64,000 nucleotides of DNA, taken from contig JAJDTP010000004.1 of assembly GCA_022827095.1 (NCBI GenBank), positions 310,001 to 374,000 on the forward strand, written 5' to 3'. The notes beneath the pieces were generated by a model that was not told the DNA's origin, did no database searches, and saw only the letters and a list, made by a program, of their open reading frames with translations. This DNA is from Dehalococcoidia bacterium. Its GTDB lineage: Bacteria; Chloroflexota; Dehalococcoidia; Lucifugimonadales; UBA3495. This document shows, piece after piece, positions 1 through 64,000 of this stretch; within the stretch, counting starts at the first letter, position 1; each line of letters opens with the position of its first letter. The translations under genes and the position numbers were made by a program.

Positions 1-387
1 GGCTATCACGGCCGCTACGAGTACCTGGGCAAGGCGTCAGCCCGCCTGGACGACCTGGTGAACCTGGTCCCCGCGCGGCTGGCGGCGGCGCTGCTGTGGC
101 TGTCCACCGTCATGCTGCCGGGAATGGTTGGCGGTCGGGCGTGGCGCATCATGTTCGCCCACCGCGGCCGCACCGAGTCGCCCAACGCCGGCTGGACCAT
201 GGCCGCCATGGCCGGCGGCCTGGGCGTCACGCTGGAAAAGGTCGGCCACTACCGCCTGGGCGATCCCGCGCCGGAGCCGGAGGCCCGTCACATTGGCCGC
301 GCCACCCGCGCCCTCTACGCCACCACAGCGCTGGCCGCCGCCGTCGCCATCGGCATCCTGTGGCTGCGGTGGGCCTACTGGCCGTAG
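1..387 (+). CDS. cbiB: Adenosylcobinamide-phosphate synthase, C-terminal part (CbiB/CobD family)
   Basis: The gene enters from the left edge; only the last 128 codons are present. The family attaches the aminopropanol arm to adenosylcobyric acid and sits in the membrane. The visible part has the conserved KASARLDDLVNLVPARL stretch near the start, the SPNAGWTMAAMAG block typical of this family about 55 residues later, and a final hydrophobic helix (ATTALAAAVAIGILWL) before the stop. A CobD-like decarboxylase and a CobC-like phosphatase follow within 2.5 kb, which supports a cobalamin side-chain locus. Identification rests on recognised motifs and is firm. Confidence 0.9.
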   Translation, partial: GYHGRYEYLGKASARLDDLVNLVPARLAAALLWLSTVMLPGMVGGRAWRIMFAHRGRTESPNAGWTMAAMAGGLGVTLEKVGHYRLGDPAPEPEARHIGRATRALYATTALAAAVAIGILWLRWAYWP

Positions 388-429
388 TGTAGAATGCCGG
401 CATAGCAACCGGCTCTTGGAGTACCCGAG

Positions 430-1017
430 ATGACCACCGTACAACCCGGAACAAGAATGACCCTGGCCGAATACCGCGAGCTGGATGAAACTGACGGCGG
501 CGTGTGGGAGTTGATTAATGGAGAGTTATATCAGATGCCGCCGGCCACTGGTAAGCACCAGTTTTTGATGGATTTCCTGGTGAGAATGATCAATAACCTG
601 ATGGATGCCGTAAATCCGTCGCCGGGTTGGGCGTTTAGCAACCTCGGTTTGGCCCTGTCCGATTTGTACGCCCCGACACCCGACATCATCTATTTGAGAC
701 AGGGGAACCTGCGTCTTATCAACGGCAGTTTTGTGGAGGGGATACCGGATTTGGTTGTAGAGATTTTGTCCTCCGACCGGAACCGTGACTTGGTGACGAA
801 GCGGGCCTGGTACGCTGGAGCCGGTATACCAGAGTACTGGATAATTGATCTGGCCAATGAAGAGATCATCGTCCTGGAATGGAACGGAATAGAGTACGCT
901 GAACGCGCCTTTTCGCGCGGCGATACACTCACGACGCAGACCATACCTGGATTTGAACTTCCTTTGGAGCAGATCTTCGGGCATCCGTCTCTCACCTCGA
1001 TTTCCGCCAATCGTTAG
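430..1017 (+). CDS. Uma2 family endonuclease (DUF820)
   Basis: A 195-residue protein of ordinary Uma2 length. It opens with MTLAEYRELDE and a GVWELINGELYQMPP block, the usual N-terminus of the family. The PD-(D/E)XK nuclease core is visible as PDIIYL, then PDLVVEILS with the acidic residue, then TKRAWYAGAGIPEYWIID with the lysine. The family has a restriction-endonuclease-like fold; its biological role is mostly unknown. It separates cbiB from cobD in a cobalamin cluster, so it looks inserted. Its end lies only 10 bases before the next start. A second Uma2 gene lies at 30665-31423. Confidence 0.85.
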   Translation: MTTVQPGTRMTLAEYRELDETDGGVWELINGELYQMPPATGKHQFLMDFLVRMINNLMDAVNPSPGWAFSNLGLALSDLYAPTPDIIYLRQGNLRLINGSFVEGIPDLVVEILSSDRNRDLVTKRAWYAGAGIPEYWIIDLANEEIIVLEWNGIEYAERAFSRGDTLTTQTIPGFELPLEQIFGHPSLTSISANR

Positions 1018-1027
1018 CGGTATCCAG

Positions 1028-2167
1028 ATGCCCCAGGACCCACTCAACACTGTCCAACCTTCCCGTCCCGTCCACGGCGGCATCAAGGAGGCCGAGCTGC
1101 GGGCGCTGGGCCTGCGCCTGGAAGACTGCCTCGATTTCTCCGCCAGCGTCAGCCCCCTGGGTCCGCCGGAGGGCGTCGCCGAGGCCATCGCCGCCGTTGA
1201 CCTCACCGCCTACCCCGACCCCCACTGTCTGGCGCTGACCGAGGCCATCGCCGCGCATCATATCGGCGACGGGGTGTCCATCGGCAACGTCATCGTCGGC
1301 AACGGCTCAACCGAGATCATCCACCTGCTGACCCGGGCTTGGGTCGGCTCGCTCCCGGCGGGGAGCACCTCCAACGCCCTGCTGCTCACCCCCACCTACG
1401 GCGAGTACGACGGCGCCGTCCGCATCTCCGGCGGGAGCGTGTCGACTCTCACCGCCACCCGGTGCAGCGATGGGTTCGCCTGGGACACGGTTGCCGTGAC
1501 CGCGGCCATCGCCGCCCAACGGCCCGCCCTGACCTTCATCTGCAATCCCAACAACCCCACGGGCGTGCTGATGGATCGTGGTCAACTGGCGATGATCGCC
1601 GACGCCGCTGCCGGCGTTGGCGGCCTGCTGGTCGTCGACGAGGCATACATCAACCTGTCGGAACGCCGGGCCGACGCCGACGTAATTGAACTGGCCGCCC
1701 GTCACGGGTCCATAATCGCGCTGCGCTCCATGACCAAGGACTACGCGCTGACCGCCCTTCGCCTCGGCTACGCGGTGGCCAGCGAGCCGGTCATCGCACG
1801 TCTGGCGGCCCTGCAACCCGACTGGAGCGTCAACGGCCTGGCCCAGGCGGCGGGCTTGATCGCCATCGCGGACGCGGAATACCTGGAGCGAGCGCGTCAG
1901 GCGGTCGCGGCCTCCCGCGATTGCGTGGTTGAGCGCTTGACCGCTCTGGGCATCCGTTGTTATCCCACCGCGGCCAACTTCGTGCTGGCGCAGGTGGGCG
2001 ACGCCGGCCGTCTGCGGGATGACCTCGCCCGGCGGGGGCTGTTCGTGAGGGATTGCACGTCATTCGGCCTGCCCGACTGCATCCGCATCGGCCTGCGCCC
2101 GGTGGAAGATTGCGAGAGGTTGGCCGACGCGATAGCCGACCTTTGGAACGAAGAACCTCAGCGGTAA
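1028..2167 (+). CDS. cobD: PLP-dependent threonine-phosphate decarboxylase / histidinol-phosphate aminotransferase family (CobD-like)
   Basis: A 379-residue fold-type I PLP enzyme. The start at 1028 is preferred over an upstream in-frame start at 953 because the latter overlaps the Uma2 gene. Visible features are HGG near residue 17, NPNNPTG around residue 178, DEAYI (the Asp contacting the pyridine nitrogen), and MTKDYALTALRLGY containing the Schiff-base lysine. Sequence alone does not cleanly separate HisC from the cobalamin decarboxylase. The position between cbiB and a CobC-type phosphatase favours L-threonine-O-3-phosphate decarboxylase, which supplies aminopropanol phosphate to CbiB. 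Confidence 0.75.
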   Translation: MPQDPLNTVQPSRPVHGGIKEAELRALGLRLEDCLDFSASVSPLGPPEGVAEAIAAVDLTAYPDPHCLALTEAIAAHHIGDGVSIGNVIVGNGSTEIIHLLTRAWVGSLPAGSTSNALLLTPTYGEYDGAVRISGGSVSTLTATRCSDGFAWDTVAVTAAIAAQRPALTFICNPNNPTGVLMDRGQLAMIADAAAGVGGLLVVDEAYINLSERRADADVIELAARHGSIIALRSMTKDYALTALRLGYAVASEPVIARLAALQPDWSVNGLAQAAGLIAIADAEYLERARQAVAASRDCVVERLTALGIRCYPTAANFVLAQVGDAGRLRDDLARRGLFVRDCTSFGLPDCIRIGLRPVEDCERLADAIADLWNEEPQR

Positions 2168-2176
2168 GGGAGCAAC

Positions 2177-2806
2177 ATGGGCATCATCTACATCACGAGG
2201 CACGGCGAGACCGAGTGGAACGCCGAGGGTCGCATCCAGGGTCACACCGACGTTCCCCTGTCCGATCGCGGCCGGGAGCAGGCGCAGATGCTGTCCCGGC
2301 GACTCGCTTCGGTAACGATCGACGCCGCCTACTCCTCCGACCTGGCCCGCGCCGCCGAGACCGCCCGCGTCGCCATGGGTGAACGGGATATCCCCATCAC
2401 CTTCACCCAGGAACTGCGGGAGTACAGCAAGGGCGTCTTCGAAGGGCTCACCGAGGCCGAATACCGCGAGGCCTACCCCGATCTCTACGAGCCTTCAATG
2501 GAGAACAACCTGGACTTTGCGCCGCCCAACGGCGAGACCATCCGCGACACCAGCGCCCGCCTGGCCCGCATCGTGCAGCGCGTCAAGCGCGATCACATGG
2601 ACGAGAACGTCCTGCTCATCGGCCACGGCGGCAGCCTCCGCGCCGGCATCATCTCCCTGCTGGAGCTTCCCCTGGAGGCCAACTGGAAGTTCGCCATGCA
2701 CAACTGCTCTCTCACCGTCATCTACACCTACCCCGACAACTGCGTCATGCACCTCTACAACGACACGTCCCACATCACCGGCGTGGTGCGGATGTGGGAC
2801 CGGTGA
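2177..2806 (+). CDS. cobC: Histidine phosphatase family protein (CobC-like alpha-ribazole phosphatase)
   Basis: A 209-residue branch-1 histidine phosphatase. The catalytic TRHGETEWN motif lies at residues 7-15 and the second histidine is in LIGHGGSLRA near residue 150. Family members include phosphoglycerate mutases and alpha-ribazole-5'-phosphate phosphatases. The gene starts 9 bases after the cobD-like stop, with AAGGGAGCAAC as ribosome binding site, so it is probably cotranscribed. That context suggests removal of phosphate in nucleotide-loop assembly of cobalamin. A generic phosphatase cannot be excluded. Confidence 0.75.
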   Translation: MGIIYITRHGETEWNAEGRIQGHTDVPLSDRGREQAQMLSRRLASVTIDAAYSSDLARAAETARVAMGERDIPITFTQELREYSKGVFEGLTEAEYREAYPDLYEPSMENNLDFAPPNGETIRDTSARLARIVQRVKRDHMDENVLLIGHGGSLRAGIISLLELPLEANWKFAMHNCSLTVIYTYPDNCVMHLYNDTSHITGVVRMWDR

Positions 2807-2839
2807 GCTCACGGGAACGTGGTTTAGCTGCCTGTGGAC

Positions 2840-4414
2840 CTAACGTTCGCGGGTCCGTGCGGCGAGTTCGCGAATGAATGTGGCCCCTTGGTAGATTTCG
2901 TCGAGGGCGTCAACGATTGCAGGAAAATCTTCAGCGAGCCGAGCGCGGCTGGGTTCAGGATGGAGTTCGGTAGTGACTTCAAAGTAAGCGGTCGAGACTA
3001 CCGCAAAAAACTCCATGACGTTGGCCATCATGTGGCTGCCTGGGTATATCCCGGCCTCCAGCGCGTCGGCATATAAGCCGTCCCAGGTCTGGTGGTCCTG
3101 CTCTCTGAAGCAGAGGTTCTGAATGGCATGGGCAAACTCATGGGCCGTGCTGAGGGCGATGTAAGGATAGTACGGGTGGTGTTCGTCAAAATCGTCGATG
3201 AGTTGCTCTTCGGGTCCGGAGCTCACGGGTTGTCCTTTAATGGCGCCCAAGCCGCGGATTTGGAACGACTCGTAGGTGCGTCCTGTGAAGGCAGCCTTTC
3301 CGGCCAGGTATGAGTATTCTGGCAACCCCGTAACGAATGTGTCCTTGGGTATGATGGCCAACTGCGCGCCGGTGCGTGCCATGCACTTCGGGATGTCGCT
3401 CCGGCCGGAGAGCATGACGTCGGCGATAGCCGCCGCTTTGCGCAGCGCCTCGGGTTGGACACTTGCCGGCGCCTTGATGATGACCTGTCCCAGGCTGATG
3501 TACTGACCGTAGAATGCGGGTTGCGTGGCGACCGTGAAGCTTTCAAGTATGCGTTGGCGTTCCTGAGCGTGGTCCGCCTCATCATGCCGGCACGTGTAGT
3601 GACGCAGCCTGATGCCCAGCTCGTTGTCCGGTAGGGAATCTGCGATGAGAAAGACCTCCTTTACCGAGACAGCACAATATTGGGGAGCCTCCTGGGCGAG
3701 GTAGTCGATTGTCGTCGTCTCGTGCTCGCCGTGTTTTTCGCGGCGGACCTTTTGAATCTGAAAACGTGACGGGTTGCGCCACCAATCCTCGCGAAGGTGT
3801 TTTTGGATGTCGGCTGCGAACCGCTCGGTGGTAGTGCCGTCGGGTAGTGCATGTTGCAGTATCTGTACAACGCCCCATGGCTGCTGCCGCTGGTACCGGT
3901 TGTGGCCGGTCGTAACCCAGGAATCGGAGAGATCCAGTTGAAACTGGTACTCCCTATCCCGGTGCTGGATAGGCTGGTTGAGACCGGACGTCTCCGGGCG
4001 CGTGGACCAGTCTACGGGCAGCGGTAACGGCGTGGACGTAGGGGGCGGCGTGGGTGTGCTCGTCGGAGGCGGAATGGGCGTCGGTTTGGGCGTGGCAGCG
4101 ACGGTGGCCGCAGGCAATGGAGTTGACGTCGGTGTCTGTGTCGCGGTGGGACTTGGAGTAAATGTAGGAGCCGGCTCGGTGATATCGGGAGGTTCCGTCG
4201 TGCTGGTGGGAGGCGGTGAAGGTGCGACGGGAGTGGCAGTTGCGGCGACCTGCGTTCGCGGGGTGGGGGTGGGCTCTGGCGATGGCGACGATGTCTGGAT
4301 CGATCCCCGCGTTGCTACGGGAACCGCCGGAGTGTCCGATTCGGCGGAACAGGCAATGCTGACCAGAGTCACCATCAGCAGCGCCAACGTGGCCGTCGCG
4401 TTCGCTACCCCCAT
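2840..4414 (-). CDS. Putative lipoprotein with HExxH metallopeptidase-like domain and long Pro/Thr-rich linker
   Basis: About 524 residues from the start at 4414, chosen because it places a lipoprotein signal (hydrophobic run ending in VSIAC, Cys about residue 22) at the N-terminus. Residues about 25-135 are low-complexity Pro/Thr/Ser/Ala, a likely cell-surface spacer. The folded part ends with STAHEFAHAIQNLC, a HExxH zinc motif. It is followed about 45 residues later by NVMEFFAVVSTAYFE, which could supply the third glutamate ligand of a gluzincin. A secreted zinc peptidase anchored to the outer face of the membrane is a reasonable inference. No exact family is recognised. Confidence 0.7.
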   Translation of the reverse strand: MGVANATATLALLMVTLVSIACSAESDTPAVPVATRGSIQTSSPSPEPTPTPRTQVAATATPVAPSPPPTSTTEPPDITEPAPTFTPSPTATQTPTSTPLPAATVAATPKPTPIPPPTSTPTPPPTSTPLPLPVDWSTRPETSGLNQPIQHRDREYQFQLDLSDSWVTTGHNRYQRQQPWGVVQILQHALPDGTTTERFAADIQKHLREDWWRNPSRFQIQKVRREKHGEHETTTIDYLAQEAPQYCAVSVKEVFLIADSLPDNELGIRLRHYTCRHDEADHAQERQRILESFTVATQPAFYGQYISLGQVIIKAPASVQPEALRKAAAIADVMLSGRSDIPKCMARTGAQLAIIPKDTFVTGLPEYSYLAGKAAFTGRTYESFQIRGLGAIKGQPVSSGPEEQLIDDFDEHHPYYPYIALSTAHEFAHAIQNLCFREQDHQTWDGLYADALEAGIYPGSHMMANVMEFFAVVSTAYFEVTTELHPEPSRARLAEDFPAIVDALDEIYQGATFIRELAARTRER

Positions 4415-4492
4415 GCTATTCACGTTTCCATCTCGTCGACGGGTTTCCCGCGCCGTCCATGTACACGCGCGAGGCATGATCGGGACGTCAGG

Positions 4493-5797
4493 CTACGCAA
4501 CCGCCCCAATCGCCGCGTCCAGTATCTCCGCCGCCAGGTCCATCTGCGCCTCCGTCGTGGTGAAGGGCGGCACGAACCTCAGCACCGACCCCTGCCGGCG
4601 GATGCTCACGATCAGCCCGTTCTCCAGCAGCATCCGGCCGATGCGCTGGCCCTGCTCGTAGGCCGGCTCCCGGGTCTCCCGGTCGGTGACGAACTCGATC
4701 CCCTGGAGCAGCCCCCGGCCGCGAACGTCGCCGATCAGCTCGTGCCGCTCTTGCAGCCGCAGCAGGTGGCCCTGCCAGTACCGTCCGATGCGGTCGGCCA
4801 CGTCCACCAGGTTCTCCTCCAGGATGATGTCCAGGCTGGCGATGGCCGCGTTGCAGGTCAGCGGGTCGTTGGAATGGGAGTGGGCCACCACCAGGCCGGT
4901 GTCCACCGCGTTCACCTCGATCTCGTCGGTGGTGATCGTTGCGCTGATGGCGATGCCGCCGCCGAAATGCTTCGAGATGGTGAAGATGTCCGGCACCACC
5001 CCCTCGTGCTCCGAGGCCCACATCGTGCCCAGCTTGGCCAGGCCGGTCTGGGCTTCGTCCAGGATCAGCAGCATCCCCCGCCGTTCGCAGCGCAGCTTCA
5101 GCTCCTGCAGCCAGCCCGGGGGCGGCTCGATGACCCCGCCGGCGCTGAACAGCGGCTCGGTGATGACGGCGGCCATCCGCCCGTCGGCCTGGGCGTCCAA
5201 TAGCTCGAAGCTGGTGTCCAGGCAGGTGTAGTCGCACGCGTCCCGGTCCTTGCAGAAGGCGCAGCGGTAGCGGTACGGCGCCATGATGGGATAGTTCCCC
5301 GGCGCGTAGGGGCCGTAGCCCCCGTGCCAGCCAGAGAAGGTGACCGCCCGCGCCGCGTCGCTCATGCCGTGGAAGCTGACCACCGGGCTGGCCACCTCGT
5401 AGCCGCCGGTGTAGCGCTTGGCGATGGCCATGGCCGCCTCGTTGGAGTCGCTGCCCGAGCCTGAGAACAGGCTGCGGTTCATGCCCTCCGGCGTGATCTC
5501 GGCCAGGCGGCTGGCCAGGATGATCTCCCGGTCGTTGAGGATGGTCATGTGGCTGTGGATCAGCGACTCGGCGCTTTCCTGCAGCGCCTGCACGATGCGC
5601 GGGTGGTTGTGCCCCAGGGCCGCGCACATCTGGCCGGAGTTGAAGTCCAGGTACTCCTTGCCGTTGACGTCGCGCACCACCGACCCGCGCCCCCACACAA
5701 AGATCGGGCCGGTGACGCCGCTGCGATCCATGCGGCTGCGGAAGCTGTACTTCCGCGCCAGTTCCAGCAGTTCCTCTTCCGAATAGTTATCGGGCAC
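4493..5797 (-). CDS. Class III PLP aminotransferase (2,2-dialkylglycine decarboxylase-like)
   Basis: A 434-residue class III (subgroup II) aminotransferase. Key features are GSDSNEAAM (phosphate-binding region), ILDEAQTGLAKLGTMWA (DEAQTG with the cofactor Asp) and ISKHFGGG with the PLP lysine. DEAQTG followed by GTM is characteristic of the dialkylglycine decarboxylase branch, although omega-amino acid aminotransferases are close relatives. Substrate is therefore uncertain. It is oriented opposite to hemW and stands alone, with about 80 bases between it and the lipoprotein gene downstream. Confidence 0.8.
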   Translation of the reverse strand: MPDNYSEEELLELARKYSFRSRMDRSGVTGPIFVWGRGSVVRDVNGKEYLDFNSGQMCAALGHNHPRIVQALQESAESLIHSHMTILNDREIILASRLAEITPEGMNRSLFSGSGSDSNEAAMAIAKRYTGGYEVASPVVSFHGMSDAARAVTFSGWHGGYGPYAPGNYPIMAPYRYRCAFCKDRDACDYTCLDTSFELLDAQADGRMAAVITEPLFSAGGVIEPPPGWLQELKLRCERRGMLLILDEAQTGLAKLGTMWASEHEGVVPDIFTISKHFGGGIAISATITTDEIEVNAVDTGLVVAHSHSNDPLTCNAAIASLDIILEENLVDVADRIGRYWQGHLLRLQERHELIGDVRGRGLLQGIEFVTDRETREPAYEQGQRIGRMLLENGLIVSIRRQGSVLRFVPPFTTTEAQMDLAAEILDAAIGAVA

Positions 5798-6188
5798 GGT
5801 GGGCCTCCAGGATTAGCGGGTACGGGCGATTCTAGTGCGGGGCCCGGCGGTGTCAACCGGGCTGGCTTTCTGATGCAATCCGCCAAGCTTGTTGACGCCA
5901 TGCCTTGCGATGACTGGCATCCCGGTAATGAGATGTCATGACTGTCAAGATTACCTCTAAGCGCTTCGCGTCCTGGTCGAGGACCAAGGGCGTGAAATCT
6001 TCGCGTCGAATCAGGTGATCGGCGAAGCCGACATTGCGATCCTGCGCCGCTACCGGGTGTCGGATGTTGACGCTCGAGTCGTACTGATCGATGCGCTGAC
6101 CAGCGGACTGGTTGCGCCGCTGAAGGGACGACAAGCGCCAGAATTGCCGCGCGATGTGCTACGATGGCATGACGTAGGTGACATCGCT
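5798..6188. other. Intergenic stretch with possible N-terminal extension of the following gene
   Basis: No independent gene is convincing here. The frame of the DUF1232 gene stays open back to about 5959, and a GTG at 6015 would add 58 residues not typical of that family. The minus-strand frame over 5853-6134 has no recognisable features. Confidence 0.4.
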
Positions 6189-6572
6189 ATGCTCCGCTTC
6201 CTCTGGCCCATCCTGCTCATGTTCGGCCCTCAGTTGGGGCCGCGCATAGTCAAGTTCGTGCGCGCGCTGTGGCGTCTGCATCGCGACTCCCGCGTCAACC
6301 TTCTGATCAAGCTGCTGATCCCGTTGGCGGTGATCTACGCCATCTTCCCCGTGGACCTGGTGCGGGACCGCATCCCCTACGGCCTGGGACGCTACGACGA
6401 TTTGATCATCCTCGGGCTGGCCGTCTGGCTGTTCTGGAACCTATGCCCCCGGGCCGTCGTCCGCGAGCACATGGGTGAGCCGCCCCCGCCCCGGCCCGAA
6501 GACCGGGATCCCGACAGCGTGGTGGATGGGGAGGCCCGGCCCACCGACGACGACGACCAGCGCGCCGGTTGA
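6189..6572 (+). CDS. DUF1232 (YkvA-like) small membrane protein
   Basis: A 127-residue protein if started at the ATG at 6189; a GTG at 6015 in the same frame would give 185 residues. The core reads DSRVNLLIKLLIPLAVIYAI, then FPVDLVRDRIP and LGRYDDLIILGLAVWLFWNLCPR. This is the DUF1232 pattern of two hydrophobic segments with P-x-D-L and DDL, ending in a CPRxVVxEH tail. The C-terminus (about 35 residues) is Asp/Pro-rich and probably disordered and cytoplasmic. Function of the family is unknown. Confidence 0.75.
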   Translation: MLRFLWPILLMFGPQLGPRIVKFVRALWRLHRDSRVNLLIKLLIPLAVIYAIFPVDLVRDRIPYGLGRYDDLIILGLAVWLFWNLCPRAVVREHMGEPPPPRPEDRDPDSVVDGEARPTDDDDQRAG

Positions 6573-6605
6573 CCCTCCCCGGAATCCAACGATATTGACT
6601 CCATG

Positions 6606-6634
6606 GCAGGGGCGAATGATCATTCGCCCCTACG
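6606..6634. repeat. Short palindrome, GTAGGGGCGA/TCGCCCCTAC family
   Basis: Near-perfect inverted repeat (AGGGGCGAATGATCATTCGC core) in the hemW leader. The same arm sequence recurs around 11767-11797 and 31514-31543. It overlaps an upstream in-frame ATG of hemW at 6603, which argues against using that start. Confidence 0.8.
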
Positions 6635-6668
6635 TTTTGGTGATGCCTCCCGGCGTCCAGGATGCGTT

Positions 6669-7934
6669 ATGTTTCAACCCGCTCAATCCCATGACCATCC
6701 CGCTTTCACATTGGACGAGGGCATCTCGCTGTACGTTCACGTGCCGTTCTGCCTGAGCAAGTGCCCGTACTGCGACTTCAACACCTACCAGGGTATCGAG
6801 TCCCAGTTCGAAGACTTTCTCACCGCCGTTATCCGGGAAATAACTGCCTGGTCGGTGGTCCTGGGCCGACCGACCGTCAACACCATTTTCCTGGGCGGCG
6901 GCACTCCTTCCTACCTGCCCGATGGTGACGTGGCCCGCATCCTGGATGCCATCGCCCGCAACTACCGAGTCAGCGACGACGCTGAGATAACCGCCGAATG
7001 CAATCCCAACGACCTTATTCCGGAGAAATGCGCGGAGATCCGCGCCGCCGGCATCAACCGGGTCAGCATCGGCGTCCAGAGCATGGACAATGGCCTGTTG
7101 GCGATGCTGGGCCGCCGCCATGATGCCGACGAGGCCGCGGAGGCGTTGGAGCGCTGCCGTCGCGCCGGCTTTGACAACGTCAACCTGGACCTGATGTATG
7201 GCCTGCCGCAACAATCGTTGGACCAGTGGCAGGACACCGTGGCACGGGTCGTCTCGCTGGCGCCGGAGCACCTGTCCCTCTACTCGTTGACTCTGGAGGA
7301 AGGCACTCCCCTGCGCCGGTGGGTGCAGCAGGGCCGCCTGCCCGAACCGGACCCGGACCTTGCCGCCGATATGTACGAGCACGCCCGCGCCGCCCTGGCC
7401 GCCGCCGGCTACCATCACTATGAAATCAGCAATTGGACGCTTCCCGGCCTCGGGTCCGAGCACAACCTGGCCTACTGGCGCGACCTGCAGTGGGTGGGCG
7501 TCGGCCCGGGCGCTCATTCGTCCCTGCGCGTCGGCGATGCCGGCTCCGCTTGCCGCTTTTGGACCGTGCGCTCGCCCCGCGAGTATGCGCGCTTGGCTAG
7601 GGACTGGGAGATGAATGCTGCTCAAGCCGGCCTGTGGCCGGCGGTGTCGGCGGATCGGATCGCGGCAGTGCCCACGGTGGACGGCTCGGAAGTGTCGGAC
7701 GAGGCGACCACGGCCGCCGAAACCATGTTCCTCGGCCTGCGCCTGCTGGACGGCATGGACATCGCCGCCGCTTCTGCCCGCACCGGCATCGACCTGTCCG
7801 ACCGCTACCGGCAGGAACTTGCGGAGCTCAAGGAAGACGGGCTGCTGGTGTGGGAAGGGGACACCCGGCTGCGGCTGGCGGAGGAGGCTTACCTGGTGGC
7901 CAACCAGGTGTTCACGCGGTTCTTGGTAGAATGA
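6669..7934 (+). CDS. hemW: HemW-like radical SAM protein (formerly coproporphyrinogen III oxidase-like)
   Basis: About 421 residues from the ATG at 6669; an upstream ATG at 6603 lies in a repeat. The N-terminal YVHVPFCLSKCPYCDF carries the radical-SAM cysteines (C28, C32, C35 of this start) and matches HemW, in which CxxxCxxC is followed by the DFNT/Y segment. IFLGGGTPSYL is the SAM-binding GGGTP motif, and GLPQQSLDQW and SLYSLTLEEGTPL follow as in HemW/HemN. The C-terminal HemN-type domain (LGLRLLDGMD) is present. Family members are haem chaperones rather than true oxidases. Confidence 0.88.
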   Translation: MFQPAQSHDHPAFTLDEGISLYVHVPFCLSKCPYCDFNTYQGIESQFEDFLTAVIREITAWSVVLGRPTVNTIFLGGGTPSYLPDGDVARILDAIARNYRVSDDAEITAECNPNDLIPEKCAEIRAAGINRVSIGVQSMDNGLLAMLGRRHDADEAAEALERCRRAGFDNVNLDLMYGLPQQSLDQWQDTVARVVSLAPEHLSLYSLTLEEGTPLRRWVQQGRLPEPDPDLAADMYEHARAALAAAGYHHYEISNWTLPGLGSEHNLAYWRDLQWVGVGPGAHSSLRVGDAGSACRFWTVRSPREYARLARDWEMNAAQAGLWPAVSADRIAAVPTVDGSEVSDEATTAAETMFLGLRLLDGMDIAAASARTGIDLSDRYRQELAELKEDGLLVWEGDTRLRLAEEAYLVANQVFTRFLVE

Positions 7935-7944
7935 TCGTATAGAT

Positions 7945-8109
7945 ATGCCGGATTTGATGACGAGTTCGCTACAGGCCCTGCGGGGTTTATGGGGAAGGCT
8001 ACCTAGCATATCCCTCGTCCTTATAGCGACAGGGATTTTTGATTTAGGCGCAATTGGCGGACTGTTCTACGTTAGGAGCCAAGTCGGCGATGCCCCGCCA
8101 CTGTACTGA
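7945..8109 (+). CDS. Hypothetical 54-residue membrane peptide
   Basis: A small open frame just after hemW (10-base gap) that would encode MPDLMTSSLQALRGLWGRLP followed by one hydrophobic segment (ISLVLIATGIFDLGAIGGLFYV) and a short polar tail. The layout, one transmembrane helix with a positively charged N-terminal side, is credible. There is no clear Shine-Dalgarno and no family assignment, so it may not be expressed. Confidence 0.35.
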   Translation: MPDLMTSSLQALRGLWGRLPSISLVLIATGIFDLGAIGGLFYVRSQVGDAPPLY

Positions 8110-8129
8110 CCCGACCTCTGTCAACGACT

Positions 8130-8222
8130 GTGGATGCTGTTCTCATCGTGCTTGTAGGGCTGTTGGCGGTTATTGCGATCTCGGCGGTATTTTACGCGGT
8201 TAGTTACCGCGAGAGGCGATAA
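8130..8222 (+). CDS. Possible 30-residue single-helix peptide
   Basis: A GTG-started frame encoding a strongly hydrophobic segment (LIVLVGLLAVIAISAVFYAV) ending in a basic SYRERR tail. It overlaps the convergent gene at 8200-8487 by 23 bases. It looks like a micro-membrane protein, but chance cannot be ruled out. Confidence 0.2.
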   Translation: MDAVLIVLVGLLAVIAISAVFYAVSYRERR

Positions 8223-8487
8223 TTTTCCAGATTTGGATGCTTATCGTGGTCAGAGCCATAAATATCCACGCGATTACTGCCAACATCAAAATGATGGTGC
8301 CCGTGACGATTAAGCCGGTGTTTTCCGGCTGTACCAGATAGGCCCCAAACAGCACCACCACCAACCCCAAAGCGGCGACTCCTCCGATCGAGAAAATGGC
8401 AAAGTTCCACCAATCTCGTTTGGCGCGTTGTTCCGCGACCGGAGTGTCGTGCCCCAGTTCTGTACTTGGCGTTTTGGGTGTAGCCAT
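8200..8487 (-). CDS. Small two-helix membrane protein
   Basis: A 95-residue protein starting MATPKTPSTE. The start at 8487 is chosen because AGGAGGCAACGGAA lies just upstream, while the longer frame to 8529 lacks a ribosome site. After a polar, charged N-terminus (about 33 residues) come two hydrophobic segments, FAIFSIGGVAALGLVVVLFG and GLIVTGTIILMLAVIAWIFM, joined by a short loop. No family is recognised. It is divergent from the epoxide hydrolase gene. Confidence 0.6.
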   Translation of the reverse strand: MATPKTPSTELGHDTPVAEQRAKRDWWNFAIFSIGGVAALGLVVVLFGAYLVQPENTGLIVTGTIILMLAVIAWIFMALTTISIQIWKIIASRGN

Positions 8488-8640
8488 TTCCGTTGCCTCC
8501 TGTACCCATCTTACCACTTGGCAAAACACGCGGGACAGATCCGTCTGCCCTTACACCCCTATGCTAAACTGCCGCCAACAGCCGCTGCTCGCGGTGTTCT
8601 CGTTTGCAATCAACCCAATTAGTCCTTCGGAGGTTCCACC

Positions 8641-9867
8641 ATGGCCGTACAGCCCTACACCATCAACGTGCCTGACGACGTGCTGGAGGACCTGCGGCAC
8701 CGGCTGAACCACGCGCGTTGGCCCGACGAGATCCCCGGCGCCGAGTGGGACTACGGTTCCAACCTGGACTACATCAAGGAGTTGGTGGCCTATTGGCAGG
8801 ACGGTTTCGACTGGCGCAAGGCCGAGGCCGGCCTCAACGCCTTCGCCAACTTCTACACCACCATCGAGGGCCAGGGCATCCACTTCATCCACGAGAAGGG
8901 CAAGGGTCCCAACCCCATGCCTATCATCGTCACCCACGGCTGGCCCGGTTCCATCTATGAGATGCACAAGATCATCCCGTTGCTCACCGACCCGGCTAGC
9001 CACGGCGGCGACCCGGCCGACTCCTTTGACGTCGTCGTCCCTTCCATGCCCGGCTACGGCTTTAGCGCACAGACCCGGGATCGTGGCGTGAACACCCGCC
9101 GCATCGCGGAGCTTTGGGACGTCCTCATGGCCGACGAGCTTGGCTACCAGCGCTACGCCGCCCAGGGCGGCGACTGGGGCGCCGGCGTCACGGCTCGCCT
9201 GGGCTTCCACCACGCCAATCACGTGCTGGGCATCCACACCACCTCCGTGACCCAGGCCATCCCCTACCAGGGCGCCAGCCTCGAGGGCCTGAGCATGCGC
9301 GAGCGCCTGGAGCAGGTCATCGGCACGCCCCAGGGCGGATACCGACGCGACTTCGCCGCTGGCCTCTCCGATGACGAGCTGGCCATGATCGACCAGCGTG
9401 TTTCGTGGCAGGCGGCCGAGGGCGGCTACGCCCACATCCAGGGCACCAAGCCTCAAACCCTGGCCTATGGCCTCAACGACTCCCCCGTCGGGCTCTGCGC
9501 CTGGATCGTCGAGAAGTACCGCACCTGGAGCGACTGCAGCGGCGACGTGGAGAGCGTCTACACCAAGGACGACCTGCTGACCACCGTGATGATCTACTGG
9601 GTCACCCAGACCATCAACTCCAGCACCCGCCTCTACTACGAGAACAGCCGCACGCCTTGGTACTTCGGCCCCGACGACCAGATCGGCGTGCCCTGCGCCA
9701 TCGCCGTATTCCCCAAGGAACTGTCCACTCCCCCGCGTTCCTGGGCCGAGCGCACCTACAATGTGCAGCGCTGGACCGAAATGGACAGCGGCGGCCACTT
9801 CGCCGCCCTGGAGAAGCCGGCCGAGCTGGTGAACGACATGCGCGAGTTCTTCCGCGGGCTGCGCTGA
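8641..9867 (+). CDS. Epoxide hydrolase (EHN-domain alpha/beta hydrolase)
   Basis: A 408-residue microsomal-type epoxide hydrolase with a strong ribosome site (CGGAGGTTCCACC). The N-terminal EHN domain starts with PYTINVPDDVLEDLRHRL. HGWPGS at about residues 99-104 is the oxyanion-hole motif, GGDWGAG carries the nucleophile Asp178, and SGGHFAALE near the C-terminus carries the catalytic histidine. Length and all three elements match active enzymes that open epoxides to diols. A role in degradation of terpenoid or aromatic epoxides fits the neighbouring LLM flavin oxidoreductase, but that link is inference. Confidence 0.87.
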   Translation: MAVQPYTINVPDDVLEDLRHRLNHARWPDEIPGAEWDYGSNLDYIKELVAYWQDGFDWRKAEAGLNAFANFYTTIEGQGIHFIHEKGKGPNPMPIIVTHGWPGSIYEMHKIIPLLTDPASHGGDPADSFDVVVPSMPGYGFSAQTRDRGVNTRRIAELWDVLMADELGYQRYAAQGGDWGAGVTARLGFHHANHVLGIHTTSVTQAIPYQGASLEGLSMRERLEQVIGTPQGGYRRDFAAGLSDDELAMIDQRVSWQAAEGGYAHIQGTKPQTLAYGLNDSPVGLCAWIVEKYRTWSDCSGDVESVYTKDDLLTTVMIYWVTQTINSSTRLYYENSRTPWYFGPDDQIGVPCAIAVFPKELSTPPRSWAERTYNVQRWTEMDSGGHFAALEKPAELVNDMREFFRGLR

Positions 9868-9918
9868 CGGGTGCGCGATCGGCCGCAGCCGATATTTCTG
9901 ACCAGTTGGAGCGCAAAA

Positions 9919-10440
9919 ATGGGACCTACAGAATGGACCATCATCGGCATCGCAGTTGCCATGTTTCTGGCGCTGGGCTCATTGATTAGGTTCGGGAACT
10001 CCGCCAACCAAAACGTGTTAAACGCCGGGATCGCCAATATCAGAACCGAGATCGCTAACGTCAGAACCGAGATCGCAGAGGTTCGGACGGAAGTTGCTGA
10101 CCTGCGTACGGAGCTGAAAGGCGACATCGCAAATGTGCGCACCGAAATCGCGGATCTTCGCACAGAGCTGAAGGGCGACATAGCCGACCTGCGCGCGGAA
10201 CTGAAGGGCGACATGGCCGACCTGCGTGCGGAACTGAAGGGCGACATGGCCAACCTGCGCGCGGAGTTGAAACTCGATTTCCAGGCCAACCGCGCCGAAA
10301 TCATCACCAACCGGCGGATGCTGGGGCGCTTCGCGCTGCATCGCCACGGCGATGACGGCTTGCCATTGGCTCCGCTGACCGACGCCCTGGAGCCCTTGGA
10401 CGGCAACGACCCAGCAGATAACGAAAACGGAAGCGATTAG
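9919..10440 (+). CDS. One-helix membrane protein with long heptad/hendecad coiled coil
   Basis: A 173-residue protein; the ATG at 9919 gives an N-terminal anchor (WTIIGIAVAMFLALGSLI). Residues about 35-125 are built from repeats: several 7-residue units of the form IAxVRTE, then 11-residue units LKGDIADLRAE repeated at least four times with few changes. DNA repeats follow the protein repeats, so the array may expand and contract. The C-terminal 45 residues are acidic and non-repetitive. It resembles bacterial anchored coiled-coil proteins of unknown function. Confidence 0.65.
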   Translation: MGPTEWTIIGIAVAMFLALGSLIRFGNSANQNVLNAGIANIRTEIANVRTEIAEVRTEVADLRTELKGDIANVRTEIADLRTELKGDIADLRAELKGDMADLRAELKGDMANLRAELKLDFQANRAEIITNRRMLGRFALHRHGDDGLPLAPLTDALEPLDGNDPADNENGSD

Positions 10441-10553
10441 CCACCCCGTCAAACCCCCGGCTGACAGCATTCCCAAAACCCGCTACCATATCCGCCAATG
10501 AAACTCGAACCCAGGCCGGCTCACCGGTCCGCCACCAAGGAGGAACCCTTTAC

Positions 10554-11741
10554 ATGATTACCAGATTTGGCAGCCTTTGGGCCGGCAACGTCGACATGGA
10601 CAACCCCGGCTACCAGGGCACCCCCGCCAACGACCGCTGGCTCTCCGATGAGGAACTGGCCGGCGGCGCCATCGAGAAGGCGGAGCAGATGGCCATCGCC
10701 ATGGACCGCCTCGGCTACGACACCTTCTGGGCCGCCGAGCACCACTTCCAGCGCGAGGGGTACGAGTGCATCCCCAACCTGCTGATGCTCTGGGTGCACC
10801 TGGCCCATCTGACCGAGAAGCTCCGGTTCGGCTGTGGTTTCAACATCAACCCCATGTGGAATCCCCTGCGCCTGGCTGAGGACTACGCCACCGCCGACTG
10901 GCTTACCGACGGTCGCGTCCGTTTCGGCGTGGGCCGCGGCTACCATACCCGTGAGGTTGAGGTCTTCGGCTCTCCCATCATGGACCAGAACGCCAACCGC
11001 GAGCTCTTCGAGGAGCAGGTCGAGGTGATGTGGAAGGCGTTCAACCAGCGCAGCTTCTCCCACCACGGCAAGCACTACGACATTCCACCCAACGTGCCCT
11101 ACCGCGGCTATGATCTGGAAGAGATCACCCTGGTTCCCCGGCCCAAGTATGACGTCGAGTGGTGGCAGCCGGTGGTGTCGGCCAGCGACCGGGCCATCAA
11201 CTTCATGGCTCGTTGGGGTATCAAGGGAATCATCGGCGGCGGCGCGGCCACCGGCGGCGCCAGCGACGACGTGATCCACCGCTGGCAGGCCATCCACGCC
11301 GAGCACGGCAAGGACTACAAGCTGGGCGAGGGTCTCGCCGTTGGCTACTCCGTCCAGATCGCCAACTCCGAGAAGGAGGCCATGGACCAGGCTCGCCTGT
11401 GGATGGAAGAGCGGGTCAAGATGTTCGGCCCGCTGGGCTTCATCGCCGGTCTGACCCAGGAGCAACTGGACGCCCTCAACGCCTTCGGCCGCCCGGTTCC
11501 CCAGGGCCTCAAGATGCCCACCATCGAAGAGTCAGTTGCTGCCGGCCAGTACCTCGTCGGCCCGCCCGCCCGCATCACTGAACAGTTGATGGAGATCCAG
11601 GAAAAGTATCCTGGCCTGGAAGAGGTCAACATCGGCATCACCAACATGGGCATGCCCACCTCCGCGTCTATGGAACAGCTGGAATGGTTCGCCAGCGACG
11701 TCATGCCACACTTCAATACCAAGCAGGGCGCGGACAACTAG
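10554..11741 (+). CDS. LLM class flavin-dependent oxidoreductase (bacterial luciferase-like)
   Basis: A 395-residue luciferase-like monooxygenase preceded by AAGGAGGAACCC. The TIM-barrel family features are WAAEHHF near residue 62, the segment HLTEKLRFGCG, then RVRFGVGRGY (the GVGRG signature), EDYATADWLTDGRV upstream of it, and a C-terminal GPPARITEQLMEIQE. Such enzymes use reduced FMN or F420 to oxygenate small organic substrates; the substrate cannot be read from sequence. It follows the epoxide hydrolase and coiled-coil genes in the same direction. Confidence 0.85.
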   Translation: MITRFGSLWAGNVDMDNPGYQGTPANDRWLSDEELAGGAIEKAEQMAIAMDRLGYDTFWAAEHHFQREGYECIPNLLMLWVHLAHLTEKLRFGCGFNINPMWNPLRLAEDYATADWLTDGRVRFGVGRGYHTREVEVFGSPIMDQNANRELFEEQVEVMWKAFNQRSFSHHGKHYDIPPNVPYRGYDLEEITLVPRPKYDVEWWQPVVSASDRAINFMARWGIKGIIGGGAATGGASDDVIHRWQAIHAEHGKDYKLGEGLAVGYSVQIANSEKEAMDQARLWMEERVKMFGPLGFIAGLTQEQLDALNAFGRPVPQGLKMPTIEESVAAGQYLVGPPARITEQLMEIQEKYPGLEEVNIGITNMGMPTSASMEQLEWFASDVMPHFNTKQGADN

Positions 11742-11766
11742 AGCCGCGTTCAAATCGCAATGAGCG

Positions 11767-11797
11767 CGTAGGGGCGGCGGTTCACGTCGCCTCTACG
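11767..11797. repeat. Short palindrome, CGTAGGGGCG family
   Basis: Imperfect inverted repeat with arms CGTAGGGGCGGCG and CGTCGCCTCTACG between the LLM gene and gpsA. It matches the elements at 6606 and 31514. Confidence 0.75.
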
Positions 11798-11822
11798 AAT
11801 GTAGGTTGATCCGAGACCTCCC

Positions 11823-12839
11823 TTGACGTCCGATCACTCATGCCCAGTCGCCGTCGTCGGCGCCACTACCTGGGGCACGACCCTCGCCGTGCTGGCGGCC
11901 CGCCTCGGGGCTCGCGTTCGGCTCCTCTGTCGAACTCCAGATGAGGCCGAGACCCTGCGTCGTGCCGGGGAGCACGCCCGACGCCTGCCCGGTGTGCCGT
12001 TCCCTGATACTTTGTCCGTCGAGCATGATCCGGCGAAGGCGCTGATCCAAGCCTGCCTGGTAATCGTCGCCGTCCCGTCCGATCGTTTCCGGCAGAACCT
12101 GCAGCGCATCGGCCCGCACCTTCCCGCGGACGCCGTGGTCCTCAGCGCTACGAAGGGACTCGAACTGCCCGCCGGCCTGCGGATGAGCGAAGTGCTGGCG
12201 CAGGAAATGCCGCGTCACCCGCCCGGGCAGTTTGCCGTCCTGTCCGGCCCCAACCTGGCCGGCGAAGTCATAGCCGGTAAACCCGCCGTGACCGTGGTGG
12301 CGGCTCCTGACGAAGAATCCCGCAGCCTCGTCCAGGATGCCTTGATGTCGCCGGCCTTTCGCATCTACACCAGCGACGACGTCGTGGGCGTGGAGATGGG
12401 CGGATCGCTGAAGAATATCATTGCCCTGGCTGCCGGCATCGCCGACGGCATGGACGTGGGCGACAATGCCAAGGCCGCCCTGGTAACCCGCGGCCTGAAC
12501 GAGATCGGACGCCTGGGCATCGCCGCCGGTGCCCAGCTCATGACCTTCGCCGGTTTGGCCGGCCTGGGCGATGTGATGGCCACATGCGCCAGCCCTCTCA
12601 GCCGTAACCGGCGCGTCGGCGAGGAACTGGCCCGGGGTCGTCAGCTGCCCGACATCCTGGCCGACATGGGCGCCGTGGCGGAGGGCATCAACACCACCGT
12701 GGCCGCGCTGGAAATCGCCGAGCGCCTGGACGTCGACATGCCCATCACCCGCCTCATGACCCAGGTGCTGTTCGAAGGCCTCCCCGCCGCCGAGTGCATT
12801 CCTGTCCTGATGGAACGCCCGCCCCGCTCGGAGTGGTAG
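11823..12839 (+). CDS. gpsA: NAD(P)-dependent glycerol-3-phosphate dehydrogenase
   Basis: A 338-residue protein using a TTG start. The N-terminal nucleotide fold is VAVVGATTWGTTLAVLAA, in which the usual GAGSWGT is GATTWGT. LSATKGLE, VLSGPNLAGEV, GGSLKNIIALAAGIADG (catalytic lysine) and TRGLNEIGRLG are all typical of GpsA. The C-terminal all-alpha domain with GLGDVMATC and SRNR is complete. It makes sn-glycerol 3-phosphate for membrane lipids. The substitution in the first glycine motif is conservative enough that activity is likely. Confidence 0.9.
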   Translation: MTSDHSCPVAVVGATTWGTTLAVLAARLGARVRLLCRTPDEAETLRRAGEHARRLPGVPFPDTLSVEHDPAKALIQACLVIVAVPSDRFRQNLQRIGPHLPADAVVLSATKGLELPAGLRMSEVLAQEMPRHPPGQFAVLSGPNLAGEVIAGKPAVTVVAAPDEESRSLVQDALMSPAFRIYTSDDVVGVEMGGSLKNIIALAAGIADGMDVGDNAKAALVTRGLNEIGRLGIAAGAQLMTFAGLAGLGDVMATCASPLSRNRRVGEELARGRQLPDILADMGAVAEGINTTVAALEIAERLDVDMPITRLMTQVLFEGLPAAECIPVLMERPPRSEW

Positions 12840-12867
12840 CCGCGAGGCGAGCGGTCACAGGCTAACT

Positions 12868-13191
12868 TCACCAGCCGGAGCCGCGGAGACGGCGCATCAG
12901 GGCGCGCACCAGCGGTATGCTGATGTTGGCTGCCGATTCCTCGTCCTCGTCATCCTCGCCCATGGAAACGTACACCAGATTGCGGTCCCGGCGGACACGG
13001 GCCGGGATTTCCCGATATTCCATGTACTCGTTCATCAGCCGCTCCAGCAGCACCGCCAGCAGATCCGGGTCGGCCCCGTCGATGGCCATGTGGTACATGG
13101 GGGATTGCCCCAGCCGGGGAGCCATCCAGTTAGCCATCTCCTCGATGCCGGCGTCGTCAAAAGGATTGCCCCACTGGATGTTTCCGGTCAC
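12868..13191 (-). CDS. Hypothetical acidic protein
   Basis: About 107 residues from a GTG at 13191 that has GGGAG seven bases upstream; a GTG at 13233 would extend it by 14 residues. The sequence begins TGNIQWGNPFDDAGIEEMANWM, has an acidic cluster GEDDEDEESA near residue 85, and ends in a basic RALMRRLRGSGW. No family is recognised and there are no membrane segments. It converges with gpsA with a 28-base gap. Confidence 0.55.
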   Translation of the reverse strand: MTGNIQWGNPFDDAGIEEMANWMAPRLGQSPMYHMAIDGADPDLLAVLLERLMNEYMEYREIPARVRRDRNLVYVSMGEDDEDEESAANISIPLVRALMRRLRGSGW

Positions 13192-13243
13192 TCCGCTTCT
13201 CCCTTTAGCATGGTTGACATCCGATGTTATCACGCCGTCGGCG

Positions 13244-13396
13244 CTACAACGGCTCCGTCCCCTCGCTCAGGATCGACAGATAGGTGTCGTAGGCGAACAG
13301 CCGGTTGCGCCGCTGCCCCGTAATCTCGCGCACGATGCCGAGGTCGATCAGCGTCCGCATCGTCGCTGATACCCTCAAGCGTACCCGGTTTGGCGA
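13244..13396 (-). pseudogene. Remnant of a Fic/DOC-family protein (C-terminal winged helix only)
   Basis: Minus-strand reading ending at 13244 gives TMRTLIDLGIVREITGQRRN followed by RLFAYDTYLSILSEGTEPL and a stop. This is the highly recognisable C-terminus of Fic proteins that carry a trailing winged-helix domain. No Fic core motif (HPFxxGNGR) is found upstream, and the frame is closed by a stop about 20 codons before the homology becomes convincing. The rest of the gene has been deleted. Confidence 0.7.
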
Positions 13397-13553
13397 GACA
13401 GGGGAATTTGCATGGATGCACAGGAGGTTGTGTTACAATGTGCAGGGCGACAATATCACGTTTCCAACCGGAATAAGGCTCGGAATGAGACGGAATCACA
13501 TCTATTTTTGTGACCATAGAGCAACATTAAGAAATTTGCTATAGGTATAGCAG

Positions 13554-13582
13554 TTGACATCCAGGTTGTCCTCTGTTACGAT
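13554..13582 (+). promoter_or_regulatory. Sigma-70-type promoter for the small gene at 13662
   Basis: TTGACA at 13554-13559, a 17-base spacer and TACGAT at 13577-13582. It lies about 80 bases upstream of the next start in a locally AT-rich stretch. Confidence 0.6.
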
Positions 13583-13661
13583 GCAAATGTGCCAGTGCCG
13601 AACTTGATACGCAGTGTTCAGCATCCAGTTTCAGGCCTATCATTGTGTTTAGGAGGCCATT

Positions 13662-13895
13662 ATGCCAAGTGACAGCGAAACTAGCCGGGGGAACGCTGCA
13701 GAGCAGCGTAAACAGGATCGCCGGATGGATTTCTACCCTGATTGGGAGAAGCGATCGCGCGATGACATTCCGAGTACAAACAATCCTCTACCAAAGAACT
13801 CAGTCGTCGATAAGATTATCGCCGTAAATGGACTAGCCCAGAGTTCCGTGGGAAATTCAACAAAAGCTGATCAGAAAGAGGCGCCCTCCAGTTAG
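13662..13895 (+). CDS. Hypothetical small hydrophilic protein
   Basis: A 77-residue protein with a strong ribosome site (TTAGGAGGCCATT). The sequence is polar and charged (MPSDSETSRGNAAEQRKQDR at the start), with one short apolar stretch (VVDKIIAVNGLA). No family is recognised. A good promoter and ribosome site make real expression likely. It precedes a membrane protein gene by 38 bases and both have lower GC than the surrounding genes, suggesting they arrived together. Confidence 0.55.
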   Translation: MPSDSETSRGNAAEQRKQDRRMDFYPDWEKRSRDDIPSTNNPLPKNSVVDKIIAVNGLAQSSVGNSTKADQKEAPSS

Positions 13896-13933
13896 ACCCC
13901 TGGTGGATCTGATCGTATCAAGGCGATTGCCCC

Positions 13934-14713
13934 GTGTCCGTTTCTGCGTTGGACATCGGGGCAATTTTAATCCTGGTGCTCCCAGGATTTCTGTCCTATC
14001 GCTCCGCATTGGCTCGTCGGTTAGATCCGACGCGAAGAAGTGCTCTTTGGCAACTGTCCGAGATTCTTGAGTACTCCGTCTACGTTCATCTCTTGGGCAT
14101 TGCTTTGACGTTCGGAATGACGGGACTTTTGAAATGGTGGTTTGACATCGATACCCACCTCAGTGAAATTCCAGGTACGCGACCAGACGATTTTCTAGAG
14201 GATTACTTCACCGAAGGTGTTCTCCTATTCACGCTATACCCGTTGTACGTGATGATGGCTGCCGTCGCGATGGGAGCGTATAGCGTTCCCACCTGGTTTG
14301 CGAACCGCATCGTAAGGGTTATTGGCACAACAACTCAATGCCTGGTAAAAATTAAGGGATTGCGTTGGGTTAAACCTCCCGGCCCGGCATATCCCGCAGA
14401 ACCGATCTGGTACAGCGCATTTCATGCCGAGGGCGATGGATCTGTTCAGATCCTTCCCACTGTGATCGTCATTATGAAGAGCGGAGACTTATACTACGGC
14501 TATGTCAGCTCTTACCCTATTTTGCCAGACTCTCAGAAGGAAAAGGATTTTCTCATCACCCAGTCCGTGTACGTGCCAAAAGGTCATGGAAATGAACCAA
14601 TTCGACTGGTCGACCAAGAAGGCGGTGGTACAGTGCTCCTCAATGCGGCTGATGTAGACAGCATCCAAATCTACTATGTAGACCCGTCAGATCAGGATAC
14701 AGCGGAATCCTGA
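13934..14713 (+). CDS. Membrane protein of the DUF6338 type
   Basis: A 259-residue protein with a GTG start. It opens with a hydrophobic segment (DIGAILILVLPGFLSYRSAL), has a second at about residues 53-73 and a third around GVLLFTLYPLYVMMAAVAMG. A soluble C-terminal half follows (about residues 145-259) with VIVIMKSGDLYYGYVSSYP. This layout (LPGFLS... then a small beta domain with G-x-YYGYVSSY) matches my memory of DUF6338 proteins; that label is from memory and moderately sure. Codon use and GC differ from neighbours, consistent with horizontal acquisition. Confidence 0.6.
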   Translation: MSVSALDIGAILILVLPGFLSYRSALARRLDPTRRSALWQLSEILEYSVYVHLLGIALTFGMTGLLKWWFDIDTHLSEIPGTRPDDFLEDYFTEGVLLFTLYPLYVMMAAVAMGAYSVPTWFANRIVRVIGTTTQCLVKIKGLRWVKPPGPAYPAEPIWYSAFHAEGDGSVQILPTVIVIMKSGDLYYGYVSSYPILPDSQKEKDFLITQSVYVPKGHGNEPIRLVDQEGGGTVLLNAADVDSIQIYYVDPSDQDTAES

Positions 14714-14881
14714 CAGGACATCCTACGACATATGAGTGATGGACGATACTGTGCGAAGCGATAGCGCTCCGCGTTCCATCTCCATCCTGTCCCTTATTGT
14801 ACTTTCGGTAAATAACCGACGACCCTATTATACTTTAAGGCCATAAACGCAAATAAGATAGCGATGCGGTCACGTCAATCT

Positions 14882-16909
14882 CTACACCTCCGTCAGCCAC
14901 CACCGCGCCGTCCCGTCGCCGCCGGCCACAGTGCTCACCTCCATCCCCTCCAGCAGCCATGCCCCGCCGATGCCCTGTGCTGCCGCGCGCAGACCCACCA
15001 CGTCGGACAGTCTGGCCTCTACCCCGGCCCGGGCGTTGGACCCGGCGAACAGCGGCAGCGTTGCCTCAATCTGCGCCCGCCGCCGTGAGCGCTCCGCGAG
15101 CCGAGCCTCCGCACCGGCTTGCGCCGCCGCGTAGTTGTCCGCGTACCGGCAGTGCACCAGGGTCCCGGACGCCGACGCGTCCACTGCCCCGGCCCGGTGC
15201 GCCGTCGTCGATTCAGCGCGCCAGCAGTGGTTGGCCGACAGGCTCAGGGTCTGCATGTAGGCTCGACCCGTGCCGTCGTTGCGGATGCGCAGCATACGTC
15301 CCCGGCCGGCGATGCCCGATGCCGCTTCGGCAAGCAATTCCACCGTGATGTCGCCGGTCACGTCTGTCCCCGTCCCCGCGGCATCGTCCGTCGCCGTGTA
15401 ATCGGTTTGCGCCACCGGCGCTTGCACTCCATCGATTGCCTCCCATGCTTCCGAGGCTGCCAGCGCCAGACGTTCCTTGCCGGCGTCGATGGCCAGCGGC
15501 TCGTTGAGGCTCCAGACCCTTTGCCGACCCTCGTCAACCAGCCTCCGGTAGCGGAACACCACCGCATCCTCCGTTGCCGATGCTCCGTCGCCCCAGCGCA
15601 GCGCCGAGGCGTACGCGCCGCCGTCAGTGGTGTCGGACACGGTGATCTTGGCCAGCGATGCCGGGTCGCGGTGCGAGCGGATCTTCGACCGCCGCGTCTC
15701 GGATTCCAGCCGGACGCGACCGTGCCCGTCCGTGTAAATCAGCCCGTGCTCCTCGCGCTGCAACCGGCGCAGCGCCCGCGCCGCCGATACCTCCCAAACC
15801 GACCGTGCTCCACCGGTGAGCAGGACCCGTCCCGAGTCCAGATCGTGCTCTCCGGGAGCGAGGCCTGACCAGGCGAGAATGGAGGCGGCCACGTCTCCGG
15901 AGCGCATCGGTCCGCCCGGCAGAGCCCGCCGCAACCGCACCGATGACAGCCGTTGCATTACGTCTGCGGCTTCGATCCGGCAGGTTCCGGCCCCGTAGTA
16001 GGGAGAGATCGCGGTCACCTGCCCTCGGAATAACCCGCGGTCCACGCCGAAGCCGCCCCAGCGGTCCGCCGTGTTACGGAAGCTGTGCCACAGCCCGTGC
16101 CGGCCGGAGTCCGGCGGGTCGACAATTCCGTTGGCGGCCAGCAGGGTGCGTCCGACGGGGTCGCTGGTTTCCAGGTTGATGGCTTGCACCCGGACGCCAT
16201 CCGCCGTCTGTTCGATCTCCAGATCGTGCCACGCCCCAGAAACCAGCGGCCCCCCGGACGCCAACCTCGTCACCGTGGAGCCGGCCACCCGTTCCAGCAC
16301 ACTGGAAACGTGGTCAAACCGCAGCCGCAGGCAATCGTTAGCAGCGACGCACCGCAGCACGAACCCGCCTAGCCCGTTGGTCGCCCTCCGGTAGCGCGCC
16401 GTGAGCGTGGCGATGGCGTCGCCGGTGTCCAGCAACGCCACTGCGTCCGCCGGCGGGAACGATCCCACCGTGCCCCGTGCCTCTCCATCCAGGACCGCAA
16501 AGCCGTTTCCGGCGGTGGCGATCACCTCCCAGCGCCCGTCGCCGAACGCCGCCGGCCGCCGGTCCAGGTCCTCTGATCCCACCCCTGAGGTGGCGAAGTC
16601 GTCGTGCAGCCGGCTGGCCCACAACCTGACCTCGCGGCCGGGTCTGACGTTTGATCCCAGCGAGCCGACGACGTTTCCGGGCGTGTATCTGTGGCCCGCG
16701 TTGTTCAGCGTCAACTCCAGCGTGGCCGGCGCGGCAAACTCGGGTATTGGCAAACCCCGGCGTCCCCAGCCCCAGCGCAGGCCGAGGACGTCGTCCGATA
16801 TATCGACGTCATCTGTGCCCCAGATCCCGTCCCCGTCCCAGTTCACCCATGCCTGCCAGCGCAGCTTGGGGGTTGGAGATGGCGCGGCTGTTTCGATGTT
16901 CATGGTCAT
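14882..16909 (-). CDS. Phage-like tail/minor structural protein with LamG-like insert
   Basis: A 675-residue protein preceded by GGAGGT. It begins WQAWVNWDGDGIWGTDDVDIS, then WGWGRRGLPIPEFAAPATLE and LTLNNAGHRYTPGN. These are typical of phage tail proteins that start a baseplate/hub module. Residues about 115-290 look like a concanavalin A-type jellyroll (GAWHDLEIEQTADGVRVQAIN region). A long middle part resembles tail-spike/hub domains, and the end has LLEGMEVSTVAGG. It is the last gene of the minus-strand structural cassette. Exact tail role is unresolved. Confidence 0.6.
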   Translation of the reverse strand: MTMNIETAAPSPTPKLRWQAWVNWDGDGIWGTDDVDISDDVLGLRWGWGRRGLPIPEFAAPATLELTLNNAGHRYTPGNVVGSLGSNVRPGREVRLWASRLHDDFATSGVGSEDLDRRPAAFGDGRWEVIATAGNGFAVLDGEARGTVGSFPPADAVALLDTGDAIATLTARYRRATNGLGGFVLRCVAANDCLRLRFDHVSSVLERVAGSTVTRLASGGPLVSGAWHDLEIEQTADGVRVQAINLETSDPVGRTLLAANGIVDPPDSGRHGLWHSFRNTADRWGGFGVDRGLFRGQVTAISPYYGAGTCRIEAADVMQRLSSVRLRRALPGGPMRSGDVAASILAWSGLAPGEHDLDSGRVLLTGGARSVWEVSAARALRRLQREEHGLIYTDGHGRVRLESETRRSKIRSHRDPASLAKITVSDTTDGGAYASALRWGDGASATEDAVVFRYRRLVDEGRQRVWSLNEPLAIDAGKERLALAASEAWEAIDGVQAPVAQTDYTATDDAAGTGTDVTGDITVELLAEAASGIAGRGRMLRIRNDGTGRAYMQTLSLSANHCWRAESTTAHRAGAVDASASGTLVHCRYADNYAAAQAGAEARLAERSRRRAQIEATLPLFAGSNARAGVEARLSDVVGLRAAAQGIGGAWLLEGMEVSTVAGGDGTARWWLTEV

Positions 16910-16984
16910 GCGCGTTTTTGGACCTCCAAAAGAGCGGTCGGTCCTTTTGATTGCACGGTGGTTTGGATCTCACGTGTCCCCAGT

Positions 16985-17076
16985 TGTCATTGCGAGCGCA
17001 GCGCGGCAACCTCGTGATGGCAGTGGGTCTCTTGCATCAACGAGATCGCCACGTCGCTGCGCTCCTCGCGATGACA
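16985..17076. repeat. MITE-like palindromic element (TGTCATTGCGAG family), full copy
   Basis: Left arm TGTCATTGCGAGCGCAGCGC and right arm reading, on the opposite strand, TGTCATCGCGAGGAGCGCAG enclose about 30 bases. It sits between the phage tail gene and the next plus-strand gene. A near-identical layout is at 27630-27721. Confidence 0.85.
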
Positions 17077-17171
17077 AACCGGGTACGCGAGAGGGTTTGG
17101 ATATTTCGCCGGGGGATTGGCGTAAACGGACGAAAACCATTAGCATCAGGGCTGCGCAAGGAGCGAAGAGC

Positions 17172-17840
17172 ATGGCCAGGCACTGGATCAGCTACAGCGT
17201 CGACCCGGACCCCCGACGGCGCCGGCGCCGGGGCTGGCAGTGGCGATGGCCGTGGAACTGGGGCCGCGACCCTCGCTACGGCCGCCCCCAGGTGGTCCGG
17301 ATCCAGCCAGCCCGTCAGCGTGTCCGTGATGACGATGCGCGACGCAAGATCTGGCCATGGCTGCTGTTGCTCCTTTTGTTGCTCCTGTTCGCCCTGCTCT
17401 TGGGCTGGCTCCTGCTGGACGAACCGGAAGAGTCCGACCGCGCCGAACGGACCGGCGGCGGAAGCCAGCCCGGCACGGCCGCTGATCTCTCCCTTGGCAG
17501 TGTCGCTCCCCCTGTCGCGCCTCCCGTCGAGTCCGCCCTGGTCCTGTCTCGCGCCGATGACGGCGGCGCCATGGTCACCGTCCCCGAACGGCCCTCTCTC
17601 AATCTTGATGGCGATACCAGGATCATGGACCTTGGCGATAATTCCTGCCATGCCCAGCGTTACGTCCTGATGACCGATGGCAAGATGATTCCCATCGAGG
17701 ACCTCGACGAGGCAACGGTTGACGCGCTGGCCCGGTCCGACGTACCCATCGACACCGTGGCCCTCAGCCCGAACGTCGACACAAGCGCCCTCCAGTCCAT
17801 CGCCTCCCGCACCGGCGGCACCTTCACCAAAATGGATTAA
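17172..17840 (+). CDS. Single-pass membrane protein with basic N-terminus and VWA-like tail
   Basis: A 222-residue protein; the ATG at 17172 is used because upstream in-frame sequence lies in the repeat and antisense to the tail gene. Residues about 15-55 are Arg/Trp-rich (RRRRRRGWQWRWPWNWGRD). A very long leucine helix follows (WPWLLLLLLLLLFALLLGWL), then an Asp/Gly/Pro linker. The C-terminal 60 residues (VALSPNVDTSALQSIASRTG then GTFTKMD) resemble the end of a von Willebrand A domain, but the MIDAS-bearing first part is absent. Function unknown. It lies inside the phage cassette on the opposite strand. Confidence 0.6.
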   Translation: MARHWISYSVDPDPRRRRRRGWQWRWPWNWGRDPRYGRPQVVRIQPARQRVRDDDARRKIWPWLLLLLLLLLFALLLGWLLLDEPEESDRAERTGGGSQPGTAADLSLGSVAPPVAPPVESALVLSRADDGGAMVTVPERPSLNLDGDTRIMDLGDNSCHAQRYVLMTDGKMIPIEDLDEATVDALARSDVPIDTVALSPNVDTSALQSIASRTGGTFTKMD

Positions 17841-17897
17841 ATCCCCGTCCCGGGCGTGTCTGATAGGAACGCCCGTCACAGTCCGGAGCACGTGCCA

Positions 17898-18620
17898 ATG
17901 ATTGCCTGTACCACCGCCCAGGCCGCTCAGGCTTTCTTCGACGCTGCCGACCGGCATTTCGAGGACGAGGAGCCGCTGCTGGCCTACGACAACCTGTGGA
18001 ACGCCGCCTCCCACGCCCTGACCGCCGTGGCTGATGCGCGGGGCTGGCCCACGGACGACCCGCAAGACCTGAGAACCGCCGCCGAACGCCTGGCCAAGGA
18101 GGCCAGCGACCACCACCTGCGCCACCAGTTCGCCGTGGCCCAGCAGTTCCGCGCCAGGTTCAACAACGGCTTCGTGGAGCGCCACCAACTGGCCGATTAC
18201 TGCCGCCTGATGCGGGAGTTCGTCGACCGCATGCTCGCCCTGCTGGATGCCTACGGGCAGGTCGTTCCCCAGTCTCCCCGTGAACATTCCCGGGCGGCGG
18301 ACGCATCGTTGCAATCCGCTGAGGCCGAGTTTGCGGCGGGTAAAATCACTGTCGGCTCGGACCGGCTGTGGCAGGCCTCTGTCCATGCGGTTACCGCCGT
18401 GGCCCGCCAGCGCGGTTGGCCCAGCGACGGCCACGCGGACGTGAAAGTCGCCGCTGACCGCCTCGCCGCCGGAGACACCGCCATCATCGCCGGCTTCTTC
18501 GCCGCCCAGCAGTTTCACGCCAACGCCACCCACGATTTCATGGAACCGGACGACTTCAGCCGCGGCCTTCCCCTGGCCCGGGATTTCGTACACCGGATGC
18601 TCTCCATGCTTGAGAACTGA
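17898..18620 (+). CDS. Internally duplicated helical protein (HEPN/PaREP1-like repeats)
   Basis: About 240 residues from the ATG at 17898 (GGAG ten bases upstream); a GTG at 17856 is an alternative. It consists of two related copies of about 110 residues. Each copy has an AEAEF/AADRHF helix, a LWxAxxHAxTAVAxxRGWP helix and then FxxAQQFxA. The LWNAASHALTAVA...RGWP pattern is like PaREP1/HEPN helical bundles, though no HEPN RxxxxH motif is seen in a convincing position. Two copies in one chain suggest a pseudo-dimer. It is likely cotranscribed with the membrane gene before it. Confidence 0.6.
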   Translation: MIACTTAQAAQAFFDAADRHFEDEEPLLAYDNLWNAASHALTAVADARGWPTDDPQDLRTAAERLAKEASDHHLRHQFAVAQQFRARFNNGFVERHQLADYCRLMREFVDRMLALLDAYGQVVPQSPREHSRAADASLQSAEAEFAAGKITVGSDRLWQASVHAVTAVARQRGWPSDGHADVKVAADRLAAGDTAIIAGFFAAQQFHANATHDFMEPDDFSRGLPLARDFVHRMLSMLEN

Positions 18621-18703
18621 CACTGGATCGTCCTTCCTCCGTTGCCGCCGCCGGCCCGTTGTGCCATAATCCTGCGCATCGGCCCGCCAACGGAGTATCG
18701 GCA

Positions 18704-19015
18704 ATGGTTGCCTCCGAGCTATACATCCTCTACGGCTTTCTCGCATTTATCTCCCTGTTGCTGGTTACGCTTATCGGCATCCCGTTGCGACAGTCCCGTG
18801 ACATTGGCGAGTTGAAAAGCATGATCCCCAGGATTGGACGCCTTGAAGACAGGATTGGACGCCTCGAAGAGCAGATGGGGACCGTTCGCGAACAACTGGC
18901 CGAGGTTCGGGGCTTGGTGGTGGCCATGCACGACCGGATGGACTTCCTCATGCGCCACCACCATGACGACGCCGGCCGCGTCGTGATAACCCCCGAAGAA
19001 GTCGCTACCAACTGA
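18704..19015 (+). CDS. Small one-helix membrane protein with coiled coil
   Basis: A 103-residue protein from the ATG at 18704 (an ATG at 18659 would add 15 residues). One N-terminal helix (LYILYGFLAFISLLLVTLIGI) is followed by a coiled coil with the repeat IGRLEDRIGRLEEQMGTVRE and a short polar tail. The layout is the same as its neighbour at 19116 and the gene at 9919. Function unknown. Confidence 0.55.
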   Translation: MVASELYILYGFLAFISLLLVTLIGIPLRQSRDIGELKSMIPRIGRLEDRIGRLEEQMGTVREQLAEVRGLVVAMHDRMDFLMRHHHDDAGRVVITPEEVATN

Positions 19016-19115
19016 GCGAGCTATTAGCGCCTTGTAGTTCCACACTGTAGGGCCGGCCCGAGTGGGTTTAGCCTGCCAATTCTCAACCATTTCTTTCAAC
19101 CATGCAGAGTCGATG

Positions 19116-19388
19116 ATGATTTCTCCCGCAGAATTCGCCCTTTTTGGCGCACTCCTTTTCGTCCTGGTCGTTTCGGCAGTGATTCTGGCGCTGCTGTGCT
19201 GGCGAGCTTTTGTCAATCCCAATCTTCTGGGTCGCGGGCTTCCCGAGCGCATCAACCATCAAGAGACGCGGATTACTCATCTCGAGAAGCGTGTCGCCGA
19301 CCAGGAAGCGGAGCTGGAAGTTCTGCGCCGGCAGGTGGACGAATTGAGCGAGCGGGTGTCCAACTTGTTCCGCTGGGAAACGCAGTGA
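19116..19388 (+). CDS. Small one-helix membrane protein with coiled coil
   Basis: About 90 residues from the ATG at 19116; in-frame starts exist at 19113 and 19062. An N-terminal hydrophobic segment (FALFGALLFVLVVSAVILALL) is followed by a heptad coiled coil (RITHLEKRVADQEAELEVLR). It closely parallels the preceding gene in layout but not in residues. Its end meets the convergent phage tail gene with only a few bases between. Confidence 0.5.
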   Translation: MISPAEFALFGALLFVLVVSAVILALLCWRAFVNPNLLGRGLPERINHQETRITHLEKRVADQEAELEVLRRQVDELSERVSNLFRWETQ

Positions 19389-19395
19389 TGTGTCG

Positions 19396-19821
19396 TCACC
19401 ACGTCCCCAGCGCTGCCGGCCCGTCCTGCCGGAACCTCGCTTCGAACCGCACCGGCTCGCCGGACGCGCTGCTGATCCGGTAGGACAGGCACACGAACCG
19501 GCCCGACACCCGACGCCGGCCCGGCCCATTGCCCGCCGGCCCGTACTCCACCGCCACTGCCATCCCGACGATGCCCGACAGCACCGCGTCCGGGCCGATG
19601 TCCGGCGTGTCGTCCCACCGGCCCGACAGGGTGAACTCCTGGGCGGTATCCGTTCCCGCCGCGGTCCGCGGCGTTGCGTCGTTCACGCCCGCGGCATCCC
19701 GCCCGGCCAGCTCCCGACCCAGCGGCCCGACCCGTTCCACCCATGGCGACAGGTCCCGCATCACCCCGCCGGCGTCCTCCACCGCGACGTAGCTGCGCCC
19801 CGCGCTCGAATATCCCGTCAT
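19396..19821 (-). CDS. Phage-like tail component
   Basis: A 141-residue protein starting MTGYSSAGRSYVAVEDAGGV. Beta-rich composition and the phrases LSPWVERVGPLGRELAGRDA and EFTLSGRWDDTPDIGPDAVL match small phage tail-tube-like proteins seen after head-tail connectors. It starts 3 bases after the connector gene's stop. The identity as tail protein rests mainly on position and on fold-like composition. Confidence 0.5.
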   Translation of the reverse strand: MTGYSSAGRSYVAVEDAGGVMRDLSPWVERVGPLGRELAGRDAAGVNDATPRTAAGTDTAQEFTLSGRWDDTPDIGPDAVLSGIVGMAVAVEYGPAGNGPGRRRVSGRFVCLSYRISSASGEPVRFEARFRQDGPAALGTW

Positions 19822-19823
19822 GC

Positions 19824-20678
19824 TCACACCCCCAGGACGGCAACGCGCCGGCGATACGGTCCCAGCAGCGCGCGAACCGCCGGGGATATTCCACACGCAT
19901 CTCCCCGACCATCGCCCTCTGGCAGCGTGAAAGGCGCCCCAAGCCGCTCCCGCCACCAGGCGGCGGCCTGCTGCAGGCACGCTTCGGTCACCGCGGACGG
20001 ATAGCGGTACACCGATACCCCCGAGCCCACGGCGTGCGTCGCCGGCGTGGCGCCGTTGACCCCGCGCTGCACCGCGAGCGTGATCGTCCCCTGCCCGTCG
20101 TCGGACACTGCCGTCACGTACATCTGCTCGTCGCCGATCCGCACCGTGTGGCCGGCCGACAACGCAACCGACGGTCCGTCGTCGGATGCGGCCACCGTGA
20201 TCGCATTGTCGGCCGGCGCCGCCTCCGCGCCTGACACCTGCAGCCCCGCGTCCTCCCGCACGTCGCCGTAGCCCCACGCGCCGGCGACGATCACCCCGCC
20301 CCGGCTCAGCGGGAACCGGCGCCCGCCGGCCGTGGCCACGATGCGCGTGTACGGCCGCCCGCCCGCTTCCGTGGGCGCGGCGTTCAACGGGTAGGCCAGC
20401 CAGTCGCCGGAGTTCCAGCCGACCCACCGACCCGTCGCGCCCTCGCGCACCCGCACCTCGGCGGCGGACACCAGGTCGCTCACGGCCAGGACCACCCGCC
20501 CCGTCCCGTCGAACCTGCGCTCTCCCGGCGTGACGAAAAAGTGTCGGTCGCAGTACCCGTCGATCCACCGTGACGCCGTTTCCAGCATCCCCAGCAACCG
20601 TTCGTCGTGTCCGTCGTCCGGCGTGTTCAGAAACGCCGGCGATTTCAGCGTCGTCAGGTCACCGTAAGCGTTGGGCAT
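19824..20678 (-). CDS. Phage head-tail connector protein (gp6-like)
   Basis: A 284-residue protein. The N-terminus AYGDLTTLKSPAFLNTPDDG then LLGMLETASRWIDGYCDRHF is characteristic of gp6-type head-tail connectors, in which a helix of this pattern packs on the portal side. The C-terminal segment EACLQQAAAWWRERLGAPF also fits. A Gly/Ala-rich beta domain is inserted between them (about residues 60-240), longer than in the minimal family. It follows the capsid gene after a repeat-bearing gap. Confidence 0.6.
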   Translation of the reverse strand: MPNAYGDLTTLKSPAFLNTPDDGHDERLLGMLETASRWIDGYCDRHFFVTPGERRFDGTGRVVLAVSDLVSAAEVRVREGATGRWVGWNSGDWLAYPLNAAPTEAGGRPYTRIVATAGGRRFPLSRGGVIVAGAWGYGDVREDAGLQVSGAEAAPADNAITVAASDDGPSVALSAGHTVRIGDEQMYVTAVSDDGQGTITLAVQRGVNGATPATHAVGSGVSVYRYPSAVTEACLQQAAAWWRERLGAPFTLPEGDGRGDACGISPAVRALLGPYRRRVAVLGV

Positions 20679-20703
20679 GGTTTATCTCCGCATGCATCCA
20701 GCC

Positions 20704-20767
20704 GTCATTCCGGCCTTGAGCCGGAATCCAGAAGGTGCTCTGGACTCCGGCTTTCGCCGGAGTGACG
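20704..20767. repeat. Palindromic repeat, GTCATTCCGGC family
   Basis: GTCATTCCGGC...GCCGGAATCCAG followed by CTGGACTCCGGC...GCCGGAGTGAC forms two nested hairpins. It occupies the gap between capsid and connector genes. A related element is at 53787-53830. Confidence 0.8.
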
Positions 20768-20785
20768 ACTTGGAGGATAGGCGCG

Positions 20786-22138
20786 CTACACCGTGATGTT
20801 GTACTGCAGCGCCGTGTGCGTCGCCGACGCCCGCGTCCCCGTCCGTTCCATGAAGGCCAGGCGCATACTCACCACCATGATGTTTTGCCGCTTCTGGATG
20901 TCCCGCATCGTCTCGATCATCAGCTCCCGCCGGAACCCCAGGCGCCACTGCGTCCGGTTCACCGCCAGCAGCCGGCCCTTGGTGTTGCTGGTTCCGGCAT
21001 CCGTAACCTTGCCGTCGGCGTCCGACTGCGCCATCTGCTCCGACACGATGACCGGGATGCCGTCCACCTGGGCCAGCTGCCCGTTGAGCAGCGTCGCCTG
21101 CGGGCCCAGCTTGTCCAGGGTGCGGAACTCGCTGATGGCCAGCGACTTGATGTAGGTGCCCACGTCCGCGATGTAGGCCAGCTCCGAAGGCCGCACCCCG
21201 TACTTGCCCAGCAGACCCCGCGCCTCGTTGAACATGTCCGCGCTGGGCGCGGCCCCGTGGTCGTTAGCCTGCGCCGCGTTGTCCACCAGCGGCAGGTGCA
21301 GCAGCCCGTCGAACCCGACCAGCCAGTGCGCCTTTCCTGCCGTGGACGCCGCGATGGTCGCCCCGTCGGCGTTGATGTTGTTCTGCAGCGTCGTGTCCGC
21401 GTTCAGCAGCACGTCGTCGATCACCTCCACGGCGTTGCGGACCAGCGTGCTACGCACCTCCGCCGCCATGGCGATCACCGCGTCTTCCTCCAGCGTCAGC
21501 GACCACGGAACCTCGGCCACCAACTCGTATGCCGTCAGCGTCTGCCGGCCGGTGGTCAGCGCCGTCTCCGTGGTCGCTGTGTTCTCCGTTCCCGGATACC
21601 AGGACACGTCGCCCAGTTGCAGCGGGATCTCGAAGGGATTGGTCGGCATGTCCACCCGGGTGAACAGGCCGGCCACCAGGGTATCCACGTTGATATCTGC
21701 CCACAGCGCGGCCGCCTCGCCGGTGGCGACGAGTTCATCGCCCGCGCCGGCGGTGGTGCTGTCCATGGCCGCCTTCAGGTTGGCCTGCCAGTCCTCCAGC
21801 GCCCGCGGATTCACGTCGCCCGGCTCGCGCTGCTGGGCGGCCAGCACGCTGCGCACGCAGGCCAGGTCCAGCGCGTCCATTCCCTGGTACTTGCCGAAGG
21901 GCACCCGCGGCCGGTCGCCGCCGCGTTCTCCGCCAGGACCCGCTCCGGAAAAACGGGCCAGCATGGCCTGCTTTTCACCGACCCGCTGCTTCTCGGTCAG
22001 CTCGCCGACGGCCCGGCTGAGCCTTTCGAGCTCTTCCCGCAACGGCGGCAGGTCCGCGTCCATCCGCTGCCGGTAGAACTCGCGCACCTCCGCAACCTCG
22101 TTCTTGATCGTCTCCAGTTCCCATGTCGAAAGCGTCAT
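20786..22138 (-). CDS. Phage major capsid protein (HK97-fold)
   Basis: About 450 residues from the ATG at 22138. The first about 70 residues are a coiled-coil scaffold-like region (TWELETIKNEVAEVREFYRQ). The body has the HK97 features: TRVDMPTNPFEIPLQLGD, then EVPWSLTLEEDAVIAMAAEV, a long helix, and a C-terminal region with GRLLAVNRTQWRLGFRREL, VSMRLAFMERTGT. Upstream is a prohead protease gene, the usual HK97 order. The scaffold part is probably cleaved by that protease in a working phage. Confidence 0.8.
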   Translation of the reverse strand: MTLSTWELETIKNEVAEVREFYRQRMDADLPPLREELERLSRAVGELTEKQRVGEKQAMLARFSGAGPGGERGGDRPRVPFGKYQGMDALDLACVRSVLAAQQREPGDVNPRALEDWQANLKAAMDSTTAGAGDELVATGEAAALWADINVDTLVAGLFTRVDMPTNPFEIPLQLGDVSWYPGTENTATTETALTTGRQTLTAYELVAEVPWSLTLEEDAVIAMAAEVRSTLVRNAVEVIDDVLLNADTTLQNNINADGATIAASTAGKAHWLVGFDGLLHLPLVDNAAQANDHGAAPSADMFNEARGLLGKYGVRPSELAYIADVGTYIKSLAISEFRTLDKLGPQATLLNGQLAQVDGIPVIVSEQMAQSDADGKVTDAGTSNTKGRLLAVNRTQWRLGFRRELMIETMRDIQKRQNIMVVSMRLAFMERTGTRASATHTALQYNITV

Positions 22139-22195
22139 ACCTTGCAAACTCCTCAAAAATCCTGTCCATCCTGTCCATCGATGTAAAATTCGTCC

Positions 22196-23008
22196 CTACG
22201 CCCGCAGCTCCCGCAGCAGCCCCACCACCTCGTCCAGAGAGCGGCCGGCCTCCGCCGGCTCCCGTTGCGATGCGATGGCCCCTTCCGCCAGCAGCGCCCC
22301 GCCGTTGGCCGGTACCGGCACCGCGCTGATCTCCAGCAACTCCTGCTCCAGGAACCGGATGCCCAGGAACGCGCCGTTCACCGGGTCGCGGCGCTCCTCG
22401 AAGCGCAGCGGCCGGAAGCCGACGGACACGCCCCGCTGGTAGCCCTGGCGGTACAGCCGCTCCACCTGGCCGGCAAACTCCGTGGGCGCGAACTCCAACC
22501 GCGCCCGCAGAGCCCGTCCGTCGCTCCACACCGCCTCCGCTCGTCCGATGGCCGGCTCGCCGTAGTCGTGGGCCCACAGCACCACCGGGTTGTCCCGGTA
22601 GGCGTCCAGCCGCCACCCCTCCGGCGCGACGGTATCGCCGTGCCGGTCCACCTCCCCCGTGGACGCCACGAACACCAGCGGCCCGGCCCCGGCCTTGTCG
22701 CTGCCATTACCGTCCCAAAACCGCTCATCCTGAGCGCGCCGAACCACCCAGGGATTGTCATTCCACGGAGTGTCATTGCGAGCGTAGCGTGGCAATCCCG
22801 TCGCCGCAGCCATTCCCGCACCCCGCTCATCCTGAGCCTGTCGAAGGACCCGCTTGCACACCACCGGCGCCTCGGCGACGCCCCGGCGGTACGCATCCAG
22901 CGCGGCCAGCAATGCCGCCCGTCCGTCGGGCAGACCCCGCGGCCCGCGCCAGCCGGCCGTGCGACCCGACCGCCGCGCCCCCGCGTCCATCATCGTCCTC
23001 ACCATCAT
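22196..23008 (-). CDS. HK97-family prohead protease carrying in-frame repeat elements
   Basis: About 270 residues from the ATG at 23008, preferred because GGCGGGAGGTTCGG precedes it and a terminator-like hairpin overlaps the longer frame. The protease core is GPLVFVASTGEVDRHGDTVA, then LWAHDY with the catalytic-type histidine, GVSVGFRP and LEISAVPVPAN, all matching HK97 proheads. Between an N-terminal helical part and this core, residues about 53-96 (22721-22850) are encoded by three short dispersed repeats and read RQAQDERGAGMAAATGLPRY, ending in ARND. The host frame is kept. Confidence 0.75.
   Translation of the reverse strand: MMVRTMMDAGARRSGRTAGWRGPRGLPDGRAALLAALDAYRRGVAEAPVVCKRVLRQAQDERGAGMAAATGLPRYARNDTPWNDNPWVVRRAQDERFWDGNGSDKAGAGPLVFVASTGEVDRHGDTVAPEGWRLDAYRDNPVVLWAHDYGEPAIGRAEAVWSDGRALRARLEFAPTEFAGQVERLYRQGYQRGVSVGFRPLRFEERRDPVNGAFLGIRFLEQELLEISAVPVPANGGALLAEGAIASQREPAEAGRSLDEVVGLLRELRA
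22721..22850. repeat. Cluster of three dispersed repeat elements inside the prohead protease gene
   Basis: CCGCTCATCCTGAGC at 22721, TGTCATTGCGAGCGTAGCGT at 22771 and CCGCTCATCCTGAGC at 22823 match intergenic repeats elsewhere (27597, 27630, 28635, 29783, 35023). Total insert length keeps the protein frame open. Confidence 0.8.
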
Positions 23009-23063
23009 CCGAACCTCCCGCCGGCGCAACCCGACGCCGGGGCAGTCCACCACCCGCTCACGC

Positions 23064-23108
23064 AAAAAGCCGGTGGACCCGACCCGCCATCAGGTCAGTC
23101 CACCGGCT
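23064..23108 (-). terminator. Rho-independent terminator-like hairpin upstream of the phage cassette
   Basis: Read on the minus strand, AGCCGGTGGAC, a 19-base loop and GTCCACCGGCT are followed by TTTTTGCG. It probably ends an upstream (now missing) transcript, or attenuates transcription into the cassette. Confidence 0.6.
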
Positions 23109-23227
23109 CTCGTCTCGCTTGATTTACTACAGCCTAGCGGCCCATCACGCCCACCGTCAACGCCACGGTGTCAGCAATCGGAAAATCGCAACCTCTCAGA
23201 TCGTCGTCGTTGCCGAGGTTGATATAA

Positions 23228-23675
23228 TTGCCCAGCGTAACTACGAAAGACAGCCCTCGAATTGGGGAACTCGGCTCGGAGACAGGGGAGCTTGACCGCG
23301 TAACTGGAGAGCTCAAGCCGGATGCAGGGGAGCTCGGGCCGGAAGTTCGGGAGTTCGCCCCCCGAAGTTGGGGAGCTCGGGCCGGAAGTTCGGGAGCTCT
23401 CCGCCCATCTCCAAGAGAGGATTGACCAACTTGGTCAATATCCACGCCGTGAGCGCGTACAAGTTATCATACACGAGATATGTTCACAGGAAAGATGGAC
23501 AACTTCTTCGGAGATTGCAAAATGCCTCAATTTCCAACAGGGGAACCTGACGAGAAATTATCTTTCTCCAATGGTAGAAAGTGGCCTGCTTGAACGACGC
23601 TTCCCGGAAAACCTCAATCATCCTCACCAAGCCTATCGCGCCGTTACGCCCCAGCTTACGCTTCCGCTGACGTAG
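23228..23675 (+). pseudogene. Remnant of an AlbA-type ATP-binding regulator: GEL repeats and winged helix, frameshifted
   Basis: From 23228 the frame reads PRIGELGSETGELDRVTGEL and continues with further GEL-type units. At 23358-23363 a run of six Cs breaks the frame; with five Cs it would continue as APEVGELGPEVREL into LGQYPRRERVQVIIHEICSQ and then RRFPENLNHPHQAYRAV. This GEL-repeat plus winged helix is the usual C-terminus of AlbA_2-domain proteins annotated as RecG-like or transcriptional regulators. The N-terminal AlbA/ATP-binding part is missing, so the gene is a remnant even if the C-run is a sequencing error. Confidence 0.7.
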
Positions 23676-23681
23676 AATTCC

Positions 23682-23750
23682 TCACAATTCCCCCTCCCCA
23701 GCCCGCGCCAAATTCAGCCCCAGCAGCCGCTCCAGCTCTCCCCGTCCGCC
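23682..23750 (-). pseudogene. Remnant duplicate of the restriction-modification gene 3' end
   Basis: On the minus strand the sequence reads GELERLLGLNLARAG with a stop soon after, close to DGEILERLLALNLERAG at the end of the MmeI-like gene (24835). DNA agreement covers about 45 bases, with one base deleted at GAGAGCTG versus GAAATACTG. It lies on the far side of the DUF3800 gene from the intact copy. Confidence 0.6.
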
Positions 23751-23932
23751 GGAGTGACCGGGCTGCAATTTCATACGCGATTGCCCTGCCGCGCCTGGAA
23801 AAGCCTTGACATCCTCAGCATTTATACGGCATCATTGGCGTAAGCGCGGAGTGGCCGGAGCACGCCGTCCTGCTTAAGGGACAGGCGCCGGACATAGCCG
23901 CGCCCCTGCATTTGCGCGACCGGCATCAGCAC

Positions 23933-24745
23933 CTACCAGTTGCCCAAGCGCACCGCGAATCGGGAAGGCGTTTCCCAACTGGCCTCCGTGACTTCTTTAG
24001 TCAGTAGCCGGTCCTCAGCAGCAACACCCAATCGACTTTTAACAAAGTTGACCAGTTCCCGTTTTTCTACGGCGCGCCGCGACGTCGTGCCGTAATAGCC
24101 GTTGGCGTCCTTCCAATCAAACTGCACGCAGCCCAGCAACACATCCACAATCTGCAAATAAACGGACATATCGGAAGTGGCGCGCAGGCAGCCTTTCACG
24201 GCCGGCACGGTACAGAGTACATCCTCAATATACACGGAGGAGTGGTCCGGTTTGTCCTGCAAATCCACGATGGCAAACACATCCCGGTTCAAGCGCTCCT
24301 GGAGCAATTCTCGTGCCAACTCAGCATACGCGTGCCATGTATCGTCGTTCCAGCGTGACAGGCTATAACATGGGTCAAGTCGGTCCATTATCAGAGCGTG
24401 AAACTGCGGTTCCGGGAAGGAAAAATAGAGGTTCAGCAAGTCGATGTATTGCTGGAGGTTGAAACGGCTGACTTCGCTGAACTTGTACTCGTGGTGGCGA
24501 GTTGAATGCATCAGCCGGTCTGTTTCCTGCAAAGTTGGCCCCTCAGCGCGCGATTGGATTTGCCTGCGGATGCGTTTCCGTTCCGCCATGCGGTCAGAAC
24601 TGAAATTAAAATGCAGACGGTAGAGACTATTGGTAATTGCCCTGGTGTCGGGAATCACCAATACCCCTATACCGTAAACGGGTTGTTGACGGCGCAGGCC
24701 GGAAAGTATGCCGGTTTCGTCAATGAACGCGGGGCAGATTTCCAT
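23933..24745 (-). CDS. DUF3800 family protein
   Basis: A 270-residue protein. It begins ICPAFIDETGILSG, the DETG opening of DUF3800, has LIMDRLDPCYSLS in the middle and LQIVDVLLGCVQFDWKDANG near residue 200. Such proteins have an RNase H-like fold and appear often beside restriction or toxin genes, though function is unproven. Here it lies between an intact MmeI-like gene and a duplicate 3' end of that gene. Local GC is below the window average. Confidence 0.7.
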   Translation of the reverse strand: MEICPAFIDETGILSGLRRQQPVYGIGVLVIPDTRAITNSLYRLHFNFSSDRMAERKRIRRQIQSRAEGPTLQETDRLMHSTRHHEYKFSEVSRFNLQQYIDLLNLYFSFPEPQFHALIMDRLDPCYSLSRWNDDTWHAYAELARELLQERLNRDVFAIVDLQDKPDHSSVYIEDVLCTVPAVKGCLRATSDMSVYLQIVDVLLGCVQFDWKDANGYYGTTSRRAVEKRELVNFVKSRLGVAAEDRLLTKEVTEASWETPSRFAVRLGNW

Positions 24746-24834
24746 TGCACCAGCATAAGCCCGCCGTTATTTCGCTGTCAACGGAATTGCGAACATATAG
24801 TCAACCAAAAACAGCGTATGTCTTCAGTACCTAA

Positions 24835-27561
24835 TCACCCCGCCCGCTCCAGGTTCAGCGCGAGCAGCCGCTCCAGTATTTCCCCGTCCGCCAGGTCCGC
24901 CGGCCAGCCGTAGGCGGCGGACACCGCCGCATCCAGCCGGGCGTGGACGTTGTCCAGCCACGTCGGACGCTGGTTGTACAGGTTGGTCAGCGTCCGACGG
25001 CGCAGTTCCGTCGCGCTGACCCCTTCCGGATTCAGCCAGCCCTCCCGCAGCGAGTTCAACTCCGCCGCGATTGCGCCGATGGCCTCCCGCTGCTCCTCGG
25101 TGGGACGCGGAAACGGGAACGTCTCAAAGCACGTTGAAACGATATAACGGGGCCTGTCCTCAAGTTGAGTCCCCATTGCCAACGTCCAAACTATGTGCGG
25201 TCTGCTATGCAAAATTCCTAGCATGTAGTCTTCCGAGCTCGCGATTGCAACCACCGAGTTAGATGGCAAGCCGTCCACAGAAAGCCATGCGAAGAAGCGA
25301 TGTTTCGCTGTAACTGATGTTCCTATGTATCGTGGTAGTGGAGCCAGTGCGCCACGCATTTCAGTTGCAAGGTAACCGTGCAGCCACCAATTTGTCGCTC
25401 TCCATTGCATCTTGTTACGGATTCTCTGGGGCTTTACGTTGGCCCTAATGTATTCAAAAGGCTCTTCATATAGTGCGGCCTCTTCTTCAGTACGATTAGT
25501 ACCGAAATCAATGATCCACATATCGCGTGCACGCTGCGTTATATCGACGCCATTCACCCACCTCCGTAACACGTCCGAGTTGGGTCGCCCATGTGGATTG
25601 GGCTGGTTCAACATGTCTGTGGCGACTGTTGCAGATATGTCGAAATCCCCGACCTTTCCAACCCCTTGAAACGCTAGGCTTTGGTTTTCCGACAACCGCT
25701 TTGCAGTAGTAAGGTCGAATCCGATAGTCAAATCAGGATTGATCGCTGGGACGTTGTTGCCATCAAGCGACCGACTAACTTCAGTACCATCGTCAAAGCA
25801 AATGATCGAGATGTGAACTGCTGCACCCTCCAGTACCCAATCCTTATCCGATATCGCCGTGAATATGTCCCCGGTCTCTTTGATCCGTGTCAACACCGGC
25901 CGGTTCGACTGAAACCGTATCGCCTGGGTTGCCAGTAGACCTGCTCGCTTGGTAGCGTCGGCTTCTATCTGCGCCCGCGCCTTCTCCAACCAATAACAGC
26001 AAAGGTCGCTGGAGTTCGGTATCCGGTTGCCATAGAGCCCATACACCGCATCCACGTACTCATCGCCCAGCGACTCCCGGAAAGGGACGTGACCCAAAAA
26101 CGGCGGGTTCCCCACGATGAACTCCGCCGCCGGCCACTCCGGTTCCGCCGGATGCTCCGGATCCGACAGGTCCAGTATCGCGTCCGTCTGCCGTATCGTG
26201 TCCAGCGGCGTCAGGATCGGCCGCTGCGTGTACGCGAACCCGTTGGCCTGGTGCCACTGGATGTAGCCGATCCACAGCGCCGTCCGCGCCAGTTCCGCCG
26301 CGTAGTGGTTGGTCTCCAGCCCCAGCATCTGGTCCGGCTGCACCCGCGGCGTCAGCCCCAGCCACCCCTGCGCCGCCGCGTAGTCGATGACCTCCTTCTC
26401 CAAATCCAGCAGCGACCGCAGCGCGATGTACAGAAAATTCCCGCTCCCGCACGCCGGATCCATCACCCGCACCGACGCCAGCCGCTCCCGAAACCCCTCC
26501 AGCCGCGCCCGCGCCGGGGGATTGTCATCCCCATCCAGCAACCCCTCAATCTCCGCCCGCGCCGTCTCCCACTCCCGCCGCAGCGGCGTCATCACCACCG
26601 GCTCCACCACCAGTTCAATGTCCTCCGCGCCGGTGTAATGGGCTCCCGTCTGCGCCCGCTTCGATGCGTCCAAAGCCCGCTCGAACAGCGTCCCGAATAT
26701 CGACGGCTCGATGTCCCGCCAGTTCCGCTCGCACGCCTCGCCCAGCCGCTGCAACGCCGTGGCGCTCAGCTCGACAGTATCGACCATGTTGAACAGGTCG
26801 CCGTTGAAGTGCGCGATCTCGTCGGCCCCCGAGAACCCGCCCGTGGCCATCTGCGCGAACAGGCTGCGCACCGCCCGGTCAAAGGTCGCCGGATTGCGAT
26901 AGTGCTGCGCCACGATGCGCGTGAACAGCCCTTCCGGCAGCAGCCCCGCGTCCTCGGCGTACAGGCAGAACACCAGTTGATTCAGATACCGCGCCAAGCG
27001 TTCCGGGTCCTCATTTCGCGCCTCCATGTCCACCACGATGGACTGGAACACCGCCGCCGTCTCCCGGGTCACCGCGTCCACCGACCGCAGCCGCTCCCGG
27101 AACCGGTGCGGCGCGAAGAACACGTCCCGCAGCAGTTCCAGCCGCTCGGCCTGCTCGAACTCCCCGATGCCGACGTCGTACCGCGCCGTCTCCATCCCCG
27201 GGAAGTTGGTCTGGATGCGTATCGTCTCGAAGGACGACACGATCAGCAGCGGCGGCGTTTTCAGGTGCACCTGGTAGCGCAATAGCTGGTCGAAGGCCCC
27301 GTCCAGCTGTGCGTCCCGCCCCTTGAACTCCCAGCCGAAATGCTCCTCGTAATAGGCGTCGGCGAACCCGCCCGGCACCGCTTTCTCGAAGGTGAACGCC
27401 TCGGGATCGCCGTACCCCGCCGGCGTCGCGTGACCCACCAGCCCGCACAGGTCGTTGAAAAACGACTGCGCCCCCTGCCGCTCGCCGAAGCCGGCCTCCC
27501 GCCAGCGACCCACAAACTCCCGCGGCGAAATCGTCGGCATCATCGGCGTCATGGCACACAT
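24835..27561 (-). CDS. MmeI-like type IIG/IIL restriction-modification enzyme
   Basis: A 908-residue single-chain enzyme; starts at 27561 or 27552 are both possible. The N-terminal nuclease shows D68, nine residues, then E78-F-K80 (in GFADAYYEEHFGWEFKGRD), exactly the D-X9-EXK spacing reported for MmeI. A helical linker follows. The methyltransferase has MDPACGSGNFLYIALRSL (motif I) and FIVGNPPFLG (motif IV NPPF) for adenine N6 methylation. The specificity domain (about residues 620-850) is AT-richer than the rest, as is usual. All catalytic parts are present, so a working enzyme is plausible. The recognition site cannot be read from sequence. Confidence 0.8.
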   Translation of the reverse strand: MCAMTPMMPTISPREFVGRWREAGFGERQGAQSFFNDLCGLVGHATPAGYGDPEAFTFEKAVPGGFADAYYEEHFGWEFKGRDAQLDGAFDQLLRYQVHLKTPPLLIVSSFETIRIQTNFPGMETARYDVGIGEFEQAERLELLRDVFFAPHRFRERLRSVDAVTRETAAVFQSIVVDMEARNEDPERLARYLNQLVFCLYAEDAGLLPEGLFTRIVAQHYRNPATFDRAVRSLFAQMATGGFSGADEIAHFNGDLFNMVDTVELSATALQRLGEACERNWRDIEPSIFGTLFERALDASKRAQTGAHYTGAEDIELVVEPVVMTPLRREWETARAEIEGLLDGDDNPPARARLEGFRERLASVRVMDPACGSGNFLYIALRSLLDLEKEVIDYAAAQGWLGLTPRVQPDQMLGLETNHYAAELARTALWIGYIQWHQANGFAYTQRPILTPLDTIRQTDAILDLSDPEHPAEPEWPAAEFIVGNPPFLGHVPFRESLGDEYVDAVYGLYGNRIPNSSDLCCYWLEKARAQIEADATKRAGLLATQAIRFQSNRPVLTRIKETGDIFTAISDKDWVLEGAAVHISIICFDDGTEVSRSLDGNNVPAINPDLTIGFDLTTAKRLSENQSLAFQGVGKVGDFDISATVATDMLNQPNPHGRPNSDVLRRWVNGVDITQRARDMWIIDFGTNRTEEEAALYEEPFEYIRANVKPQRIRNKMQWRATNWWLHGYLATEMRGALAPLPRYIGTSVTAKHRFFAWLSVDGLPSNSVVAIASSEDYMLGILHSRPHIVWTLAMGTQLEDRPRYIVSTCFETFPFPRPTEEQREAIGAIAAELNSLREGWLNPEGVSATELRRRTLTNLYNQRPTWLDNVHARLDAAVSAAYGWPADLADGEILERLLALNLERAG

Positions 27562-27629
27562 CCCGCCGCCCAGAATAGCACGCGCAGGCTACCCGCTCAT
27601 CCTGAGCTCGTCGAAGGATCATCCCCACC

Positions 27630-27721
27630 TGTCATTGCGAGCGAAGCGCGGCAATCCCGGCGGGGTTAGGCCGGCTCTTCCGGCAACGAGATCGCCACTT
27701 CGCTAACTCCTCGCGATGACA
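27630..27721. repeat. MITE-like palindromic element (TGTCATTGCGAG family), full copy
   Basis: Left arm TGTCATTGCGAGCGAAGCGC and right arm ending CTCCTCGCGATGACA. Just before it, at 27597-27620, is a CTCATCCTGAGCTCGTCGAA element. Together they fill most of the gap between the restriction gene and the HEPN module. Confidence 0.85.
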
Positions 27722-27813
27722 AACTGGGTGCGCGTCCGTTTCTGCCAGGCATTGACTATCAAGATTTCGCCCCCTAGCATCAAAATCCAGACCATCACCG
27801 CGCGAGGCCCCCA

Positions 27814-28155
27814 ATGCCCATCACCCAACAGGAAATAGACACCATCAAGCAGATAATCCTCGACGGAGCGAAAATCCACTTCCCTCCTTCCGTCCAATTC
27901 CAGGACGCCAACGTCACCGTTCGGCTGGACCATGAAGACGAGGAGTTCTTTGACGTCGAGCTGCTTTACGCCGCTCCCGACCCCGCTGACCCCGTGCTCG
28001 ATGGCTACCTGATGGGCACTTTGTTCCGGGTCACCGAGGAGCCGATCCGCGCCGCCGGCATCACCGCGCGCGCCATGGTTGGCTACACCGAGATCAACGA
28101 CCCCACCAGGTGGCTATACCGCAAATCGTCAACTCCACCATCACCCGCGTCATGA
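27814..28155 (+). CDS. HEPN-associated partner protein
   Basis: A 113-residue protein starting MPITQQEIDTIKQIILDGAK. It is mostly beta-like with an acidic middle (VRLDHEDEEFFDVELLYAAP). Its stop codon overlaps the next start as ATGA, so the two are translationally coupled. No family is recognised. By analogy with other HEPN pairs it may be the antitoxin or a regulatory partner, but no nucleotidyltransferase motif (GSxxxGxxxxxSDxD) is seen, so it is not a standard MNT antitoxin. Confidence 0.55.
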   Translation: MPITQQEIDTIKQIILDGAKIHFPPSVQFQDANVTVRLDHEDEEFFDVELLYAAPDPADPVLDGYLMGTLFRVTEEPIRAAGITARAMVGYTEINDPTRWLYRKSSTPPSPAS

Positions 28156-28619
28156 TAAATCCACAGGAACTCATCGACACCTGCCGCAAACTGGTACCGC
28201 CGTCGGCAGATCCACCGCCAACGCAGGCGGATCTGCGCCGCGCGATCAGCACGGCTTACTATGCCGTGTTCCATACTCTGGCGGCGTCCAACGCCGAGCT
28301 GATCGCCGGTCAGCCGCAATCCAGCATTTCGGCCTATGCGTGGGAACGGGTTTACCGCCGCCTTGACCACGGCAGAGCCCAGAATAACTTACGCGCCGTC
28401 CTCAATCTGCTATCCCCACCCGGAGCATTCTTCGCCCGAACCTTCATCGAATTGCAGGGCATGCGCCAGGAAGCCGACTATGACCCCAACTTCTCGATCA
28501 CTCGTACCAGAACGTTCAACGCCATTGCCCAGGCCGAGACTGCCATCAGGAACTTCGCCCAACTGACCCAGGAGGAACGCAGACTCCTGGTCGCACAATC
28601 CATGTTCGACCGCCGCTAA
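28152..28619 (+). CDS. HEPN-domain protein
   Basis: A 155-residue helical protein. ADLRRAISTAYYAVFHTLAA is the typical second helix of HEPN proteins (compare RRAxxRAYYAxFH), and the rest is alpha-helical (WERVYRRLDHGRAQNNLRAV). A clear RxxxxH catalytic motif is not obvious; YRRLDH gives R-x-x-x-H spacing only approximately. HEPN proteins often act as RNases in toxin-antitoxin or defence modules. Its ATGA overlap with the preceding gene supports a two-gene module. Confidence 0.65.
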   Translation: MINPQELIDTCRKLVPPSADPPPTQADLRRAISTAYYAVFHTLAASNAELIAGQPQSSISAYAWERVYRRLDHGRAQNNLRAVLNLLSPPGAFFARTFIELQGMRQEADYDPNFSITRTRTFNAIAQAETAIRNFAQLTQEERRLLVAQSMFDRR

Positions 28620-28634
28620 CCCTCGTCGCTCCCT

Positions 28635-28664
28635 TGTGATTGCGAGCGCAGCGCGGCAATCTCG
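28635..28664. repeat. Half copy of the TGTCATTGCGAG repeat
   Basis: TGTGATTGCGAGCGCAGCGC followed by GGCAATCTCG, left arm only, between the HEPN gene and nadB. Confidence 0.75.
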
Positions 28665-28731
28665 CCGGCGCAACGACGCCGGAACTCGTTCATAACGCTC
28701 AGTTCGCGGTCACGCTGGTGCCCGGATCGCC

Positions 28732-30423
28732 CTACCCCCTCAGCACAATGTGCCGCCGCCATTCCTCGGACGTTTCGGCGAAGTCCTCCCGGTAGTGCGC
28801 GCCGCGGCTCTCCCGCCGCTGCAGCGCCGCCTCGACTATCAGCCGCGCCACCACCAGCATGTTCCGCAGCTCGAACTCCTCCGTAGTCTCCGGTTGGGGT
28901 CCGCCGGCATAAAACTGCCGCTGCCACAAGTTCAGTATCCGCGCCGTGAGCAGCAGCCGCGTCCCGTTGCGCGCGATGCCCACGTTGCGCCACATCAGGT
29001 CCTGCAGGTTCTCCTTGCCCCGCTCCGGCACCGTGGCGCACACCATGGCCCGTTCCGTCAGGCCGATGCGAAGGTTGGCGTCGTCATCATCCGTCCCTTC
29101 GTACTCCGGCGCGTTTCCCAGCGTCGCTTCCACCAGCCGCCGCGAGAACACCAGCGTGTCCAGCAGCGAGTTGCTGGCCAGCCGGTTGGCGCCGTGCACG
29201 GCCGCGCACGTCGCCTCGCCGCAGGCGTACAGACCGGCGATGTTGGTCCGCCCCCAGGTGTCGATGCGCACGCCGCCCATCATGTAGTGGGCCGCCGGCG
29301 CCACCGGAATCGGCTCCTGCGTGATGTCCAGCCCGTACCGCCGGCACTCGGCGTAGATGGTAGGGAACCGGCTGGACACCGTGGCCGCCGGCAGATGCGA
29401 TATGTCCAGCATCGCCGGCCGGCCGTCGGCCCGCTCCATCTCCGCCGCAATGGCTCGCGACACCACGTCCCGTGGCGCTAGGTCGGCCATCGGGTGATGC
29501 GACGCCATGAATGGTTCCCCGTCCGCGTTCCGCAGTACCGCGCCCTCGCCGCGCATCGCCTCCGACAGCAGGAACGTGGGCGCGCCTTCGAGCCAAAGCG
29601 CCGTGGGATGGAACTGGTAGAACTCCATGTCCATCACCTCCGCCCCGGCCAGGTACGCCAGCGCCACGCCGTCCCCGGTCGCCACCTCCGGGTTCGTCGT
29701 GTAGCGATACAACCGTCCCGCTCCCCCGGTGCTCACCACCACCACGCCGCCGGGTATGACCCGCCGCGTGCCGCCCCTGCCGCTGTCATCGCGAGGCGCT
29801 CCCTCCACGTTGTCATTGCGAGGCGCTTGCGCCGTGGGAATCCCGTCATCGCCATCCTCCCGCTCATGGTGAGCTTGTCGAACCATGCTGCCCATGAGCT
29901 CCACGCCCGTCACCGTCCCGTCCTCCACACATATCCGCACCGCGTGGGTGTACTCCAGCACCGTGATGCGCTCCGACGCCCGCACCCGGTCCGCCAGCGT
30001 GTCCTCGATGTGCATACCGGTGGCGTCGCCCCCGGCGTGCAGGATGCGCGGCATGCTGTGTGCCCCCTCCCGCCCCAGCGCAATCTGCCCGTGGATGGTG
30101 TCGAAAGGAACGCCCCACCGGATCAGCCCGGCAATGCTGTCCGGTCCCTGGCCCGTGAGCACGCCCACCGCCTCGGGGTCGCACAGGCCGGCGCCGGCGT
30201 ACAGCGTATCCCGCTCGTGCAGCGTCGCCGAATCCCCCGGCCCAATGGCCGCCGCGATGCCGCCCTGGGCGTAGCGGCTGTTGCAGTCGTCGATGCGCCC
30301 CTTGGTTACCACCAGCACGCTGCCGTGCTCCGCCGCCAGCAGCGCCGTGTTCAGCCCGGCGATTCCGCTGCCAATGATGATGTAGTCGTGCCGCGCCGTG
30401 CCCAAATCAGCAGTTGCCATCAC
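28732..30423 (-). CDS. nadB: L-aspartate oxidase carrying an in-frame repeat insert
   Basis: A 563-residue FAD enzyme that makes iminoaspartate for NAD synthesis. The FAD-binding start is IIIGSGIAGLNTALLAAEHG, followed by DDCNSRYAQGGIAAAIG and HAGGDATGMHI, all diagnostic. MGGVRIDTWGRTNIAGLYAC and GANRLASNSLLDTLVFSRR follow. Residues about 179-214 are encoded by three dispersed repeats (29783-29887), inserted between VTGVELMGS and GGVVVVSTGGAGRLY, where the normal protein has a short loop. The frame is intact, so the enzyme may tolerate the insert. No nadA or nadC is adjacent. Confidence 0.88.
   Translation of the reverse strand: MMATADLGTARHDYIIIGSGIAGLNTALLAAEHGSVLVVTKGRIDDCNSRYAQGGIAAAIGPGDSATLHERDTLYAGAGLCDPEAVGVLTGQGPDSIAGLIRWGVPFDTIHGQIALGREGAHSMPRILHAGGDATGMHIEDTLADRVRASERITVLEYTHAVRICVEDGTVTGVELMGSMVRQAHHEREDGDDGIPTAQAPRNDNVEGAPRDDSGRGGTRRVIPGGVVVVSTGGAGRLYRYTTNPEVATGDGVALAYLAGAEVMDMEFYQFHPTALWLEGAPTFLLSEAMRGEGAVLRNADGEPFMASHHPMADLAPRDVVSRAIAAEMERADGRPAMLDISHLPAATVSSRFPTIYAECRRYGLDITQEPIPVAPAAHYMMGGVRIDTWGRTNIAGLYACGEATCAAVHGANRLASNSLLDTLVFSRRLVEATLGNAPEYEGTDDDDANLRIGLTERAMVCATVPERGKENLQDLMWRNVGIARNGTRLLLTARILNLWQRQFYAGGPQPETTEEFELRNMLVVARLIVEAALQRRESRGAHYREDFAETSEEWRRHIVLRG
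29783..29887. repeat. Three dispersed repeats inside nadB
   Basis: TGTCATCGCGAGGCGC (29784), TGTCATTGCGAGGCGCTTGC (29811) and CCGCTCATGGTGAGC (29860) match the intergenic families at 27597-27721. Their sum does not break the nadB frame. Confidence 0.8.
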
Positions 30424-30536
30424 TCACTCTGCACAATAGTATCCCAACGCCACGGATGCGCTGCGGTCCGTCTCTGCGCGCGCAAAGATTCCAACCCCAC
30501 GCGACCCCAGACGTACCCAGTTTGCGGTGGAAAAAC

Positions 30537-30655
30537 GTCAGAAGCAGGATTCTCAAGATTTACGGATTATCAGGATTGGAAACCCTTCTGCGATGGAGAT
30601 CTCCCAATCCTGCACAATCATAAAATCCCGTAAATCCTGCTTCTGACGATTTACG
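30537..30655. repeat. Inverted-repeat element of about 120 bp
   Basis: Left arm CGTCAGAAGCAGGATT with GATTTACGG, right arm CCCGTAAATCCTGCTTCTGA, complementary over about 25 bases with small gaps. Located between nadB and a Uma2 gene. There is no coding content. Confidence 0.7.
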
Positions 30656-30664
30656 CAAGGACGA

Positions 30665-31423
30665 TCATTCACCGCGCAGTTGGCGGAGTTGGTTTTCCAG
30701 TTGCCGGACCCTGGCCTCGGCAGTGCCGGCTCGTTCCTCAGCCTCGGCGCGGGCCTGTTGCTCAGCGGCCGCGCGAGCCTGAGCCTCAAGGCGCGCTTCG
30801 CGTTCGGACTCCAGGGAGGCTACGCGCTCGCCCGTTGCCGGGTCGTGCCAATGCAGCTGGCCGTCGGTCCAGCGCAGGTCCACGTTCAGGATGGCGCTGT
30901 GCCCCTGCCGGCTGCCGTCGGGCAGTTGGTCAATCTGGATGGGCTCGTAGCGGCCATCCACCAGCCGGTCGCCGGCCAGTCGGGCGCCGTGGTACTGCCC
31001 GGTTTCGTCGAAGCGCCAGTATTCGGAGACGCCCATCTCGGCGTAGATCACTCGCTTGTCCACGGTGTCCCGGCGCCCGGTGGACCGCGATGCGACCTCC
31101 AGCACTAAGTCGGGAGGTTTGCCCTGTTCCGAGATGACGTAGCCGTTGCGGGCCCGGTAGAGGGCCGGGTCAACGTTGAAGGCCACCAGCATATCGGGAT
31201 AGACCGAGCCGGTCATGTCCGGCCGCTCGGACGGCGGTACCGGCGTGATGTAGCGTCCGCCGGTGACCAGGGTGGTCTCAAGGTTGCCGAGATGTTGAGC
31301 CAGATAGTGGGCGCCGCCGGTATCGGTGAGGTGATCGTAGACGGTCATTATCTCGTCCGGGATCTCTGGAATATCCGGCAGCTGGATGACAGGTGGGGAC
31401 TGTGGCGTCTTGGCGGTGGTCAT
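30665..31423 (-). CDS. Uma2 family endonuclease with C-terminal coiled coil
   Basis: About 252 residues from the ATG at 31423. Core features are PDMLVAFNVDP, then PPDLVLEVASRSTGRRDTVD with the acidic residues of the nuclease site and KRVIYAEMGVSEYWRFDETG. A coiled coil of about 55 residues (EREARLEAQARAAAEQQARA, AEERAG) is appended at the C-terminus, a variant often seen in cyanobacteria and Chloroflexota. Natural role unknown. This is the second Uma2 gene of the window and differs in length from the first. Confidence 0.85.
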   Translation of the reverse strand: MTTAKTPQSPPVIQLPDIPEIPDEIMTVYDHLTDTGGAHYLAQHLGNLETTLVTGGRYITPVPPSERPDMTGSVYPDMLVAFNVDPALYRARNGYVISEQGKPPDLVLEVASRSTGRRDTVDKRVIYAEMGVSEYWRFDETGQYHGARLAGDRLVDGRYEPIQIDQLPDGSRQGHSAILNVDLRWTDGQLHWHDPATGERVASLESEREARLEAQARAAAEQQARAEAEERAGTAEARVRQLENQLRQLRGE

Positions 31424-31513
31424 GCTGAGCCTCACCGGGCGAGAGAGTCAGTAGCCGGTTGGCAACGCGCCGTGCGTTCGGCTGGATTATATCTGTGTCG
31501 GCTCCCAAATGCG

Positions 31514-31543
31514 CGTAGGGGCGACGCATCCGTCGCCCCTACG
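31514..31543. repeat. Short palindrome, CGTAGGGGCGA family
   Basis: Near-perfect: CGTAGGGGCGACG and CGTCGCCCCTACG flank CATC, between a Uma2 gene and the VOC gene. Confidence 0.85.
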
Positions 31544-31570
31544 GTAATCGGCGAGGTGTGCGACGGTTGT

Positions 31571-32065
31571 CTAGTCGTCGTCGCCCACCGCCGCCGGCTC
31601 GCGCTCCTCGATGGGATCCAACTGCCACGGGAAGTTCCCTTCGAACAGGAAGCCGTCCTTGTTGCCCCACTCGCTCTCCGGCGACTCGTAGTAGATCTCG
31701 ATCTCGTTGTCGTCAGGATCGTAGATGTACACGCCCATGGAGATCCCGTGGTCGCCCAGCCTCTTGAACTTCACGCCGTGTTCCTTGCACCGCTGGTACA
31801 GCTCCTTCAGGTCGCGGAAGGAGTTCATCTGCCACGCCATGTGGGCCATGCCCACCCGCCGGTCCTCGGGGCCGGGCGCGTCCATCCCCAGCGGGATCAG
31901 GGCCAGCTCATGGGACATCGTCGTATCCGCGGACAGGAAGGTCATCCCGCCGGGCCGCCCCGTCATCACCGTCAGGCCGAGCACGTTCGTGTAGAAGTCA
32001 ACGCTCCGCTCGATGTCCCTGACCTTGATTACCAGGTGACCAAGCTGCTTTGGGGTGTGGGCCAT
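31571..32065 (-). CDS. VOC family protein (ring-cleavage dioxygenase/glyoxalase-like)
   Basis: A 164-residue protein with ribosome site AGGAGGTAACGAC. The VOC fold shows LGHLVIKVRDIERSVDFYTN then VLGLTVM, the midpoint HMAWQM, and DPDDNEIEIYYES at the C-terminus (the usual DP(D)xNxxEl pattern with the metal Glu). Metal ligands appear to be His10, His near residue 74 and Glu near residue 125. Such enzymes include extradiol dioxygenases and isomerases; the substrate is unclear. A C-terminal acidic tail (VGDDD) is unremarkable. Confidence 0.8.
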   Translation of the reverse strand: MAHTPKQLGHLVIKVRDIERSVDFYTNVLGLTVMTGRPGGMTFLSADTTMSHELALIPLGMDAPGPEDRRVGMAHMAWQMNSFRDLKELYQRCKEHGVKFKRLGDHGISMGVYIYDPDDNEIEIYYESPESEWGNKDGFLFEGNFPWQLDPIEEREPAAVGDDD

Positions 32066-32243
32066 GTCGTTACCTCCTGCGGTGGTGGATTGAATTGCAC
32101 CTTTTCTCGCATTATATCCTAACGCCCAATGGTGTGCATTGCCGGAATTTATGGTAAAACGGCCCTTGATATCCTCTGAATAATTGATTGAATGCGCCTA
32201 GTATAATGTCACGTCGTCAGCCAGGTTCTCGGCCCAGCCGCCT

Positions 32244-34040
32244 GTGATGGATATGACGCAACGCAACATCGCGGATCCGGGGTCGCTGCCCGTGGACGAA
32301 ATGTCCGCGAACGGCAGTAACGACGATGCTCACCGGCTCACCTTCAAGCAGGCCGATGAGCCGTGGGAGTTCGAGGAAATCTTCCAGTTGAACTATGCCT
32401 CCTTCGTCGAAGAGGTCCCCCAGCATCCCTCCAACGACGCCGGCGTGCTCGTTGACCGTTTCCACGACGAGAATACCTACTTCATCTGCCGTCGGGAACA
32501 GGAACTCGTCGGCATGATCTGCGTCCGTGACCGCCGCCCCTTCTCCCTGGACGAAAAGCTGGGCAGCCTCGAGGAGTACCTGCCCCAGGCCGAGGGCGCC
32601 CGCGTCTGCGAGGTCCGCCTGCTTACGGTGCGTCCCGATATGCGCCGCACCCGCGTCCTCACCGGCCTGCTGACCATGATGGCCCGGTACTGCCAGGAGG
32701 GCGGATACGACTATGTGGTCATGTCCGGCCGCGTGTCCCAGCAGGCGCTGTACCGGCACATCGGCTTCATCCCCTTCGGCCCCGTCGTCGGCGATGACGC
32801 CGCGCCCTATCAACCCATGTACCGCCCCGTGGGCAACGTCGGCGCGGAGTTCGCCGGCCTGTTCCACGACGACGTCGACGCGCCTCCCGGCGAGCCGGTG
32901 ATCCTGACGCCCGGCCCCGTGGCAATGCCCGACTCGGTGGTTCGGGCCTTCCGTCGTCCGCCGCTGTCCCACCGTTCTCCTGAGTTCGCCGCCCTGATGC
33001 AGAGCGCGCGCCGGCGGCTGCTCGCGCTCACCAACGCCCGCCATTGTGCCGTGATGGTCGGCTCCGGCACGATGGCCAACGACGTGGTGGCGGCCCAGCT
33101 TTCCCGCCTGGACGCCCCGGGCGTCGTCGTGACGGCCGGCGAATTCGGCGAACGACTGCTGGATCACGCCAACCGCATGGGCCTGCGCTACACGGCCGTG
33201 CGGCACGAATGGGGCGCGCCCCTGGATTACGGCCGTATCGATAAGGCATTGTCCGACGCTGTGGACGGACGGCCCGCCGGCTGGCTCTGGATGCCCCACT
33301 GCGAGACTTCCACCGGCGCCCTGGCCGACCTGTCGCGCCTCAAGGCGATGTGCCGGCAGCACGATGCCCGTCTCGCTTTGGACTGCATCAGCAGCATCGG
33401 CGCGACGCCCGTGGACCTGGGAGATGTGTGGCTGGCCAGCGGCGCCAGCGGCAAGGCCCTCGCCGCTTATCCTGGCCTTGGACTCGTCTTCTCCGGCTAC
33501 CGGCCAGAACCCGACGATTCGCTGCCCCGCTACCTGGACCTGGGCCTGCACTGCGCCGGCGAGGACAGCGGCGCAGTGCCCTTCACCCTGTCGTCCAACC
33601 TGCTCGCTGCGCTGGACGCCGGCCTGGCCCGTCAGTCCGAAGCCCTGCTGTCCGGCATCGAGCAGGAGGGCTGCTGGCTCCGTGGGCAGTTGCGCGACCT
33701 GGGCTTCACGCTGGTTGCCACCGAAGAGGAGAGCGCCGGCGCGGTAACCACCATCGCCCTTCCCGTGTCCTCTTCGGCCCATCGAGCTCCGACCAATCGA
33801 GCTCCGACCAATCAAGCTCCGACCGGTCACGGCCTCGAAGCCCAGCAGATGGGCCGCACCCTGGAAGATCACGGTTTCTACACCTCCTACGCCAGCGGTT
33901 ACCTGCGCCAGCGCAACTGGCTCCAGATCTGCCTCATGGGCGACACCAACCGCGGCCAACTGGAAAGGCTGCTCCCGGTCCTGGCCGCCGAACTGGATCG
34001 CATGACCCGCGCGGACGCTGCCCCCCCGCCGACGCGTTGA
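32244..34040 (+). CDS. Fusion of GNAT acetyltransferase and class V PLP aminotransferase
   Basis: A 598-residue two-domain protein. Residues about 30-190 are GNAT-like (EVRLLTVRPDMRRTRVLTGL then SQQALYRHIGFIPFG). From about 215 a class V aminotransferase follows (PGEPVILTPGPVAMPDSVVR, then HRSPEF, VMVGSGTMANDVVAAQ, DCISSIGATPVDLG and SGASGKALAAYPGLGLVFSG with the PLP lysine). The second domain is like 2-aminoethylphosphonate or serine-pyruvate transaminases. Residues about 513-527 come from three tandem 15-bp repeats (RAPTNRAPTNQAPTG). The substrate is unknown; both activities on one amine-bearing compound is inference. Confidence 0.8.
   Translation: MMDMTQRNIADPGSLPVDEMSANGSNDDAHRLTFKQADEPWEFEEIFQLNYASFVEEVPQHPSNDAGVLVDRFHDENTYFICRREQELVGMICVRDRRPFSLDEKLGSLEEYLPQAEGARVCEVRLLTVRPDMRRTRVLTGLLTMMARYCQEGGYDYVVMSGRVSQQALYRHIGFIPFGPVVGDDAAPYQPMYRPVGNVGAEFAGLFHDDVDAPPGEPVILTPGPVAMPDSVVRAFRRPPLSHRSPEFAALMQSARRRLLALTNARHCAVMVGSGTMANDVVAAQLSRLDAPGVVVTAGEFGERLLDHANRMGLRYTAVRHEWGAPLDYGRIDKALSDAVDGRPAGWLWMPHCETSTGALADLSRLKAMCRQHDARLALDCISSIGATPVDLGDVWLASGASGKALAAYPGLGLVFSGYRPEPDDSLPRYLDLGLHCAGEDSGAVPFTLSSNLLAALDAGLARQSEALLSGIEQEGCWLRGQLRDLGFTLVATEEESAGAVTTIALPVSSSAHRAPTNRAPTNQAPTGHGLEAQQMGRTLEDHGFYTSYASGYLRQRNWLQICLMGDTNRGQLERLLPVLAAELDRMTRADAAPPPTR
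33781..33825. repeat. In-frame 15-bp tandem repeat, three copies
   Basis: ATCGAGCTCCGACCA twice, then ATCAAGCTCCGACCG. Encodes (R/Q)APTN-type units in the C-terminal part of the fusion protein. Confidence 0.9.
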
Positions 34041-34139
34041 TCCCCCTGCCCGCCGTGTCCCCGGTACGGCGTGTTCCGTTAGCGTCTTCTTCAAAGCCCC
34101 GCTGCGACTGTTCGCTAATTGTTCAGAGTTGCGGGGAAG

Positions 34140-34169
34140 TGTCATTGAGAGCGAAGCGCGGCAATCTCG
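34140..34169. repeat. Half copy of the TGTCATTGCGAG repeat
   Basis: TGTCATTGAGAGCGAAGCGC followed by GGCAATCTCG, left arm only, in the degraded region after the fusion gene. Confidence 0.75.
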
Positions 34170-34230
34170 TTGGCGCAGAGGGTATCTTCAGGGCAGACGC
34201 TGCTGATACGGTTACGCCCCGTCAAGTGGT

Positions 34231-34326
34231 GTGAAAGCCGTCATCCTTGTTGATGTTGTTCAGGCTGCTCTCGCCGTGGACCCCGTAGCCGGCAGCCTCA
34301 TACCCACGCATCTTCTCCGCTACTGA
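34231..34326 (+). pseudogene. Remnant of a retropepsin-like aspartic protease (C-terminal end)
   Basis: In-frame 31 residues ending QAALAVDPVAGSLIPTHLLR and a final Tyr-stop, matching the end of the intact gene at 43698 (QAALAVNPVANRLVPTHLLR then Tyr-stop). The catalytic DTG part is missing. Confidence 0.7.
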
Positions 34327-34439
34327 CCGCTCCAAACGGCGCCGTGAGAGCAACGCCGCAGGTCAAGGGCATCAACCCATGAAACTTCGTTCATACGCCT
34401 TTGTCCTGTTCCGAGCGGGACGTAAAAGTAACTGTTAAG

Positions 34440-35000
34440 AGGGTGTGTGACAATAGCCTAAACCCGGATCCACCGAAGGGAAACGGGGGCGGTGGTCAGA
34501 GGAGGGATGAGGGACCAGAGGTCGGGCTGGCGAGGACCTGATGCCGATGAAATGGACGATGTGGAGTGTGGCGGCCACCCCAGAGGGATGTTGACGGCCT
34601 GTGGTTGCAGCGCTGGACGCGATTTTCAGTCCAGATTGCGGGCGAAGGCCGTCCGGAGCCCAGCCTGGTCGAGCAAGCGTCCAGGCTGGCATCATCGTGG
34701 ACAGGTCAAACGCCGAGGACGGCATCAGGAGGGGAGCGGTAGGGCGCGCAATCGTGCCAGGGCAGAGCTGAACTGATTTTGCCAGGGCCAGCCCTGGGGG
34801 AGATGCCGGGTGAGGCGTCCGGCCAGGGAGAAGAAGCGTCGTCGTAAGGTCTTGGTGGTTGCCACCGGCTCACCCAGGCCGATGCGCTTCGTCCAGCGGG
34901 CGAGGTTGTGGGCCATCGTCTGCACTGCCAGCCAGGCGGCGTTGGCGGGGAAGCGTCCCGAGGGGAGATGGTTGAGGCCCACGCCGTACTTGAGATCAAG
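34440..35000 (-). pseudogene. IS1380-family transposase remnant (C-terminal part) with IS end
   Basis: On the minus strand 34725-34982 reads GLNHLPSGRFPANAAWLAVQ then TMAHNLARWTKRIGLGEPVA and FFSLAGRLTRHLPQGWPWQN, ending LARLRALPLPS: the C-terminus of IS1380 transposases. Downstream to about 34440 is the element's noncoding 3' end with the likely terminal repeat (CCGGGTTTAGGCTATTGTCA). On the other side the element is cut near 35000 by a repeat of the TGTCATTGCGAG family. The N-terminal two thirds of the transposase, with its DDE residues, are gone. Confidence 0.75.
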
Positions 35001-35002
35001 GA

Positions 35003-35110
35003 TTCCAACTGCGTAAGTCCTATGTCATTGCGAGCGCAGCGCGGCAATCTCGTTCGCTCGGGCGAGTCCTCTAGGGCAAACGTTGCGGCGGCGACGTCGA
35101 GATTGCCACG
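35003..35110. repeat. Repeat element with TTCCAACTGCGTAAGTCCTATG end
   Basis: A 22-base end sequence at 35003-35024 recurs, inverted, at 53753-53774. It is joined to a TGTCATTGCGAGCGCAGCGC palindrome ending near 35110. It truncates the IS1380 remnant. Confidence 0.75.
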
Positions 35111-35252
35111 GCCCAAGCGCATCCCAGTGACAACCTACTGGCTTCTGAACACTTACGTATAAGCATCCTGTGCATCCCGTGTATCCTGTCTATCCCAGCA
35201 AAATTGAGGCCTCATATCTGTGACCTAGTACCCCTGATCTCGTTCCCACCCG

Positions 35253-35282
35253 TTGCATCCCCCATCGCCCCCGCCCTATAAT
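35253..35282 (+). promoter_or_regulatory. Promoter of the PHP gene
   Basis: TTGCAT (35253-35258), an 18-base spacer and a perfect TATAAT (35277-35282), about 60 bases upstream of the TTG start. Confidence 0.6.
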
Positions 35283-35340
35283 CGCCAGTTGGCGGTCTTG
35301 GAGGGGCCATCCATTGCATCGGGCCGCCGGAGGCTGTTCT

Positions 35341-36000
35341 TTGACCTATCTCGACCTGCATTGCCACTCCGTGGCGTCCGACGACTCCCGCGCCACCGTT
35401 GAGCAGTACCTCAAGTTCATCCAGGTGCACCGCAAGAAGGGCTACACCATCGACGGCATCGTCCTCACCGAGCACCGCAAGTTCGACTACGAAATCGACT
35501 ACTCCCAGCTCGCCGCCGAGTACGGAGTCCTCGTCCTCAAGGGCGCCGAGCTCGACACCCGATTCGGACACATGCTGGTCTACAACATCACCCCCGGCCT
35601 CGGGAAGGACATCGACTTCGGCGACGTCAAAATGGACGGCCACATGCTCATCGAGGCCGCGAAGCACCACGGCGCCCTCGTCGTACCCGCCCACCCCGGC
35701 CGCTTCGGCATCGGCCTGGTCGAGTATATGGAGCAGGGCGAGGTCTTCGATGACTTGACCATCGTCGAGCGGGTCAACGCCGGCAGCAAGCCCGAGGAGA
35801 ACCAGCGCGCCGAGGATCTTTGCCAGAGCGGCGGCTACCTGGGCATCGGTGGCAGCGACGCCCATCTGGCCAGCCACATCGGCCGCGCCGTCACCAAGTT
35901 CAAGGCCGACATCCGCACTGAGCCCGAACTGGTCGACGCCCTCCTCTCCGGCGAGTTCCAACCCATGTACATCCAGGAAACCGCCGCCCCCGAGGCCTGA
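35341..36000 (+). CDS. PHP-domain metal-dependent phosphoesterase
   Basis: About 219 residues from a TTG start at 35341 with GGAGG seven bases upstream; a TTG at 35314 would add nine. YLDLHCHSVASDD carries the HxH motif at the very start, GIVLTEHRKF the next histidine, LKGAELDT a metal glutamate, VVPAHPGRFG another histidine and GIGGSDAHLA the terminal DAH. All four PHP motifs are intact. The family hydrolyses phosphoesters with two or three metals; the substrate is unknown. It precedes two MaoC-like genes in the same direction. Confidence 0.85.
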   Translation: MTYLDLHCHSVASDDSRATVEQYLKFIQVHRKKGYTIDGIVLTEHRKFDYEIDYSQLAAEYGVLVLKGAELDTRFGHMLVYNITPGLGKDIDFGDVKMDGHMLIEAAKHHGALVVPAHPGRFGIGLVEYMEQGEVFDDLTIVERVNAGSKPEENQRAEDLCQSGGYLGIGGSDAHLASHIGRAVTKFKADIRTEPELVDALLSGEFQPMYIQETAAPEA

Positions 36001-36042
36001 TTGGTCCATTTCCCCCAGTGAACGCATCCAGGAGCGCACAAC

Positions 36043-36495
36043 ATGCCCACCCAGATCGACTACGAATACGACCACTCCCTCTACGGCGTCGAGCACGAGT
36101 CCGGCCCCTTCGACGTCACCCGGGAGATTGTCGACGTATACACCCGCAGCGTCGGCGATGATAACCCCATCTTCACCGATGCTGACGCCGCCCGCGCCGC
36201 CGGCTACGCCGACCAGGTCGCGCCGCCCACGCTGTGCGCCCTCTTCGAGCGCGGCGAGCTGCCCGACATCAAGCTCCAGTTCGGCCGCCGCCAGTTCCAC
36301 GGCGGGCAGCGCGTCGAGCCCCGCGCGCCCATCGTCGTCGGCGACCGGCTCACCGCGTCGTCTCACCTCAAGGACGTCTACACCAAGACCGGCCGCTCCG
36401 GCACCATGGTCCACGTCGTCTGGGAGACCACCTTCAGCAACCAGGACGGCGTGGTCGTCGCCGACGTCCAGCGCTCCCAGGTGGTTCGGGAGTGA
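36043..36495 (+). CDS. MaoC-like dehydratase, N-terminal (FAS1-type) half
   Basis: A 150-residue hotdog protein. FDVTREIVDVYTRSVGDDNP then IFTD and AAGYADQVAPPTL match the N-terminal FAS1-like dehydratase half of two-part hydratases. The later FGRRQFHGGQRVEPRAPIVV and VGDRLTASSHL agree. The usual catalytic D-x-x-x-x-H sits on the partner. It is followed after 7 bases by the other half. Likely substrate is an enoyl-CoA or hydroxyacyl-CoA. Confidence 0.8.
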   Translation: MPTQIDYEYDHSLYGVEHESGPFDVTREIVDVYTRSVGDDNPIFTDADAARAAGYADQVAPPTLCALFERGELPDIKLQFGRRQFHGGQRVEPRAPIVVGDRLTASSHLKDVYTKTGRSGTMVHVVWETTFSNQDGVVVADVQRSQVVRE

Positions 36496-36502
36496 TGCCG
36501 CG

Positions 36503-36958
36503 ATGAGTGATGCCGCAATGAACCAGGCAACCAAACTCTACTACGAGGATGTCGACCTCGGCGACGAGATCGGCCCGGCTATCGTCTCCGTCGCCCTCGA
36601 TCAGGTCGTCGACTTCTGCTCCCTGTGGGGCAACCCCGCCCCCAACCGCTTCACCGACCAGGCCGAGGCCGAGAAGATTGGCCTCGACGGTCCCATCGTC
36701 CCCGGCATCATGACCATGGCCCTGGTGTCCCGCGTCATCACCGACTGGGCCGGCGCCGGCGCCGTGGTCGACCTCGACCTGGTGTTCCGTGGAACCGTCC
36801 CCCACAACCACCCGTTGCACGTGGGCATCCTGATCAGCGACACCGAGCAGGACGACGACGGCAACCACGTCCAGTGCGACATCACCATGACCGGCCCCGT
36901 CCCGGACCGCCCCTACGTCATAGGCACCGCCCGGTTGAACCTGCCATCCCGCGAGTAA
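36503..36958 (+). CDS. MaoC-like dehydratase, catalytic half
   Basis: About 151 residues from the ATG at 36503 (an ATG at 36518 is also possible). LYYEDVDLGDEIGPAIVSVA then QVVDFCSLWGNPAPNRFTDQ and IVPGIMTMALVSRVITDW match MaoC-type hotdog proteins. In classic members the site is D-x-N-PxH; here NPAPNRFTD has Asn in place of His, so catalysis may differ. It forms the probable heterodimer partner of the preceding gene. Confidence 0.75.
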   Translation: MSDAAMNQATKLYYEDVDLGDEIGPAIVSVALDQVVDFCSLWGNPAPNRFTDQAEAEKIGLDGPIVPGIMTMALVSRVITDWAGAGAVVDLDLVFRGTVPHNHPLHVGILISDTEQDDDGNHVQCDITMTGPVPDRPYVIGTARLNLPSRE

Positions 36959-37025
36959 CCACGCCTTGGCCGGCATGGCATCCCCTCGCGCGAACTCGGT
37001 GCCCCGGAGTGGCGTCCATTGGTCG

Positions 37026-37505
37026 ATGCCCCTAATACACTTTGCCACTGCCTTAATGGCTGTGGTAGATTTCATATTGTTCCACGCTGTGGCGGTCGGG
37101 TTGACCATTGCCATCTACTTCGGCGTTCCTCTACTTGACGACGCCATCGGCCGAAGCGTCGCGAGTTGGAACTGGCTGGGGATATTCAAGATAGTGGGCC
37201 CCACCGTAACCGTACCCGGAGGTGCCGTAACCGTGCTGTCCGCCTACTTTTACGCTCGCCGGCTTCAGGAAATGGAAAAGGAGAAGGAGGAAACCGAGCA
37301 GCAACGTCAGGAGGAAGCCCGGCTCCGCCAGGACGCTGAACGCGAACGCCAGGAAGCTGAGCAGCAGCGTCAGGAAGAGGCTCATCTCCGCCAGGAAGCC
37401 GAGGCTCAGGTGCAAACCCTCAAAGCCCAACTGGAACAGGCAACCTCATCCCCTCGCCGCAACCGCCGCCGGTTGCGTAACGGCCCATCGGGGAGCGGCC
37501 AGTAA
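37026..37505 (+). CDS. Membrane protein with long Gln/Glu-rich coiled coil
   Basis: About 159 residues from the ATG at 37026; starts at 36966 or 36975 are possible. Two hydrophobic segments (FATALMAVVDFILFHAVAVG, VGPTVTVPGGAVTVLSAYFY) precede a coiled coil with the repeat EQQRQEEARLRQDAERERQE occurring about twice, and a basic tail. It is likely paired with the coiled-coil gene that follows 2 bases later. Function unknown. Confidence 0.55.
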   Translation: MPLIHFATALMAVVDFILFHAVAVGLTIAIYFGVPLLDDAIGRSVASWNWLGIFKIVGPTVTVPGGAVTVLSAYFYARRLQEMEKEKEETEQQRQEEARLRQDAERERQEAEQQRQEEAHLRQEAEAQVQTLKAQLEQATSSPRRNRRRLRNGPSGSGQ

Positions 37506-37507
37506 TC

Positions 37508-37741
37508 ATGTTTACCGCCTATATGTTCCACAGGTGGGCGCTGCGAGATGAGGAGCAGGCCCGAGAACGCGCGCGGGAGCGACGGGAAGCCGAGCGAAGC
37601 CTCGAAGAACTCACCATTCAGAGGCTGGTCGCTGAACGCCAGTTGCACGAAGCCAAGCGACTGCGTTACGAAGCCGAATACAAACTCCTGGCTTTGAAAG
37701 CCCAGCGCCGCCGCAAACGCCGCCGCCGCGCCCTCCGCTAA
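37508..37741 (+). CDS. Small basic coiled-coil protein
   Basis: A 77-residue helical protein beginning MFTAYMFHRWALRDEEQARE and ending in a poly-basic KAQRRRKRRRRALR. It starts 2 bases after the membrane coiled-coil gene and shares its Arg/Glu-rich helix style, so the two probably act together. The basic tail could bind nucleic acid or membrane. No family is recognised. Confidence 0.5.
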   Translation: MFTAYMFHRWALRDEEQARERARERREAERSLEELTIQRLVAERQLHEAKRLRYEAEYKLLALKAQRRRKRRRRALR

Positions 37742-37756
37742 CGGACACCCGCCACC

Positions 37757-38686
37757 ATGCTCACCAAGCTCCGCCAGATCGCCATAATGGTCAACGACCT
37801 GCCCGAGGGTATCGACCTCTACGGCCGCATCCTCGGCATGCAGCCCTGCTGCACCGGCGCCCTCCCCCAGTTCGGCCTGGAAAACGCCGTCCTGCCCGCT
37901 GGCAACGGCACCTTCGTCGAGCTTCTCGCCCCGACGGATGAGACCTCCGCCGGCGCCCGCTTCCTGCAGCGTCGCGGCGAGGCTCCGTACCTGATGATCT
38001 TCGAGACCGACCAGTACGACCGCCTCATCCCCCACCTGCGCGACCTCGGCGTCCGCATCACCGGCGAGACGGAGCACGCTGAGCCCCATGCCAATGGAAG
38101 CCGTTCCGCCTTCCTGCATCCCGCATCCTGCAACGGCGCATTCCTCGAAATCATCGAGGTGACCGACCCCAGTAACCCCTGGCCCGCCGCCGGCCCCGAT
38201 TGGCAGTCTGCGACCCACGAGCCCGGCACCCTCCAGCTCCGCCAGATGGCCGTCATCGTCAATGACCTGGACGCCGCCATCGCGCACTGGAGCCGCATGT
38301 TCGGTCTCCAGTCCACCCGCCGTTTCGAGATCAGCTTCACCGACCTGGAAATCGCCGTGCTGCCCCTCACCGGCGGCGACACCTTCATTGAGCTGGCCCA
38401 ACCTACCAGCGCCGACTCCCCATCCGGCCGGTTCCTGGCCCGCTACGGCGAGGGTCTCTACCTCACCATCTACGAGATCGCCGACTCCCTGGCCACCGAC
38501 GCCTACCTCCAGACCCAGGACATCCGGTTCACCACGTCCCGCCGCACCGACAACTACGTCAACCTTGGCTTCAACAGCATCTGGCTGCACCCCGCCACCT
38601 TCAAGGGAGCGTTCACCCAGCTCTCCCAGGTGCTTGACGCCGAAAACCCCTGGCCTCCCGCCGGCGACGATTGGTTCCGCGCCTAA
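37757..38686 (+). CDS. Tandem VOC-domain protein
   Basis: A 309-residue protein made of two VOC units, residues about 1-140 and 155-300. Each unit begins LRQxAxxVNDLxxxI and contains a FLEIxEV or FTQLSQV end. First unit: LGMQPCCTGALPQFGLENAV; second: FGLQSTRRFEISFTDLEIAV. Glyoxalase-like HxE ligands are not all evident (the first lacks the usual His at strand 1), so metal binding may be partial. Substrate unknown, possibly methylmalonyl-CoA epimerase-like given VLPAGNGTFVELL. It overlaps no neighbour. Confidence 0.75.
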   Translation: MLTKLRQIAIMVNDLPEGIDLYGRILGMQPCCTGALPQFGLENAVLPAGNGTFVELLAPTDETSAGARFLQRRGEAPYLMIFETDQYDRLIPHLRDLGVRITGETEHAEPHANGSRSAFLHPASCNGAFLEIIEVTDPSNPWPAAGPDWQSATHEPGTLQLRQMAVIVNDLDAAIAHWSRMFGLQSTRRFEISFTDLEIAVLPLTGGDTFIELAQPTSADSPSGRFLARYGEGLYLTIYEIADSLATDAYLQTQDIRFTTSRRTDNYVNLGFNSIWLHPATFKGAFTQLSQVLDAENPWPPAGDDWFRA

Positions 38687-38690
38687 CCCC

Positions 38691-39623
38691 ATGCAACGGA
38701 ATTCCGCACACGATAACTCCGGGCCGGCCCACGCCCAGCACGGCCATCTCCATGCGCCGACGGGCGATACCCACAACCACGCCGAGCACAGCCACACCCA
38801 CTCGCGGGACGGCCAGACCCACACCCACGACGGCGCCACTCCCCAGGTCGTCTGCTTCGATAATGTCAGCGTTAGCTACGGGCCCATCCTCGCGCTGGAA
38901 AACGTATCGTTCTCCGTGGAATGCGGCAGCCTCTCCGGTGTGGTCGGGCCCAACGGAGGCGGCAAATCGTCCCTGCTCAAGGCCGTGGTCGGGCTGGTCA
39001 AACTCGACACGGGCAGTGTTCTGGTTCAGGGTCAGCCCAGTTCCCAGATGCGCAAAGACATCGGTTTCGTCCCCCAACTTGAGCAGGTCGACTGGAACTT
39101 TCCCGTAACCGTCTGGGACGTGGCGATGATGGGCCTCACTCCTCAGCGCGGCCTGTTCCGCGCGCACAACCGGGCCAATCGTGACGCTGCCGCCGCGGCC
39201 CTCGCCACCGTGGACCTGATCGATCTGCGCCGCCGCAGCATCGGCGAACTGTCGGGAGGCCAACGCCGGCGCGCGCTGCTGGCCCGGGCCATAGCCGCCA
39301 GCCCGTCCGTGCTCCTGCTCGACGAGCCCATGAACGGACTCGATCCCACCGCCCAGCATCGCTTCCTGGACATCATCGACCAGCTGCGCGAGCAGGACGT
39401 CACCGTGATCATGAGCACCCACGACCTCACCTGCGTGTCCGCTCGCGCCAGCGACGTCGCCTTGGTCAACGTCCGCCTGATCGCCTACGGCCCTCCCGAG
39501 GAGGTTCTGCTGGAGTCCGTCCTGGCCGAAGCCTTCGGCCACCAGTTGGTCGTGCACTCCGCCGGCGGCGCCTACGCCCTCCACCACCACGAGCACCCCG
39601 TCAACTGGCCCGGCCGCGAGTAG
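38691..39623 (+). CDS. ZnuC-like metal ABC transporter ATP-binding protein with histidine-rich N-terminus
   Basis: A 310-residue ATPase. The first 45 residues hold about a dozen histidines (HAQHGHLHAPTGDTHNHAEH). The ATPase has GPNGGGKSS (Walker A), QLEQVDWNFPVTVWDV (Q-loop region typical of Zn/Mn importers), LSGGQRRRALLARA (signature) and VLLLDEPMNGLD (Walker B). The family is the ZnuC/MntB type for zinc or manganese. No permease or binding protein gene is adjacent; the next gene is an unrelated membrane protein. The His-rich tail suggests metal storage or sensing. Confidence 0.8.
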   Translation: MQRNSAHDNSGPAHAQHGHLHAPTGDTHNHAEHSHTHSRDGQTHTHDGATPQVVCFDNVSVSYGPILALENVSFSVECGSLSGVVGPNGGGKSSLLKAVVGLVKLDTGSVLVQGQPSSQMRKDIGFVPQLEQVDWNFPVTVWDVAMMGLTPQRGLFRAHNRANRDAAAAALATVDLIDLRRRSIGELSGGQRRRALLARAIAASPSVLLLDEPMNGLDPTAQHRFLDIIDQLREQDVTVIMSTHDLTCVSARASDVALVNVRLIAYGPPEEVLLESVLAEAFGHQLVVHSAGGAYALHHHEHPVNWPGRE

Positions 39624-39705
39624 AGACTCGCTGCAGCGGGAGCGCGGCGGCGTCGCCTTCGCGCGGTAGACTCGATACGCTCCGGATCAAGCCGACGGTT
39701 AGGCT

Positions 39706-40296
39706 ATGCCTCTAGTAGCTTTCCTGCCCAGCGTGCTGGTTTGGGCTTTCATCTGTGCCCTGGTGGCTATCGTTGCCGGTGCCGCGGCCGGAAGTCGAAC
39801 GAGCCACTGGAAGCGTGGGCTGGTTGGCGCGCTCGTCGGAGCGGCGTTCGGCGTCATCTTCCTCGGCGCTCTAATCAGCGTTGTCGGCGCGGTGAGTTTC
39901 TTCCTGACCTCCCTGTTGCCATCTCCACTCGACCGTCTCTCCTTTTATGTCACGCGTATTCTCCTGAACATCGCGGCAGCAGCCTTTGTCGGACTGGCAG
40001 TGGGTCTGTTGGAGGTGCGGTCGGTACCGGTCGTGCGCCGGTGCGTCATTGTAGGAGTTGTATTCGGGGTGATTCTCAGCCTTGCCAATACTGTCTTCGA
40101 TTCCATCGCGTCGTTTGTTCTTGCGCCTGCTTTTCCGGGCGACGGCTTCGTGTCCGTCCTCATCTCAGTCGTTGTTTTCGGACTGGTGCCCATGATCGTC
40201 AGAGCGGCAGTGGACGTGGCGCTGGCGGTAGCCGCCTTCCGGTTCGTCCGCCGCAGATGGGGCGCGGCGCCGCCCGCCACCGCAGCCGGAACCTGA
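39706..40296 (+). CDS. Multi-helix membrane protein, paralogue of the gene at 41623
   Basis: A 196-residue protein with about six hydrophobic segments, opening MPLVAFLPSVLVWAFICALV. It shares with the gene at 41623 the first residues (MPL), the overall layout, and a nearly identical C-terminus (AFRFVRRRWGA then ATAAGT) including about 70 bp of DNA around the stop. The basic FRFVRRRW tail is cytoplasmic. Function unknown. The pair seems to come from local duplication. Confidence 0.6.
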   Translation: MPLVAFLPSVLVWAFICALVAIVAGAAAGSRTSHWKRGLVGALVGAAFGVIFLGALISVVGAVSFFLTSLLPSPLDRLSFYVTRILLNIAAAAFVGLAVGLLEVRSVPVVRRCVIVGVVFGVILSLANTVFDSIASFVLAPAFPGDGFVSVLISVVVFGLVPMIVRAAVDVALAVAAFRFVRRRWGAAPPATAAGT

Positions 40297-40450
40297 CCGA
40301 ATGTTACACATCACCCAGAGAAAACCACCCTGAGCATCGGAGGAACTGAAAAACGCCGCACCGTCCTCGACCGCAAGAACGGCGTTGCCACGGCAGCCGG
40401 CGCTCCCGGTGCTACAATAGCCCCTGTACACCGTCGGGCAACGCGCTCCA

Positions 40451-41251
40451 ATGACCACCGTCAACAACATTGAAGATTTCATCCGGGTTCTAGACGAACA
40501 TCCCCAGTGGCTTGAGGCGGCCCGCTCCCGGCTGCTCAGTCGGGCCTTGCTCGACCTGCCGGAAGAATTCGCCCGGTTCCAGGCCGAGGTGCGCCGGTCC
40601 ACTGAGACGGCCAACCAGCGCCTGATCGCGCTGGAAACGCACGCTGAAACGGCCAACCAGCGCCTGACCAACCTGGAAGCCCTTGCGGAAAAGGCCGACC
40701 AACGCCTGACCAACCTGGAAGAAAGTCTGGCAAGTCTATCGGAAGAGGTGCGCCTCTTTGTTGCCGCTACTGACCGGCGCCTGTCCACCGTGGAGTCCGA
40801 CATCGGCACCCTCAAAAACCAGATGGGCGACATCAGAGGCCGTATCGTGTACGACATCGTTCGCGACGAAGCTCCTCTGCTGGCCGGTAATATGGGCTTT
40901 GATTTCTCTGCCATCCTGCACCGGGGTGATCTGCAGCGGCTGACGCAAAGCAGCGATGTCGGTTGGATGGCGCCCCAGGACCTCCAGAGTTTTCAGCGCG
41001 CCGATCTGGTCATTGACGCCATTGACCCCAGCGGCGAACCCCACTACATCGTGGTTGAAATCTCCTACACCGTAAACGGATACGACACCAGGCGCGCCAT
41101 CCGCAACGCCGGATACTTGTCCCGGATCACCGGCGTCCCGGCCACCCCCGCCGTCGCCGGTGTCGTCTTGGACCATCACATTCAGGATTCCGTAGCCGCC
41201 GAAGCCATATTCTGGTACTCAATTCCCATGGGCGACCTCCGGCCCGACTGA
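40451..41251 (+). CDS. DUF3782-like PD-(D/E)XK nuclease with coiled coil
   Basis: A 266-residue protein. Residues about 40-125 are a coiled coil with the repeat ETANQRLTNLEALAEKADQR. The C-terminal domain (about 140-260) carries RADLVIDAIDPSGEP and then YIVVEISYTVNGYDTRRAIR with ExS, the D...ExS core of DUF3782-type nucleases, ending IFWYSIPMGDL. Such proteins have the restriction-endonuclease fold and coiled-coil N-termini. Catalytic residues D and E are present. Role unknown. Confidence 0.7.
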   Translation: MTTVNNIEDFIRVLDEHPQWLEAARSRLLSRALLDLPEEFARFQAEVRRSTETANQRLIALETHAETANQRLTNLEALAEKADQRLTNLEESLASLSEEVRLFVAATDRRLSTVESDIGTLKNQMGDIRGRIVYDIVRDEAPLLAGNMGFDFSAILHRGDLQRLTQSSDVGWMAPQDLQSFQRADLVIDAIDPSGEPHYIVVEISYTVNGYDTRRAIRNAGYLSRITGVPATPAVAGVVLDHHIQDSVAAEAIFWYSIPMGDLRPD

Positions 41252-41324
41252 CTGGTCATCCCGCCGCGACTGCACGGCGCCGGCCGGGCCGCCAATAGGC
41301 CCAATCCGGCAAGGAAACGAAACC

Positions 41325-41555
41325 ATGTGCATGGGCGGCGACTGCTTTGACACCTCAGGCATCATTGAAGTCATCATCATTGGGCTGTTTCTCTTGGCCG
41401 GCGTCGGCGCGGGTCTTGGCGCCCTCATCGGGATGGTATGCTCTGCTTCGGGAAGAAAGATGCGCGGCGGCATTATCGGCGCCGTTGTCGGCCCCATTGC
41501 CGGCCCCTTTGTGCTGATAATCATTTGGTTGATGTTGATTGGATTAGTATTTTAA
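41325..41555 (+). CDS. Small membrane protein, paralogue of the gene at 42434
   Basis: A 76-residue protein with two Gly-rich helices (IIEVIIIGLFLLAGVGAGLG, RGGIIGAVVGPIAGPFVLII). The sequence GLFLLAGVGAGLGALIGMVC and the 45 bases after its stop resemble those at 42434-42740, so the two are tandem copies. Glycine zippers suggest oligomerising helices. Function unknown. Confidence 0.55.
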   Translation: MCMGGDCFDTSGIIEVIIIGLFLLAGVGAGLGALIGMVCSASGRKMRGGIIGAVVGPIAGPFVLIIIWLMLIGLVF

Positions 41556-41622
41556 TACTGCTCACCATTCCCAACTGTACCGCCTTCGAGGAGCGCTCTC
41601 CATTTGCGCCGGTGTGTGAGCC

Positions 41623-42216
41623 ATGCCTCTGGCCATATACCTGACTGCCATCTCTGCCAACGTGTTGCCCACGATGGCGATCTGCGCCCTCTCGTCTGTA
41701 GTCTCGGCCGGCACGGCCAACCCTCCCGTCGGATATGGGCGATTAGCCGCTATTGGCGCGCTGATCGGCATGGCGTTCGGGATCGCCGGTTTCTATCTGC
41801 TCATAATGCTGAGTTCCGCCCTGGCTGCACTGTTGCCGCCGGAATTGGATCCCTTGGCCCATGTTTCGGTTCGCGTTGTTTTCGGGGCTGTTGCCGCCGC
41901 CGTTTCCGCCCTTACCACCGCTCCTCTGGTCGCCCGGTCCGGACCGGGCACGCTACCCAGTCCGGGACCCGCTGTGATCGGCGGAGCGTTCGGCTTGGTA
42001 GCGGGTATCGCAAATGCGGCAATAGGAATTGCGGTTCCGGGGGTTGGAGTCGAGCCCACGACGGATATCTATGTTGTGCTGGCCATGGTGTCAACTGTTG
42101 CAGCGGTATCGGTCGTCGCGAAAGTCGTTGCGGATGTCGTGTTGGCCGTCCTCGCCTTCCGGTTCGTCCGCCGCAGATGGGGCGCCGGGCCGTCTGCGAC
42201 CGCAGCCGGAACCTGA
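41623..42216 (+). CDS. Multi-helix membrane protein, paralogue of the gene at 39706
   Basis: A 197-residue protein with about six hydrophobic segments, beginning MPLAIYLTAISANVL. Its C-terminus AFRFVRRRWGA is shared with the 39706 gene, as is the DNA around the stop (CCGCAGCCGGAACCTGA). N-terminal halves differ much more than the tails, so the tails may have been homogenised. Function unknown. Confidence 0.6.
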   Translation: MPLAIYLTAISANVLPTMAICALSSVVSAGTANPPVGYGRLAAIGALIGMAFGIAGFYLLIMLSSALAALLPPELDPLAHVSVRVVFGAVAAAVSALTTAPLVARSGPGTLPSPGPAVIGGAFGLVAGIANAAIGIAVPGVGVEPTTDIYVVLAMVSTVAAVSVVAKVVADVVLAVLAFRFVRRRWGAGPSATAAGT

Positions 42217-42279
42217 TAGGATGTTACGGCCACCCTGCGCAACCCGGATCTAGTATCGAAGGTGCAGGAACCGTCTGAA

Positions 42280-42381
42280 ATGTACGACCTCAATGACACA
42301 ACAGCCCTGGTCACCGGCGTCGGCGAAGCTTGCACTCTGGGTCGGTTCGACTCTCCGATGAACGGCCCTGACCCCAAATAG
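42280..42381 (+). pseudogene. SDR N-terminal fragment (duplicate of the gene at 42741)
   Basis: An open frame beginning MYDLNDTTALVTGVGE mirrors MYDLNGKTALVTGAGG of the intact SDR at 42741, then diverges and stops after 33 codons. The fragment is a 5' duplicate in which only the first strand and glycine motif remain. Confidence 0.65.
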
Positions 42382-42433
42382 CCGAACGCGCAATCTTTGC
42401 ATCGCCACTCCCCACGCAAACCGTCTTCAGACC

Positions 42434-42694
42434 ATGCCGATGCTAACCCAAACTCTGATAGTGATTGCCGCGAACCAACATTTCGAAGGATTCGGCGCGG
42501 GCCTCTTACAGGCCTTCATTATTGCGTTAGTTCTTTTTGTTGGGATCGGCGCTGGTCTTGGCGCCATCATCGGGGCCATCTGCACTCCTTTCCCCCGAAA
42601 GCAGCGCGGTGCCCTTAACGGCGCCATTATGGGCGCCGTTACCGTACCCGTTGCGTTATTTATTGGCTTGTTTTTGTTGTTTCAATACTTATAA
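42434..42694 (+). CDS. Small membrane protein, paralogue of the gene at 41325
   Basis: An 86-residue two-helix protein (FIIALVLFVGIGAGLGAIIG, LNGAIMGAVTVPVALFIGLF). The GxGAGLGAIIG motif and the sequence after the stop (ACTGCTCACTATTCCCAACT) match the copy at 41325. It ends 46 bases before the SDR gene, in the same way that the first copy precedes the 41623 gene. Confidence 0.55.
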   Translation: MPMLTQTLIVIAANQHFEGFGAGLLQAFIIALVLFVGIGAGLGAIIGAICTPFPRKQRGALNGAIMGAVTVPVALFIGLFLLFQYL

Positions 42695-42740
42695 GACTGC
42701 TCACTATTCCCAACTGAACCGCCTTCAAGGAGATTTCCCC

Positions 42741-43589
42741 ATGTACGACCTCAACGGCAAGACTGCCCTCGTTACCGGCGCCGGCGGACGCCACGGCATC
42801 GGCCGCGCCATCGCCACCCGCCTTGCCTCCGAAGGAGCCGACGTCGTGGTAACCGACGTCGAAGCCTCCCTCGACGCCATCCGCACCGAGGACCGCCTCG
42901 ACGGCTGGCAGGGCCTCCCCAGCGTGGTCCAGGAGATCCAATCCCTGGGCCGCCGCAGCGCCGGCCTGTACTACGACGTCGCCGACAGCGCCCAGGTCGA
43001 CGCCATGGTCTCCGATACCCTCGGCGAGTTCGGCAAAATCGACATCCTGGTCAACAACGCCGGCTCCCGCCCCGGCCGCGACCGTGTCCTCATCGTCGAG
43101 CTGGAGGAGGACGCCTTCGACGAGGTTATGCGCGTTAACGTCCGCGGTACCTACCTGGTCAGCCGTGCCGTCGCCCGTCACATGATCGACCGCGGCGGCC
43201 CGGGCAAGATCATCAACATCTCCTCCGGCGCCGGCAAGCGCGGCATCGCCCGCTACGGGGCCTACTGCGCCAGCAAGTTCGCCGTCATCGGCTTCACCCA
43301 GTCCCTGGCCCACGAGATGGCGCCCTACCACGTCAACGTCAACGCCATCTGCCCCGGCCTCGTTGACACCGAGCGCGTCGACTTCATCGCCGCCGCCCTG
43401 GCCCCCGAGGGAACTTCCGGCGAAGAGCACCGCGCCCTCATGGTCCGCGAGCGCGAGCTGCGTGTGCCTCTGGGCCGCATCGCCCAGGGCGATGACATCG
43501 CCCGCATGGCCGCCTTCCTGTCCTCCGCCGAGTCCGACTACATGACCGGCCTCAGCATTAGCGTCTCCGGCGGCTCCGAAATGAGCTAG
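42741..43589 (+). CDS. Short-chain dehydrogenase/reductase (SDR)
   Basis: A 282-residue classical SDR; the ATG at 42741 has AAGGAG upstream. The NAD(P) motif reads TGAGGRHGIGRAIA, then NNAGS, the active site is ISSGAGKRGIARYGAYCASKFAVIG with Ser, Tyr and Lys present, and CPGLVDTE follows. The loop between strand B and helix C is longer than usual (DIEASLDAIRTEDRL region), as in some 3-ketoacyl reductase relatives. Asp after strand 2 (TDVE) suggests NAD preference. Substrate unknown. Confidence 0.85.
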   Translation: MYDLNGKTALVTGAGGRHGIGRAIATRLASEGADVVVTDVEASLDAIRTEDRLDGWQGLPSVVQEIQSLGRRSAGLYYDVADSAQVDAMVSDTLGEFGKIDILVNNAGSRPGRDRVLIVELEEDAFDEVMRVNVRGTYLVSRAVARHMIDRGGPGKIINISSGAGKRGIARYGAYCASKFAVIGFTQSLAHEMAPYHVNVNAICPGLVDTERVDFIAAALAPEGTSGEEHRALMVRERELRVPLGRIAQGDDIARMAAFLSSAESDYMTGLSISVSGGSEMS

Positions 43590-43697
43590 CCTCCCCGGAC
43601 AAATACCCACGCCGTCGACCAGCATGACAGGCGCGGAAAGTCGGGCGACCAAAAAACACTCGACGGCGGTCCGCGCCTCACCACTGGAGGAACATTC

Positions 43698-44048
43698 TTG
43701 GGTACCGTCACAATCCAGGTCGGCGACCACCACGGTAACCGATTCGAGGAACTCGACGTCATCGTAGACACTGGCTCGACCTACACTGCCGTACCACGCG
43801 CAACTCTCGAACGCTTGGGAGTTCCAGTCGGACGTTCATTGCCATCCGAGACCGCTGACGGCAGGATGGTCCCGGTCGACGTGGGCGAAACCATAATCAG
43901 ACTCGAGGGATTGCAATTCCACACACCGGTGATATTCGCCGAAGTGAACGAGCCCAGCCTGCTAGGTGTGGTCACGCTCGAACAAGCCGCCCTGGCCGTC
44001 AACCCAGTAGCGAATCGCCTGGTACCCACGCACCTCCTCCGCTACTGA
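43698..44048 (+). CDS. Retropepsin-like aspartic protease
   Basis: A 116-residue protein with TTG start and GGAGG seven bases upstream. LDVIVDTGSTYTAVPRATLE contains the DTGS active site; LLGVVTLEQAALAVNPVANR is the conserved downstream block. The size fits one subunit, acting as a homodimer. Such small proteins are common in Chloroflexota and cyanobacteria; substrates are unknown. A broken second copy (3' end) lies at 34231. Confidence 0.75.
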   Translation: MGTVTIQVGDHHGNRFEELDVIVDTGSTYTAVPRATLERLGVPVGRSLPSETADGRMVPVDVGETIIRLEGLQFHTPVIFAEVNEPSLLGVVTLEQAALAVNPVANRLVPTHLLRY

Positions 44049-44160
44049 CCATGCACAATAGCGCTGGCCGAAGAAGGTCAACTTTCGCATGGCCCGTCCG
44101 AGCGACTTTGTCCATCCGCCTGCGGGCAGGGCCGCTATAATGGCAGACGAGGGTGCGGAA

Positions 44161-44355
44161 ATGAACACGAAAGCCGACAAAGCCGCCGGGATTGCTCTCG
44201 GGATAATTTTCTTCGCAATGGGCATCGCTTCACTGTTCATGCTGCCCGCCGAATGGCGGTGGTACCAGGACGTCATGTTCGGCATCGCAATATTCGGTTG
44301 CAGCCTGGGGTGTTTCGCAGCTGTGTTCTTCGGCGTCCCAGGTTCGCGAAAATAG
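44161..44355 (+). CDS. Small two-helix membrane protein
   Basis: A 64-residue protein from the ATG at 44161 (an ATG at 44140 is an alternative). It has an N-terminal basic region, then IALGIIFFAMGIASLFMLPA and VMFGIAIFGCSLGCFAAVFF. TATAAT at 44136 could be a -10 for this gene, though no good -35 is seen. Probably cotranscribed with the next gene, which starts 10 bases later. Function unknown. Confidence 0.45.
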   Translation: MNTKADKAAGIALGIIFFAMGIASLFMLPAEWRWYQDVMFGIAIFGCSLGCFAAVFFGVPGSRK

Positions 44356-44365
44356 GTACAGAAGA

Positions 44366-44662
44366 ATGTCGTCCTTGGTCCGAGTGCGAGAATGGTTGGC
44401 GGCCGTTATATTCGGCGTGATCTTGCTGGTGGTCGTACCGGTCGCTACTGTCTGGTTTTCGCTTGACGGCATCATCATATTTTTGCTCTGCATAGCCGTC
44501 TTATCAGGTAGCTTCTTCGGCGAGTGGAGAGATACATGGAGCACTGAGCGACCGTTCAGCTTGGCAAGGGTATTCTTCCGCACCTTCGAATGGCTCAGCC
44601 TGGCCGTCGCCGGATACATCATTCTCTCAGTAATCGGCGTCAACGCCAGCCCATCCGAGTAG
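44366..44662 (+). CDS. Small membrane protein
   Basis: A 98-residue protein with three hydrophobic segments (AAVIFGVILLVVVPVATVWF, DGIIIFLLCIAVLSGSFF and LSLAVAGYIILSVIGV). It lies between a small membrane gene and gatC, all on the plus strand. No family is recognised. Confidence 0.5.
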   Translation: MSSLVRVREWLAAVIFGVILLVVVPVATVWFSLDGIIIFLLCIAVLSGSFFGEWRDTWSTERPFSLARVFFRTFEWLSLAVAGYIILSVIGVNASPSE

Positions 44663-44674
44663 GAAAACACGACC

Positions 44675-44965
44675 ATGCCCATCGACCGCGCCCAGGTAGA
44701 ACACATTGCCGCCCTCGCTCGCATCGCCCTCACCGACGACGAAACGGAGGCCTTCGCCCGCCAACTCTCCGACATCCTCGACCAGTTCGAGGTCCTCCAG
44801 GCCCTGGATACCACCGGCGTCGAGCCCACCGCCCACGTCGCCGGCCTCGACACCGTGCTACGCGACGACGAGCCGGCCGACAGCCTCGACGCCGAGGACA
44901 CCCTGCTCAACGCCCCCCGCCGTCGCGCCGACTTCTTCCAGGTCCGCGCCGTCCTGGAGGAGTAG
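44675..44965 (+). CDS. gatC: Aspartyl/glutamyl-tRNA amidotransferase subunit C
   Basis: A 96-residue protein with the GatC signature: [20 protein letters not shown] at the start, then [20 protein letters not shown] and a C-terminal [10 protein letters not shown] (the usual FxVPxVLE). Its stop overlaps the ribosome site of gatA (4-base gap), a fixed pairing. GatCAB converts misacylated Glu-tRNAGln or Asp-tRNAAsn. gatB is not in this window. Confidence 0.92.
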
Positions 44966-44969
44966 CGTC

Positions 44970-46469
44970 GTGAGCGAAACGCCTACCGATCAGCTCTGGC
45001 AACTGTCCGCATCCGAAGCGTCGCGCCGCCTGGCCGACCGCCAAATCAGCAGCGTAGATCTCACCGAGTCGTGCCTCGACCGCATCGCCGAGGTCGACGA
45101 CCGTATCTCCGCCTACATCACCGTGACGGCTGACCTTGCCCGCCAGCAGGCCGCCGACGCCGACCGCCGCATCGCCGCCGGCGAAGCCACGCCGCTCACC
45201 GGCCTGCCCATGCAGATCAAGGACCTGCTCTGCACCAACGGCGTCGCCACCACCTGTGCCTCCCGGATGCTGGCCGAATACGTCCCCGTCTACGATGCCA
45301 CCGCCGTCTCCCGCCTCCGCGAGCAGGGCGCGGTCCTGCTCGGCAAGGGCAACATGGACGAGTTCGGCATGGGATCCTCCACCGAGAACTCCGCCTTCTT
45401 CCCCACCCGCAACCCCTGGGACACCGCGCGCGTCCCCGGCGGCAGCAGCGGCGGCTCGGCGGCGGCGGTGGCGGCCGGCGCCGCCCCCTTCGCCCTGGGA
45501 ACCGACACCGGCGGCAGCATCCGCCAACCCGCGTCCTTCTGCGGAGTAACCGGCCTGAAGCCCACCTACGGGCGGGTCAGCCGCTACGGCCTCGTGGCCT
45601 ACGCATCCTCTCTGGACCAGGTCGGCCCCATCGCCCGCGACGCCGCCGACTGCGCCCTGATCCTGCAGGCCATCGCCGGCCACGACCCCCGCGACGCCAC
45701 CTCGCTGCCCGACCCTGTACCCGACTACCCCGCAGCTTTGACTGGTGACATCAAGGGCCTGCGGCTCGGCGTCCCAAGCGAGTACTTCGCCGAGGGCATG
45801 GACTCCGGCGTCCGCGCCGCCGTAACCGCCGCCATCGAACAACTGGCCGATCTCGGCGCGGAGATCCGCGAGGTCTCCCTGCCCACCACCGAGTACGCCC
45901 TGGCCGGCTACTACATCATCGCTCCCTCCGAGTGCTCCGCCAACCTGGCCCGCTACGACGGCGTGAAGTACGGCTATTCTTATCAGGATGACGGCCCGGG
46001 CGACGTCGACATGTGGGAAGCCATGGAGCGCACCCGTCAGCACGGTTTCGGCCCCGAGGTCAAGCGCCGCATCATGCTGGGCGCCTTCGCCCTCTCCTCC
46101 GGCTACTACGACGCCTACTACCACAAGGCCCAGCAGGTCCGCACCCTCATCCGCCAGGACTTCGCCCGCGTCTTCGAGGAGGTCGACGCCCTGGCCGCGC
46201 CGGTCTCTCCAGTGACCGCCTTCCCCATTGGCGACCGCACCGACGACCCGGTCCGCATGTACCTGGTGGACGTCTACACCCTCCCCGTCAACATGGCCGG
46301 CCTCCCCGCCATGTCCATCCCCTGCGGCTTCGTGCGTTCCAATACCGATCAGGGTCTGCCGGTGGGCCTCCAGCTAATCGGCCCGCACCTGTCGGAGGGT
46401 AGGCTGCTGAACATCGCCCACACCTACCAGCAGGCTACGGCGTGGCACCAGCAGCGGCCGGAAATCTAG
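44970..46469 (+). CDS. gatA: Aspartyl/glutamyl-tRNA amidotransferase subunit A
   Basis: A 499-residue amidase with a GTG start and GGAGG upstream. The catalytic triad is visible: LPMQIKDLL (Lys), [13 protein letters not shown] and [13 protein letters not shown] (cis-Ser and nucleophile Ser). [20 protein letters not shown] is diagnostic of GatA, as is the long C-terminal region with [14 protein letters not shown]. Length is normal. Because asnS is present downstream, this complex probably serves Gln-tRNA synthesis. Confidence 0.93.
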
Positions 46470-46482
46470 CGGCTTCCAACCA

Positions 46483-46899
46483 ATGACGACCTGGACCTGG
46501 CCCACTGACTTCCCCACAGATTGTCCACCCGAAGCGGCGGTTCCTGCCAATGGAACGTACTATCGGATTGTGAAGACCGATCCACCGGAACCCCAGGATT
46601 TCGTTTCAGTTTATCATCTTGATCGTGATCGGGCCGATGACATAATCAATGATGGACGGATAACCCAGTGTGAACTAATGGGTCTTTCCGTTTATGCAAG
46701 GGACGCCGATGCCCTGAAGTGCTCGCGGACATTCCCTAAACTGGGCAGCAAGGTCGCCAGATTGACCCTTACACCAGCGGCCGGTAAAGTATTGCCAACA
46801 CCCAGTAGATTGGGCGAATCCCATCACACTTGGTGGCAGGTAGATGGCGGTGACCCCGTCGCTTACACCGATTTCGTAATCGATCCCTACTCAATCTAA
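46483..46899 (+). CDS. Hypothetical protein, first of an unknown two-gene pair
   Basis: A 138-residue protein. It begins with a Trp/Pro-rich TTWTWPTDFPTDCPPEAAVP, then ANGTYYRIVKTDPPEPQDFV, a middle CELMGLSVYARDADALKCSR and SHHTWWQVDGGDPVAYTDFV at the end. The pattern (PxxG.YYRxVKTxPPxxxDFxS ... CxxxGLSV) belongs to a widespread but unnamed family, in my recollection. The next gene starts 12 bases later and lower GC marks both as a unit. Function unknown. Confidence 0.55.
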   Translation: MTTWTWPTDFPTDCPPEAAVPANGTYYRIVKTDPPEPQDFVSVYHLDRDRADDIINDGRITQCELMGLSVYARDADALKCSRTFPKLGSKVARLTLTPAAGKVLPTPSRLGESHHTWWQVDGGDPVAYTDFVIDPYSI

Positions 46900-46911
46900 A
46901 GCGCGTCTGAG

Positions 46912-47973
46912 ATGTTGCCCCCAATTGCAGGAACCCTATTGCCCAGGCCGCCGTGGCAGGAGTTCATCCTCGACGAGGTCCTTCAGTACTACGACGGTCC
47001 GCGCCTGATGTTGCGTCGCAGCGATATCGGCCAATTGTACTTGGCATGGTGGAATGATGCCGACGGTTCCACTGACCGATGGCTGTACTTGCCGCTCAGC
47101 GAATCGCGTTTATGGGACCTTCTAGTTGGAGAAATCCCGTGCCGGGATGCGTTGGAAGATCCCGAAGATTGGTATCTCTTGGTAATCGACGCTGCGGGCG
47201 ACATCGATGACGTCGTACAGACTATCGTCACCAACGCCTCCGCATTGCCTACCGACTCACTGCCTATGCCCGGGGTGACGCTGGACGTTTCGGAGCCAGT
47301 TGCAAGAGATATTACTGACAAAGCTGCGGAAACCGCAGGGCAGGCACGGCCTTACGACTATGACGCATCCACGGCCACGGTCGCCGTTCCCGCTCCACAT
47401 ATCCTGCTTCTGCTTCGCGGTCTGATCAGCGGGTCAGAGGTCGTAGCGCAACAACTTGCGGCGCTGGAGGCGGTGGGCGTTGCGGTGACCCTGGGCGCAA
47501 ACGGCCCACACCCGGATGCTGTCAATGATTTCGCACGCGCGATACCCGTGATGAAAGAACTGGGCAACGTCATCACATCGCTTGCAAGCACGGCTTTACA
47601 CGAAGAACAACCTCACTACTATGATGTCTTCACTGGCAGGCTGGCGATTCCATTCTCGGAAATTGCTCAACTGTATGTTGGCCAGAGAGGGCTTGAGATC
47701 ACTACAAATGCCCTCTTTGACGAGATGGAAAAGCATCAGTTGTTGGATGAAAGTAGCAGGCTCGACGTTTCCGTTATGGAGGATTGGAACCGCGCTATTC
47801 GCATCATCAAATCGTTGGATGACTTTATTGGTTCGCAAAGAGGCCTCCCGGCCGGGCTAAAATCTCCGGCGAAGGTGGAGTTTGCGGTTGATATCGCCGG
47901 CTTATTCCAAGAGATCAAAGAATTTTTGCTGCAAAACTCGACGCTGAAGCTCCCAGACCCATTGTCCCGCTGA
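46912..47973 (+). CDS. Hypothetical protein with DUF6575-like N-terminus
   Basis: A 353-residue protein. Residues 10-90 ([20 protein letters not shown], then [20 protein letters not shown], then LPLSESRL) resemble DUF6575 as I recall it. The middle part is helical, and the C-terminal 140 residues have no clear family. It forms a probable operon with the preceding gene. Both have lower GC and different codon use from gatA and asnS on either side. A toxin/immunity or defence module is possible but unproven. Confidence 0.5.
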
Positions 47974-47999
47974 TATCCCCCCACCCCCGGAGGCCCGCC

Positions 48000-49400
48000 A
48001 TGCCTGCCCAACGCACCCGCATTAAAGACCTCCTCTCTGCCGAGAGCTCCGGCGATGTCACCGGGCCCGTCAACGTCAAGGGCTGGGTGAAGACCGTCCG
48101 TTCCTCCGGCGGCGTTGCCTTCGTGCAGATCAACGACGGGTCGACCCTGGCCGACCTCCAGATCGTCGTCGATGCCAACTGCCCCGACTACTCGCTGGTC
48201 AACGGGCTCACCACGGGGTGCAGCATCAGCGCCGACGGCGTCCTCCAGGACTCCCTCGGCCGCGGCCAGAAGTACGAGATCGCCGCGGCGAGCCTTGAAC
48301 TCCTCGGTTCCGCCGACCCCGAGGAGTATCCCCTCCAGAAGAAGCGGCACACCCTGGAGTTTCTGCGGGAACTGGCGCACCTGCGTCCCCGCACCAACAC
48401 CTTCGGCGCCGTGGCCCGCGTCCGCAACGCCATGGCCTTCGGCATCCACAAGTTCTTCCAGGAGCGCGGCTTCCTCTACATCCAGACCCCCATCATCACC
48501 GCCAGCGACGCCGAGGGCGCCGGCGCCATGTTCCGCGCCACCACCCTGGACCTCAACAACCTGCCCCAGGCTGGCGGCCAGGTGGACAACGACGCCGACT
48601 TCTTCGGCCGGCCCGCCTTCCTCACCGTCAGCGGTCAGCTGGAGGCCGAGATCTTCGCCCAGTCCATGTCCGACGTCTACACCTTCGGCCCCACCTTCCG
48701 CGCCGAGAACTCCAACACCTCCCGTCACCTGGCCGAGTTCTGGATGGTCGAGCCCGAGGTTGCCTTCTGCGATCTCGACGGCCTGGCCCAGCTCGCCGAG
48801 GACTTCCTGCGCAGCATCTTCGCCCACGTGCTGGAGAACTGCCCCGAGGACATGGCCTTCTTCAACCGCTTTTACGACCAGGAACTCATCCAGACCCTGG
48901 AGGACATCGCCAACGCTGACTTCGAGCGCATGACCTACACCGAGGCCGTCGCCGCCCTCCAGGCCTCCGGCGAGTCCTTCGAGTACCCTGTCCAGTGGGG
49001 CGCCGACCTCCAGTCCGAGCACGAACGCTACCTCACCGAGCGCAAGGTCGGCCGGCCCGTCATCGTCACCGACTACCCCAGCAGCATCAAGGCCTTCTAT
49101 ATGCGCCTTAGCGACGACGGCCAGACCGTCCGCGCCATGGACGTCCTCGTCCCCCGCATCGGCGAGATCATCGGCGGGAGCCAGCGCGAGGAACGCCTGG
49201 ACATCCTCCAGCGCCGCATGGTCGAGGCTGGCCTGGATGACGCCCCCTACTGGTGGTACCTGGACCTGCGCCGCTACGGCACCGCTCCCCACGCCGGCTT
49301 CGGCCTCGGCTTCGAGCGCACCGTCCAGTTCGCCACCGGCATGCAGAACATCCGCGACATCATCGCCTTCCCCCGCACCCCCCGCAACGCCGAGTTCTGA
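48000..49400 (+). CDS. asnS: Asparaginyl-tRNA synthetase
   Basis: A 466-residue class IIb synthetase. The N-terminal OB domain reads [20 protein letters not shown]. Motif 2 lies near [20 protein letters not shown] (with the AsnRS-type [17 protein letters not shown]), and motif 3 is [20 protein letters not shown]. The insert with [20 protein letters not shown] is normal. This is clear AsnRS rather than AspRS. Upstream gene is the lower-GC unknown pair. Confidence 0.93.
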
Positions 49401-49548
49401 CCGGCATTTCCCGCTTTTGCCGTCGTCAGGCGCGCGACGAATTATTATCGGGTTAGTTTCGCGTTGATGCATTATCGGCAGTAAATGGTCGCGTTTAGAG
49501 GATACGGGCGCTCTGCACGCCTTGTTGGACGAATTCTGGTTCAGCATG

Positions 49549-49597
49549 ATCATCATTATTGATGATAATTGACATCGTGTTTTGGCTTTGATACTGT
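49549..49597 (+). promoter_or_regulatory. Promoter and palindromic operator of SBP gene 1
   Basis: ATCATCA-TTAT-TGATGAT palindrome at 49549-49566, then TTGACA at 49569-49574, a 17-base spacer and TACTGT at 49592-49597. The palindrome abuts the -35, a position suited to a repressor. Confidence 0.7.
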
Positions 49598-49666
49598 CTG
49601 CCCCGAAACGAGTTGCTGCACTGTATTCGTGCACGAATTCGTAAATCTATGGCAGGGAGTAAACAA

Positions 49667-51490
49667 ATGCTAAAGTGTCATACGATGCGATTGCCGCGAT
49701 TCGTAATATTGATATCGCTGGCACTGACAATCGCTGCTGTCTGGGCCTGCGGCGGAACTACCGCTGCACCCGAACAGCAGGCCGCCGCGCCGGCCGCCAC
49801 GGAAGCGGCGCCTGTCCAGGCTGCGGCCACCGCGGCGCCCGAACCCACCGCCATGCCGGCCATGGCCGACGAGGCGAGCTATCTCCACCTGGCCGTGACC
49901 CCACTGCCCCAGGACACCTTCTTCCCGTGGCTGGCAACCAGCAGCGGCCAGCTCGTCTTCCGCCCCATGTGGGAAAACCTCACCACCATCTCCCCCGAGA
50001 CCGGCGTCTCCACCGTTCTCCCCCAGCTGGCGCGCGAGTGGGAGATGAGCCCCGACGCCAGCCAGTACACCTTCCACCTCCAGGAGGGTGTCGAGATGCA
50101 CCACGGCTGGGGCGAGTTCACGATCAGGGATGTCATTCTCACCATCGACCAGCAGATGTCCGACCCGCTGGCCGGATGCAAGGGCCCCCTGAAGAAGTTC
50201 ATGGGCTTCGACTCCATGACCGAGATGGTCGACGCCGGCAAGATGGAGGTCATTGACGACTACACCTTCCGGATGGACCTGGCCCAGCCCCAGGTGGACG
50301 TGGCCGACTGGTGGTTCAACATCCTGGTGATCCCCTGCGCCGCCGTCCGCAGCTCGGCCCAGCACGCGGAAGAAGGCGACTCGATGTTTGAGACCGGGCC
50401 GGCGGGAACCGGCGCCTTCCAGTTCGTGAACCGCGAGCTGAAGGAGTACACCGAGTACGAGGCGGTCCCCTACGACCACTGGCGCGTCAACCCCGAGTTC
50501 CAACGCCTGCGCATCAGCACCACCCCCGAGGACCTGACCCGCCTGGCCATGCTCCTCACCGGCGAGGCCAACATGGTGGACGTGCCCAAGGTGCTGCACC
50601 AGCAGGCCATCGACGAGGGCATGGAGGTCTTCGAGAGCCCGCTGCCCTCCGTCGGCCTCTCCCTCTTCCCGCTCGGTCAGTACTACGTCAGCCAGGTCAA
50701 CTGGAACCCCGACACCGAACCGTGGAACGCTCCTGGAGAAACGGGAAACAAGGTTCGGGAAGCGCTGAACCGCGCCATCAACCGTGAACAGATCATCAAC
50801 GAGCTGTTCAAGGGTCGCGGCGAGCCCATGTACAACACCATCTTCCACCAGTCCCTGGAAGGTTGGAATCCCCGGTGGGTGGAGGAGTTCGAGGAGAGGT
50901 ACGGCTACGACCCGGAACGGGCCAAGCAGTTGCTGGACGAGGCGGGCTACCCCGGCGACAACGGCCAGAATCGTTTCTACATGGAGGTGTACCAGACCAG
51001 CCTGCCCGGCCTGCCGGAGACCATCGAGGTGGCGCAGACCGTCGCGCAGTCGTTCGAGGACATCGGCATCGATGCCAAGCTGGTGGAGGTGGAATTCGCT
51101 CGCGCTCTGGACGCCTTCCGCGACCAGCACGACGCCCACTTCCTTCTCCCCGCCCGCCAGACCATCCGGCAGATCAACGCTAACACACGCATCTACTATT
51201 ACACCGGACCCATCGATCCCGAGCTGGGTCGTCCCACCGGCGGCGTCCTCTACATGGAGGGACAGCTCTACGACGACACCTACGAGCGCCTCTTGGTGGA
51301 AACGGACCCCCAGGTCCGCCACGAGCTCATCCAGAAAATGGGCGACGACATTTACGACACCTACCGCACCATCCCCGTGGTAAACATCCGCTCGACTCTG
51401 GTGGCCAATCCCGACGAGGTGGCGGAGTACAAGTTCGGCAGCCTCACCGGCGTGTTCGGCCACTTGGAGTACGCCAAGCGCGCCAGGTAG
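49667..51490 (+). CDS. ABC transporter substrate-binding lipoprotein, SBP_bac_5 type (paralogue 1 of 5)
   Basis: A 607-residue protein. The ATG at 49667 is chosen because GGGAG lies seven bases upstream; longer in-frame starts exist. A signal ends in LTIAAVWAC (Cys28 for lipid attachment), then an Ala/Pro/Thr-rich linker of about 45 residues. The binding fold is of the oligopeptide/nickel class (SBP_bac_5). Shared with the other four copies are FFPWLATSSG, NLTTISPETGV, GRGEPMYNT and FGHLEYAK. Members 1, 2 and 3 share PCAAVRS; members 4 and 5 have GCMAVRS. Ends at a strong terminator. Confidence 0.85.
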   Translation: MLKCHTMRLPRFVILISLALTIAAVWACGGTTAAPEQQAAAPAATEAAPVQAAATAAPEPTAMPAMADEASYLHLAVTPLPQDTFFPWLATSSGQLVFRPMWENLTTISPETGVSTVLPQLAREWEMSPDASQYTFHLQEGVEMHHGWGEFTIRDVILTIDQQMSDPLAGCKGPLKKFMGFDSMTEMVDAGKMEVIDDYTFRMDLAQPQVDVADWWFNILVIPCAAVRSSAQHAEEGDSMFETGPAGTGAFQFVNRELKEYTEYEAVPYDHWRVNPEFQRLRISTTPEDLTRLAMLLTGEANMVDVPKVLHQQAIDEGMEVFESPLPSVGLSLFPLGQYYVSQVNWNPDTEPWNAPGETGNKVREALNRAINREQIINELFKGRGEPMYNTIFHQSLEGWNPRWVEEFEERYGYDPERAKQLLDEAGYPGDNGQNRFYMEVYQTSLPGLPETIEVAQTVAQSFEDIGIDAKLVEVEFARALDAFRDQHDAHFLLPARQTIRQINANTRIYYYTGPIDPELGRPTGGVLYMEGQLYDDTYERLLVETDPQVRHELIQKMGDDIYDTYRTIPVVNIRSTLVANPDEVAEYKFGSLTGVFGHLEYAKRAR

Positions 51491-51519
51491 TCGATCACGT
51501 CAAACTCCGGGCCTGCGAA

Positions 51520-51560
51520 TCCTGGGGCGTCGCTCAACCGACGCCCCAGGATGTTTTCGT
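51520..51560 (+). terminator. Terminator after SBP gene 1
   Basis: Perfect 13-base stem TCCTGGGGCGTCG / CGACGCCCCAGGA, 6-base loop, then TGTTTTCGTTT. Confidence 0.85.
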
Positions 51561-51703
51561 TTAGTCGCTTAACGGGCGACTATTTTTACGAATTCCATCA
51601 TTATTATCAGTATCATCGATATGATTTAGCAATTTGATGTGTATATACCTAAAGCAAACGTAATCAGATGTTTGACTCGGGATATTATCTTGATAAGCGA
51701 TAA
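51561..51703. other. AT-rich gap between terminator 1 and promoter 2
   Basis: About 140 bases without gene content. Together with the hairpin and promoter it makes the 309-base spacer between SBP genes 1 and 2. Several ATTATCA/TGATAAT half-sites occur just before the promoter. Confidence 0.6.
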
Positions 51704-51732
51704 TTGACATCACAAATTGCCGGTGATACTGT
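51704..51732 (+). promoter_or_regulatory. Promoter of SBP gene 2
   Basis: TTGACA at 51704-51709, 17-base spacer, TACTGT at 51727-51732. The flank TGATAAGCGATAATTGACAT resembles the site before gene 1. Confidence 0.7.
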
Positions 51733-51799
51733 CTGGCGGGAAACAAAACACCCCTTTGTACGACAAGTGTTTTGAAACTGAACGTCAGGAGGTAACTCT

Positions 51800-53641
51800 A
51801 TGGCAATTTACCGTTCGGCTCGTTGGCCGCGCCCGGCTCGTTTGTCTCAGATCGCGGTCGCCCTGGTGCTGCTGTTATCCCTCGCAGCCCTCTGGGCCTG
51901 TGGAGGGTCCGAGGCCCCGGCGGCTCCCGCCGCCCCTGCCGCCACCGCGGCGCCGGCTGCCCCGGCTCAGGCCGCCGCCACCGCCGCTCCCGAACCCACC
52001 GCCATGCCGGCCATGGCCGATGAGGATAGCTACCTCCACCTGGCCGTCACCCCGCTGCCCCAGGACACCTTCTTCCCCTGGCTGGCCACTAGCAGCGGAC
52101 ACCTCCCCTTCCGCCCCATGTGGGAGAACCTGACCACCATCTCGCCCGAGACCGGCGTCTCCACCATCCTGCCCCAGTTGGCCCGGGAATGGGACGTCAG
52201 CCCCGACGCCTCCGAGTACACCTTCTACCTCCAGGAGGGCGTCCAGATGCACAACGGCTGGGGCGAGTTCACCGTCAAGGACGTGGTGCTGACCATCGAC
52301 CAGCAGATGTCCGATCCGCTGGCCGGCTGCAAGGCCCCCCTCAAGCGCTTCATGGGCACCGACTCCATGACCGAGATGATCGACTCCGGCGCCGCTGAAA
52401 TCATCGACGACTACACCTTCAAGATGACCCTGGCCCAGCCTCAGGTGGACGTCGCCGACTGGTGGTTCAACATCCTGGTCGTCCCCTGCGCCGCCGTCCG
52501 CAGCGCGGCCCAGTATGAGGCCGAGGGCGACGCCATGTTCGAGACCGCCCCATCCGGAACCGGCGGTTACCAGTTCGTCGATCGTGAGCTCAAGGAGTAC
52601 ACCGAGTACGAGGCCGTGCCCTACGACCACTGGCGCGTTAACCCCGAGTTCAAGCGGATGCGCATCACCACCGCCCCCGAGGACCTGACCCGCCTGGCCA
52701 TGCTCCTCACCGGCGAGGCCAACATGGTGGACATTCCCAAGGTGCTGCACCAGCAGGCCATCGACGAGGGTATGGAAGTCTTCGAGAGTCCTTTGCCCTC
52801 CGTGGGACTCACCATCCTTCCCCTGGGGCAGTATTACAAGAGCGAAGTGAACTGGAACCCCGAAACCGAGCCTTGGAACGCCCCCGGCGAGACCGGCAAC
52901 TTGGTCCGTGAGGCCCTGAACCGCGCCATCAACCGCGAGCAGATCATCAACGAGCTGTTCAAGGGTCGCGGTGAGCCCATGTACAACACCATCTTCCACG
53001 ACACCCTGGAGGGCTGGAACCCCCGCTGGTCCGAAGAGTTCGACGAAAAGTACGGCTACGATCCGGAACGGTCGAAGGAGCTTCTGGACCAGGCCGGCTT
53101 CCCCGGCGACAACGGCCAGAACCGCTTCTCCATGGAGGTCTACCAGTCCAGCCTGCCCGGCTTGCCGGAGACCATCGAGGTCTCGCAGACCGTCGCCCAG
53201 TCCTTCCAGGACATCGGCATCGACGCCAAGCTGGTGGAGGTTGAGTTCGCCCGCGCGCTGGACGCCTTCCGCGACCGCCACGACGCCCACTTCATCCTCC
53301 CCGTGCGCCAGACCATCCGGCAGATCAACGCCAACGCCCGCATCTACTACTACACGGGCGAGACCAACCCGGAGACCGGTCTTCCCAACGGCGGCGTCCT
53401 GTACATGGAGGACCAGCTGTACGACGACACCTACGAGCAGCTCCTTATCGAGACTGACCCGGCGGAGCGCAACCGGATCATCATGAAGATGGGCGATGAC
53501 ATCTACGACACCTACCGCACCATCCCCATCGTCAACATCCGTTCCACCCTCGTGGTGAACCCCGACGAGGTGCTGGAGTACAAGTTCGGCAGCCTCACCG
53601 GCGTTTTCGGCCACTTGGAGTACGCCAAGCGCGCCCAGTAG
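51800..53641 (+). CDS. ABC transporter substrate-binding lipoprotein, SBP_bac_5 type (paralogue 2 of 5)
   Basis: A 613-residue protein with CAGGAGGTAACTCT before the ATG. The signal ends in SLAALWAC (Cys34), followed by a linker rich in Ala-Pro ([16 protein letters not shown]). Residues from about 75 to the end are very close to copy 1: NLTTISPETGV, HNGWGEFTVKDV, GRGEPMYNT, FGHLEYAKRAQ. The linker is the least conserved part. It has its own promoter and terminator. Confidence 0.85.
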   Translation: MAIYRSARWPRPARLSQIAVALVLLLSLAALWACGGSEAPAAPAAPAATAAPAAPAQAAATAAPEPTAMPAMADEDSYLHLAVTPLPQDTFFPWLATSSGHLPFRPMWENLTTISPETGVSTILPQLAREWDVSPDASEYTFYLQEGVQMHNGWGEFTVKDVVLTIDQQMSDPLAGCKAPLKRFMGTDSMTEMIDSGAAEIIDDYTFKMTLAQPQVDVADWWFNILVVPCAAVRSAAQYEAEGDAMFETAPSGTGGYQFVDRELKEYTEYEAVPYDHWRVNPEFKRMRITTAPEDLTRLAMLLTGEANMVDIPKVLHQQAIDEGMEVFESPLPSVGLTILPLGQYYKSEVNWNPETEPWNAPGETGNLVREALNRAINREQIINELFKGRGEPMYNTIFHDTLEGWNPRWSEEFDEKYGYDPERSKELLDQAGFPGDNGQNRFSMEVYQSSLPGLPETIEVSQTVAQSFQDIGIDAKLVEVEFARALDAFRDRHDAHFILPVRQTIRQINANARIYYYTGETNPETGLPNGGVLYMEDQLYDDTYEQLLIETDPAERNRIIMKMGDDIYDTYRTIPIVNIRSTLVVNPDEVLEYKFGSLTGVFGHLEYAKRAQ

Positions 53642-53671
53642 CCCGCGTCGGAAACTTCAACGACCCAACGC

Positions 53672-53705
53672 ATGGGGGCGGTGTCCAACCGCCCCCATAT
53701 ATTTG
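53672..53705 (+). terminator. Terminator after SBP gene 2
   Basis: Stem ATGGGGGCGGT / ACCGCCCCCAT with GTCCA loop, then ATATTTGC. The T-tract is weak. Confidence 0.7.
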
Positions 53706-53752
53706 CAGGGTCTTTCCGAAGTCTTGGATGGCGGCCTTTCACCCTGAACTGT

Positions 53753-53830
53753 CATAGGACTTACGCAGTTGGAAGCCTTTACACTCGTCATTCCCGCGAA
53801 AGCGGGAATCCAGAACGTTCCGAGAACAAC
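53753..53830. repeat. Repeat element between SBP genes 2 and 3
   Basis: CATAGGACTTACGCAGTTGG (53753) is the inverse of 35003-35024, and is followed by GTCATTCCCGCGAAAGCGGG of the 20704 family. Confidence 0.75.
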
Positions 53831-53892
53831 GATCTGCTGTATTCTCGCTTCCGCGAGGGTGGCAGATTAACTTTGAAAGCGGCCCAATATAT

Positions 53893-53921
53893 TTGACGCA
53901 ATCGTTGACGCTATGGTACGA
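53893..53921 (+). promoter_or_regulatory. Weak promoter candidate for SBP gene 3
   Basis: TTGACG at 53893-53898, 17 bases, then GTACGA at 53916-53921. The -10 is poor; the clear TGATAA pattern of the other four is missing. Confidence 0.3.
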
Positions 53922-53955
53922 AAACAACGCTAAACATCGCTTGGGAGGCTTGAGT

Positions 53956-55779
53956 ATGACGTCAATTGGTGTGAAACGCGTTCGGCGGTGGTTTATTGTT
54001 CCATGCGTATTGGCAACGTTGATCGTGATCGTGGCCTGCGGAGGCTCGACGCCGCCCGTCGAAGAAACCTCGGAAGCCCCGGCGCCGGCCGCCGCGTCGG
54101 CTCCGGTCAGTGCGACCGCCACGCCGGCCCCCACGCCCGAGCCGGCGGACGCCGAGGTCGAAACCGCCCTGCACCTGGTCGTCACCCCGCTGCCCCAGGA
54201 TACGTACCTGCCCTGGTTGGCCACCAGCGGCGGGCAGTTGCCCATGCGGCCGATGTGGGAGAATCTCACCACCATCTCGCCCGAGACCGGCGTTTCGACC
54301 ATCCTGCCCCAGCTGGCCCGGGAGTGGGAAATCAGCGCCGACGCCAGCGAGTACACCTTCCGTCTTCAGGAAGGTATCCCCTTCCATTTCGGCTGGGGCG
54401 AATTCACGGTACAGGACGTGATCCTCACGATTGACCAGCAGACCTCGGACCCGTTGGCCGGCTGCCGGGCGGCCATAACCCGTTTTATGGGGGCCGACTC
54501 CATGAGCGAGATGGTCGCGAACGGCGACATGGACGTCATCGATGACTACACCTTCACCATGCGCCTGGCCGAGCCGCAGGTGGACGTGGCCGACTGGTGG
54601 TTCAACATCCTGGTAATCCCGTGCGCCGCCGTACGCAGTTCGGCTCAGCACGCCGACCAGGGCGACGCGATGTTCGAGTCCGGTCCGGCCGGAACCGGCG
54701 CCTACCAGTTCGTTTCCCGCACCCTGAAGGAGACGGCGGAGTTTGAGGCGGTACCCTATGATCACTGGCGCGTCAATCCTGAGTTCAAGCACCTGAAGAT
54801 CACCACATCCCCGGAGGACTTGACCCGCCTGGCGATGCTGCTCACCGGCGAGGCCAACATGGTGGACGTGCCCAAAGTGCTGCACCAGCAGGCCATCGAC
54901 GAGGGCATGGAGGTGTTTGAAAGCCCCCTCCCCTCCGTGGGCCTGACCATCCTTCCTTTCGGCCAGTACTACGTTACCCAGGCGAACTGGAATCCTGACA
55001 CCGAGCCGTGGAACGCGCCCGGGGAAACGGGAAACAAGGTTCGTGAAGCGCTCAACCGGGCCATTGATCGGGAGCAGATCATCAACGAGCTTTTCAAGGG
55101 GCGCGGTGAGCCCATGTACAACACCACTTTCCACCAGTCGCTGGAGGGCTGGAATCCGCGCTGGGAGGATGAGTTCCAGGAGAAGTACGGCTATGATCCG
55201 GAACGCGCCAAGGAGTTGCTGGACGAGGCGGGCTTCCCCGGTGATAACGGCCAGAATCGGTTCTACATGGAAGTGTGGCAGAGCAGCCTGCCCGGCCTGC
55301 CCGAAACCATCGAGGTGGCGCAGACGGTAGCCCAGTCCTTCGAGGACATCGGCATCGACGTCAAGCTGGTTGAAGTGGAGTTCGCCCGCGCCCTGGACGC
55401 CTTCCGCGACCAGCACGACGCCCACTTCATCCTGCCGGTGCGCCAGACCATCCGGCAGATCAACGCCAACGCGCGGATCTATTACTACGCCGGCGGGGGC
55501 AAGACCAACGCGGCCGGTCTGCCCACGGGCGGGGTCGCTTACATCGAAAGCCCACTGTACGACGAGACGTATCACAAGCTCCTGAAGGAGACCAATCCGG
55601 AGGAACGCCATCGACTGGTGCAGAGGATGGGCGATGACATCTACGACACCTATCGCACCATTCCCGTCGTCAACGTCCGGGCCACCCTGGTGGCCAACCC
55701 GGAGGAGGTGGCGGAGTACAAGTTCGGCAGCCTGACCGGAGTCTTTGGGCACCTGGAGTACGCCAAGCGCGCCCAGTAG
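53956..55779 (+). CDS. ABC transporter substrate-binding lipoprotein, SBP_bac_5 type (paralogue 3 of 5)
   Basis: A 607-residue protein; the ATG at 53956 follows TTGGGAGGCTTGAGT. The signal ends VIVAC (Cys28), and the linker is shorter and more Glu/Pro-rich than in the others. Differences from the family consensus: GRLQEGIPFHFGWGEF, and TADQQ replaced by TIDQQTSDPLAGC. It lacks the Met of TIDQQM. It retains GRGEPMYNT and FGHLEYAK. Ends at a strong terminator. The coding part is intact. Confidence 0.85.
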   Translation: MTSIGVKRVRRWFIVPCVLATLIVIVACGGSTPPVEETSEAPAPAAASAPVSATATPAPTPEPADAEVETALHLVVTPLPQDTYLPWLATSGGQLPMRPMWENLTTISPETGVSTILPQLAREWEISADASEYTFRLQEGIPFHFGWGEFTVQDVILTIDQQTSDPLAGCRAAITRFMGADSMSEMVANGDMDVIDDYTFTMRLAEPQVDVADWWFNILVIPCAAVRSSAQHADQGDAMFESGPAGTGAYQFVSRTLKETAEFEAVPYDHWRVNPEFKHLKITTSPEDLTRLAMLLTGEANMVDVPKVLHQQAIDEGMEVFESPLPSVGLTILPFGQYYVTQANWNPDTEPWNAPGETGNKVREALNRAIDREQIINELFKGRGEPMYNTTFHQSLEGWNPRWEDEFQEKYGYDPERAKELLDEAGFPGDNGQNRFYMEVWQSSLPGLPETIEVAQTVAQSFEDIGIDVKLVEVEFARALDAFRDQHDAHFILPVRQTIRQINANARIYYYAGGGKTNAAGLPTGGVAYIESPLYDETYHKLLKETNPEERHRLVQRMGDDIYDTYRTIPVVNVRATLVANPEEVAEYKFGSLTGVFGHLEYAKRAQ

Positions 55780-55805
55780 CGCCAAAGCAACATTCGCCGG
55801 TCCAT

Positions 55806-55841
55806 TTGGGACGGAATTCCACAATTCCGTCCCAATTTTTT
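55806..55841 (+). terminator. Terminator after SBP gene 3
   Basis: Perfect 13-base stem TTGGGACGGAATT / AATTCCGTCCCAA, CCAC loop, then TTTTTT. Confidence 0.9.
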
Positions 55842-55866
55842 GCGCAATATTTCACAATAGTATTTA

Positions 55867-55907
55867 TGATAATGATTATTGACTATAATGATAAAGTTTG
55901 CTAACCT
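55867..55907 (+). promoter_or_regulatory. Promoter and Fur-like box of SBP gene 4
   Basis: TGATAAT-G-ATTATTG (55867-55881) is close to a 7-1-7 Fur-type operator and overlaps the -35 TTGACT (55879-55884); after a 17-base spacer comes TAACCT (55902-55907). ACCTATTAGGT follows. Confidence 0.6.
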
Positions 55908-55968
55908 ATTAGGTAACACCAGCGAAAGCGCGGCGCATGATTGGTTGACGAACTGCGGAGGTGTGGCC

Positions 55969-57795
55969 ATGTCCGTTCATCGTATAGCTGAACCGTTTCG
56001 CACGATCCAATTGCTCCTGTTGTTGCTGGCCCTGCTTGCGGTGTGGGCGTGCGGCCGGGCGGCCGCTCCCCACGAGGAAATCGCCGTCCCCGCCGCTGCC
56101 GACGGCGCGTCCGCCAGCGCCGTATCCACCGCGGTCCCGGCGCCCACCCGGGTTCCCTCCATAGCCGAAAGCGACGCCATGCTCCACCTGGCCGTCACCC
56201 CGCTGCCCCAGGACACTTTCTACCCCTGGCTAGCCACCAGCAGCGGCCACCTGGTCTTCCGCCCCATGTGGGAGAACCTGACCACCATCGACCCCAGGAC
56301 CGGCGTCTCCGACGTCTACCCCCAACTGGCTCGTGACTGGGAAGTCAGCCCCGACGCCAGCGTGTACACCTTCCACCTCCAGGAGGGCGTGCAGTTCCAC
56401 TTCGGCAACGGCGAGTTCACCGTCAATGACGTGATCCTCACCGCCGACCAGCAGATGTCCGACCCACTGGCCGGCTGCAAGGCCCATCTCAGCCGGTTCA
56501 TGGGCGCTGACTCCATGACCGAAATGATCGAAAACGGCGACATGGAGATCATCGACGACTACACGTTTCGGATGAAACTGGCTCAGCCCCAGGTGGACGT
56601 TGCCTCCTGGTATTTCAGCATCCTGCAGATCGGCTGCATGGCCGTCCGCAGTTCCGCCCAGCACGCTGCTGAGGGCGACCTCATGTTCAAGAGCGGCCCG
56701 GCTGGCACCGGCGCCTACCAGTTCGTGAACCGGGAGCTGAAGGAGTACTCCGAGTATGAGGCCGTTCCCTACGACCACTGGCGAGTGAACCCCGAGTTCA
56801 AGCGCCTGCGCATCAGCACCACCCCCGAGGATCTCACCCGCCTGGCCATGCTGCTCACCGGCGAGGCCAACATGGTGGACGTGCCCAAGGTGCTGCACCA
56901 GCAGGCCATCGATGAGGGCATGGAGGTGATCGAAAGCCCGCTGCCCACCGTCGGCCTCACCGTCATCCCCCTAGGGCAGTACTACGTCACCGAGGTCAAC
57001 TGGAACCCCGACACCGAGCCCTGGAACGCTCCCGGCGAAACCGGCGTGCTGGTCCGCCAGGCCATGAACCGCGCCATCAACCGTGAGCAGATCATCAACG
57101 AGCTGTTCAAGGGCCGCGGCGAGCCCATGTACAACACCATCTTCCACCCGTCGCTGGAAGGCTGGAACCCCCGCTGGGAGGACGAATTCGACGAGAAGTA
57201 CGGCTATGATCCGGAACGCGCCAAGCAGTTGCTGGACCAGGCCGGCTTCCCCGGCGACAGCGGCCAGAACCGGTTCAGCGTGGAGGTCTGGCAGTCCAGC
57301 CTGCCCGGCTTGCCCGAAACCATCGAGGTTTCCCAAACGGTGGCCCAGTCCTTTGAGGACATCGGCATCGACGTCAAGCTGGTTGAGGTGGAATTCGCTC
57401 GCGCCATCGACGCCATGCGTGATCGGCACGACGCTCACTTCATCCTTCCGGTACGCCAGACCATCCGCCCCATCAACGCCAACACCCGGATCTACTACTA
57501 CGCCGGCGGTGGCCGGGTCAGCGAAACGTCGGGACTGCCCACGGGTGGCGCTATCTATATGGAAGGCCAGTTGTATGACGACACCTATGACCGCCTCCTG
57601 GTGGAGACCGACCCCGCCGAGCGCAATCGCCTGGCCCGGGTCATGGGCGATGACATCTACGACACCTACCGTTCCATCCCCATCGTCAACGTCCGGTCCA
57701 CCCTGGTCATAAACCCGGAGGAAGTGAGCGAGTACGTCTTCGGCAGCCTGACCGGCGTCTTCGGCCACCTGGAGTACGCCAAAGCCGCGAAGTAG
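55969..57795 (+). CDS. ABC transporter substrate-binding lipoprotein, SBP_bac_5 type (paralogue 4 of 5)
   Basis: A 608-residue protein. The ATG at 55969 (CGGAGGTGTGGCC) is used, because the longer frame to 55879 would overlap the promoter. Signal ends ALLAVWAC (Cys28). With copy 5 it forms a subgroup: shared MSVHRIA start, VYPQLARDWEVS or similar, and LQIGCMAVRSSAQ instead of PCAAVRS. Closest relatives of each other lie side by side, so successive tandem duplication is likely. Ends with a near-perfect terminator. Confidence 0.85.
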   Translation: MSVHRIAEPFRTIQLLLLLLALLAVWACGRAAAPHEEIAVPAAADGASASAVSTAVPAPTRVPSIAESDAMLHLAVTPLPQDTFYPWLATSSGHLVFRPMWENLTTIDPRTGVSDVYPQLARDWEVSPDASVYTFHLQEGVQFHFGNGEFTVNDVILTADQQMSDPLAGCKAHLSRFMGADSMTEMIENGDMEIIDDYTFRMKLAQPQVDVASWYFSILQIGCMAVRSSAQHAAEGDLMFKSGPAGTGAYQFVNRELKEYSEYEAVPYDHWRVNPEFKRLRISTTPEDLTRLAMLLTGEANMVDVPKVLHQQAIDEGMEVIESPLPTVGLTVIPLGQYYVTEVNWNPDTEPWNAPGETGVLVRQAMNRAINREQIINELFKGRGEPMYNTIFHPSLEGWNPRWEDEFDEKYGYDPERAKQLLDQAGFPGDSGQNRFSVEVWQSSLPGLPETIEVSQTVAQSFEDIGIDVKLVEVEFARAIDAMRDRHDAHFILPVRQTIRPINANTRIYYYAGGGRVSETSGLPTGGAIYMEGQLYDDTYDRLLVETDPAERNRLARVMGDDIYDTYRSIPIVNVRSTLVINPEEVSEYVFGSLTGVFGHLEYAKAAK

Positions 57796-57822
57796 TCGCA
57801 CTGCAACGTCCGCTGACCGGTT

Positions 57823-57857
57823 CGGGACGGAATGCGTAATTCCGTCCCGTTTTCGTT
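57823..57857 (+). terminator. Terminator after SBP gene 4
   Basis: Stem CGGGACGGAAT / ATTCCGTCCCG, GCGTA loop, then TTTTCGTT. The stem is related to terminator 3. Confidence 0.85.
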
Positions 57858-57881
57858 GTGCAATAATTCACAATTGCGAAT

Positions 57882-57924
57882 TATGATAACGTATATTGAC
57901 ACTATAAATGAGATTTGATAACGT
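57882..57924 (+). promoter_or_regulatory. Promoter of SBP gene 5
   Basis: TTATGATAACGTATATTGAC flank; TTGACA (57896-57901), 17 bases, TAACGT (57919-57924). It uses the same spacing as promoters 1, 2 and 4. Confidence 0.65.
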
Positions 57925-57985
57925 TTTGCGTAACAATAGCGAACGCGTGTTGCGTGATCAGGCGACGAACCACGGAGGTGTGGCC

Positions 57986-59806
57986 ATGTCCGTTCATCGT
58001 ATAGCTAAACCGTTGCGCCTAATGCCAATGCTCCTGTTGTCACTGGCCCTGCTTGCGGTGTGGGCGTGCGGCGAATCGGCCGCTCCTGCCGGGGAGAGCG
58101 CCGCGCCCGCCCCGGCCACCGCGGCGCCTGCCAGCGTTGCCGCTACCGCAGTCCCCGAAGCAACCGCAGTGCCCGCCATGACCGAAAGCGAGGCCATGCT
58201 CCACCTGGCGGTGACCCCGCTGCCCCAGGACACTTACTATCCCTGGCTCGCCACCAGCAGCGGCCACCTGGTCTTCCGCCCCATGTGGGAGAACCTGACC
58301 ACCATGTCGCCGGAAACGGGCGTGTCCGAGATCTATCCGCAACTGGCGCGGGACTGGGAAATCAGCGCCGACGCCAGCGAGTACACCTTCTACCTGCAGG
58401 AGGGCGTGCAGTTCCACTTCGACCAGGGGGAGTTCACGGTGAAGGACGTGATCTTCACCGCCGACCAGCAGATGTCCGACCCGTTGGCCGGCTGCAAGGC
58501 CACCCTGAGCCGGTTCATGGGCGCCGACTCCATGACCGGCATGATCGAAAACGGCGACATGGAGGTGATCGACGATTACACCTTCAAGATGTCGCTGGCC
58601 CGCCCCCAGGTGGACGTGGCCTCCTGGTACTTCAACATCCTGCAGATCGGCTGCATGGCGGTGCGCAGCTCGGCGCAGTACGAGAAGGAAGGCGACGTCA
58701 TGTTCGAGAGCGGCCCCGCCGGAACGGGTGGCTACCAGTTCGTGGAGCGCAAGCTGAAGGAATACACCGAGTACGAGGCCGTGCCATTCGACCACTGGCG
58801 CGTCAACCCCGAGTTCAAGCACATGCGCATCACCACCACCCCGGAGGACCTGACCCGGCTGGCCCTGCTGCTCACCGGCGAAGCCAACATGGTGGACGTG
58901 CCCAAGGTGCTGCACCAGCAGGCCATCGACGAGGGCATGGAGATCCTGGAAAGCCCCCTGCCCACCGTGGGCCTCACCATCATCCCCTTCGGACAGTACT
59001 ACGTGAGCGAGGTCAACTGGAACCCCGACACCGAGCCCTGGGCTGCCCCCGGCGAAACGGGCAACCTGGTGCGGGAAGCCATGAACCGCGCCATCGACCG
59101 GGAGCAGATCATCAACGAGCTGTTCAAGGGCCGCGGCGAGCCCATGTACAACACCATCTTCCACGACTCCCTCGAGGGTTGGAACCCCCGGTGGGAGGAC
59201 GAGTTTGACGAGAAGTACGGCTACGATCCCGATCTGGCCAAGCAACTGCTGGACCAGGCCGGCTACCCCGGCGACAACGGCCAGAACCGCTTCAGCGTGG
59301 AGGTCTGGCAGAGCAGCCTGCCCGGATTGCCGGAAACCATCGAGGTGTCGCAGACGGTGGCCCAGTCCTTTGAAGACATCGGCATAGACGTCAAGCTGGT
59401 GGAGGTGGAATTCGCCCGCGCCCTGGACGCCTTCCGCGACCGGCACGACGCCCACTTCGTCCTGCCGGTGCGCCAGACCCTGCGCCCCATCACCGCCAAC
59501 GCCCGCATCTACTACTACACGGGGGATATCAATCCGGACACCGGAATACCCGGTGGCGGGGTGGCCTACATCGAGGATCAACTCTACGACGACACTTATC
59601 ACCGGCTGCTGGAGGAAACGAACACCGATGAACGGGAACGGCTGGCCCAGGTGATGGGCGACGACATCTACGACGAGTACCGAACCATTCCCGTCGTCAA
59701 CATCCGCTCCACGCTGGTGGTGAACCCCGAGGAGGTGGCCGAGTACGTCTTCGGCAGCATCACCGGCGTCTTCGGCCATCTGGAGTACGCCAAAAAGGCG
59801 AACTGA
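57986..59806 (+). CDS. ABC transporter substrate-binding lipoprotein, SBP_bac_5 type (paralogue 5 of 5)
   Basis: A 606-residue protein; the ATG at 57986 follows GGAGGTGTGGCC. The signal ends ALLAVWAC (Cys28). The first 28 residues differ from copy 4 at only a few positions. The C-terminal lobe keeps GRGEPMYNT, GDDIYDEYRTIPVVN and FGHLEYAKKAN. Copies 4 and 5 both have TADQQMSDPLAGC. No permease or ATPase of the Dpp type follows; the next gene is an FbpC/PotA-type ATPase. Confidence 0.85.
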   Translation: MSVHRIAKPLRLMPMLLLSLALLAVWACGESAAPAGESAAPAPATAAPASVAATAVPEATAVPAMTESEAMLHLAVTPLPQDTYYPWLATSSGHLVFRPMWENLTTMSPETGVSEIYPQLARDWEISADASEYTFYLQEGVQFHFDQGEFTVKDVIFTADQQMSDPLAGCKATLSRFMGADSMTGMIENGDMEVIDDYTFKMSLARPQVDVASWYFNILQIGCMAVRSSAQYEKEGDVMFESGPAGTGGYQFVERKLKEYTEYEAVPFDHWRVNPEFKHMRITTTPEDLTRLALLLTGEANMVDVPKVLHQQAIDEGMEILESPLPTVGLTIIPFGQYYVSEVNWNPDTEPWAAPGETGNLVREAMNRAIDREQIINELFKGRGEPMYNTIFHDSLEGWNPRWEDEFDEKYGYDPDLAKQLLDQAGYPGDNGQNRFSVEVWQSSLPGLPETIEVSQTVAQSFEDIGIDVKLVEVEFARALDAFRDRHDAHFVLPVRQTLRPITANARIYYYTGDINPDTGIPGGGVAYIEDQLYDDTYHRLLEETNTDERERLAQVMGDDIYDEYRTIPVVNIRSTLVVNPEEVAEYVFGSITGVFGHLEYAKKAN

Positions 59807-59831
59807 CCAAGCCGGCAGTCATCAATGATAT

Positions 59832-59869
59832 ACTGGCCCTGCCGGGAGGAGGGGTCCGACAGGGCCAGT
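59832..59869 (+). terminator. First hairpin after SBP gene 5
   Basis: Stem ACTGGCCCTG / CAGGGCCAGT with an 18-base loop. No T-run follows, so it may act as RNA stabiliser rather than terminator. Confidence 0.4.
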
Positions 59870-59891
59870 TGCCCATGCGAGGGGCAGAAAA

Positions 59892-59929
59892 CGGGGCGTT
59901 ACTGCCGCTAAAGTAACGTCCCGCTTTTC
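59892..59929 (+). terminator. Terminator after SBP gene 5
   Basis: Stem CGGGGCGTTAC / GTAACGTCCCG (one G-T pair) then CTTTTC. Confidence 0.7.
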
Positions 59930-60337
59930 ATGTTGGAGCTCGGGCCATGCGGCGACGGGCTGGGGTCCCCGGCATTCAACGGGGGCGCCGCAGTCGAGCG
60001 GTTCGGCGCATGAGTCTCTGTTAGTCCCACGTCAGTTCCGGTTTTCAAGATGGCGTTCATTGAATTGCGTCCGTATGCGATGATTAGTTTAGTGCACACG
60101 TAATCTATTGTCAATGATATACGCAACGGAAAATGTGTTGAATCTGTAGGTTGCGAATCTGTCCTGCCGCGGACCGGCAATTTCCTCTCAACACGCGCCA
60201 TTTGGGTTGCCTACGCCCGTCGCGGCATTGAAATCTGGAACTTGGAGCCCGGCCGCTGGTTGTCCGGGTCGGCCTCCGGAAGTTGCCTTCGGGCGCATCC
60301 GGCGATGAAACGCGCCATATCGCGGATACGGAAAATA
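59930..60337. other. Gap between the SBP array and the ATPase gene
   Basis: About 400 bases with no convincing gene on either strand; short frames have no ribosome site or family features. No repeat of the families seen elsewhere is recognised here. Confidence 0.6.
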
Positions 60338-60366
60338 TTGACAGCGGATATGGTGGCCGGTACACT
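60338..60366 (+). promoter_or_regulatory. Promoter of the ATPase gene
   Basis: TTGACA (60338-60343), 17-base spacer, TACACT (60361-60366), about 50 bases before the start. The TGATAA flank of the SBP promoters is absent. Confidence 0.65.
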
Positions 60367-60416
60367 GACGGCCGCGTTCAATCCGCCTTCATTTTTCGTT
60401 GTGATATGGCCTGAAA

Positions 60417-61574
60417 ATGCCCTTCGCCCAATCTAATCACCACGCGCAGGCAGCAGTCAGCGAAACGATTACCGAGCACAAGGCCCTGCGGCTGTCGGGC
60501 TTGTGGAAATCCTTTCGGGAGACGCAAGCCGTCGCCAACGTCGACCTTGACGTTGAATCCGGCGAGATCCTCTGCCTGCTGGGCCCCAGCGGCTGCGGCA
60601 AAACCACCACGCTGCGCCTGATCGCCGGTTTTGACGTGCCCGACGGCGGAACCATCGAGATCGGCGGGCGCATCGTGTACGGGCCGGGCGTGAACGAGAG
60701 TCCGGAGAAGCGCCGCGTCGGCATGGTGTTCCAGGAAGGCGCGCTGTTCCCCCACTTGACCGTCGCTCAGAACATCGCCTTCGGGCTGGGTCGGGCTCGG
60801 CATCGCAAGGAGCAGGTCGCGTCGGCGTTGCGGATGGTTGACCTGGAGGGTTACGACGATCGGTATCCGCACCAGCTCTCCGGTGGACAGCAGCAACGCG
60901 TGGCGCTGGCCCGCGCCCTGGCTCCGGAGCCGGACCTGATCCTGATGGACGAGCCTTTCTCCAGCCTTGACCGCGGCCTGCGGGAACAGCTGCGCACCGA
61001 GGTGCGGGCCATATTGCGCGAGCGCGGCGCCACCGTGGTCTGCGTGACCCACGACCAGGAAGAGGCCATGCAGTTGGGCGACCGTGTCGTGGTGATGAAC
61101 GCGGGGAGGATCGAACAGCTGGGCTCGCCGGAGTCGATATTCCACAGCCCGGACAATCGCTTTACCGCCGAGTTCTTCGGCACCGCTGACTTTCTGCCGG
61201 CGTGGCAGGAGGGCGATCACTTGGCCTGCGAGGTGGGCAGCATGCCCTGGCCGGCGTTCTGGCCTTCCCCTTGGCCGGAGCACAGGGTCCTGCAGGTTAT
61301 GGTGCGCCCCGACTGCATGGACATTATCCCGGATGCCGAGAGTGACTGCGTGGTCACGGGCCGGGAGTTCCTGGGCGCTTTCCACATGTACGCGGTGGCC
61401 CTGCCATCAGGAGGCCGCGTCCAGGTGATGAAGTCCCACGTGGAGAACGTCGAGACCGGCGCTCGGGTCCGGATCATCCTCCGCGAAGGCCACCGGCTGC
61501 TGCCGTTCATCGACGGCCGCGCCTTCTTCGACGGTCCGGCCTACCTCGCGGAGCTGAGCGAAGCGCACGGGTAG
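60417..61574 (+). CDS. ABC transporter ATP-binding protein, FbpC/PotA type
   Basis: A 385-residue ATPase. GPSGCGKTTTLRLIAGFDVP (Walker A), MVFQEGALFPHLTVAQNIAF (Q-loop, as in iron and polyamine importers), LSGGQQQRVALARALAPEPD (signature plus Walker B context, LILMDEPFSSLD) and THDQEEAMQLGDRVVVMNAG are intact. A TOBE-like C-terminal domain follows from about residue 240. This class normally works with DUF-type permeases and a class II binding protein; none is adjacent. It has its own promoter and lies just after the five SBP genes. Confidence 0.85.
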   Translation: MPFAQSNHHAQAAVSETITEHKALRLSGLWKSFRETQAVANVDLDVESGEILCLLGPSGCGKTTTLRLIAGFDVPDGGTIEIGGRIVYGPGVNESPEKRRVGMVFQEGALFPHLTVAQNIAFGLGRARHRKEQVASALRMVDLEGYDDRYPHQLSGGQQQRVALARALAPEPDLILMDEPFSSLDRGLREQLRTEVRAILRERGATVVCVTHDQEEAMQLGDRVVVMNAGRIEQLGSPESIFHSPDNRFTAEFFGTADFLPAWQEGDHLACEVGSMPWPAFWPSPWPEHRVLQVMVRPDCMDIIPDAESDCVVTGREFLGAFHMYAVALPSGGRVQVMKSHVENVETGARVRIILREGHRLLPFIDGRAFFDGPAYLAELSEAHG

Positions 61575-61754
61575 GAGGGGCTACAACCGCAGATTGGCGA
61601 TGCCGCCCGGCTGGGGCGGCGTTTTTGGTTTAGGAGCGATGGGCTAGCCCTGTGAGCCTGAGGATCTGCAGGTGGGCATCCGAAACCTCGCTTATAATGA
61701 TTCCGTCAACATAACAGCCAACAGGCTCAGGCCGAAAACTCATAGGGGACGACC

Positions 61755-62684
61755 GTGGCCGTATACGAAACTTTTGCCAAGCGTAAGCGAAAGGCTGAAC
61801 AATCCGGTAAGCCAGTAGTATTTCGCCAAGACACAATGCCAGAAGCGTTCAGGATTCAGGTTGCCCACATCCTAGACAGCACAATCGGACATCCAGCAAA
61901 TGCCGTAGGGGGTGATCACTTCCATAGGACGCAAAACTATTGGCGCACCTTGCACGCTACCCTAACCAGGGAGATGGGTGTGTTCTACCTGTGGCCTAAC
62001 AGCCAAGATCATTACGTATCCTGCGGGAATTTTCTACTGAATTCCGACGACGTCGACGAAGTCCTCAGCCTAATCGAGTTGGCCTTCGTCAATTTGCAAC
62101 TGCGCGATTATTTGCTGTTGGGCCAGCAATCGCCGGACGATGCGATCGACGAGTTGAACCACCGTTTCCGCGAGCACGCGATCGGCTATCAGTTTCAAGG
62201 TGGCCAGATCATCTCGGTAGAGTCCCAGTATCTGCATATCGAAACCGTCGAGCCTGCCATATCGTTGCTTTACGACGCCCAGTTTGAGGGTCCCCTACAG
62301 GAGTTCATGCAAGCCCACGAGCACTTCCGCAAGGGAAACCACAAAGACGCTATCGTCAACGCCCAGAACGCTTTCGAAAGCACGATGAAGGCCATTTGTG
62401 ATCAACAGGGATGGGCTTACGTCCGCGAGAAGGCTACGGCGCAAAACCTGCTCAAGGTGCTGTTTGACAACGGGTTGATACCGGCAGAGATGCAAAGCCA
62501 TTTCACCGCGTTGCGTTCCACATTGGAGAGTGGTCTGCCGACCGTACGAAACCGGGGCGGTCGCGGTGGGCATGGTCAAGGGGCCGATGTGGTGGAGGTG
62601 CTCGACTATCTGGCTGCGTACTGTTTGCATCTGGCGGCGACCAATATCGTGCTGCTCGTCGAAGCGCACAACGCGTCGAAATAG
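61755..62684 (+). CDS. STM4504/CBY_0614-like protein with Abi-C domain
   Basis: A 309-residue protein. It begins VYETFAKRKRKAEQSGKPVV and has RIQVAHILDSTIG, matching the STM4504 family N-terminus in my recollection. The C-terminal about 110 residues (HEHFRKGNHKDAIVNAQNAF, then RNRGGRGGHGQG) match Abi-C, a HEPN-like helical domain with a GGxGHG loop. Proteins of this type are placed with abortive infection. Local GC is lower than the flanking genes. Phage defence is an inference. Confidence 0.6.
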   Translation: MAVYETFAKRKRKAEQSGKPVVFRQDTMPEAFRIQVAHILDSTIGHPANAVGGDHFHRTQNYWRTLHATLTREMGVFYLWPNSQDHYVSCGNFLLNSDDVDEVLSLIELAFVNLQLRDYLLLGQQSPDDAIDELNHRFREHAIGYQFQGGQIISVESQYLHIETVEPAISLLYDAQFEGPLQEFMQAHEHFRKGNHKDAIVNAQNAFESTMKAICDQQGWAYVREKATAQNLLKVLFDNGLIPAEMQSHFTALRSTLESGLPTVRNRGGRGGHGQGADVVEVLDYLAAYCLHLAATNIVLLVEAHNASK

Positions 62685-62686
62685 AT

Positions 62687-63397
62687 GTGTCATCCTTAGG
62701 GAGCCTCGATTTGAACCACATCAAAGCAATCTTCTTCGACGGGGACGACACCCTTTGGGACTTCCGCTCCGCCATGTTGCAGGCGCTGGAGGTGACGCTG
62801 GTTGAGCTGCGCCGCATGGTGGGCAATCCGGCGGCCGATGCGCTCACCGTGGCGCGCATGGCCGAGATCCGGGAGGTTGTCGCCGATGAGCTTGGCGAGA
62901 CCACGACCTCGGTGGAGGTAATCCGCCACGAGGCCCTGGCGCGGACGCTGGCGGAGGTCGGCCACCCCAGTGATGACGGCGCCCAGCGGCTTTACGAGGT
63001 CTACACCGCGGCCCGGTTCGCGGCCACCCGGCCGTTTCCCGGCGTTCCCGACTTGCTCAACGACCTCAAGGGCCGCTACCAACTCGGCCTGGTGTCCAAC
63101 GGCAACACCTACCCGGAACGGGTCGGCTTCGGCGACGTTTTCAACTTCGTGCTGCTGGCCGTGGAGTGCGGCATCGCCAAGCCCGACCGGCGGATCTTCG
63201 AGCTGGCCCTGGACAGGAGCGGATGCGACCCTTCGCAGGTGGTCCACGTGGGAGATTCGTTGCAGAGCGATGTGCGCGGCGCCAACGGAATCGGCATCCG
63301 CAGCGTATGGCTGAACCGCGACGGCGCAGCCAACGATACGAGCATCAAGCCCGACCACGAGATCTGCGACCTGCGGGAACTGCCGGATCTCCTGTAG
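62687..63397 (+). CDS. HAD family hydrolase
   Basis: About 236 residues with a GTG start directly after the preceding stop; TTG at 62711 is an alternative. IKAIFFDGDDTLWDFRSAML contains the HAD motif I (DGDDT), GLVSNGNT is motif II, KPDRRIFELAL (motif III lysine) and VHVGDSLQSDVRGANGIGI (motif IV) follow. A small helical cap (residues about 20-90) places it in the L-2-haloacid dehalogenase/phosphoglycolate phosphatase subgroup. Substrate unknown. Confidence 0.85.
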   Translation: MSSLGSLDLNHIKAIFFDGDDTLWDFRSAMLQALEVTLVELRRMVGNPAADALTVARMAEIREVVADELGETTTSVEVIRHEALARTLAEVGHPSDDGAQRLYEVYTAARFAATRPFPGVPDLLNDLKGRYQLGLVSNGNTYPERVGFGDVFNFVLLAVECGIAKPDRRIFELALDRSGCDPSQVVHVGDSLQSDVRGANGIGIRSVWLNRDGAANDTSIKPDHEICDLRELPDLL

Positions 63398-63406
63398 CGT
63401 CCCGTC

Positions 63407-63665
63407 ATGACGAACCGTTCGTCCGCCGACGAATGCCGCCCGTTCCGGATGCTGGTGATCTGTACCGGCAATCAGGCGCGCTCGCAGATGGCCCACGGAT
63501 GGCTGGTTCACCTGGGAGGCCAACGGATTCAGTGGACAGCGCCGGTACCAACCCGCGCGGCGTGCATCCACTCGCGGTGCGCGTCATGGCCGAGGTTGGC
63601 ATCGACATCTCGGCGCACACGTCCGACCACGTGGACCAATATGTCGGCGAGAACTACGGCCTGCT
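63407..63665 (+). pseudogene. arsC: Low-molecular-weight arsenate reductase (ArsC), frameshifted
   Basis: The first 42 codons read MLVICTGNQARSQMAHGWLV with the CX5R phosphatase loop (C-TGNQA-R-S). Near 63531 the frame shifts, after which VDSAGTNPRGVHPLAVRVMA and EVGIDISAHTSDHVDQYVGE continue the ArsC family in another frame. Homology then stops, without the remaining C-terminal half (the DPxxxxG region). So at least one indel and a truncation exist. A sequencing error could explain the indel but not the missing end. Confidence 0.7.
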
Positions 63666-63739
63666 GATGGGCCGACGTGGTCAATGGCGGGACCAAACGC
63701 CGCCACGACGGCCCGGACGGCGGCAACCGGCCGATGGGG

Positions 63740-63745
63740 TATAAT
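63740..63745 (+). promoter_or_regulatory. -10 element before the DtxR-family gene
   Basis: A TATAAT hexamer 37 bases upstream of the GTG. No clear -35 at the usual spacing, since the region lies in a GC-rich arsC remnant. Confidence 0.4.
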
Positions 63746-63782
63746 CGCGGCACATCCTGATCTGTCCCCGGAGGGAGGGGTA

Positions 63783-64000
63783 GTGCCGCGATCACGTAGA
63801 ACCGCCACCGAGCCCAGGGCGCAAACCGAAGGGCATGACACACCGGAACGCTTGTCGCCGGTCACCGAAAACTACCTGCTGTCGCTGTACAAGATGTGGG
63901 AGGACTCGGAGACCCCGACGCTGACACAGCTGACGGAGGCGCTGAGGCAGTTGCCGCCCACGGAAGGCTTGGGGACTTCCGTCCCATCGGTTGCCGGAAT
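63783..64000 (+). CDS. DtxR-family metal-dependent regulator, N-terminal part
   Basis: A GTG start with GGAGGGAGGGG ahead of it; the gene runs off the right edge. After a polar stretch of about 27 residues, LSPVTENYLLSLYKMWEDSE then TPTLTQLTEALRQLPPTEGL followed by GTSVPSVAG match the winged helix of DtxR/MntR regulators (ENYLxxIY ... VSxPSVxxM). It probably senses Mn or Fe. Its target could be the metal-type SBP promoters 4 kb upstream, but that is conjecture. Confidence 0.7.
   Translation, partial: MPRSRRTATEPRAQTEGHDTPERLSPVTENYLLSLYKMWEDSETPTLTQLTEALRQLPPTEGLGTSVPSVAG

Follow-up and report, generated by a model that had tools for sequence, protein, structure and literature searches.

The window, a stretch of 64,000 nucleotides from contig JAJDTP010000004.1 of a Dehalococcoidia bacterium (genome G000), carries at 14882-23008 a cluster of prohead protease, major capsid, head-tail adaptor and tail protein genes, whose order was shared among relatives (Table 1). 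Named records put the group in the SAR202 cluster/Dehalococcoidia of Chloroflexota. The protease scored 36.2 bits against Peptidase_S78 of Pfam (cut-off 21) and was annotated by PHROGs as a head maturation protease; its score against NCBIfam TIGR01543 was 37 bits, under the cut-off of 59. His147 and Ser195, which we take to be the catalytic residues of the prohead protease, were invariant across 43 protease sequences. Both the profile score and the presence of His and Ser place the protein in Peptidase_S78. A search by sequence for a solved structure of the protease found none. The top Foldseek match was T4 gp21 (E 4.6e-4), and herpesvirus proteases scored weakly. The open frame on the minus strand spans 22196-23065, and the ATG at 23008 is most likely the start, giving 270 aa rather than 289. 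Eleven of 12 congeners have a GGAGG/GAGG-type motif before the N-terminal block; in G012 one precedes a later start.

Table 1. Features of the window discussed in the text (position 1 is the first letter of the window).
Feature	Position	Strand	Remarks
Prohead (head maturation) serine protease gene	22196..23008	-	270 aa; ATG at 23006-23008
Shine-Dalgarno motif GGGAGG	23014..23019	-	Ahead of the protease start codon
Conserved N-terminal block, residues 29-52	22853..22924	-	Helix and start of first strand; pLDDT ~93 in residues 31-50
Hypervariable linker with repeats, residues 54-110	22679..22849	-	Ortholog alignment; pLDDT < 50 for residues 60-101
Repeat A (RVLRQAQDERG)	22823..22851	-	Intact core also between genes at 27598-27618
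Repeat B (TGLPRYARNDT)	22769..22803	-	TGTC-tagged; commonest family
Repeat A' (VVRRAQDERF), eroded A copy	22721..22749	-	Intact counterpart in the G001 ortholog
Catalytic core, residues 111-239	22292..22678	-	Invariant H147 and S195; dN/dS; AlphaFold
HK97-type major capsid gene	20786..22156	-	Same cluster as the protease; family and PHROG matches
Head-tail adaptor gene	19824..20678	-	Same cluster; PHROG match
Intergenic A+B pair	27595..27660	+	Same families as in the protease gene; repeat scan
L-aspartate oxidase gene (nadB)	28732..30423	-	Second gene with in-frame repeats; TIGR00551, 520.3 bits (cut-off 452.75)
Repeat cluster in nadB loop (MVRQAHHEREDGDDGIPTAQAPRNDNVEGAPRDDS)	29785..29884	-	A-type and B-type, in frame

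The first-pass annotation had described three short genomic repeats lying in frame within the protease gene, and the gene, the frame, the coordinates and the peptide (RQAQDERGAGMAAATGLPRY) were all as claimed. It was also right that the repeats separate the N-terminal part from the catalytic part with the frame intact; the N-terminal part is a conserved helix and strand. The cores of repeat A (22828-22848) and repeat B (22772-22797) showed no mismatches with their family cores, and the core of A' (22726-22746) showed three with that of the A family. About 43 residues had been said to be added; this stands as the length of the repeat stretch and fails as a net gain, since the linker measures 57 aa against 33 aa in G011, the closest congener with a repeat-free linker, and the G011 linker is unrelated in sequence. 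The protease thus offers no clean empty site, the repeat-free linkers (G011, G003, G007, G012 and G010) being unrelated in sequence. In the AlphaFold model, built with 43 sequences, the helix at residues 27-41, the strand at 50-55 and the core were confident, and pLDDT fell below 50 across the repeat-coded residues 60-101; low pLDDT between confident flanks therefore puts the insert in a predicted disordered loop that joins two predicted strands.

The repeats belong to families dispersed through the genome. The 171-nt linker, used as a query, matched 40 further places in its own genome, and the 14-mer from the core of repeat B (TGTCATTGCGAGCG) had 118 exact copies there (reversed control, 0) and was found in 18 of 101 genomes sampled from the phylum, our own included. 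The strict A pattern occurred at 7 places in the genome, the protease copy among them. In 464 kb of the genome the strict patterns matched 43 times, in 31 clusters, and once when the sequence was reversed; in 1,074 kb from 12 congeners there were 165 matches in 97 clusters, compared with 2 in the reversed controls. The congener stretches were partly picked around the protease and give no unbiased repeat rate. Repeats were frequent around the protease-capsid cluster. A tandem 21/43-nt repeat of the GGAAGTTCGGGAGCTCG type (window 23276-23403) overlaps a short open frame upstream of the protease.

B begins with TGTC and a third family, C, a canonical CGTC element also present in this genome, begins with CGTC; these two families have the (C/T)GTC tag at one end. 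Of the three families, only C gave an 8-bp stem, closed by a GAAA loop (z -4.1). A forms a 5-bp hairpin (z about -1), the stem of B is broken (z 0.05) and the eroded A' reached z -2.8. Because A and B have weak hairpins without an 8-9-bp stem, they are REP-like and not textbook REPs. A structured RNA element is not supported, as the whole insert folded no more stably than expected on one strand or the other (z -0.92 and -0.15).

Among the 31 strict clusters in 464 kb, 5 had open frames of 50 codons or more on both sides. Two of these, in the protease and in nadB, were accepted as intragenic; the other three (window 16986-17075, L072 16152 and L073 4372) looked on visual inspection like gene ends or antisense frames. 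A relaxed scan gave single weak matches in genes named by eye as ABC transporter, recombinase, acyl-CoA ligase and P450, which were dismissed as chance.

The protease was found in 23 of the 40 genomes searched (our own included) and in 12 of 14 within the genus; the two genus genomes without a match, G005 and G013, are 85% and 87% complete. In an alignment of 20 orthologs, with three weaker matches (L029-L031) excluded, the N-terminal block ending in APxVCKW and the core beginning with LxFVASTG were conserved, and the linker between them ranged from 14 to 97 aa. When each linker was compared by BLAST with 20-464 kb of its own genome, repeats were found in six of the 12 same-genus linkers, and a whole-genome search added a seventh, that of G008, which had no match in 57 kb and 22 in the whole genome (one of them itself, 21 further places). 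The lengths of the repeat-bearing linkers were 57 aa in G000, 97 in G001, 88 in G004, 71 in G009, 48 in G006, 64 in G002 and 58 in G008. Counted as repeat-free were G011 (33 aa), G003 (46), G012 (24), G010 (30) and G007 (23), with one short hit in G003 and two in G007 (E 0.004-0.006) excluded from the count; absence is a weak result for G007, G010 and G012, and likewise outside the genus, where in each case at most 20 kb was compared. The A-type repeat does occur elsewhere in the genomes of G010 and G012.

The repeat-bearing linkers differ in their contents. The A-B-A' layout is common to G000 and G001, and G009 has B and then an A-type element at the matching place. The G001 linker contains a duplicated 99-bp unit, and the A-type element of G009 continues into a tandem array of 21-bp units (HHERVKD). 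In its C-terminal linker the G009 protease (L013) also has STGQAPTLSQMERG, which resembles a further repeat read through in frame. Few positions separate the B copy of G000 from that of G009 despite the divergence of the genes, and G001 has another B variant there, a pattern that could reflect shared ancestry combined with gene conversion, or else insertion more than once. In the capsid tree, in which one node around G004 was supported at only 0.31, the groups (G009, G001, G004, G000) and (G002, G006, G008) each include a repeat-free member, G011 and G010, respectively. The simplest reading of this distribution would be a gain of repeats in each of the two groups and a later loss in G011 and G010. 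The first-pass reading would have been contradicted by homologues with the same residues in genomes that lack the repeats; the similar residues that we found were in G001 and G009, which have the repeats elsewhere.

None of the seven repeat-bearing linkers has a stop in the coding frame. In dinucleotide shuffles, single repeat-bearing linkers stayed open in 14-54% of cases, and the product over the seven was 1.9e-4; this is a modest argument, the linkers having come from genes found intact. The repeat elements themselves are nearly stop-free in most frames.

The protein on both sides of the insert is under selection. Core dN/dS between G000 and its four closest congeners was 0.026 (G001), 0.058 (G004), 0.041 (G011) and 0.085 (G009), and the 129-residue core showed no indels across 12 congeners. 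For the 24-residue N-terminal block the pooled dN/dS was 0.19 in clade 1 and 0.175 in clade 2. The low values in the block and the core therefore indicate that both flanks of the insert are selected as protein in one frame, and the first-pass alternative of a prophage gene released from selection is not supported. In the capsid gene dN/dS was 0.08-0.12 among G000, G001, G004 and G011. Synonymous divergence from G001, G004 and G011 was 0.12-0.22 in the protease core, 0.33-0.39 in the capsid gene and 0.40-0.48 in nadB; recombination or another constraint is a possible cause of the lower value in the core.

Such repeats occur in other genes as well. The nadB loop was compared in six genomes (for four further congeners the DNA compared contained no ortholog): G000, G004 and G002 have differing repeat sets, G001 has a remnant, and in G011 and G007 the loop is short and repeat-free. 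Outside the loop the dN/dS of nadB was 0.07-0.12 in four genomes. Furthermore, B-type repeats stand in frame in an MmeI-like restriction-modification gene of G001 (L036 15731-15822), and the MmeI-like gene of G000 (24835-27561) has at the matching place a short stretch without repeats. In-frame entry of repeats is thus a general event that does not depend on a dying prophage and that tracks flexible sites. Entry into genes and tolerance there, as proposed in the first-pass annotation, is supported by 7 of 12 congener linkers, NadB and the MmeI-like gene of G001.

We consider it very probable that REP-like repeats entered the protease at a flexible linker, that this site is tolerant and that the repeats are neutral passengers there. 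Interspersed REP-like repeats would have been inserted where the N-terminal helix/strand is joined to the catalytic domain; in-frame insertions would have survived, and purifying selection on both flanks would have removed the others. Translation would run through the linker, and the insert would be harmless to the enzyme. Ortholog comparison suggests the copying of repeats into genes and also what may have followed it, namely erosion, tandem duplication (the 99-bp unit of G001, the 21-bp units of G009) and in-frame deletion (G011, G010).

Three other explanations were weighed against this one. If the cluster were a decaying prophage, the repeats would sit in the protease because nothing is selected any more. 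The cluster genes do belong to phage families, none of the window proteins tested was identified as an integrase, portal or terminase, and the abundance of repeats around the cluster would fit as well. However, the intact frame, the low dN/dS of core and capsid, the indel-free core, the presence of protease and portal across the genus and the same type of insertion in the housekeeping gene nadB make decay hardly credible. The repeats might instead form a 5' leader or intergenic spacer, with translation beginning downstream and the upstream open frame incidental. G012 and G022 indeed lack the N-terminal block and begin near the core, in-frame GTG and ATG codons occur within the linker, and in G004 and G009 the linker holds a TTG with a purine-rich upstream motif. 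Such a leader is nevertheless unlikely, as the N-terminal block is conserved in 11 of 12 congeners and family-wide, is preceded by a Shine-Dalgarno motif and ATG, and is modelled with high confidence as a helix and strand, and the linker of G000 has no start codon with an SD-like motif.

The repeats may also have been co-opted, the length or charge of the repeat-coded linker being useful (as a spacer, a self-cleavage site or for capsid binding) and kept by selection. This would agree with the retention of the repeats in frame in two clades, with the greater length of repeat-bearing linkers in the genus (48-97 aa vs 23-46 aa without repeats) and with the A-B-A' layout common to G000 and G001 and partly to G009. 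However, linker sequence and length are free to change, G011 and G010 are repeat-free inside repeat-bearing clades, and NadB and the MmeI-like gene show the same thing with no protease-specific use needed, so co-option seems improbable too. The entry of passenger repeats at a tolerant linker is the reading that we retain.

What the cluster itself represents is a separate question. The first-pass annotation spoke of a prophage; the phage gene families agree with this, but prophage status is doubtful, given that 12 of 14 genus genomes have the protease, that all 14 have the portal, at a locus apart, and that gene order is shared. The HK97 portal gene of our genome is single-copy and lies on another contig (L262, G000:C21:34501-54500, 9421-10656, minus strand), where it adjoins a 512-aa ORF, which had no Pfam or NCBIfam match, and bacterial genes. 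The portal family (PF04860) gave a single match in 13 of the 14 genus genomes and two in G006, and the distance between portal and protease in the single-contig genomes G003, G007 and G011 was about 15, 355 and 125 kb. The genome gave no match to the terminase family PF03354. IMG/VR contigs L176-L187 carry close relatives of the cluster, the linker of L176 and L177 being that of the G014 ortholog, and these contigs may be pieces of bacterial chromosome filed as viral.

The separate portal locus and the shared gene order suggest a domesticated, dispersed capsid system, and the capsid gene set may have been kept vertically rather than as a prophage. Gene transfer agents have single-copy capsid genes retained vertically throughout a taxon, and they package and transfer host DNA; vertical retention may apply to the portal and protease here, given their spread across the genus and the shared gene order. 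We tentatively propose, as one possibility on gene content and distribution, that the cluster and the separate portal could form a domesticated, vertically inherited, gene-transfer-agent-like system of SAR202-related Chloroflexota, in which the linker would be a preferred site of repeat gain, expansion and loss, with the enzyme kept under strong selection. A search of one open-access library for SAR202 with gene transfer agents found a single paper, with the mention only in a reference. The conserved capsid gene set in these bacteria merits a study of its own.

For the repeats, the same library had no listing of in-frame repeats in SAR202-related Chloroflexota, searches with the motif sequences turned up papers on other subjects only, and our results extend in-frame REP-like insertion to this less studied group. 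One linker in 12 congeners, with differing repeat sets, tandem expansions and losses, makes a rich comparative series, which lets one ask where proteins tolerate repeats and how repeats turn over.

The protease resembles the HK97-family prohead proteases of Peptidase_S78 and T4 gp21 in family, fold and the invariant His and Ser, and differs from them in an extra N-terminal helix and strand and in the linker, of 14-97 aa across the orthologs. Among repeats, those described as CGTC-tagged REPs are high-copy, (C/T)GTC-tagged and mostly intergenic, with some in frame in ORFs; such in-frame entry is described for many REP-bearing species and includes clusters of 43-82 codons (Di Nocera et al., 2013, PMC3733652). 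The passages considered give CGTC repeats for five phyla, Chloroflexi not among them, and GTAG repeats for Chloroflexi, and they present the CGTC type as having no known transposase. CGTC REPs have an 8-9-bp stem beginning with AT and a 4-5-nt loop, whereas A and B have no such stem. REP/REPIN elements mobilised by RAYT have this Y1 tyrosine transposase in the genome, whereas Y1_Tnp (PF01797) was not found in our assembly, which is 97.65% complete (controls matched in 5/14). The intragenic REP pattern is present here in each of its parts: a genome-wide repeat, in frame, in a gene under selection and absent from some orthologs. In Rickettsia, RPEs are short dispersed repeats found in frame and tolerated in conserved protein genes, reported in 19 reading frames, and a guanylate kinase with an RPE insert was active (PMC2229807). 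RPEs are described there as palindromes of 105-146 bp, whereas the elements in these Chloroflexota are of about 25-35 bp and come in combinations; they resemble RPEs in what happens and, having no long palindrome, are not members of that family. The insertion in the protease is the phenomenon known from Rickettsia RPEs and intragenic REPs, here in SAR202-related Chloroflexota.

Follow-up and report, generated by a model that had tools for sequence, protein, structure and literature searches.

The locus analyzed here encodes five substrate-binding proteins (SBPs) in a row, which raises the question of whether they serve a transporter encoded elsewhere in the genome and, if so, which one. The window, by which we mean the whole 64-kb stretch of DNA under study (G000:C14:310001-374000), belongs to an uncultivated marine Chloroflexota of the SAR202 type, whose genome of 3.79 Mb is assembled in 35 contigs; the contig carrying the window ends at 377,880. 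No permease was found near the array, neither in the window, as the original prediction had stated, nor in the last 3.9 kb of the contig.

The SBP Array and Its Signals

The five genes stand head to tail on the plus strand, each a full open reading frame with a ribosome-binding site. Positions are those of the window.

48000..49400, plus strand: AsnRS-like aminoacyl-tRNA synthetase, named by sight and not by family search; borders the array on its left side in five congeners
49667..51490, plus strand: SBP copy 1, lipoprotein of 607 aa, PF00496; in an array-copy clade with G006, G011, and G001
51800..53641, plus strand: SBP copy 2, 613 aa, PF00496 (177.6 bits in a separate search); 84% identical to the operon paralog on contig C1
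53956..55779, plus strand: SBP copy 3, 607 aa, PF00496; in a clade with G006, G009, and G004
55969..57795, plus strand: SBP copy 4, 608 aa, PF00496
57986..59806, plus strand: SBP copy 5, 606 aa, PF00496
60417..61574, plus strand: FbpC-type ABC ATPase that carries a TOBE_2 domain; borders the array on its right side in five congeners but is probably not its ATPase

In the profile search of the genome, the five copies score 178.9-193.2 bits against PF00496 (cut-off 32.4), which places all of them in SBP_bac_5, and with lengths of 606-613 aa they bear out the claim of five tandem paralogs of about 607 residues. Every copy shows a lipoprotein signal, that is, a hydrophobic leader followed by A-C-G near residues 26-34, with a Trp at position -2 of the lipobox in four of the five, a departure from the usual consensus. 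Pairwise identity among the copies ranges from 74 to 82%, and the closeness of copies 4 and 5 (80.5%) that had been noted before is real, the other closest pair being copies 1 and 2 (82.2%). Because the copies share between 63 and 93% of their nucleotides, depending on the place in the mature region, and identical blocks are absent, a collapsed or artificial duplicate is excluded; the orthologous lineages across species and the arrays in one-contig genomes described below also rule out the assembly artefact that had been considered a possible objection. Pairwise dN/dS is 0.02-0.13 between orthologs and 0.15-0.25 between paralogs, values that indicate functional constraint under purifying selection with modest divergence. 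A protein with AbiJ_NTD4 and DUF7014 domains (window 61755-62684), possibly the product of a defence gene, adjoins the array locus and also occurs in G006.

The putative transcription signals, all on the plus strand, are as follows.

49569..49597, plus strand: promoter of copy 1, TTGACA-17-TACTGT with TG before the -10 element; aligned with orthologs in G006, G011, and G001
51519..51552, plus strand: terminator of copy 1, hairpin and T-run; fold of -31.7 kcal/mol with context, z -6.6
51704..51732, plus strand: promoter of copy 2, with a 36-bp pattern that is common, genome-wide, only to the SBP of the C1 operon
53672..53698, plus strand: hairpin after copy 2, -23.8 kcal/mol; lacks a T-run and is conserved in both G006 and G009
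53893..53922, plus strand: promoter-like element of copy 3, weak and conserved; TTGACG...TATGGTACGA
55806..55835, plus strand: terminator of copy 3, hairpin and T-run, by folding
55879..55907, plus strand: promoter of copy 4, TTGACT-17-TAACCT
57823..57849, plus strand: terminator of copy 4, hairpin and T-run, by folding
57896..57924, plus strand: promoter of copy 5, TTGACA-17-TAACGT
59892..59923, plus strand: terminator of copy 5, hairpin and T-run, by folding

Copies 1, 2, 4, and 5 are preceded by TTGACA/T-17 bp-TANNNT, in most cases with the -10 element extended by a preceding TG(n). These promoters are kept in the orthologous genes, in agreement with the earlier count of four clear promoters, and the same architecture aligns across array copies and operon copies of other genomes. 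A simple consensus scan alone recovered few of them. Copy 3 and its orthologs have only a weaker conserved element, located behind palindromic repeats that vary by species; the repeat 5' of copy 3 (window 53789-53813) is unique in the window, and the equivalent gap in G006 and G009 holds similar yet different palindromic repeats. The promoter leader of copies 4 and 5 is altered relative to the other copies. Judged from the hairpins, transcripts would end separately behind copies 1, 3, 4, and 5; the claim that each copy has its own terminator holds in full for these four only, because the hairpin of copy 2 has no T-run. A search of the regions upstream of the copies against Rfam matched no known RNA, riboswitches included. 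The sequence TGATAATGATTATTG 5' of copy 4 had suggested a Fur-like operator; the signal conserved across the family at this place is the promoter itself.

A Sixth Paralog beside a Permease Pair

The profile search of the genome gave 29 SBP_bac_5 genes and 50 BPD_transp_1 domains. By position, 24 of the 29 SBP genes fall in 20 loci with permease pairs, and the five in the window are the only orphans. Permease loci with more than one SBP lie at C1:169-177 kb (three SBPs), C1:78-84 kb (two), and C5:680-686 kb (two); transporters with several receptors are thus common here.

Looking for Dpp-class permeases outside the window, as had been proposed along with the original prediction, we found a likely cognate pair on contig C1. 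It adjoins a sixth paralog (SBP6, C1:39.7-41.5 kb), which shares 84.4% identity with copy 2 and 82.8% with copy 1 and is thereby closer to these two copies (83-84%) than copy 1 is to copy 3 (76.7%); any SBP of the genome beyond this six-member family shows at most 43% identity in long matches. SBP6 and the genes of two Dpp/Opp-type BPD_transp_1 permeases, PermB (which carries BPD_transp_1_N) and PermC, occupy C1:37.3-41.5 kb, and two divergent genes at C1:44.8-46.9 kb encode ATPases with oligo_HPY tails, that is, of the OppD/OppF type. The family thus comprises five plus one SBPs and one permease pair adjoining a member. A gene for a PQQ_2 beta-propeller protein also lies beside SBP6, and a divergent gene nearby is CoA-transferase-like (named by sight).

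A promoter sequence also connects the two loci. The 36-bp pattern TTGACATN6TTGCCRRTGNTAMTGTYTGGCGG, allowing at most 3 mismatches, has two sites in 3.79 Mb, one 5' of copy 2 and one 5' of SBP6, and a control search with the reversed pattern gave 0 matches; because the pattern was built from those promoters, the search shows its absence at other genes and is not an independent match.

Linkage and Co-occurrence in Sister Genomes

It is evident from the comparison of 14 congeneric genomes that the SBP family and PermB occur together. The family (at least 70% identity) is present in 10 of the 14, and the other four contain nothing closer than ~39%; a PermB ortholog of 93-100% identity is present in the same 10, and its best match in the same four is 64%. 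Within the genus, that is, among these 14 genomes, the SBP family was never seen without a PermB ortholog, and in the list of permeases compared across congeners no other was observed to match the distribution of the family in every genome.

The array and the operon are separate in some of these genomes and joined in others. A detached array of 3-5 SBPs between the AsnRS gene and the FbpC-type ATPase gene occurs in G000, G001, G006, G009, and G011, and in the same five genomes one SBP remains beside PermB/PermC. Because the array (447-455 kb) and the operon (695-699 kb) lie ~240 kb apart on the single 4.38-Mb contig of G011 (OX638345.1), this separation is real. In G012, also a single contig (3.97 Mb, OY282456.1), three tandem SBPs separate OppD from PermB. 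The array of G004 has assembly gaps and includes copies that are broken or gapped; in both relatives the array is directly upstream of PermB. The original prediction had counted permease genes adjoining the array as evidence against it; the genome studied here has none, and those in the two relatives favor sharing. Since G003, G005, and G013 have a single SBP with the permease, as do the more distant family members in G032, G036, and G041 (57-59%), where it stands beside PermB, one SBP per operon is likely the ancestral state. The gaps that flank the arrays in other genomes contained no SBP remnants. The operon SBP of G006 (L117:6196-7983) has an in-frame TAA and ends at 527 aa; this copy may be dispensable where an array exists, or the TAA may be a sequence error.

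Taken as genomic evidence, these results suggest that all five array SBPs very probably serve one importer of the Dpp/Opp type, encoded on C1. The proposal of a ligand-scavenging set that shares a distant transporter is thus strongly supported, by the operon with SBP6, the promoter match, the co-occurrence in 10 of 10 genomes, and the linkage in two congeners. The family would have multiplied from one operon SBP, and in the lineage of the window most copies would have been relocated to the site between the AsnRS gene and the FbpC-type ATPase gene. With its own promoter, each receptor could be expressed alone; each lipoprotein would capture its ligand outside the membrane, and the loaded lipoproteins would then dock on the shared PermB-PermC-OppD-OppF importer. 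Docking on the C1 permease is predicted, and the copies may differ in ligand range and in expression.

The array SBPs could instead use one or more other Dpp-type permease pairs, since the genome encodes many related permeases (19 Dpp-type loci besides the family operon on C1), or the neighboring FbpC-type ATPase, which adjoins the array, together with a distant FbpB. We consider this improbable, given that none of the other listed permeases tracks the SBP family exactly and that FbpC is found in orthologous form in 14 of 14 congeners, including those free of the SBP family, with a distance of ~0.4-1.4 kb to FbpB in seven. Because it is kept in congeners lacking the SBPs and stands near FbpB in these seven, FbpC in all appearance belongs to a separate, iron-type system, and as the ATPase of the array it was rejected on the same grounds. 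FbpC and FbpB are split apart in the clade of the window, and the likely FbpB partner, with two permease domains, is on another contig (G000:C29:32593-34233; L063:8593-10236). The FbpB ortholog of G001 (G001:C42:411879-413497) was matched as two pieces in different frames.

It has also been proposed that the array encodes surface receptors, i.e., sensors or surface-binding proteins that act without transport. Some SBPs are known to have transport-independent and signaling roles, and the array is unlinked from permeases in five congeners. However, no sensor kinase or other signaling partner was noticed between the AsnRS gene and the FbpC ATPase gene, the array lineages sit in the operon position in other species, and within the genus the family never occurs apart from the permease. 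We found no positive evidence for such receptors, and we consider independence from a permease highly improbable.

History of the Receptor Lineages

In the tree, copy 1 groups with sequences from G006, G011, and G001, copy 3 with those from G009, G006, and G004, and copies 4 and 5 with sequences from G004 as well as array copies from four other genomes. Because the copies group by lineage across species, the SBP lineages are older than these species. The operon copy of G011 is sister to an array copy of G001 (support 100/100), and the operon copy of G001 is sister to an array copy of G011 (support 96/88). Such pairing of operon copies with the array copies of another species could be explained by an exchange of places between array and operon, by gene conversion, or by hidden paralogy with differential loss. 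A more speculative and rather unlikely extension is that the receptors form a system of cassettes, in which SBP lineages move back and forth between the array and the one site next to the permease; if true, species would differ in the receptor at the operon site, and the rest would stay in the array, each individually expressed.

Known Systems with Several Receptors

Systems in which several receptors feed a single transporter have precedents in Borrelia, Pseudomonas, and Streptococcus, and the array with its predicted importer is best read as resembling the OppA1-5 system of Borrelia or the DppA1-5 system of Pseudomonas. Borrelia burgdorferi OppA1-A5 are five homologous oligopeptide-binding lipoproteins with few permeases and one ATPase pair; three oppA genes are in tandem with their own promoters, two orphans lie elsewhere, and the binding proteins are regulated independently of the constitutive permease (PMC5736914). 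The array shares with them the five homologous binding lipoproteins, the tandem genes with individual promoters, and, as predicted here, the shared permease. The loci are not orthologous, and Borrelia has its chromosomal tandem genes together with the operon and its orphans on separate genetic elements, whereas here all five are detached and a sixth is in the operon.

In Pseudomonas aeruginosa, five SBPs (DppA1-A5) serve one DppBCDF, four being encoded near the operon and one far from it (PMC4206461). Five SBP_bac_5-type proteins per single permease set is the arrangement predicted here as well; however, the Pseudomonas proteins are ~50-60% mutually identical, compared with 74-84% here, and their sharing was tested with mutants (PMC4206461), whereas ours is read from the genes. 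In Streptococcus pneumoniae, the separately located SBPs AmiA, AliA, and AliB use one Ami permease (PMC5736914), a case of fewer and dispersed SBPs in contrast to one array.

What is new here is the organism, an array of five genes that is completely detached, a partner identified by linkage in sister genomes, and the apparent interchange of receptor lineages between array and operon. A transporter partner can thereby be proposed for a seemingly orphan receptor array in an uncultivated Chloroflexota of the SAR202 type, and the case illustrates how gene order in sister chromosomes assembled as one contig can be used to resolve orphan SBPs. Sponge-associated Chloroflexi are reported to have many ABC transporters, including oligopeptide ones (PMC6306507); a literature search returned no paper that joins SAR202, sponge, and substrate-binding.

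Divergence of the Copies and the Ligand

Within the shared-importer reading, the five copies might differ little in function: all of them would bind the same ligand and chiefly raise the receptor density for one scarce nutrient. This dosage effect, which is compatible with a shared transporter, seems to us a real possibility, if somewhat short of an even chance. The loop motifs EV[YW]Q[ST]SLPGLPETIE and P[AV]RQT[IL]R[QP]I[NT]AN are near-identical in all copies, just 33 positions are fixed within SBP lineages and different between them, and purifying selection is strong. On the other hand, the lineages are old and have been kept separate across species without homogenization, and five of the fixed substitutions in copies 4 and 5 cluster at 220-231 (D220S, W222Y, V227Q, P229G, and A231M, in copy 2 numbering). 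Because of this clustering and the changed promoter leader, copies 4 and 5 may work with a different ligand or partner. The six paralogs are a natural set, diverged yet comparable, in which to ask whether SBP expansion broadens the ligand range or just raises the dosage.

Among proteins of solved structure, HbpA and DppA are the closest in sequence. In DppA, Arg355 binds the carboxylate of the ligand and Asp408 its amino group. Unlike DppA, all copies have Ser or Thr in the column of Arg355, with no Arg nearby, the exact column being uncertain in this gapped profile alignment; classical dipeptide recognition through an equivalent of Arg355 thus seems unsupported. The HMMER alignments of the copies stop short of the Asp408 column. 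An AlphaFold2 model of copy 2, built with 28 relatives, had a mean pLDDT of 46 owing to a too shallow alignment and was rejected as a basis for a fold search or pocket mapping. The ligand is presumably a peptide, or else some other organic compound bound by SBPs of cluster C.

The neighbors of the permease genes are possible clues to the fate of the ligand. In most of the congeners checked, the PQQ_2 gene comes after those of the permeases (PQQ_2 and CoA-transferase-like genes at L066:7739-9091 and 14992-16350), and in five genomes CoA-transferase-like genes lie between the SBP and OppD/F.
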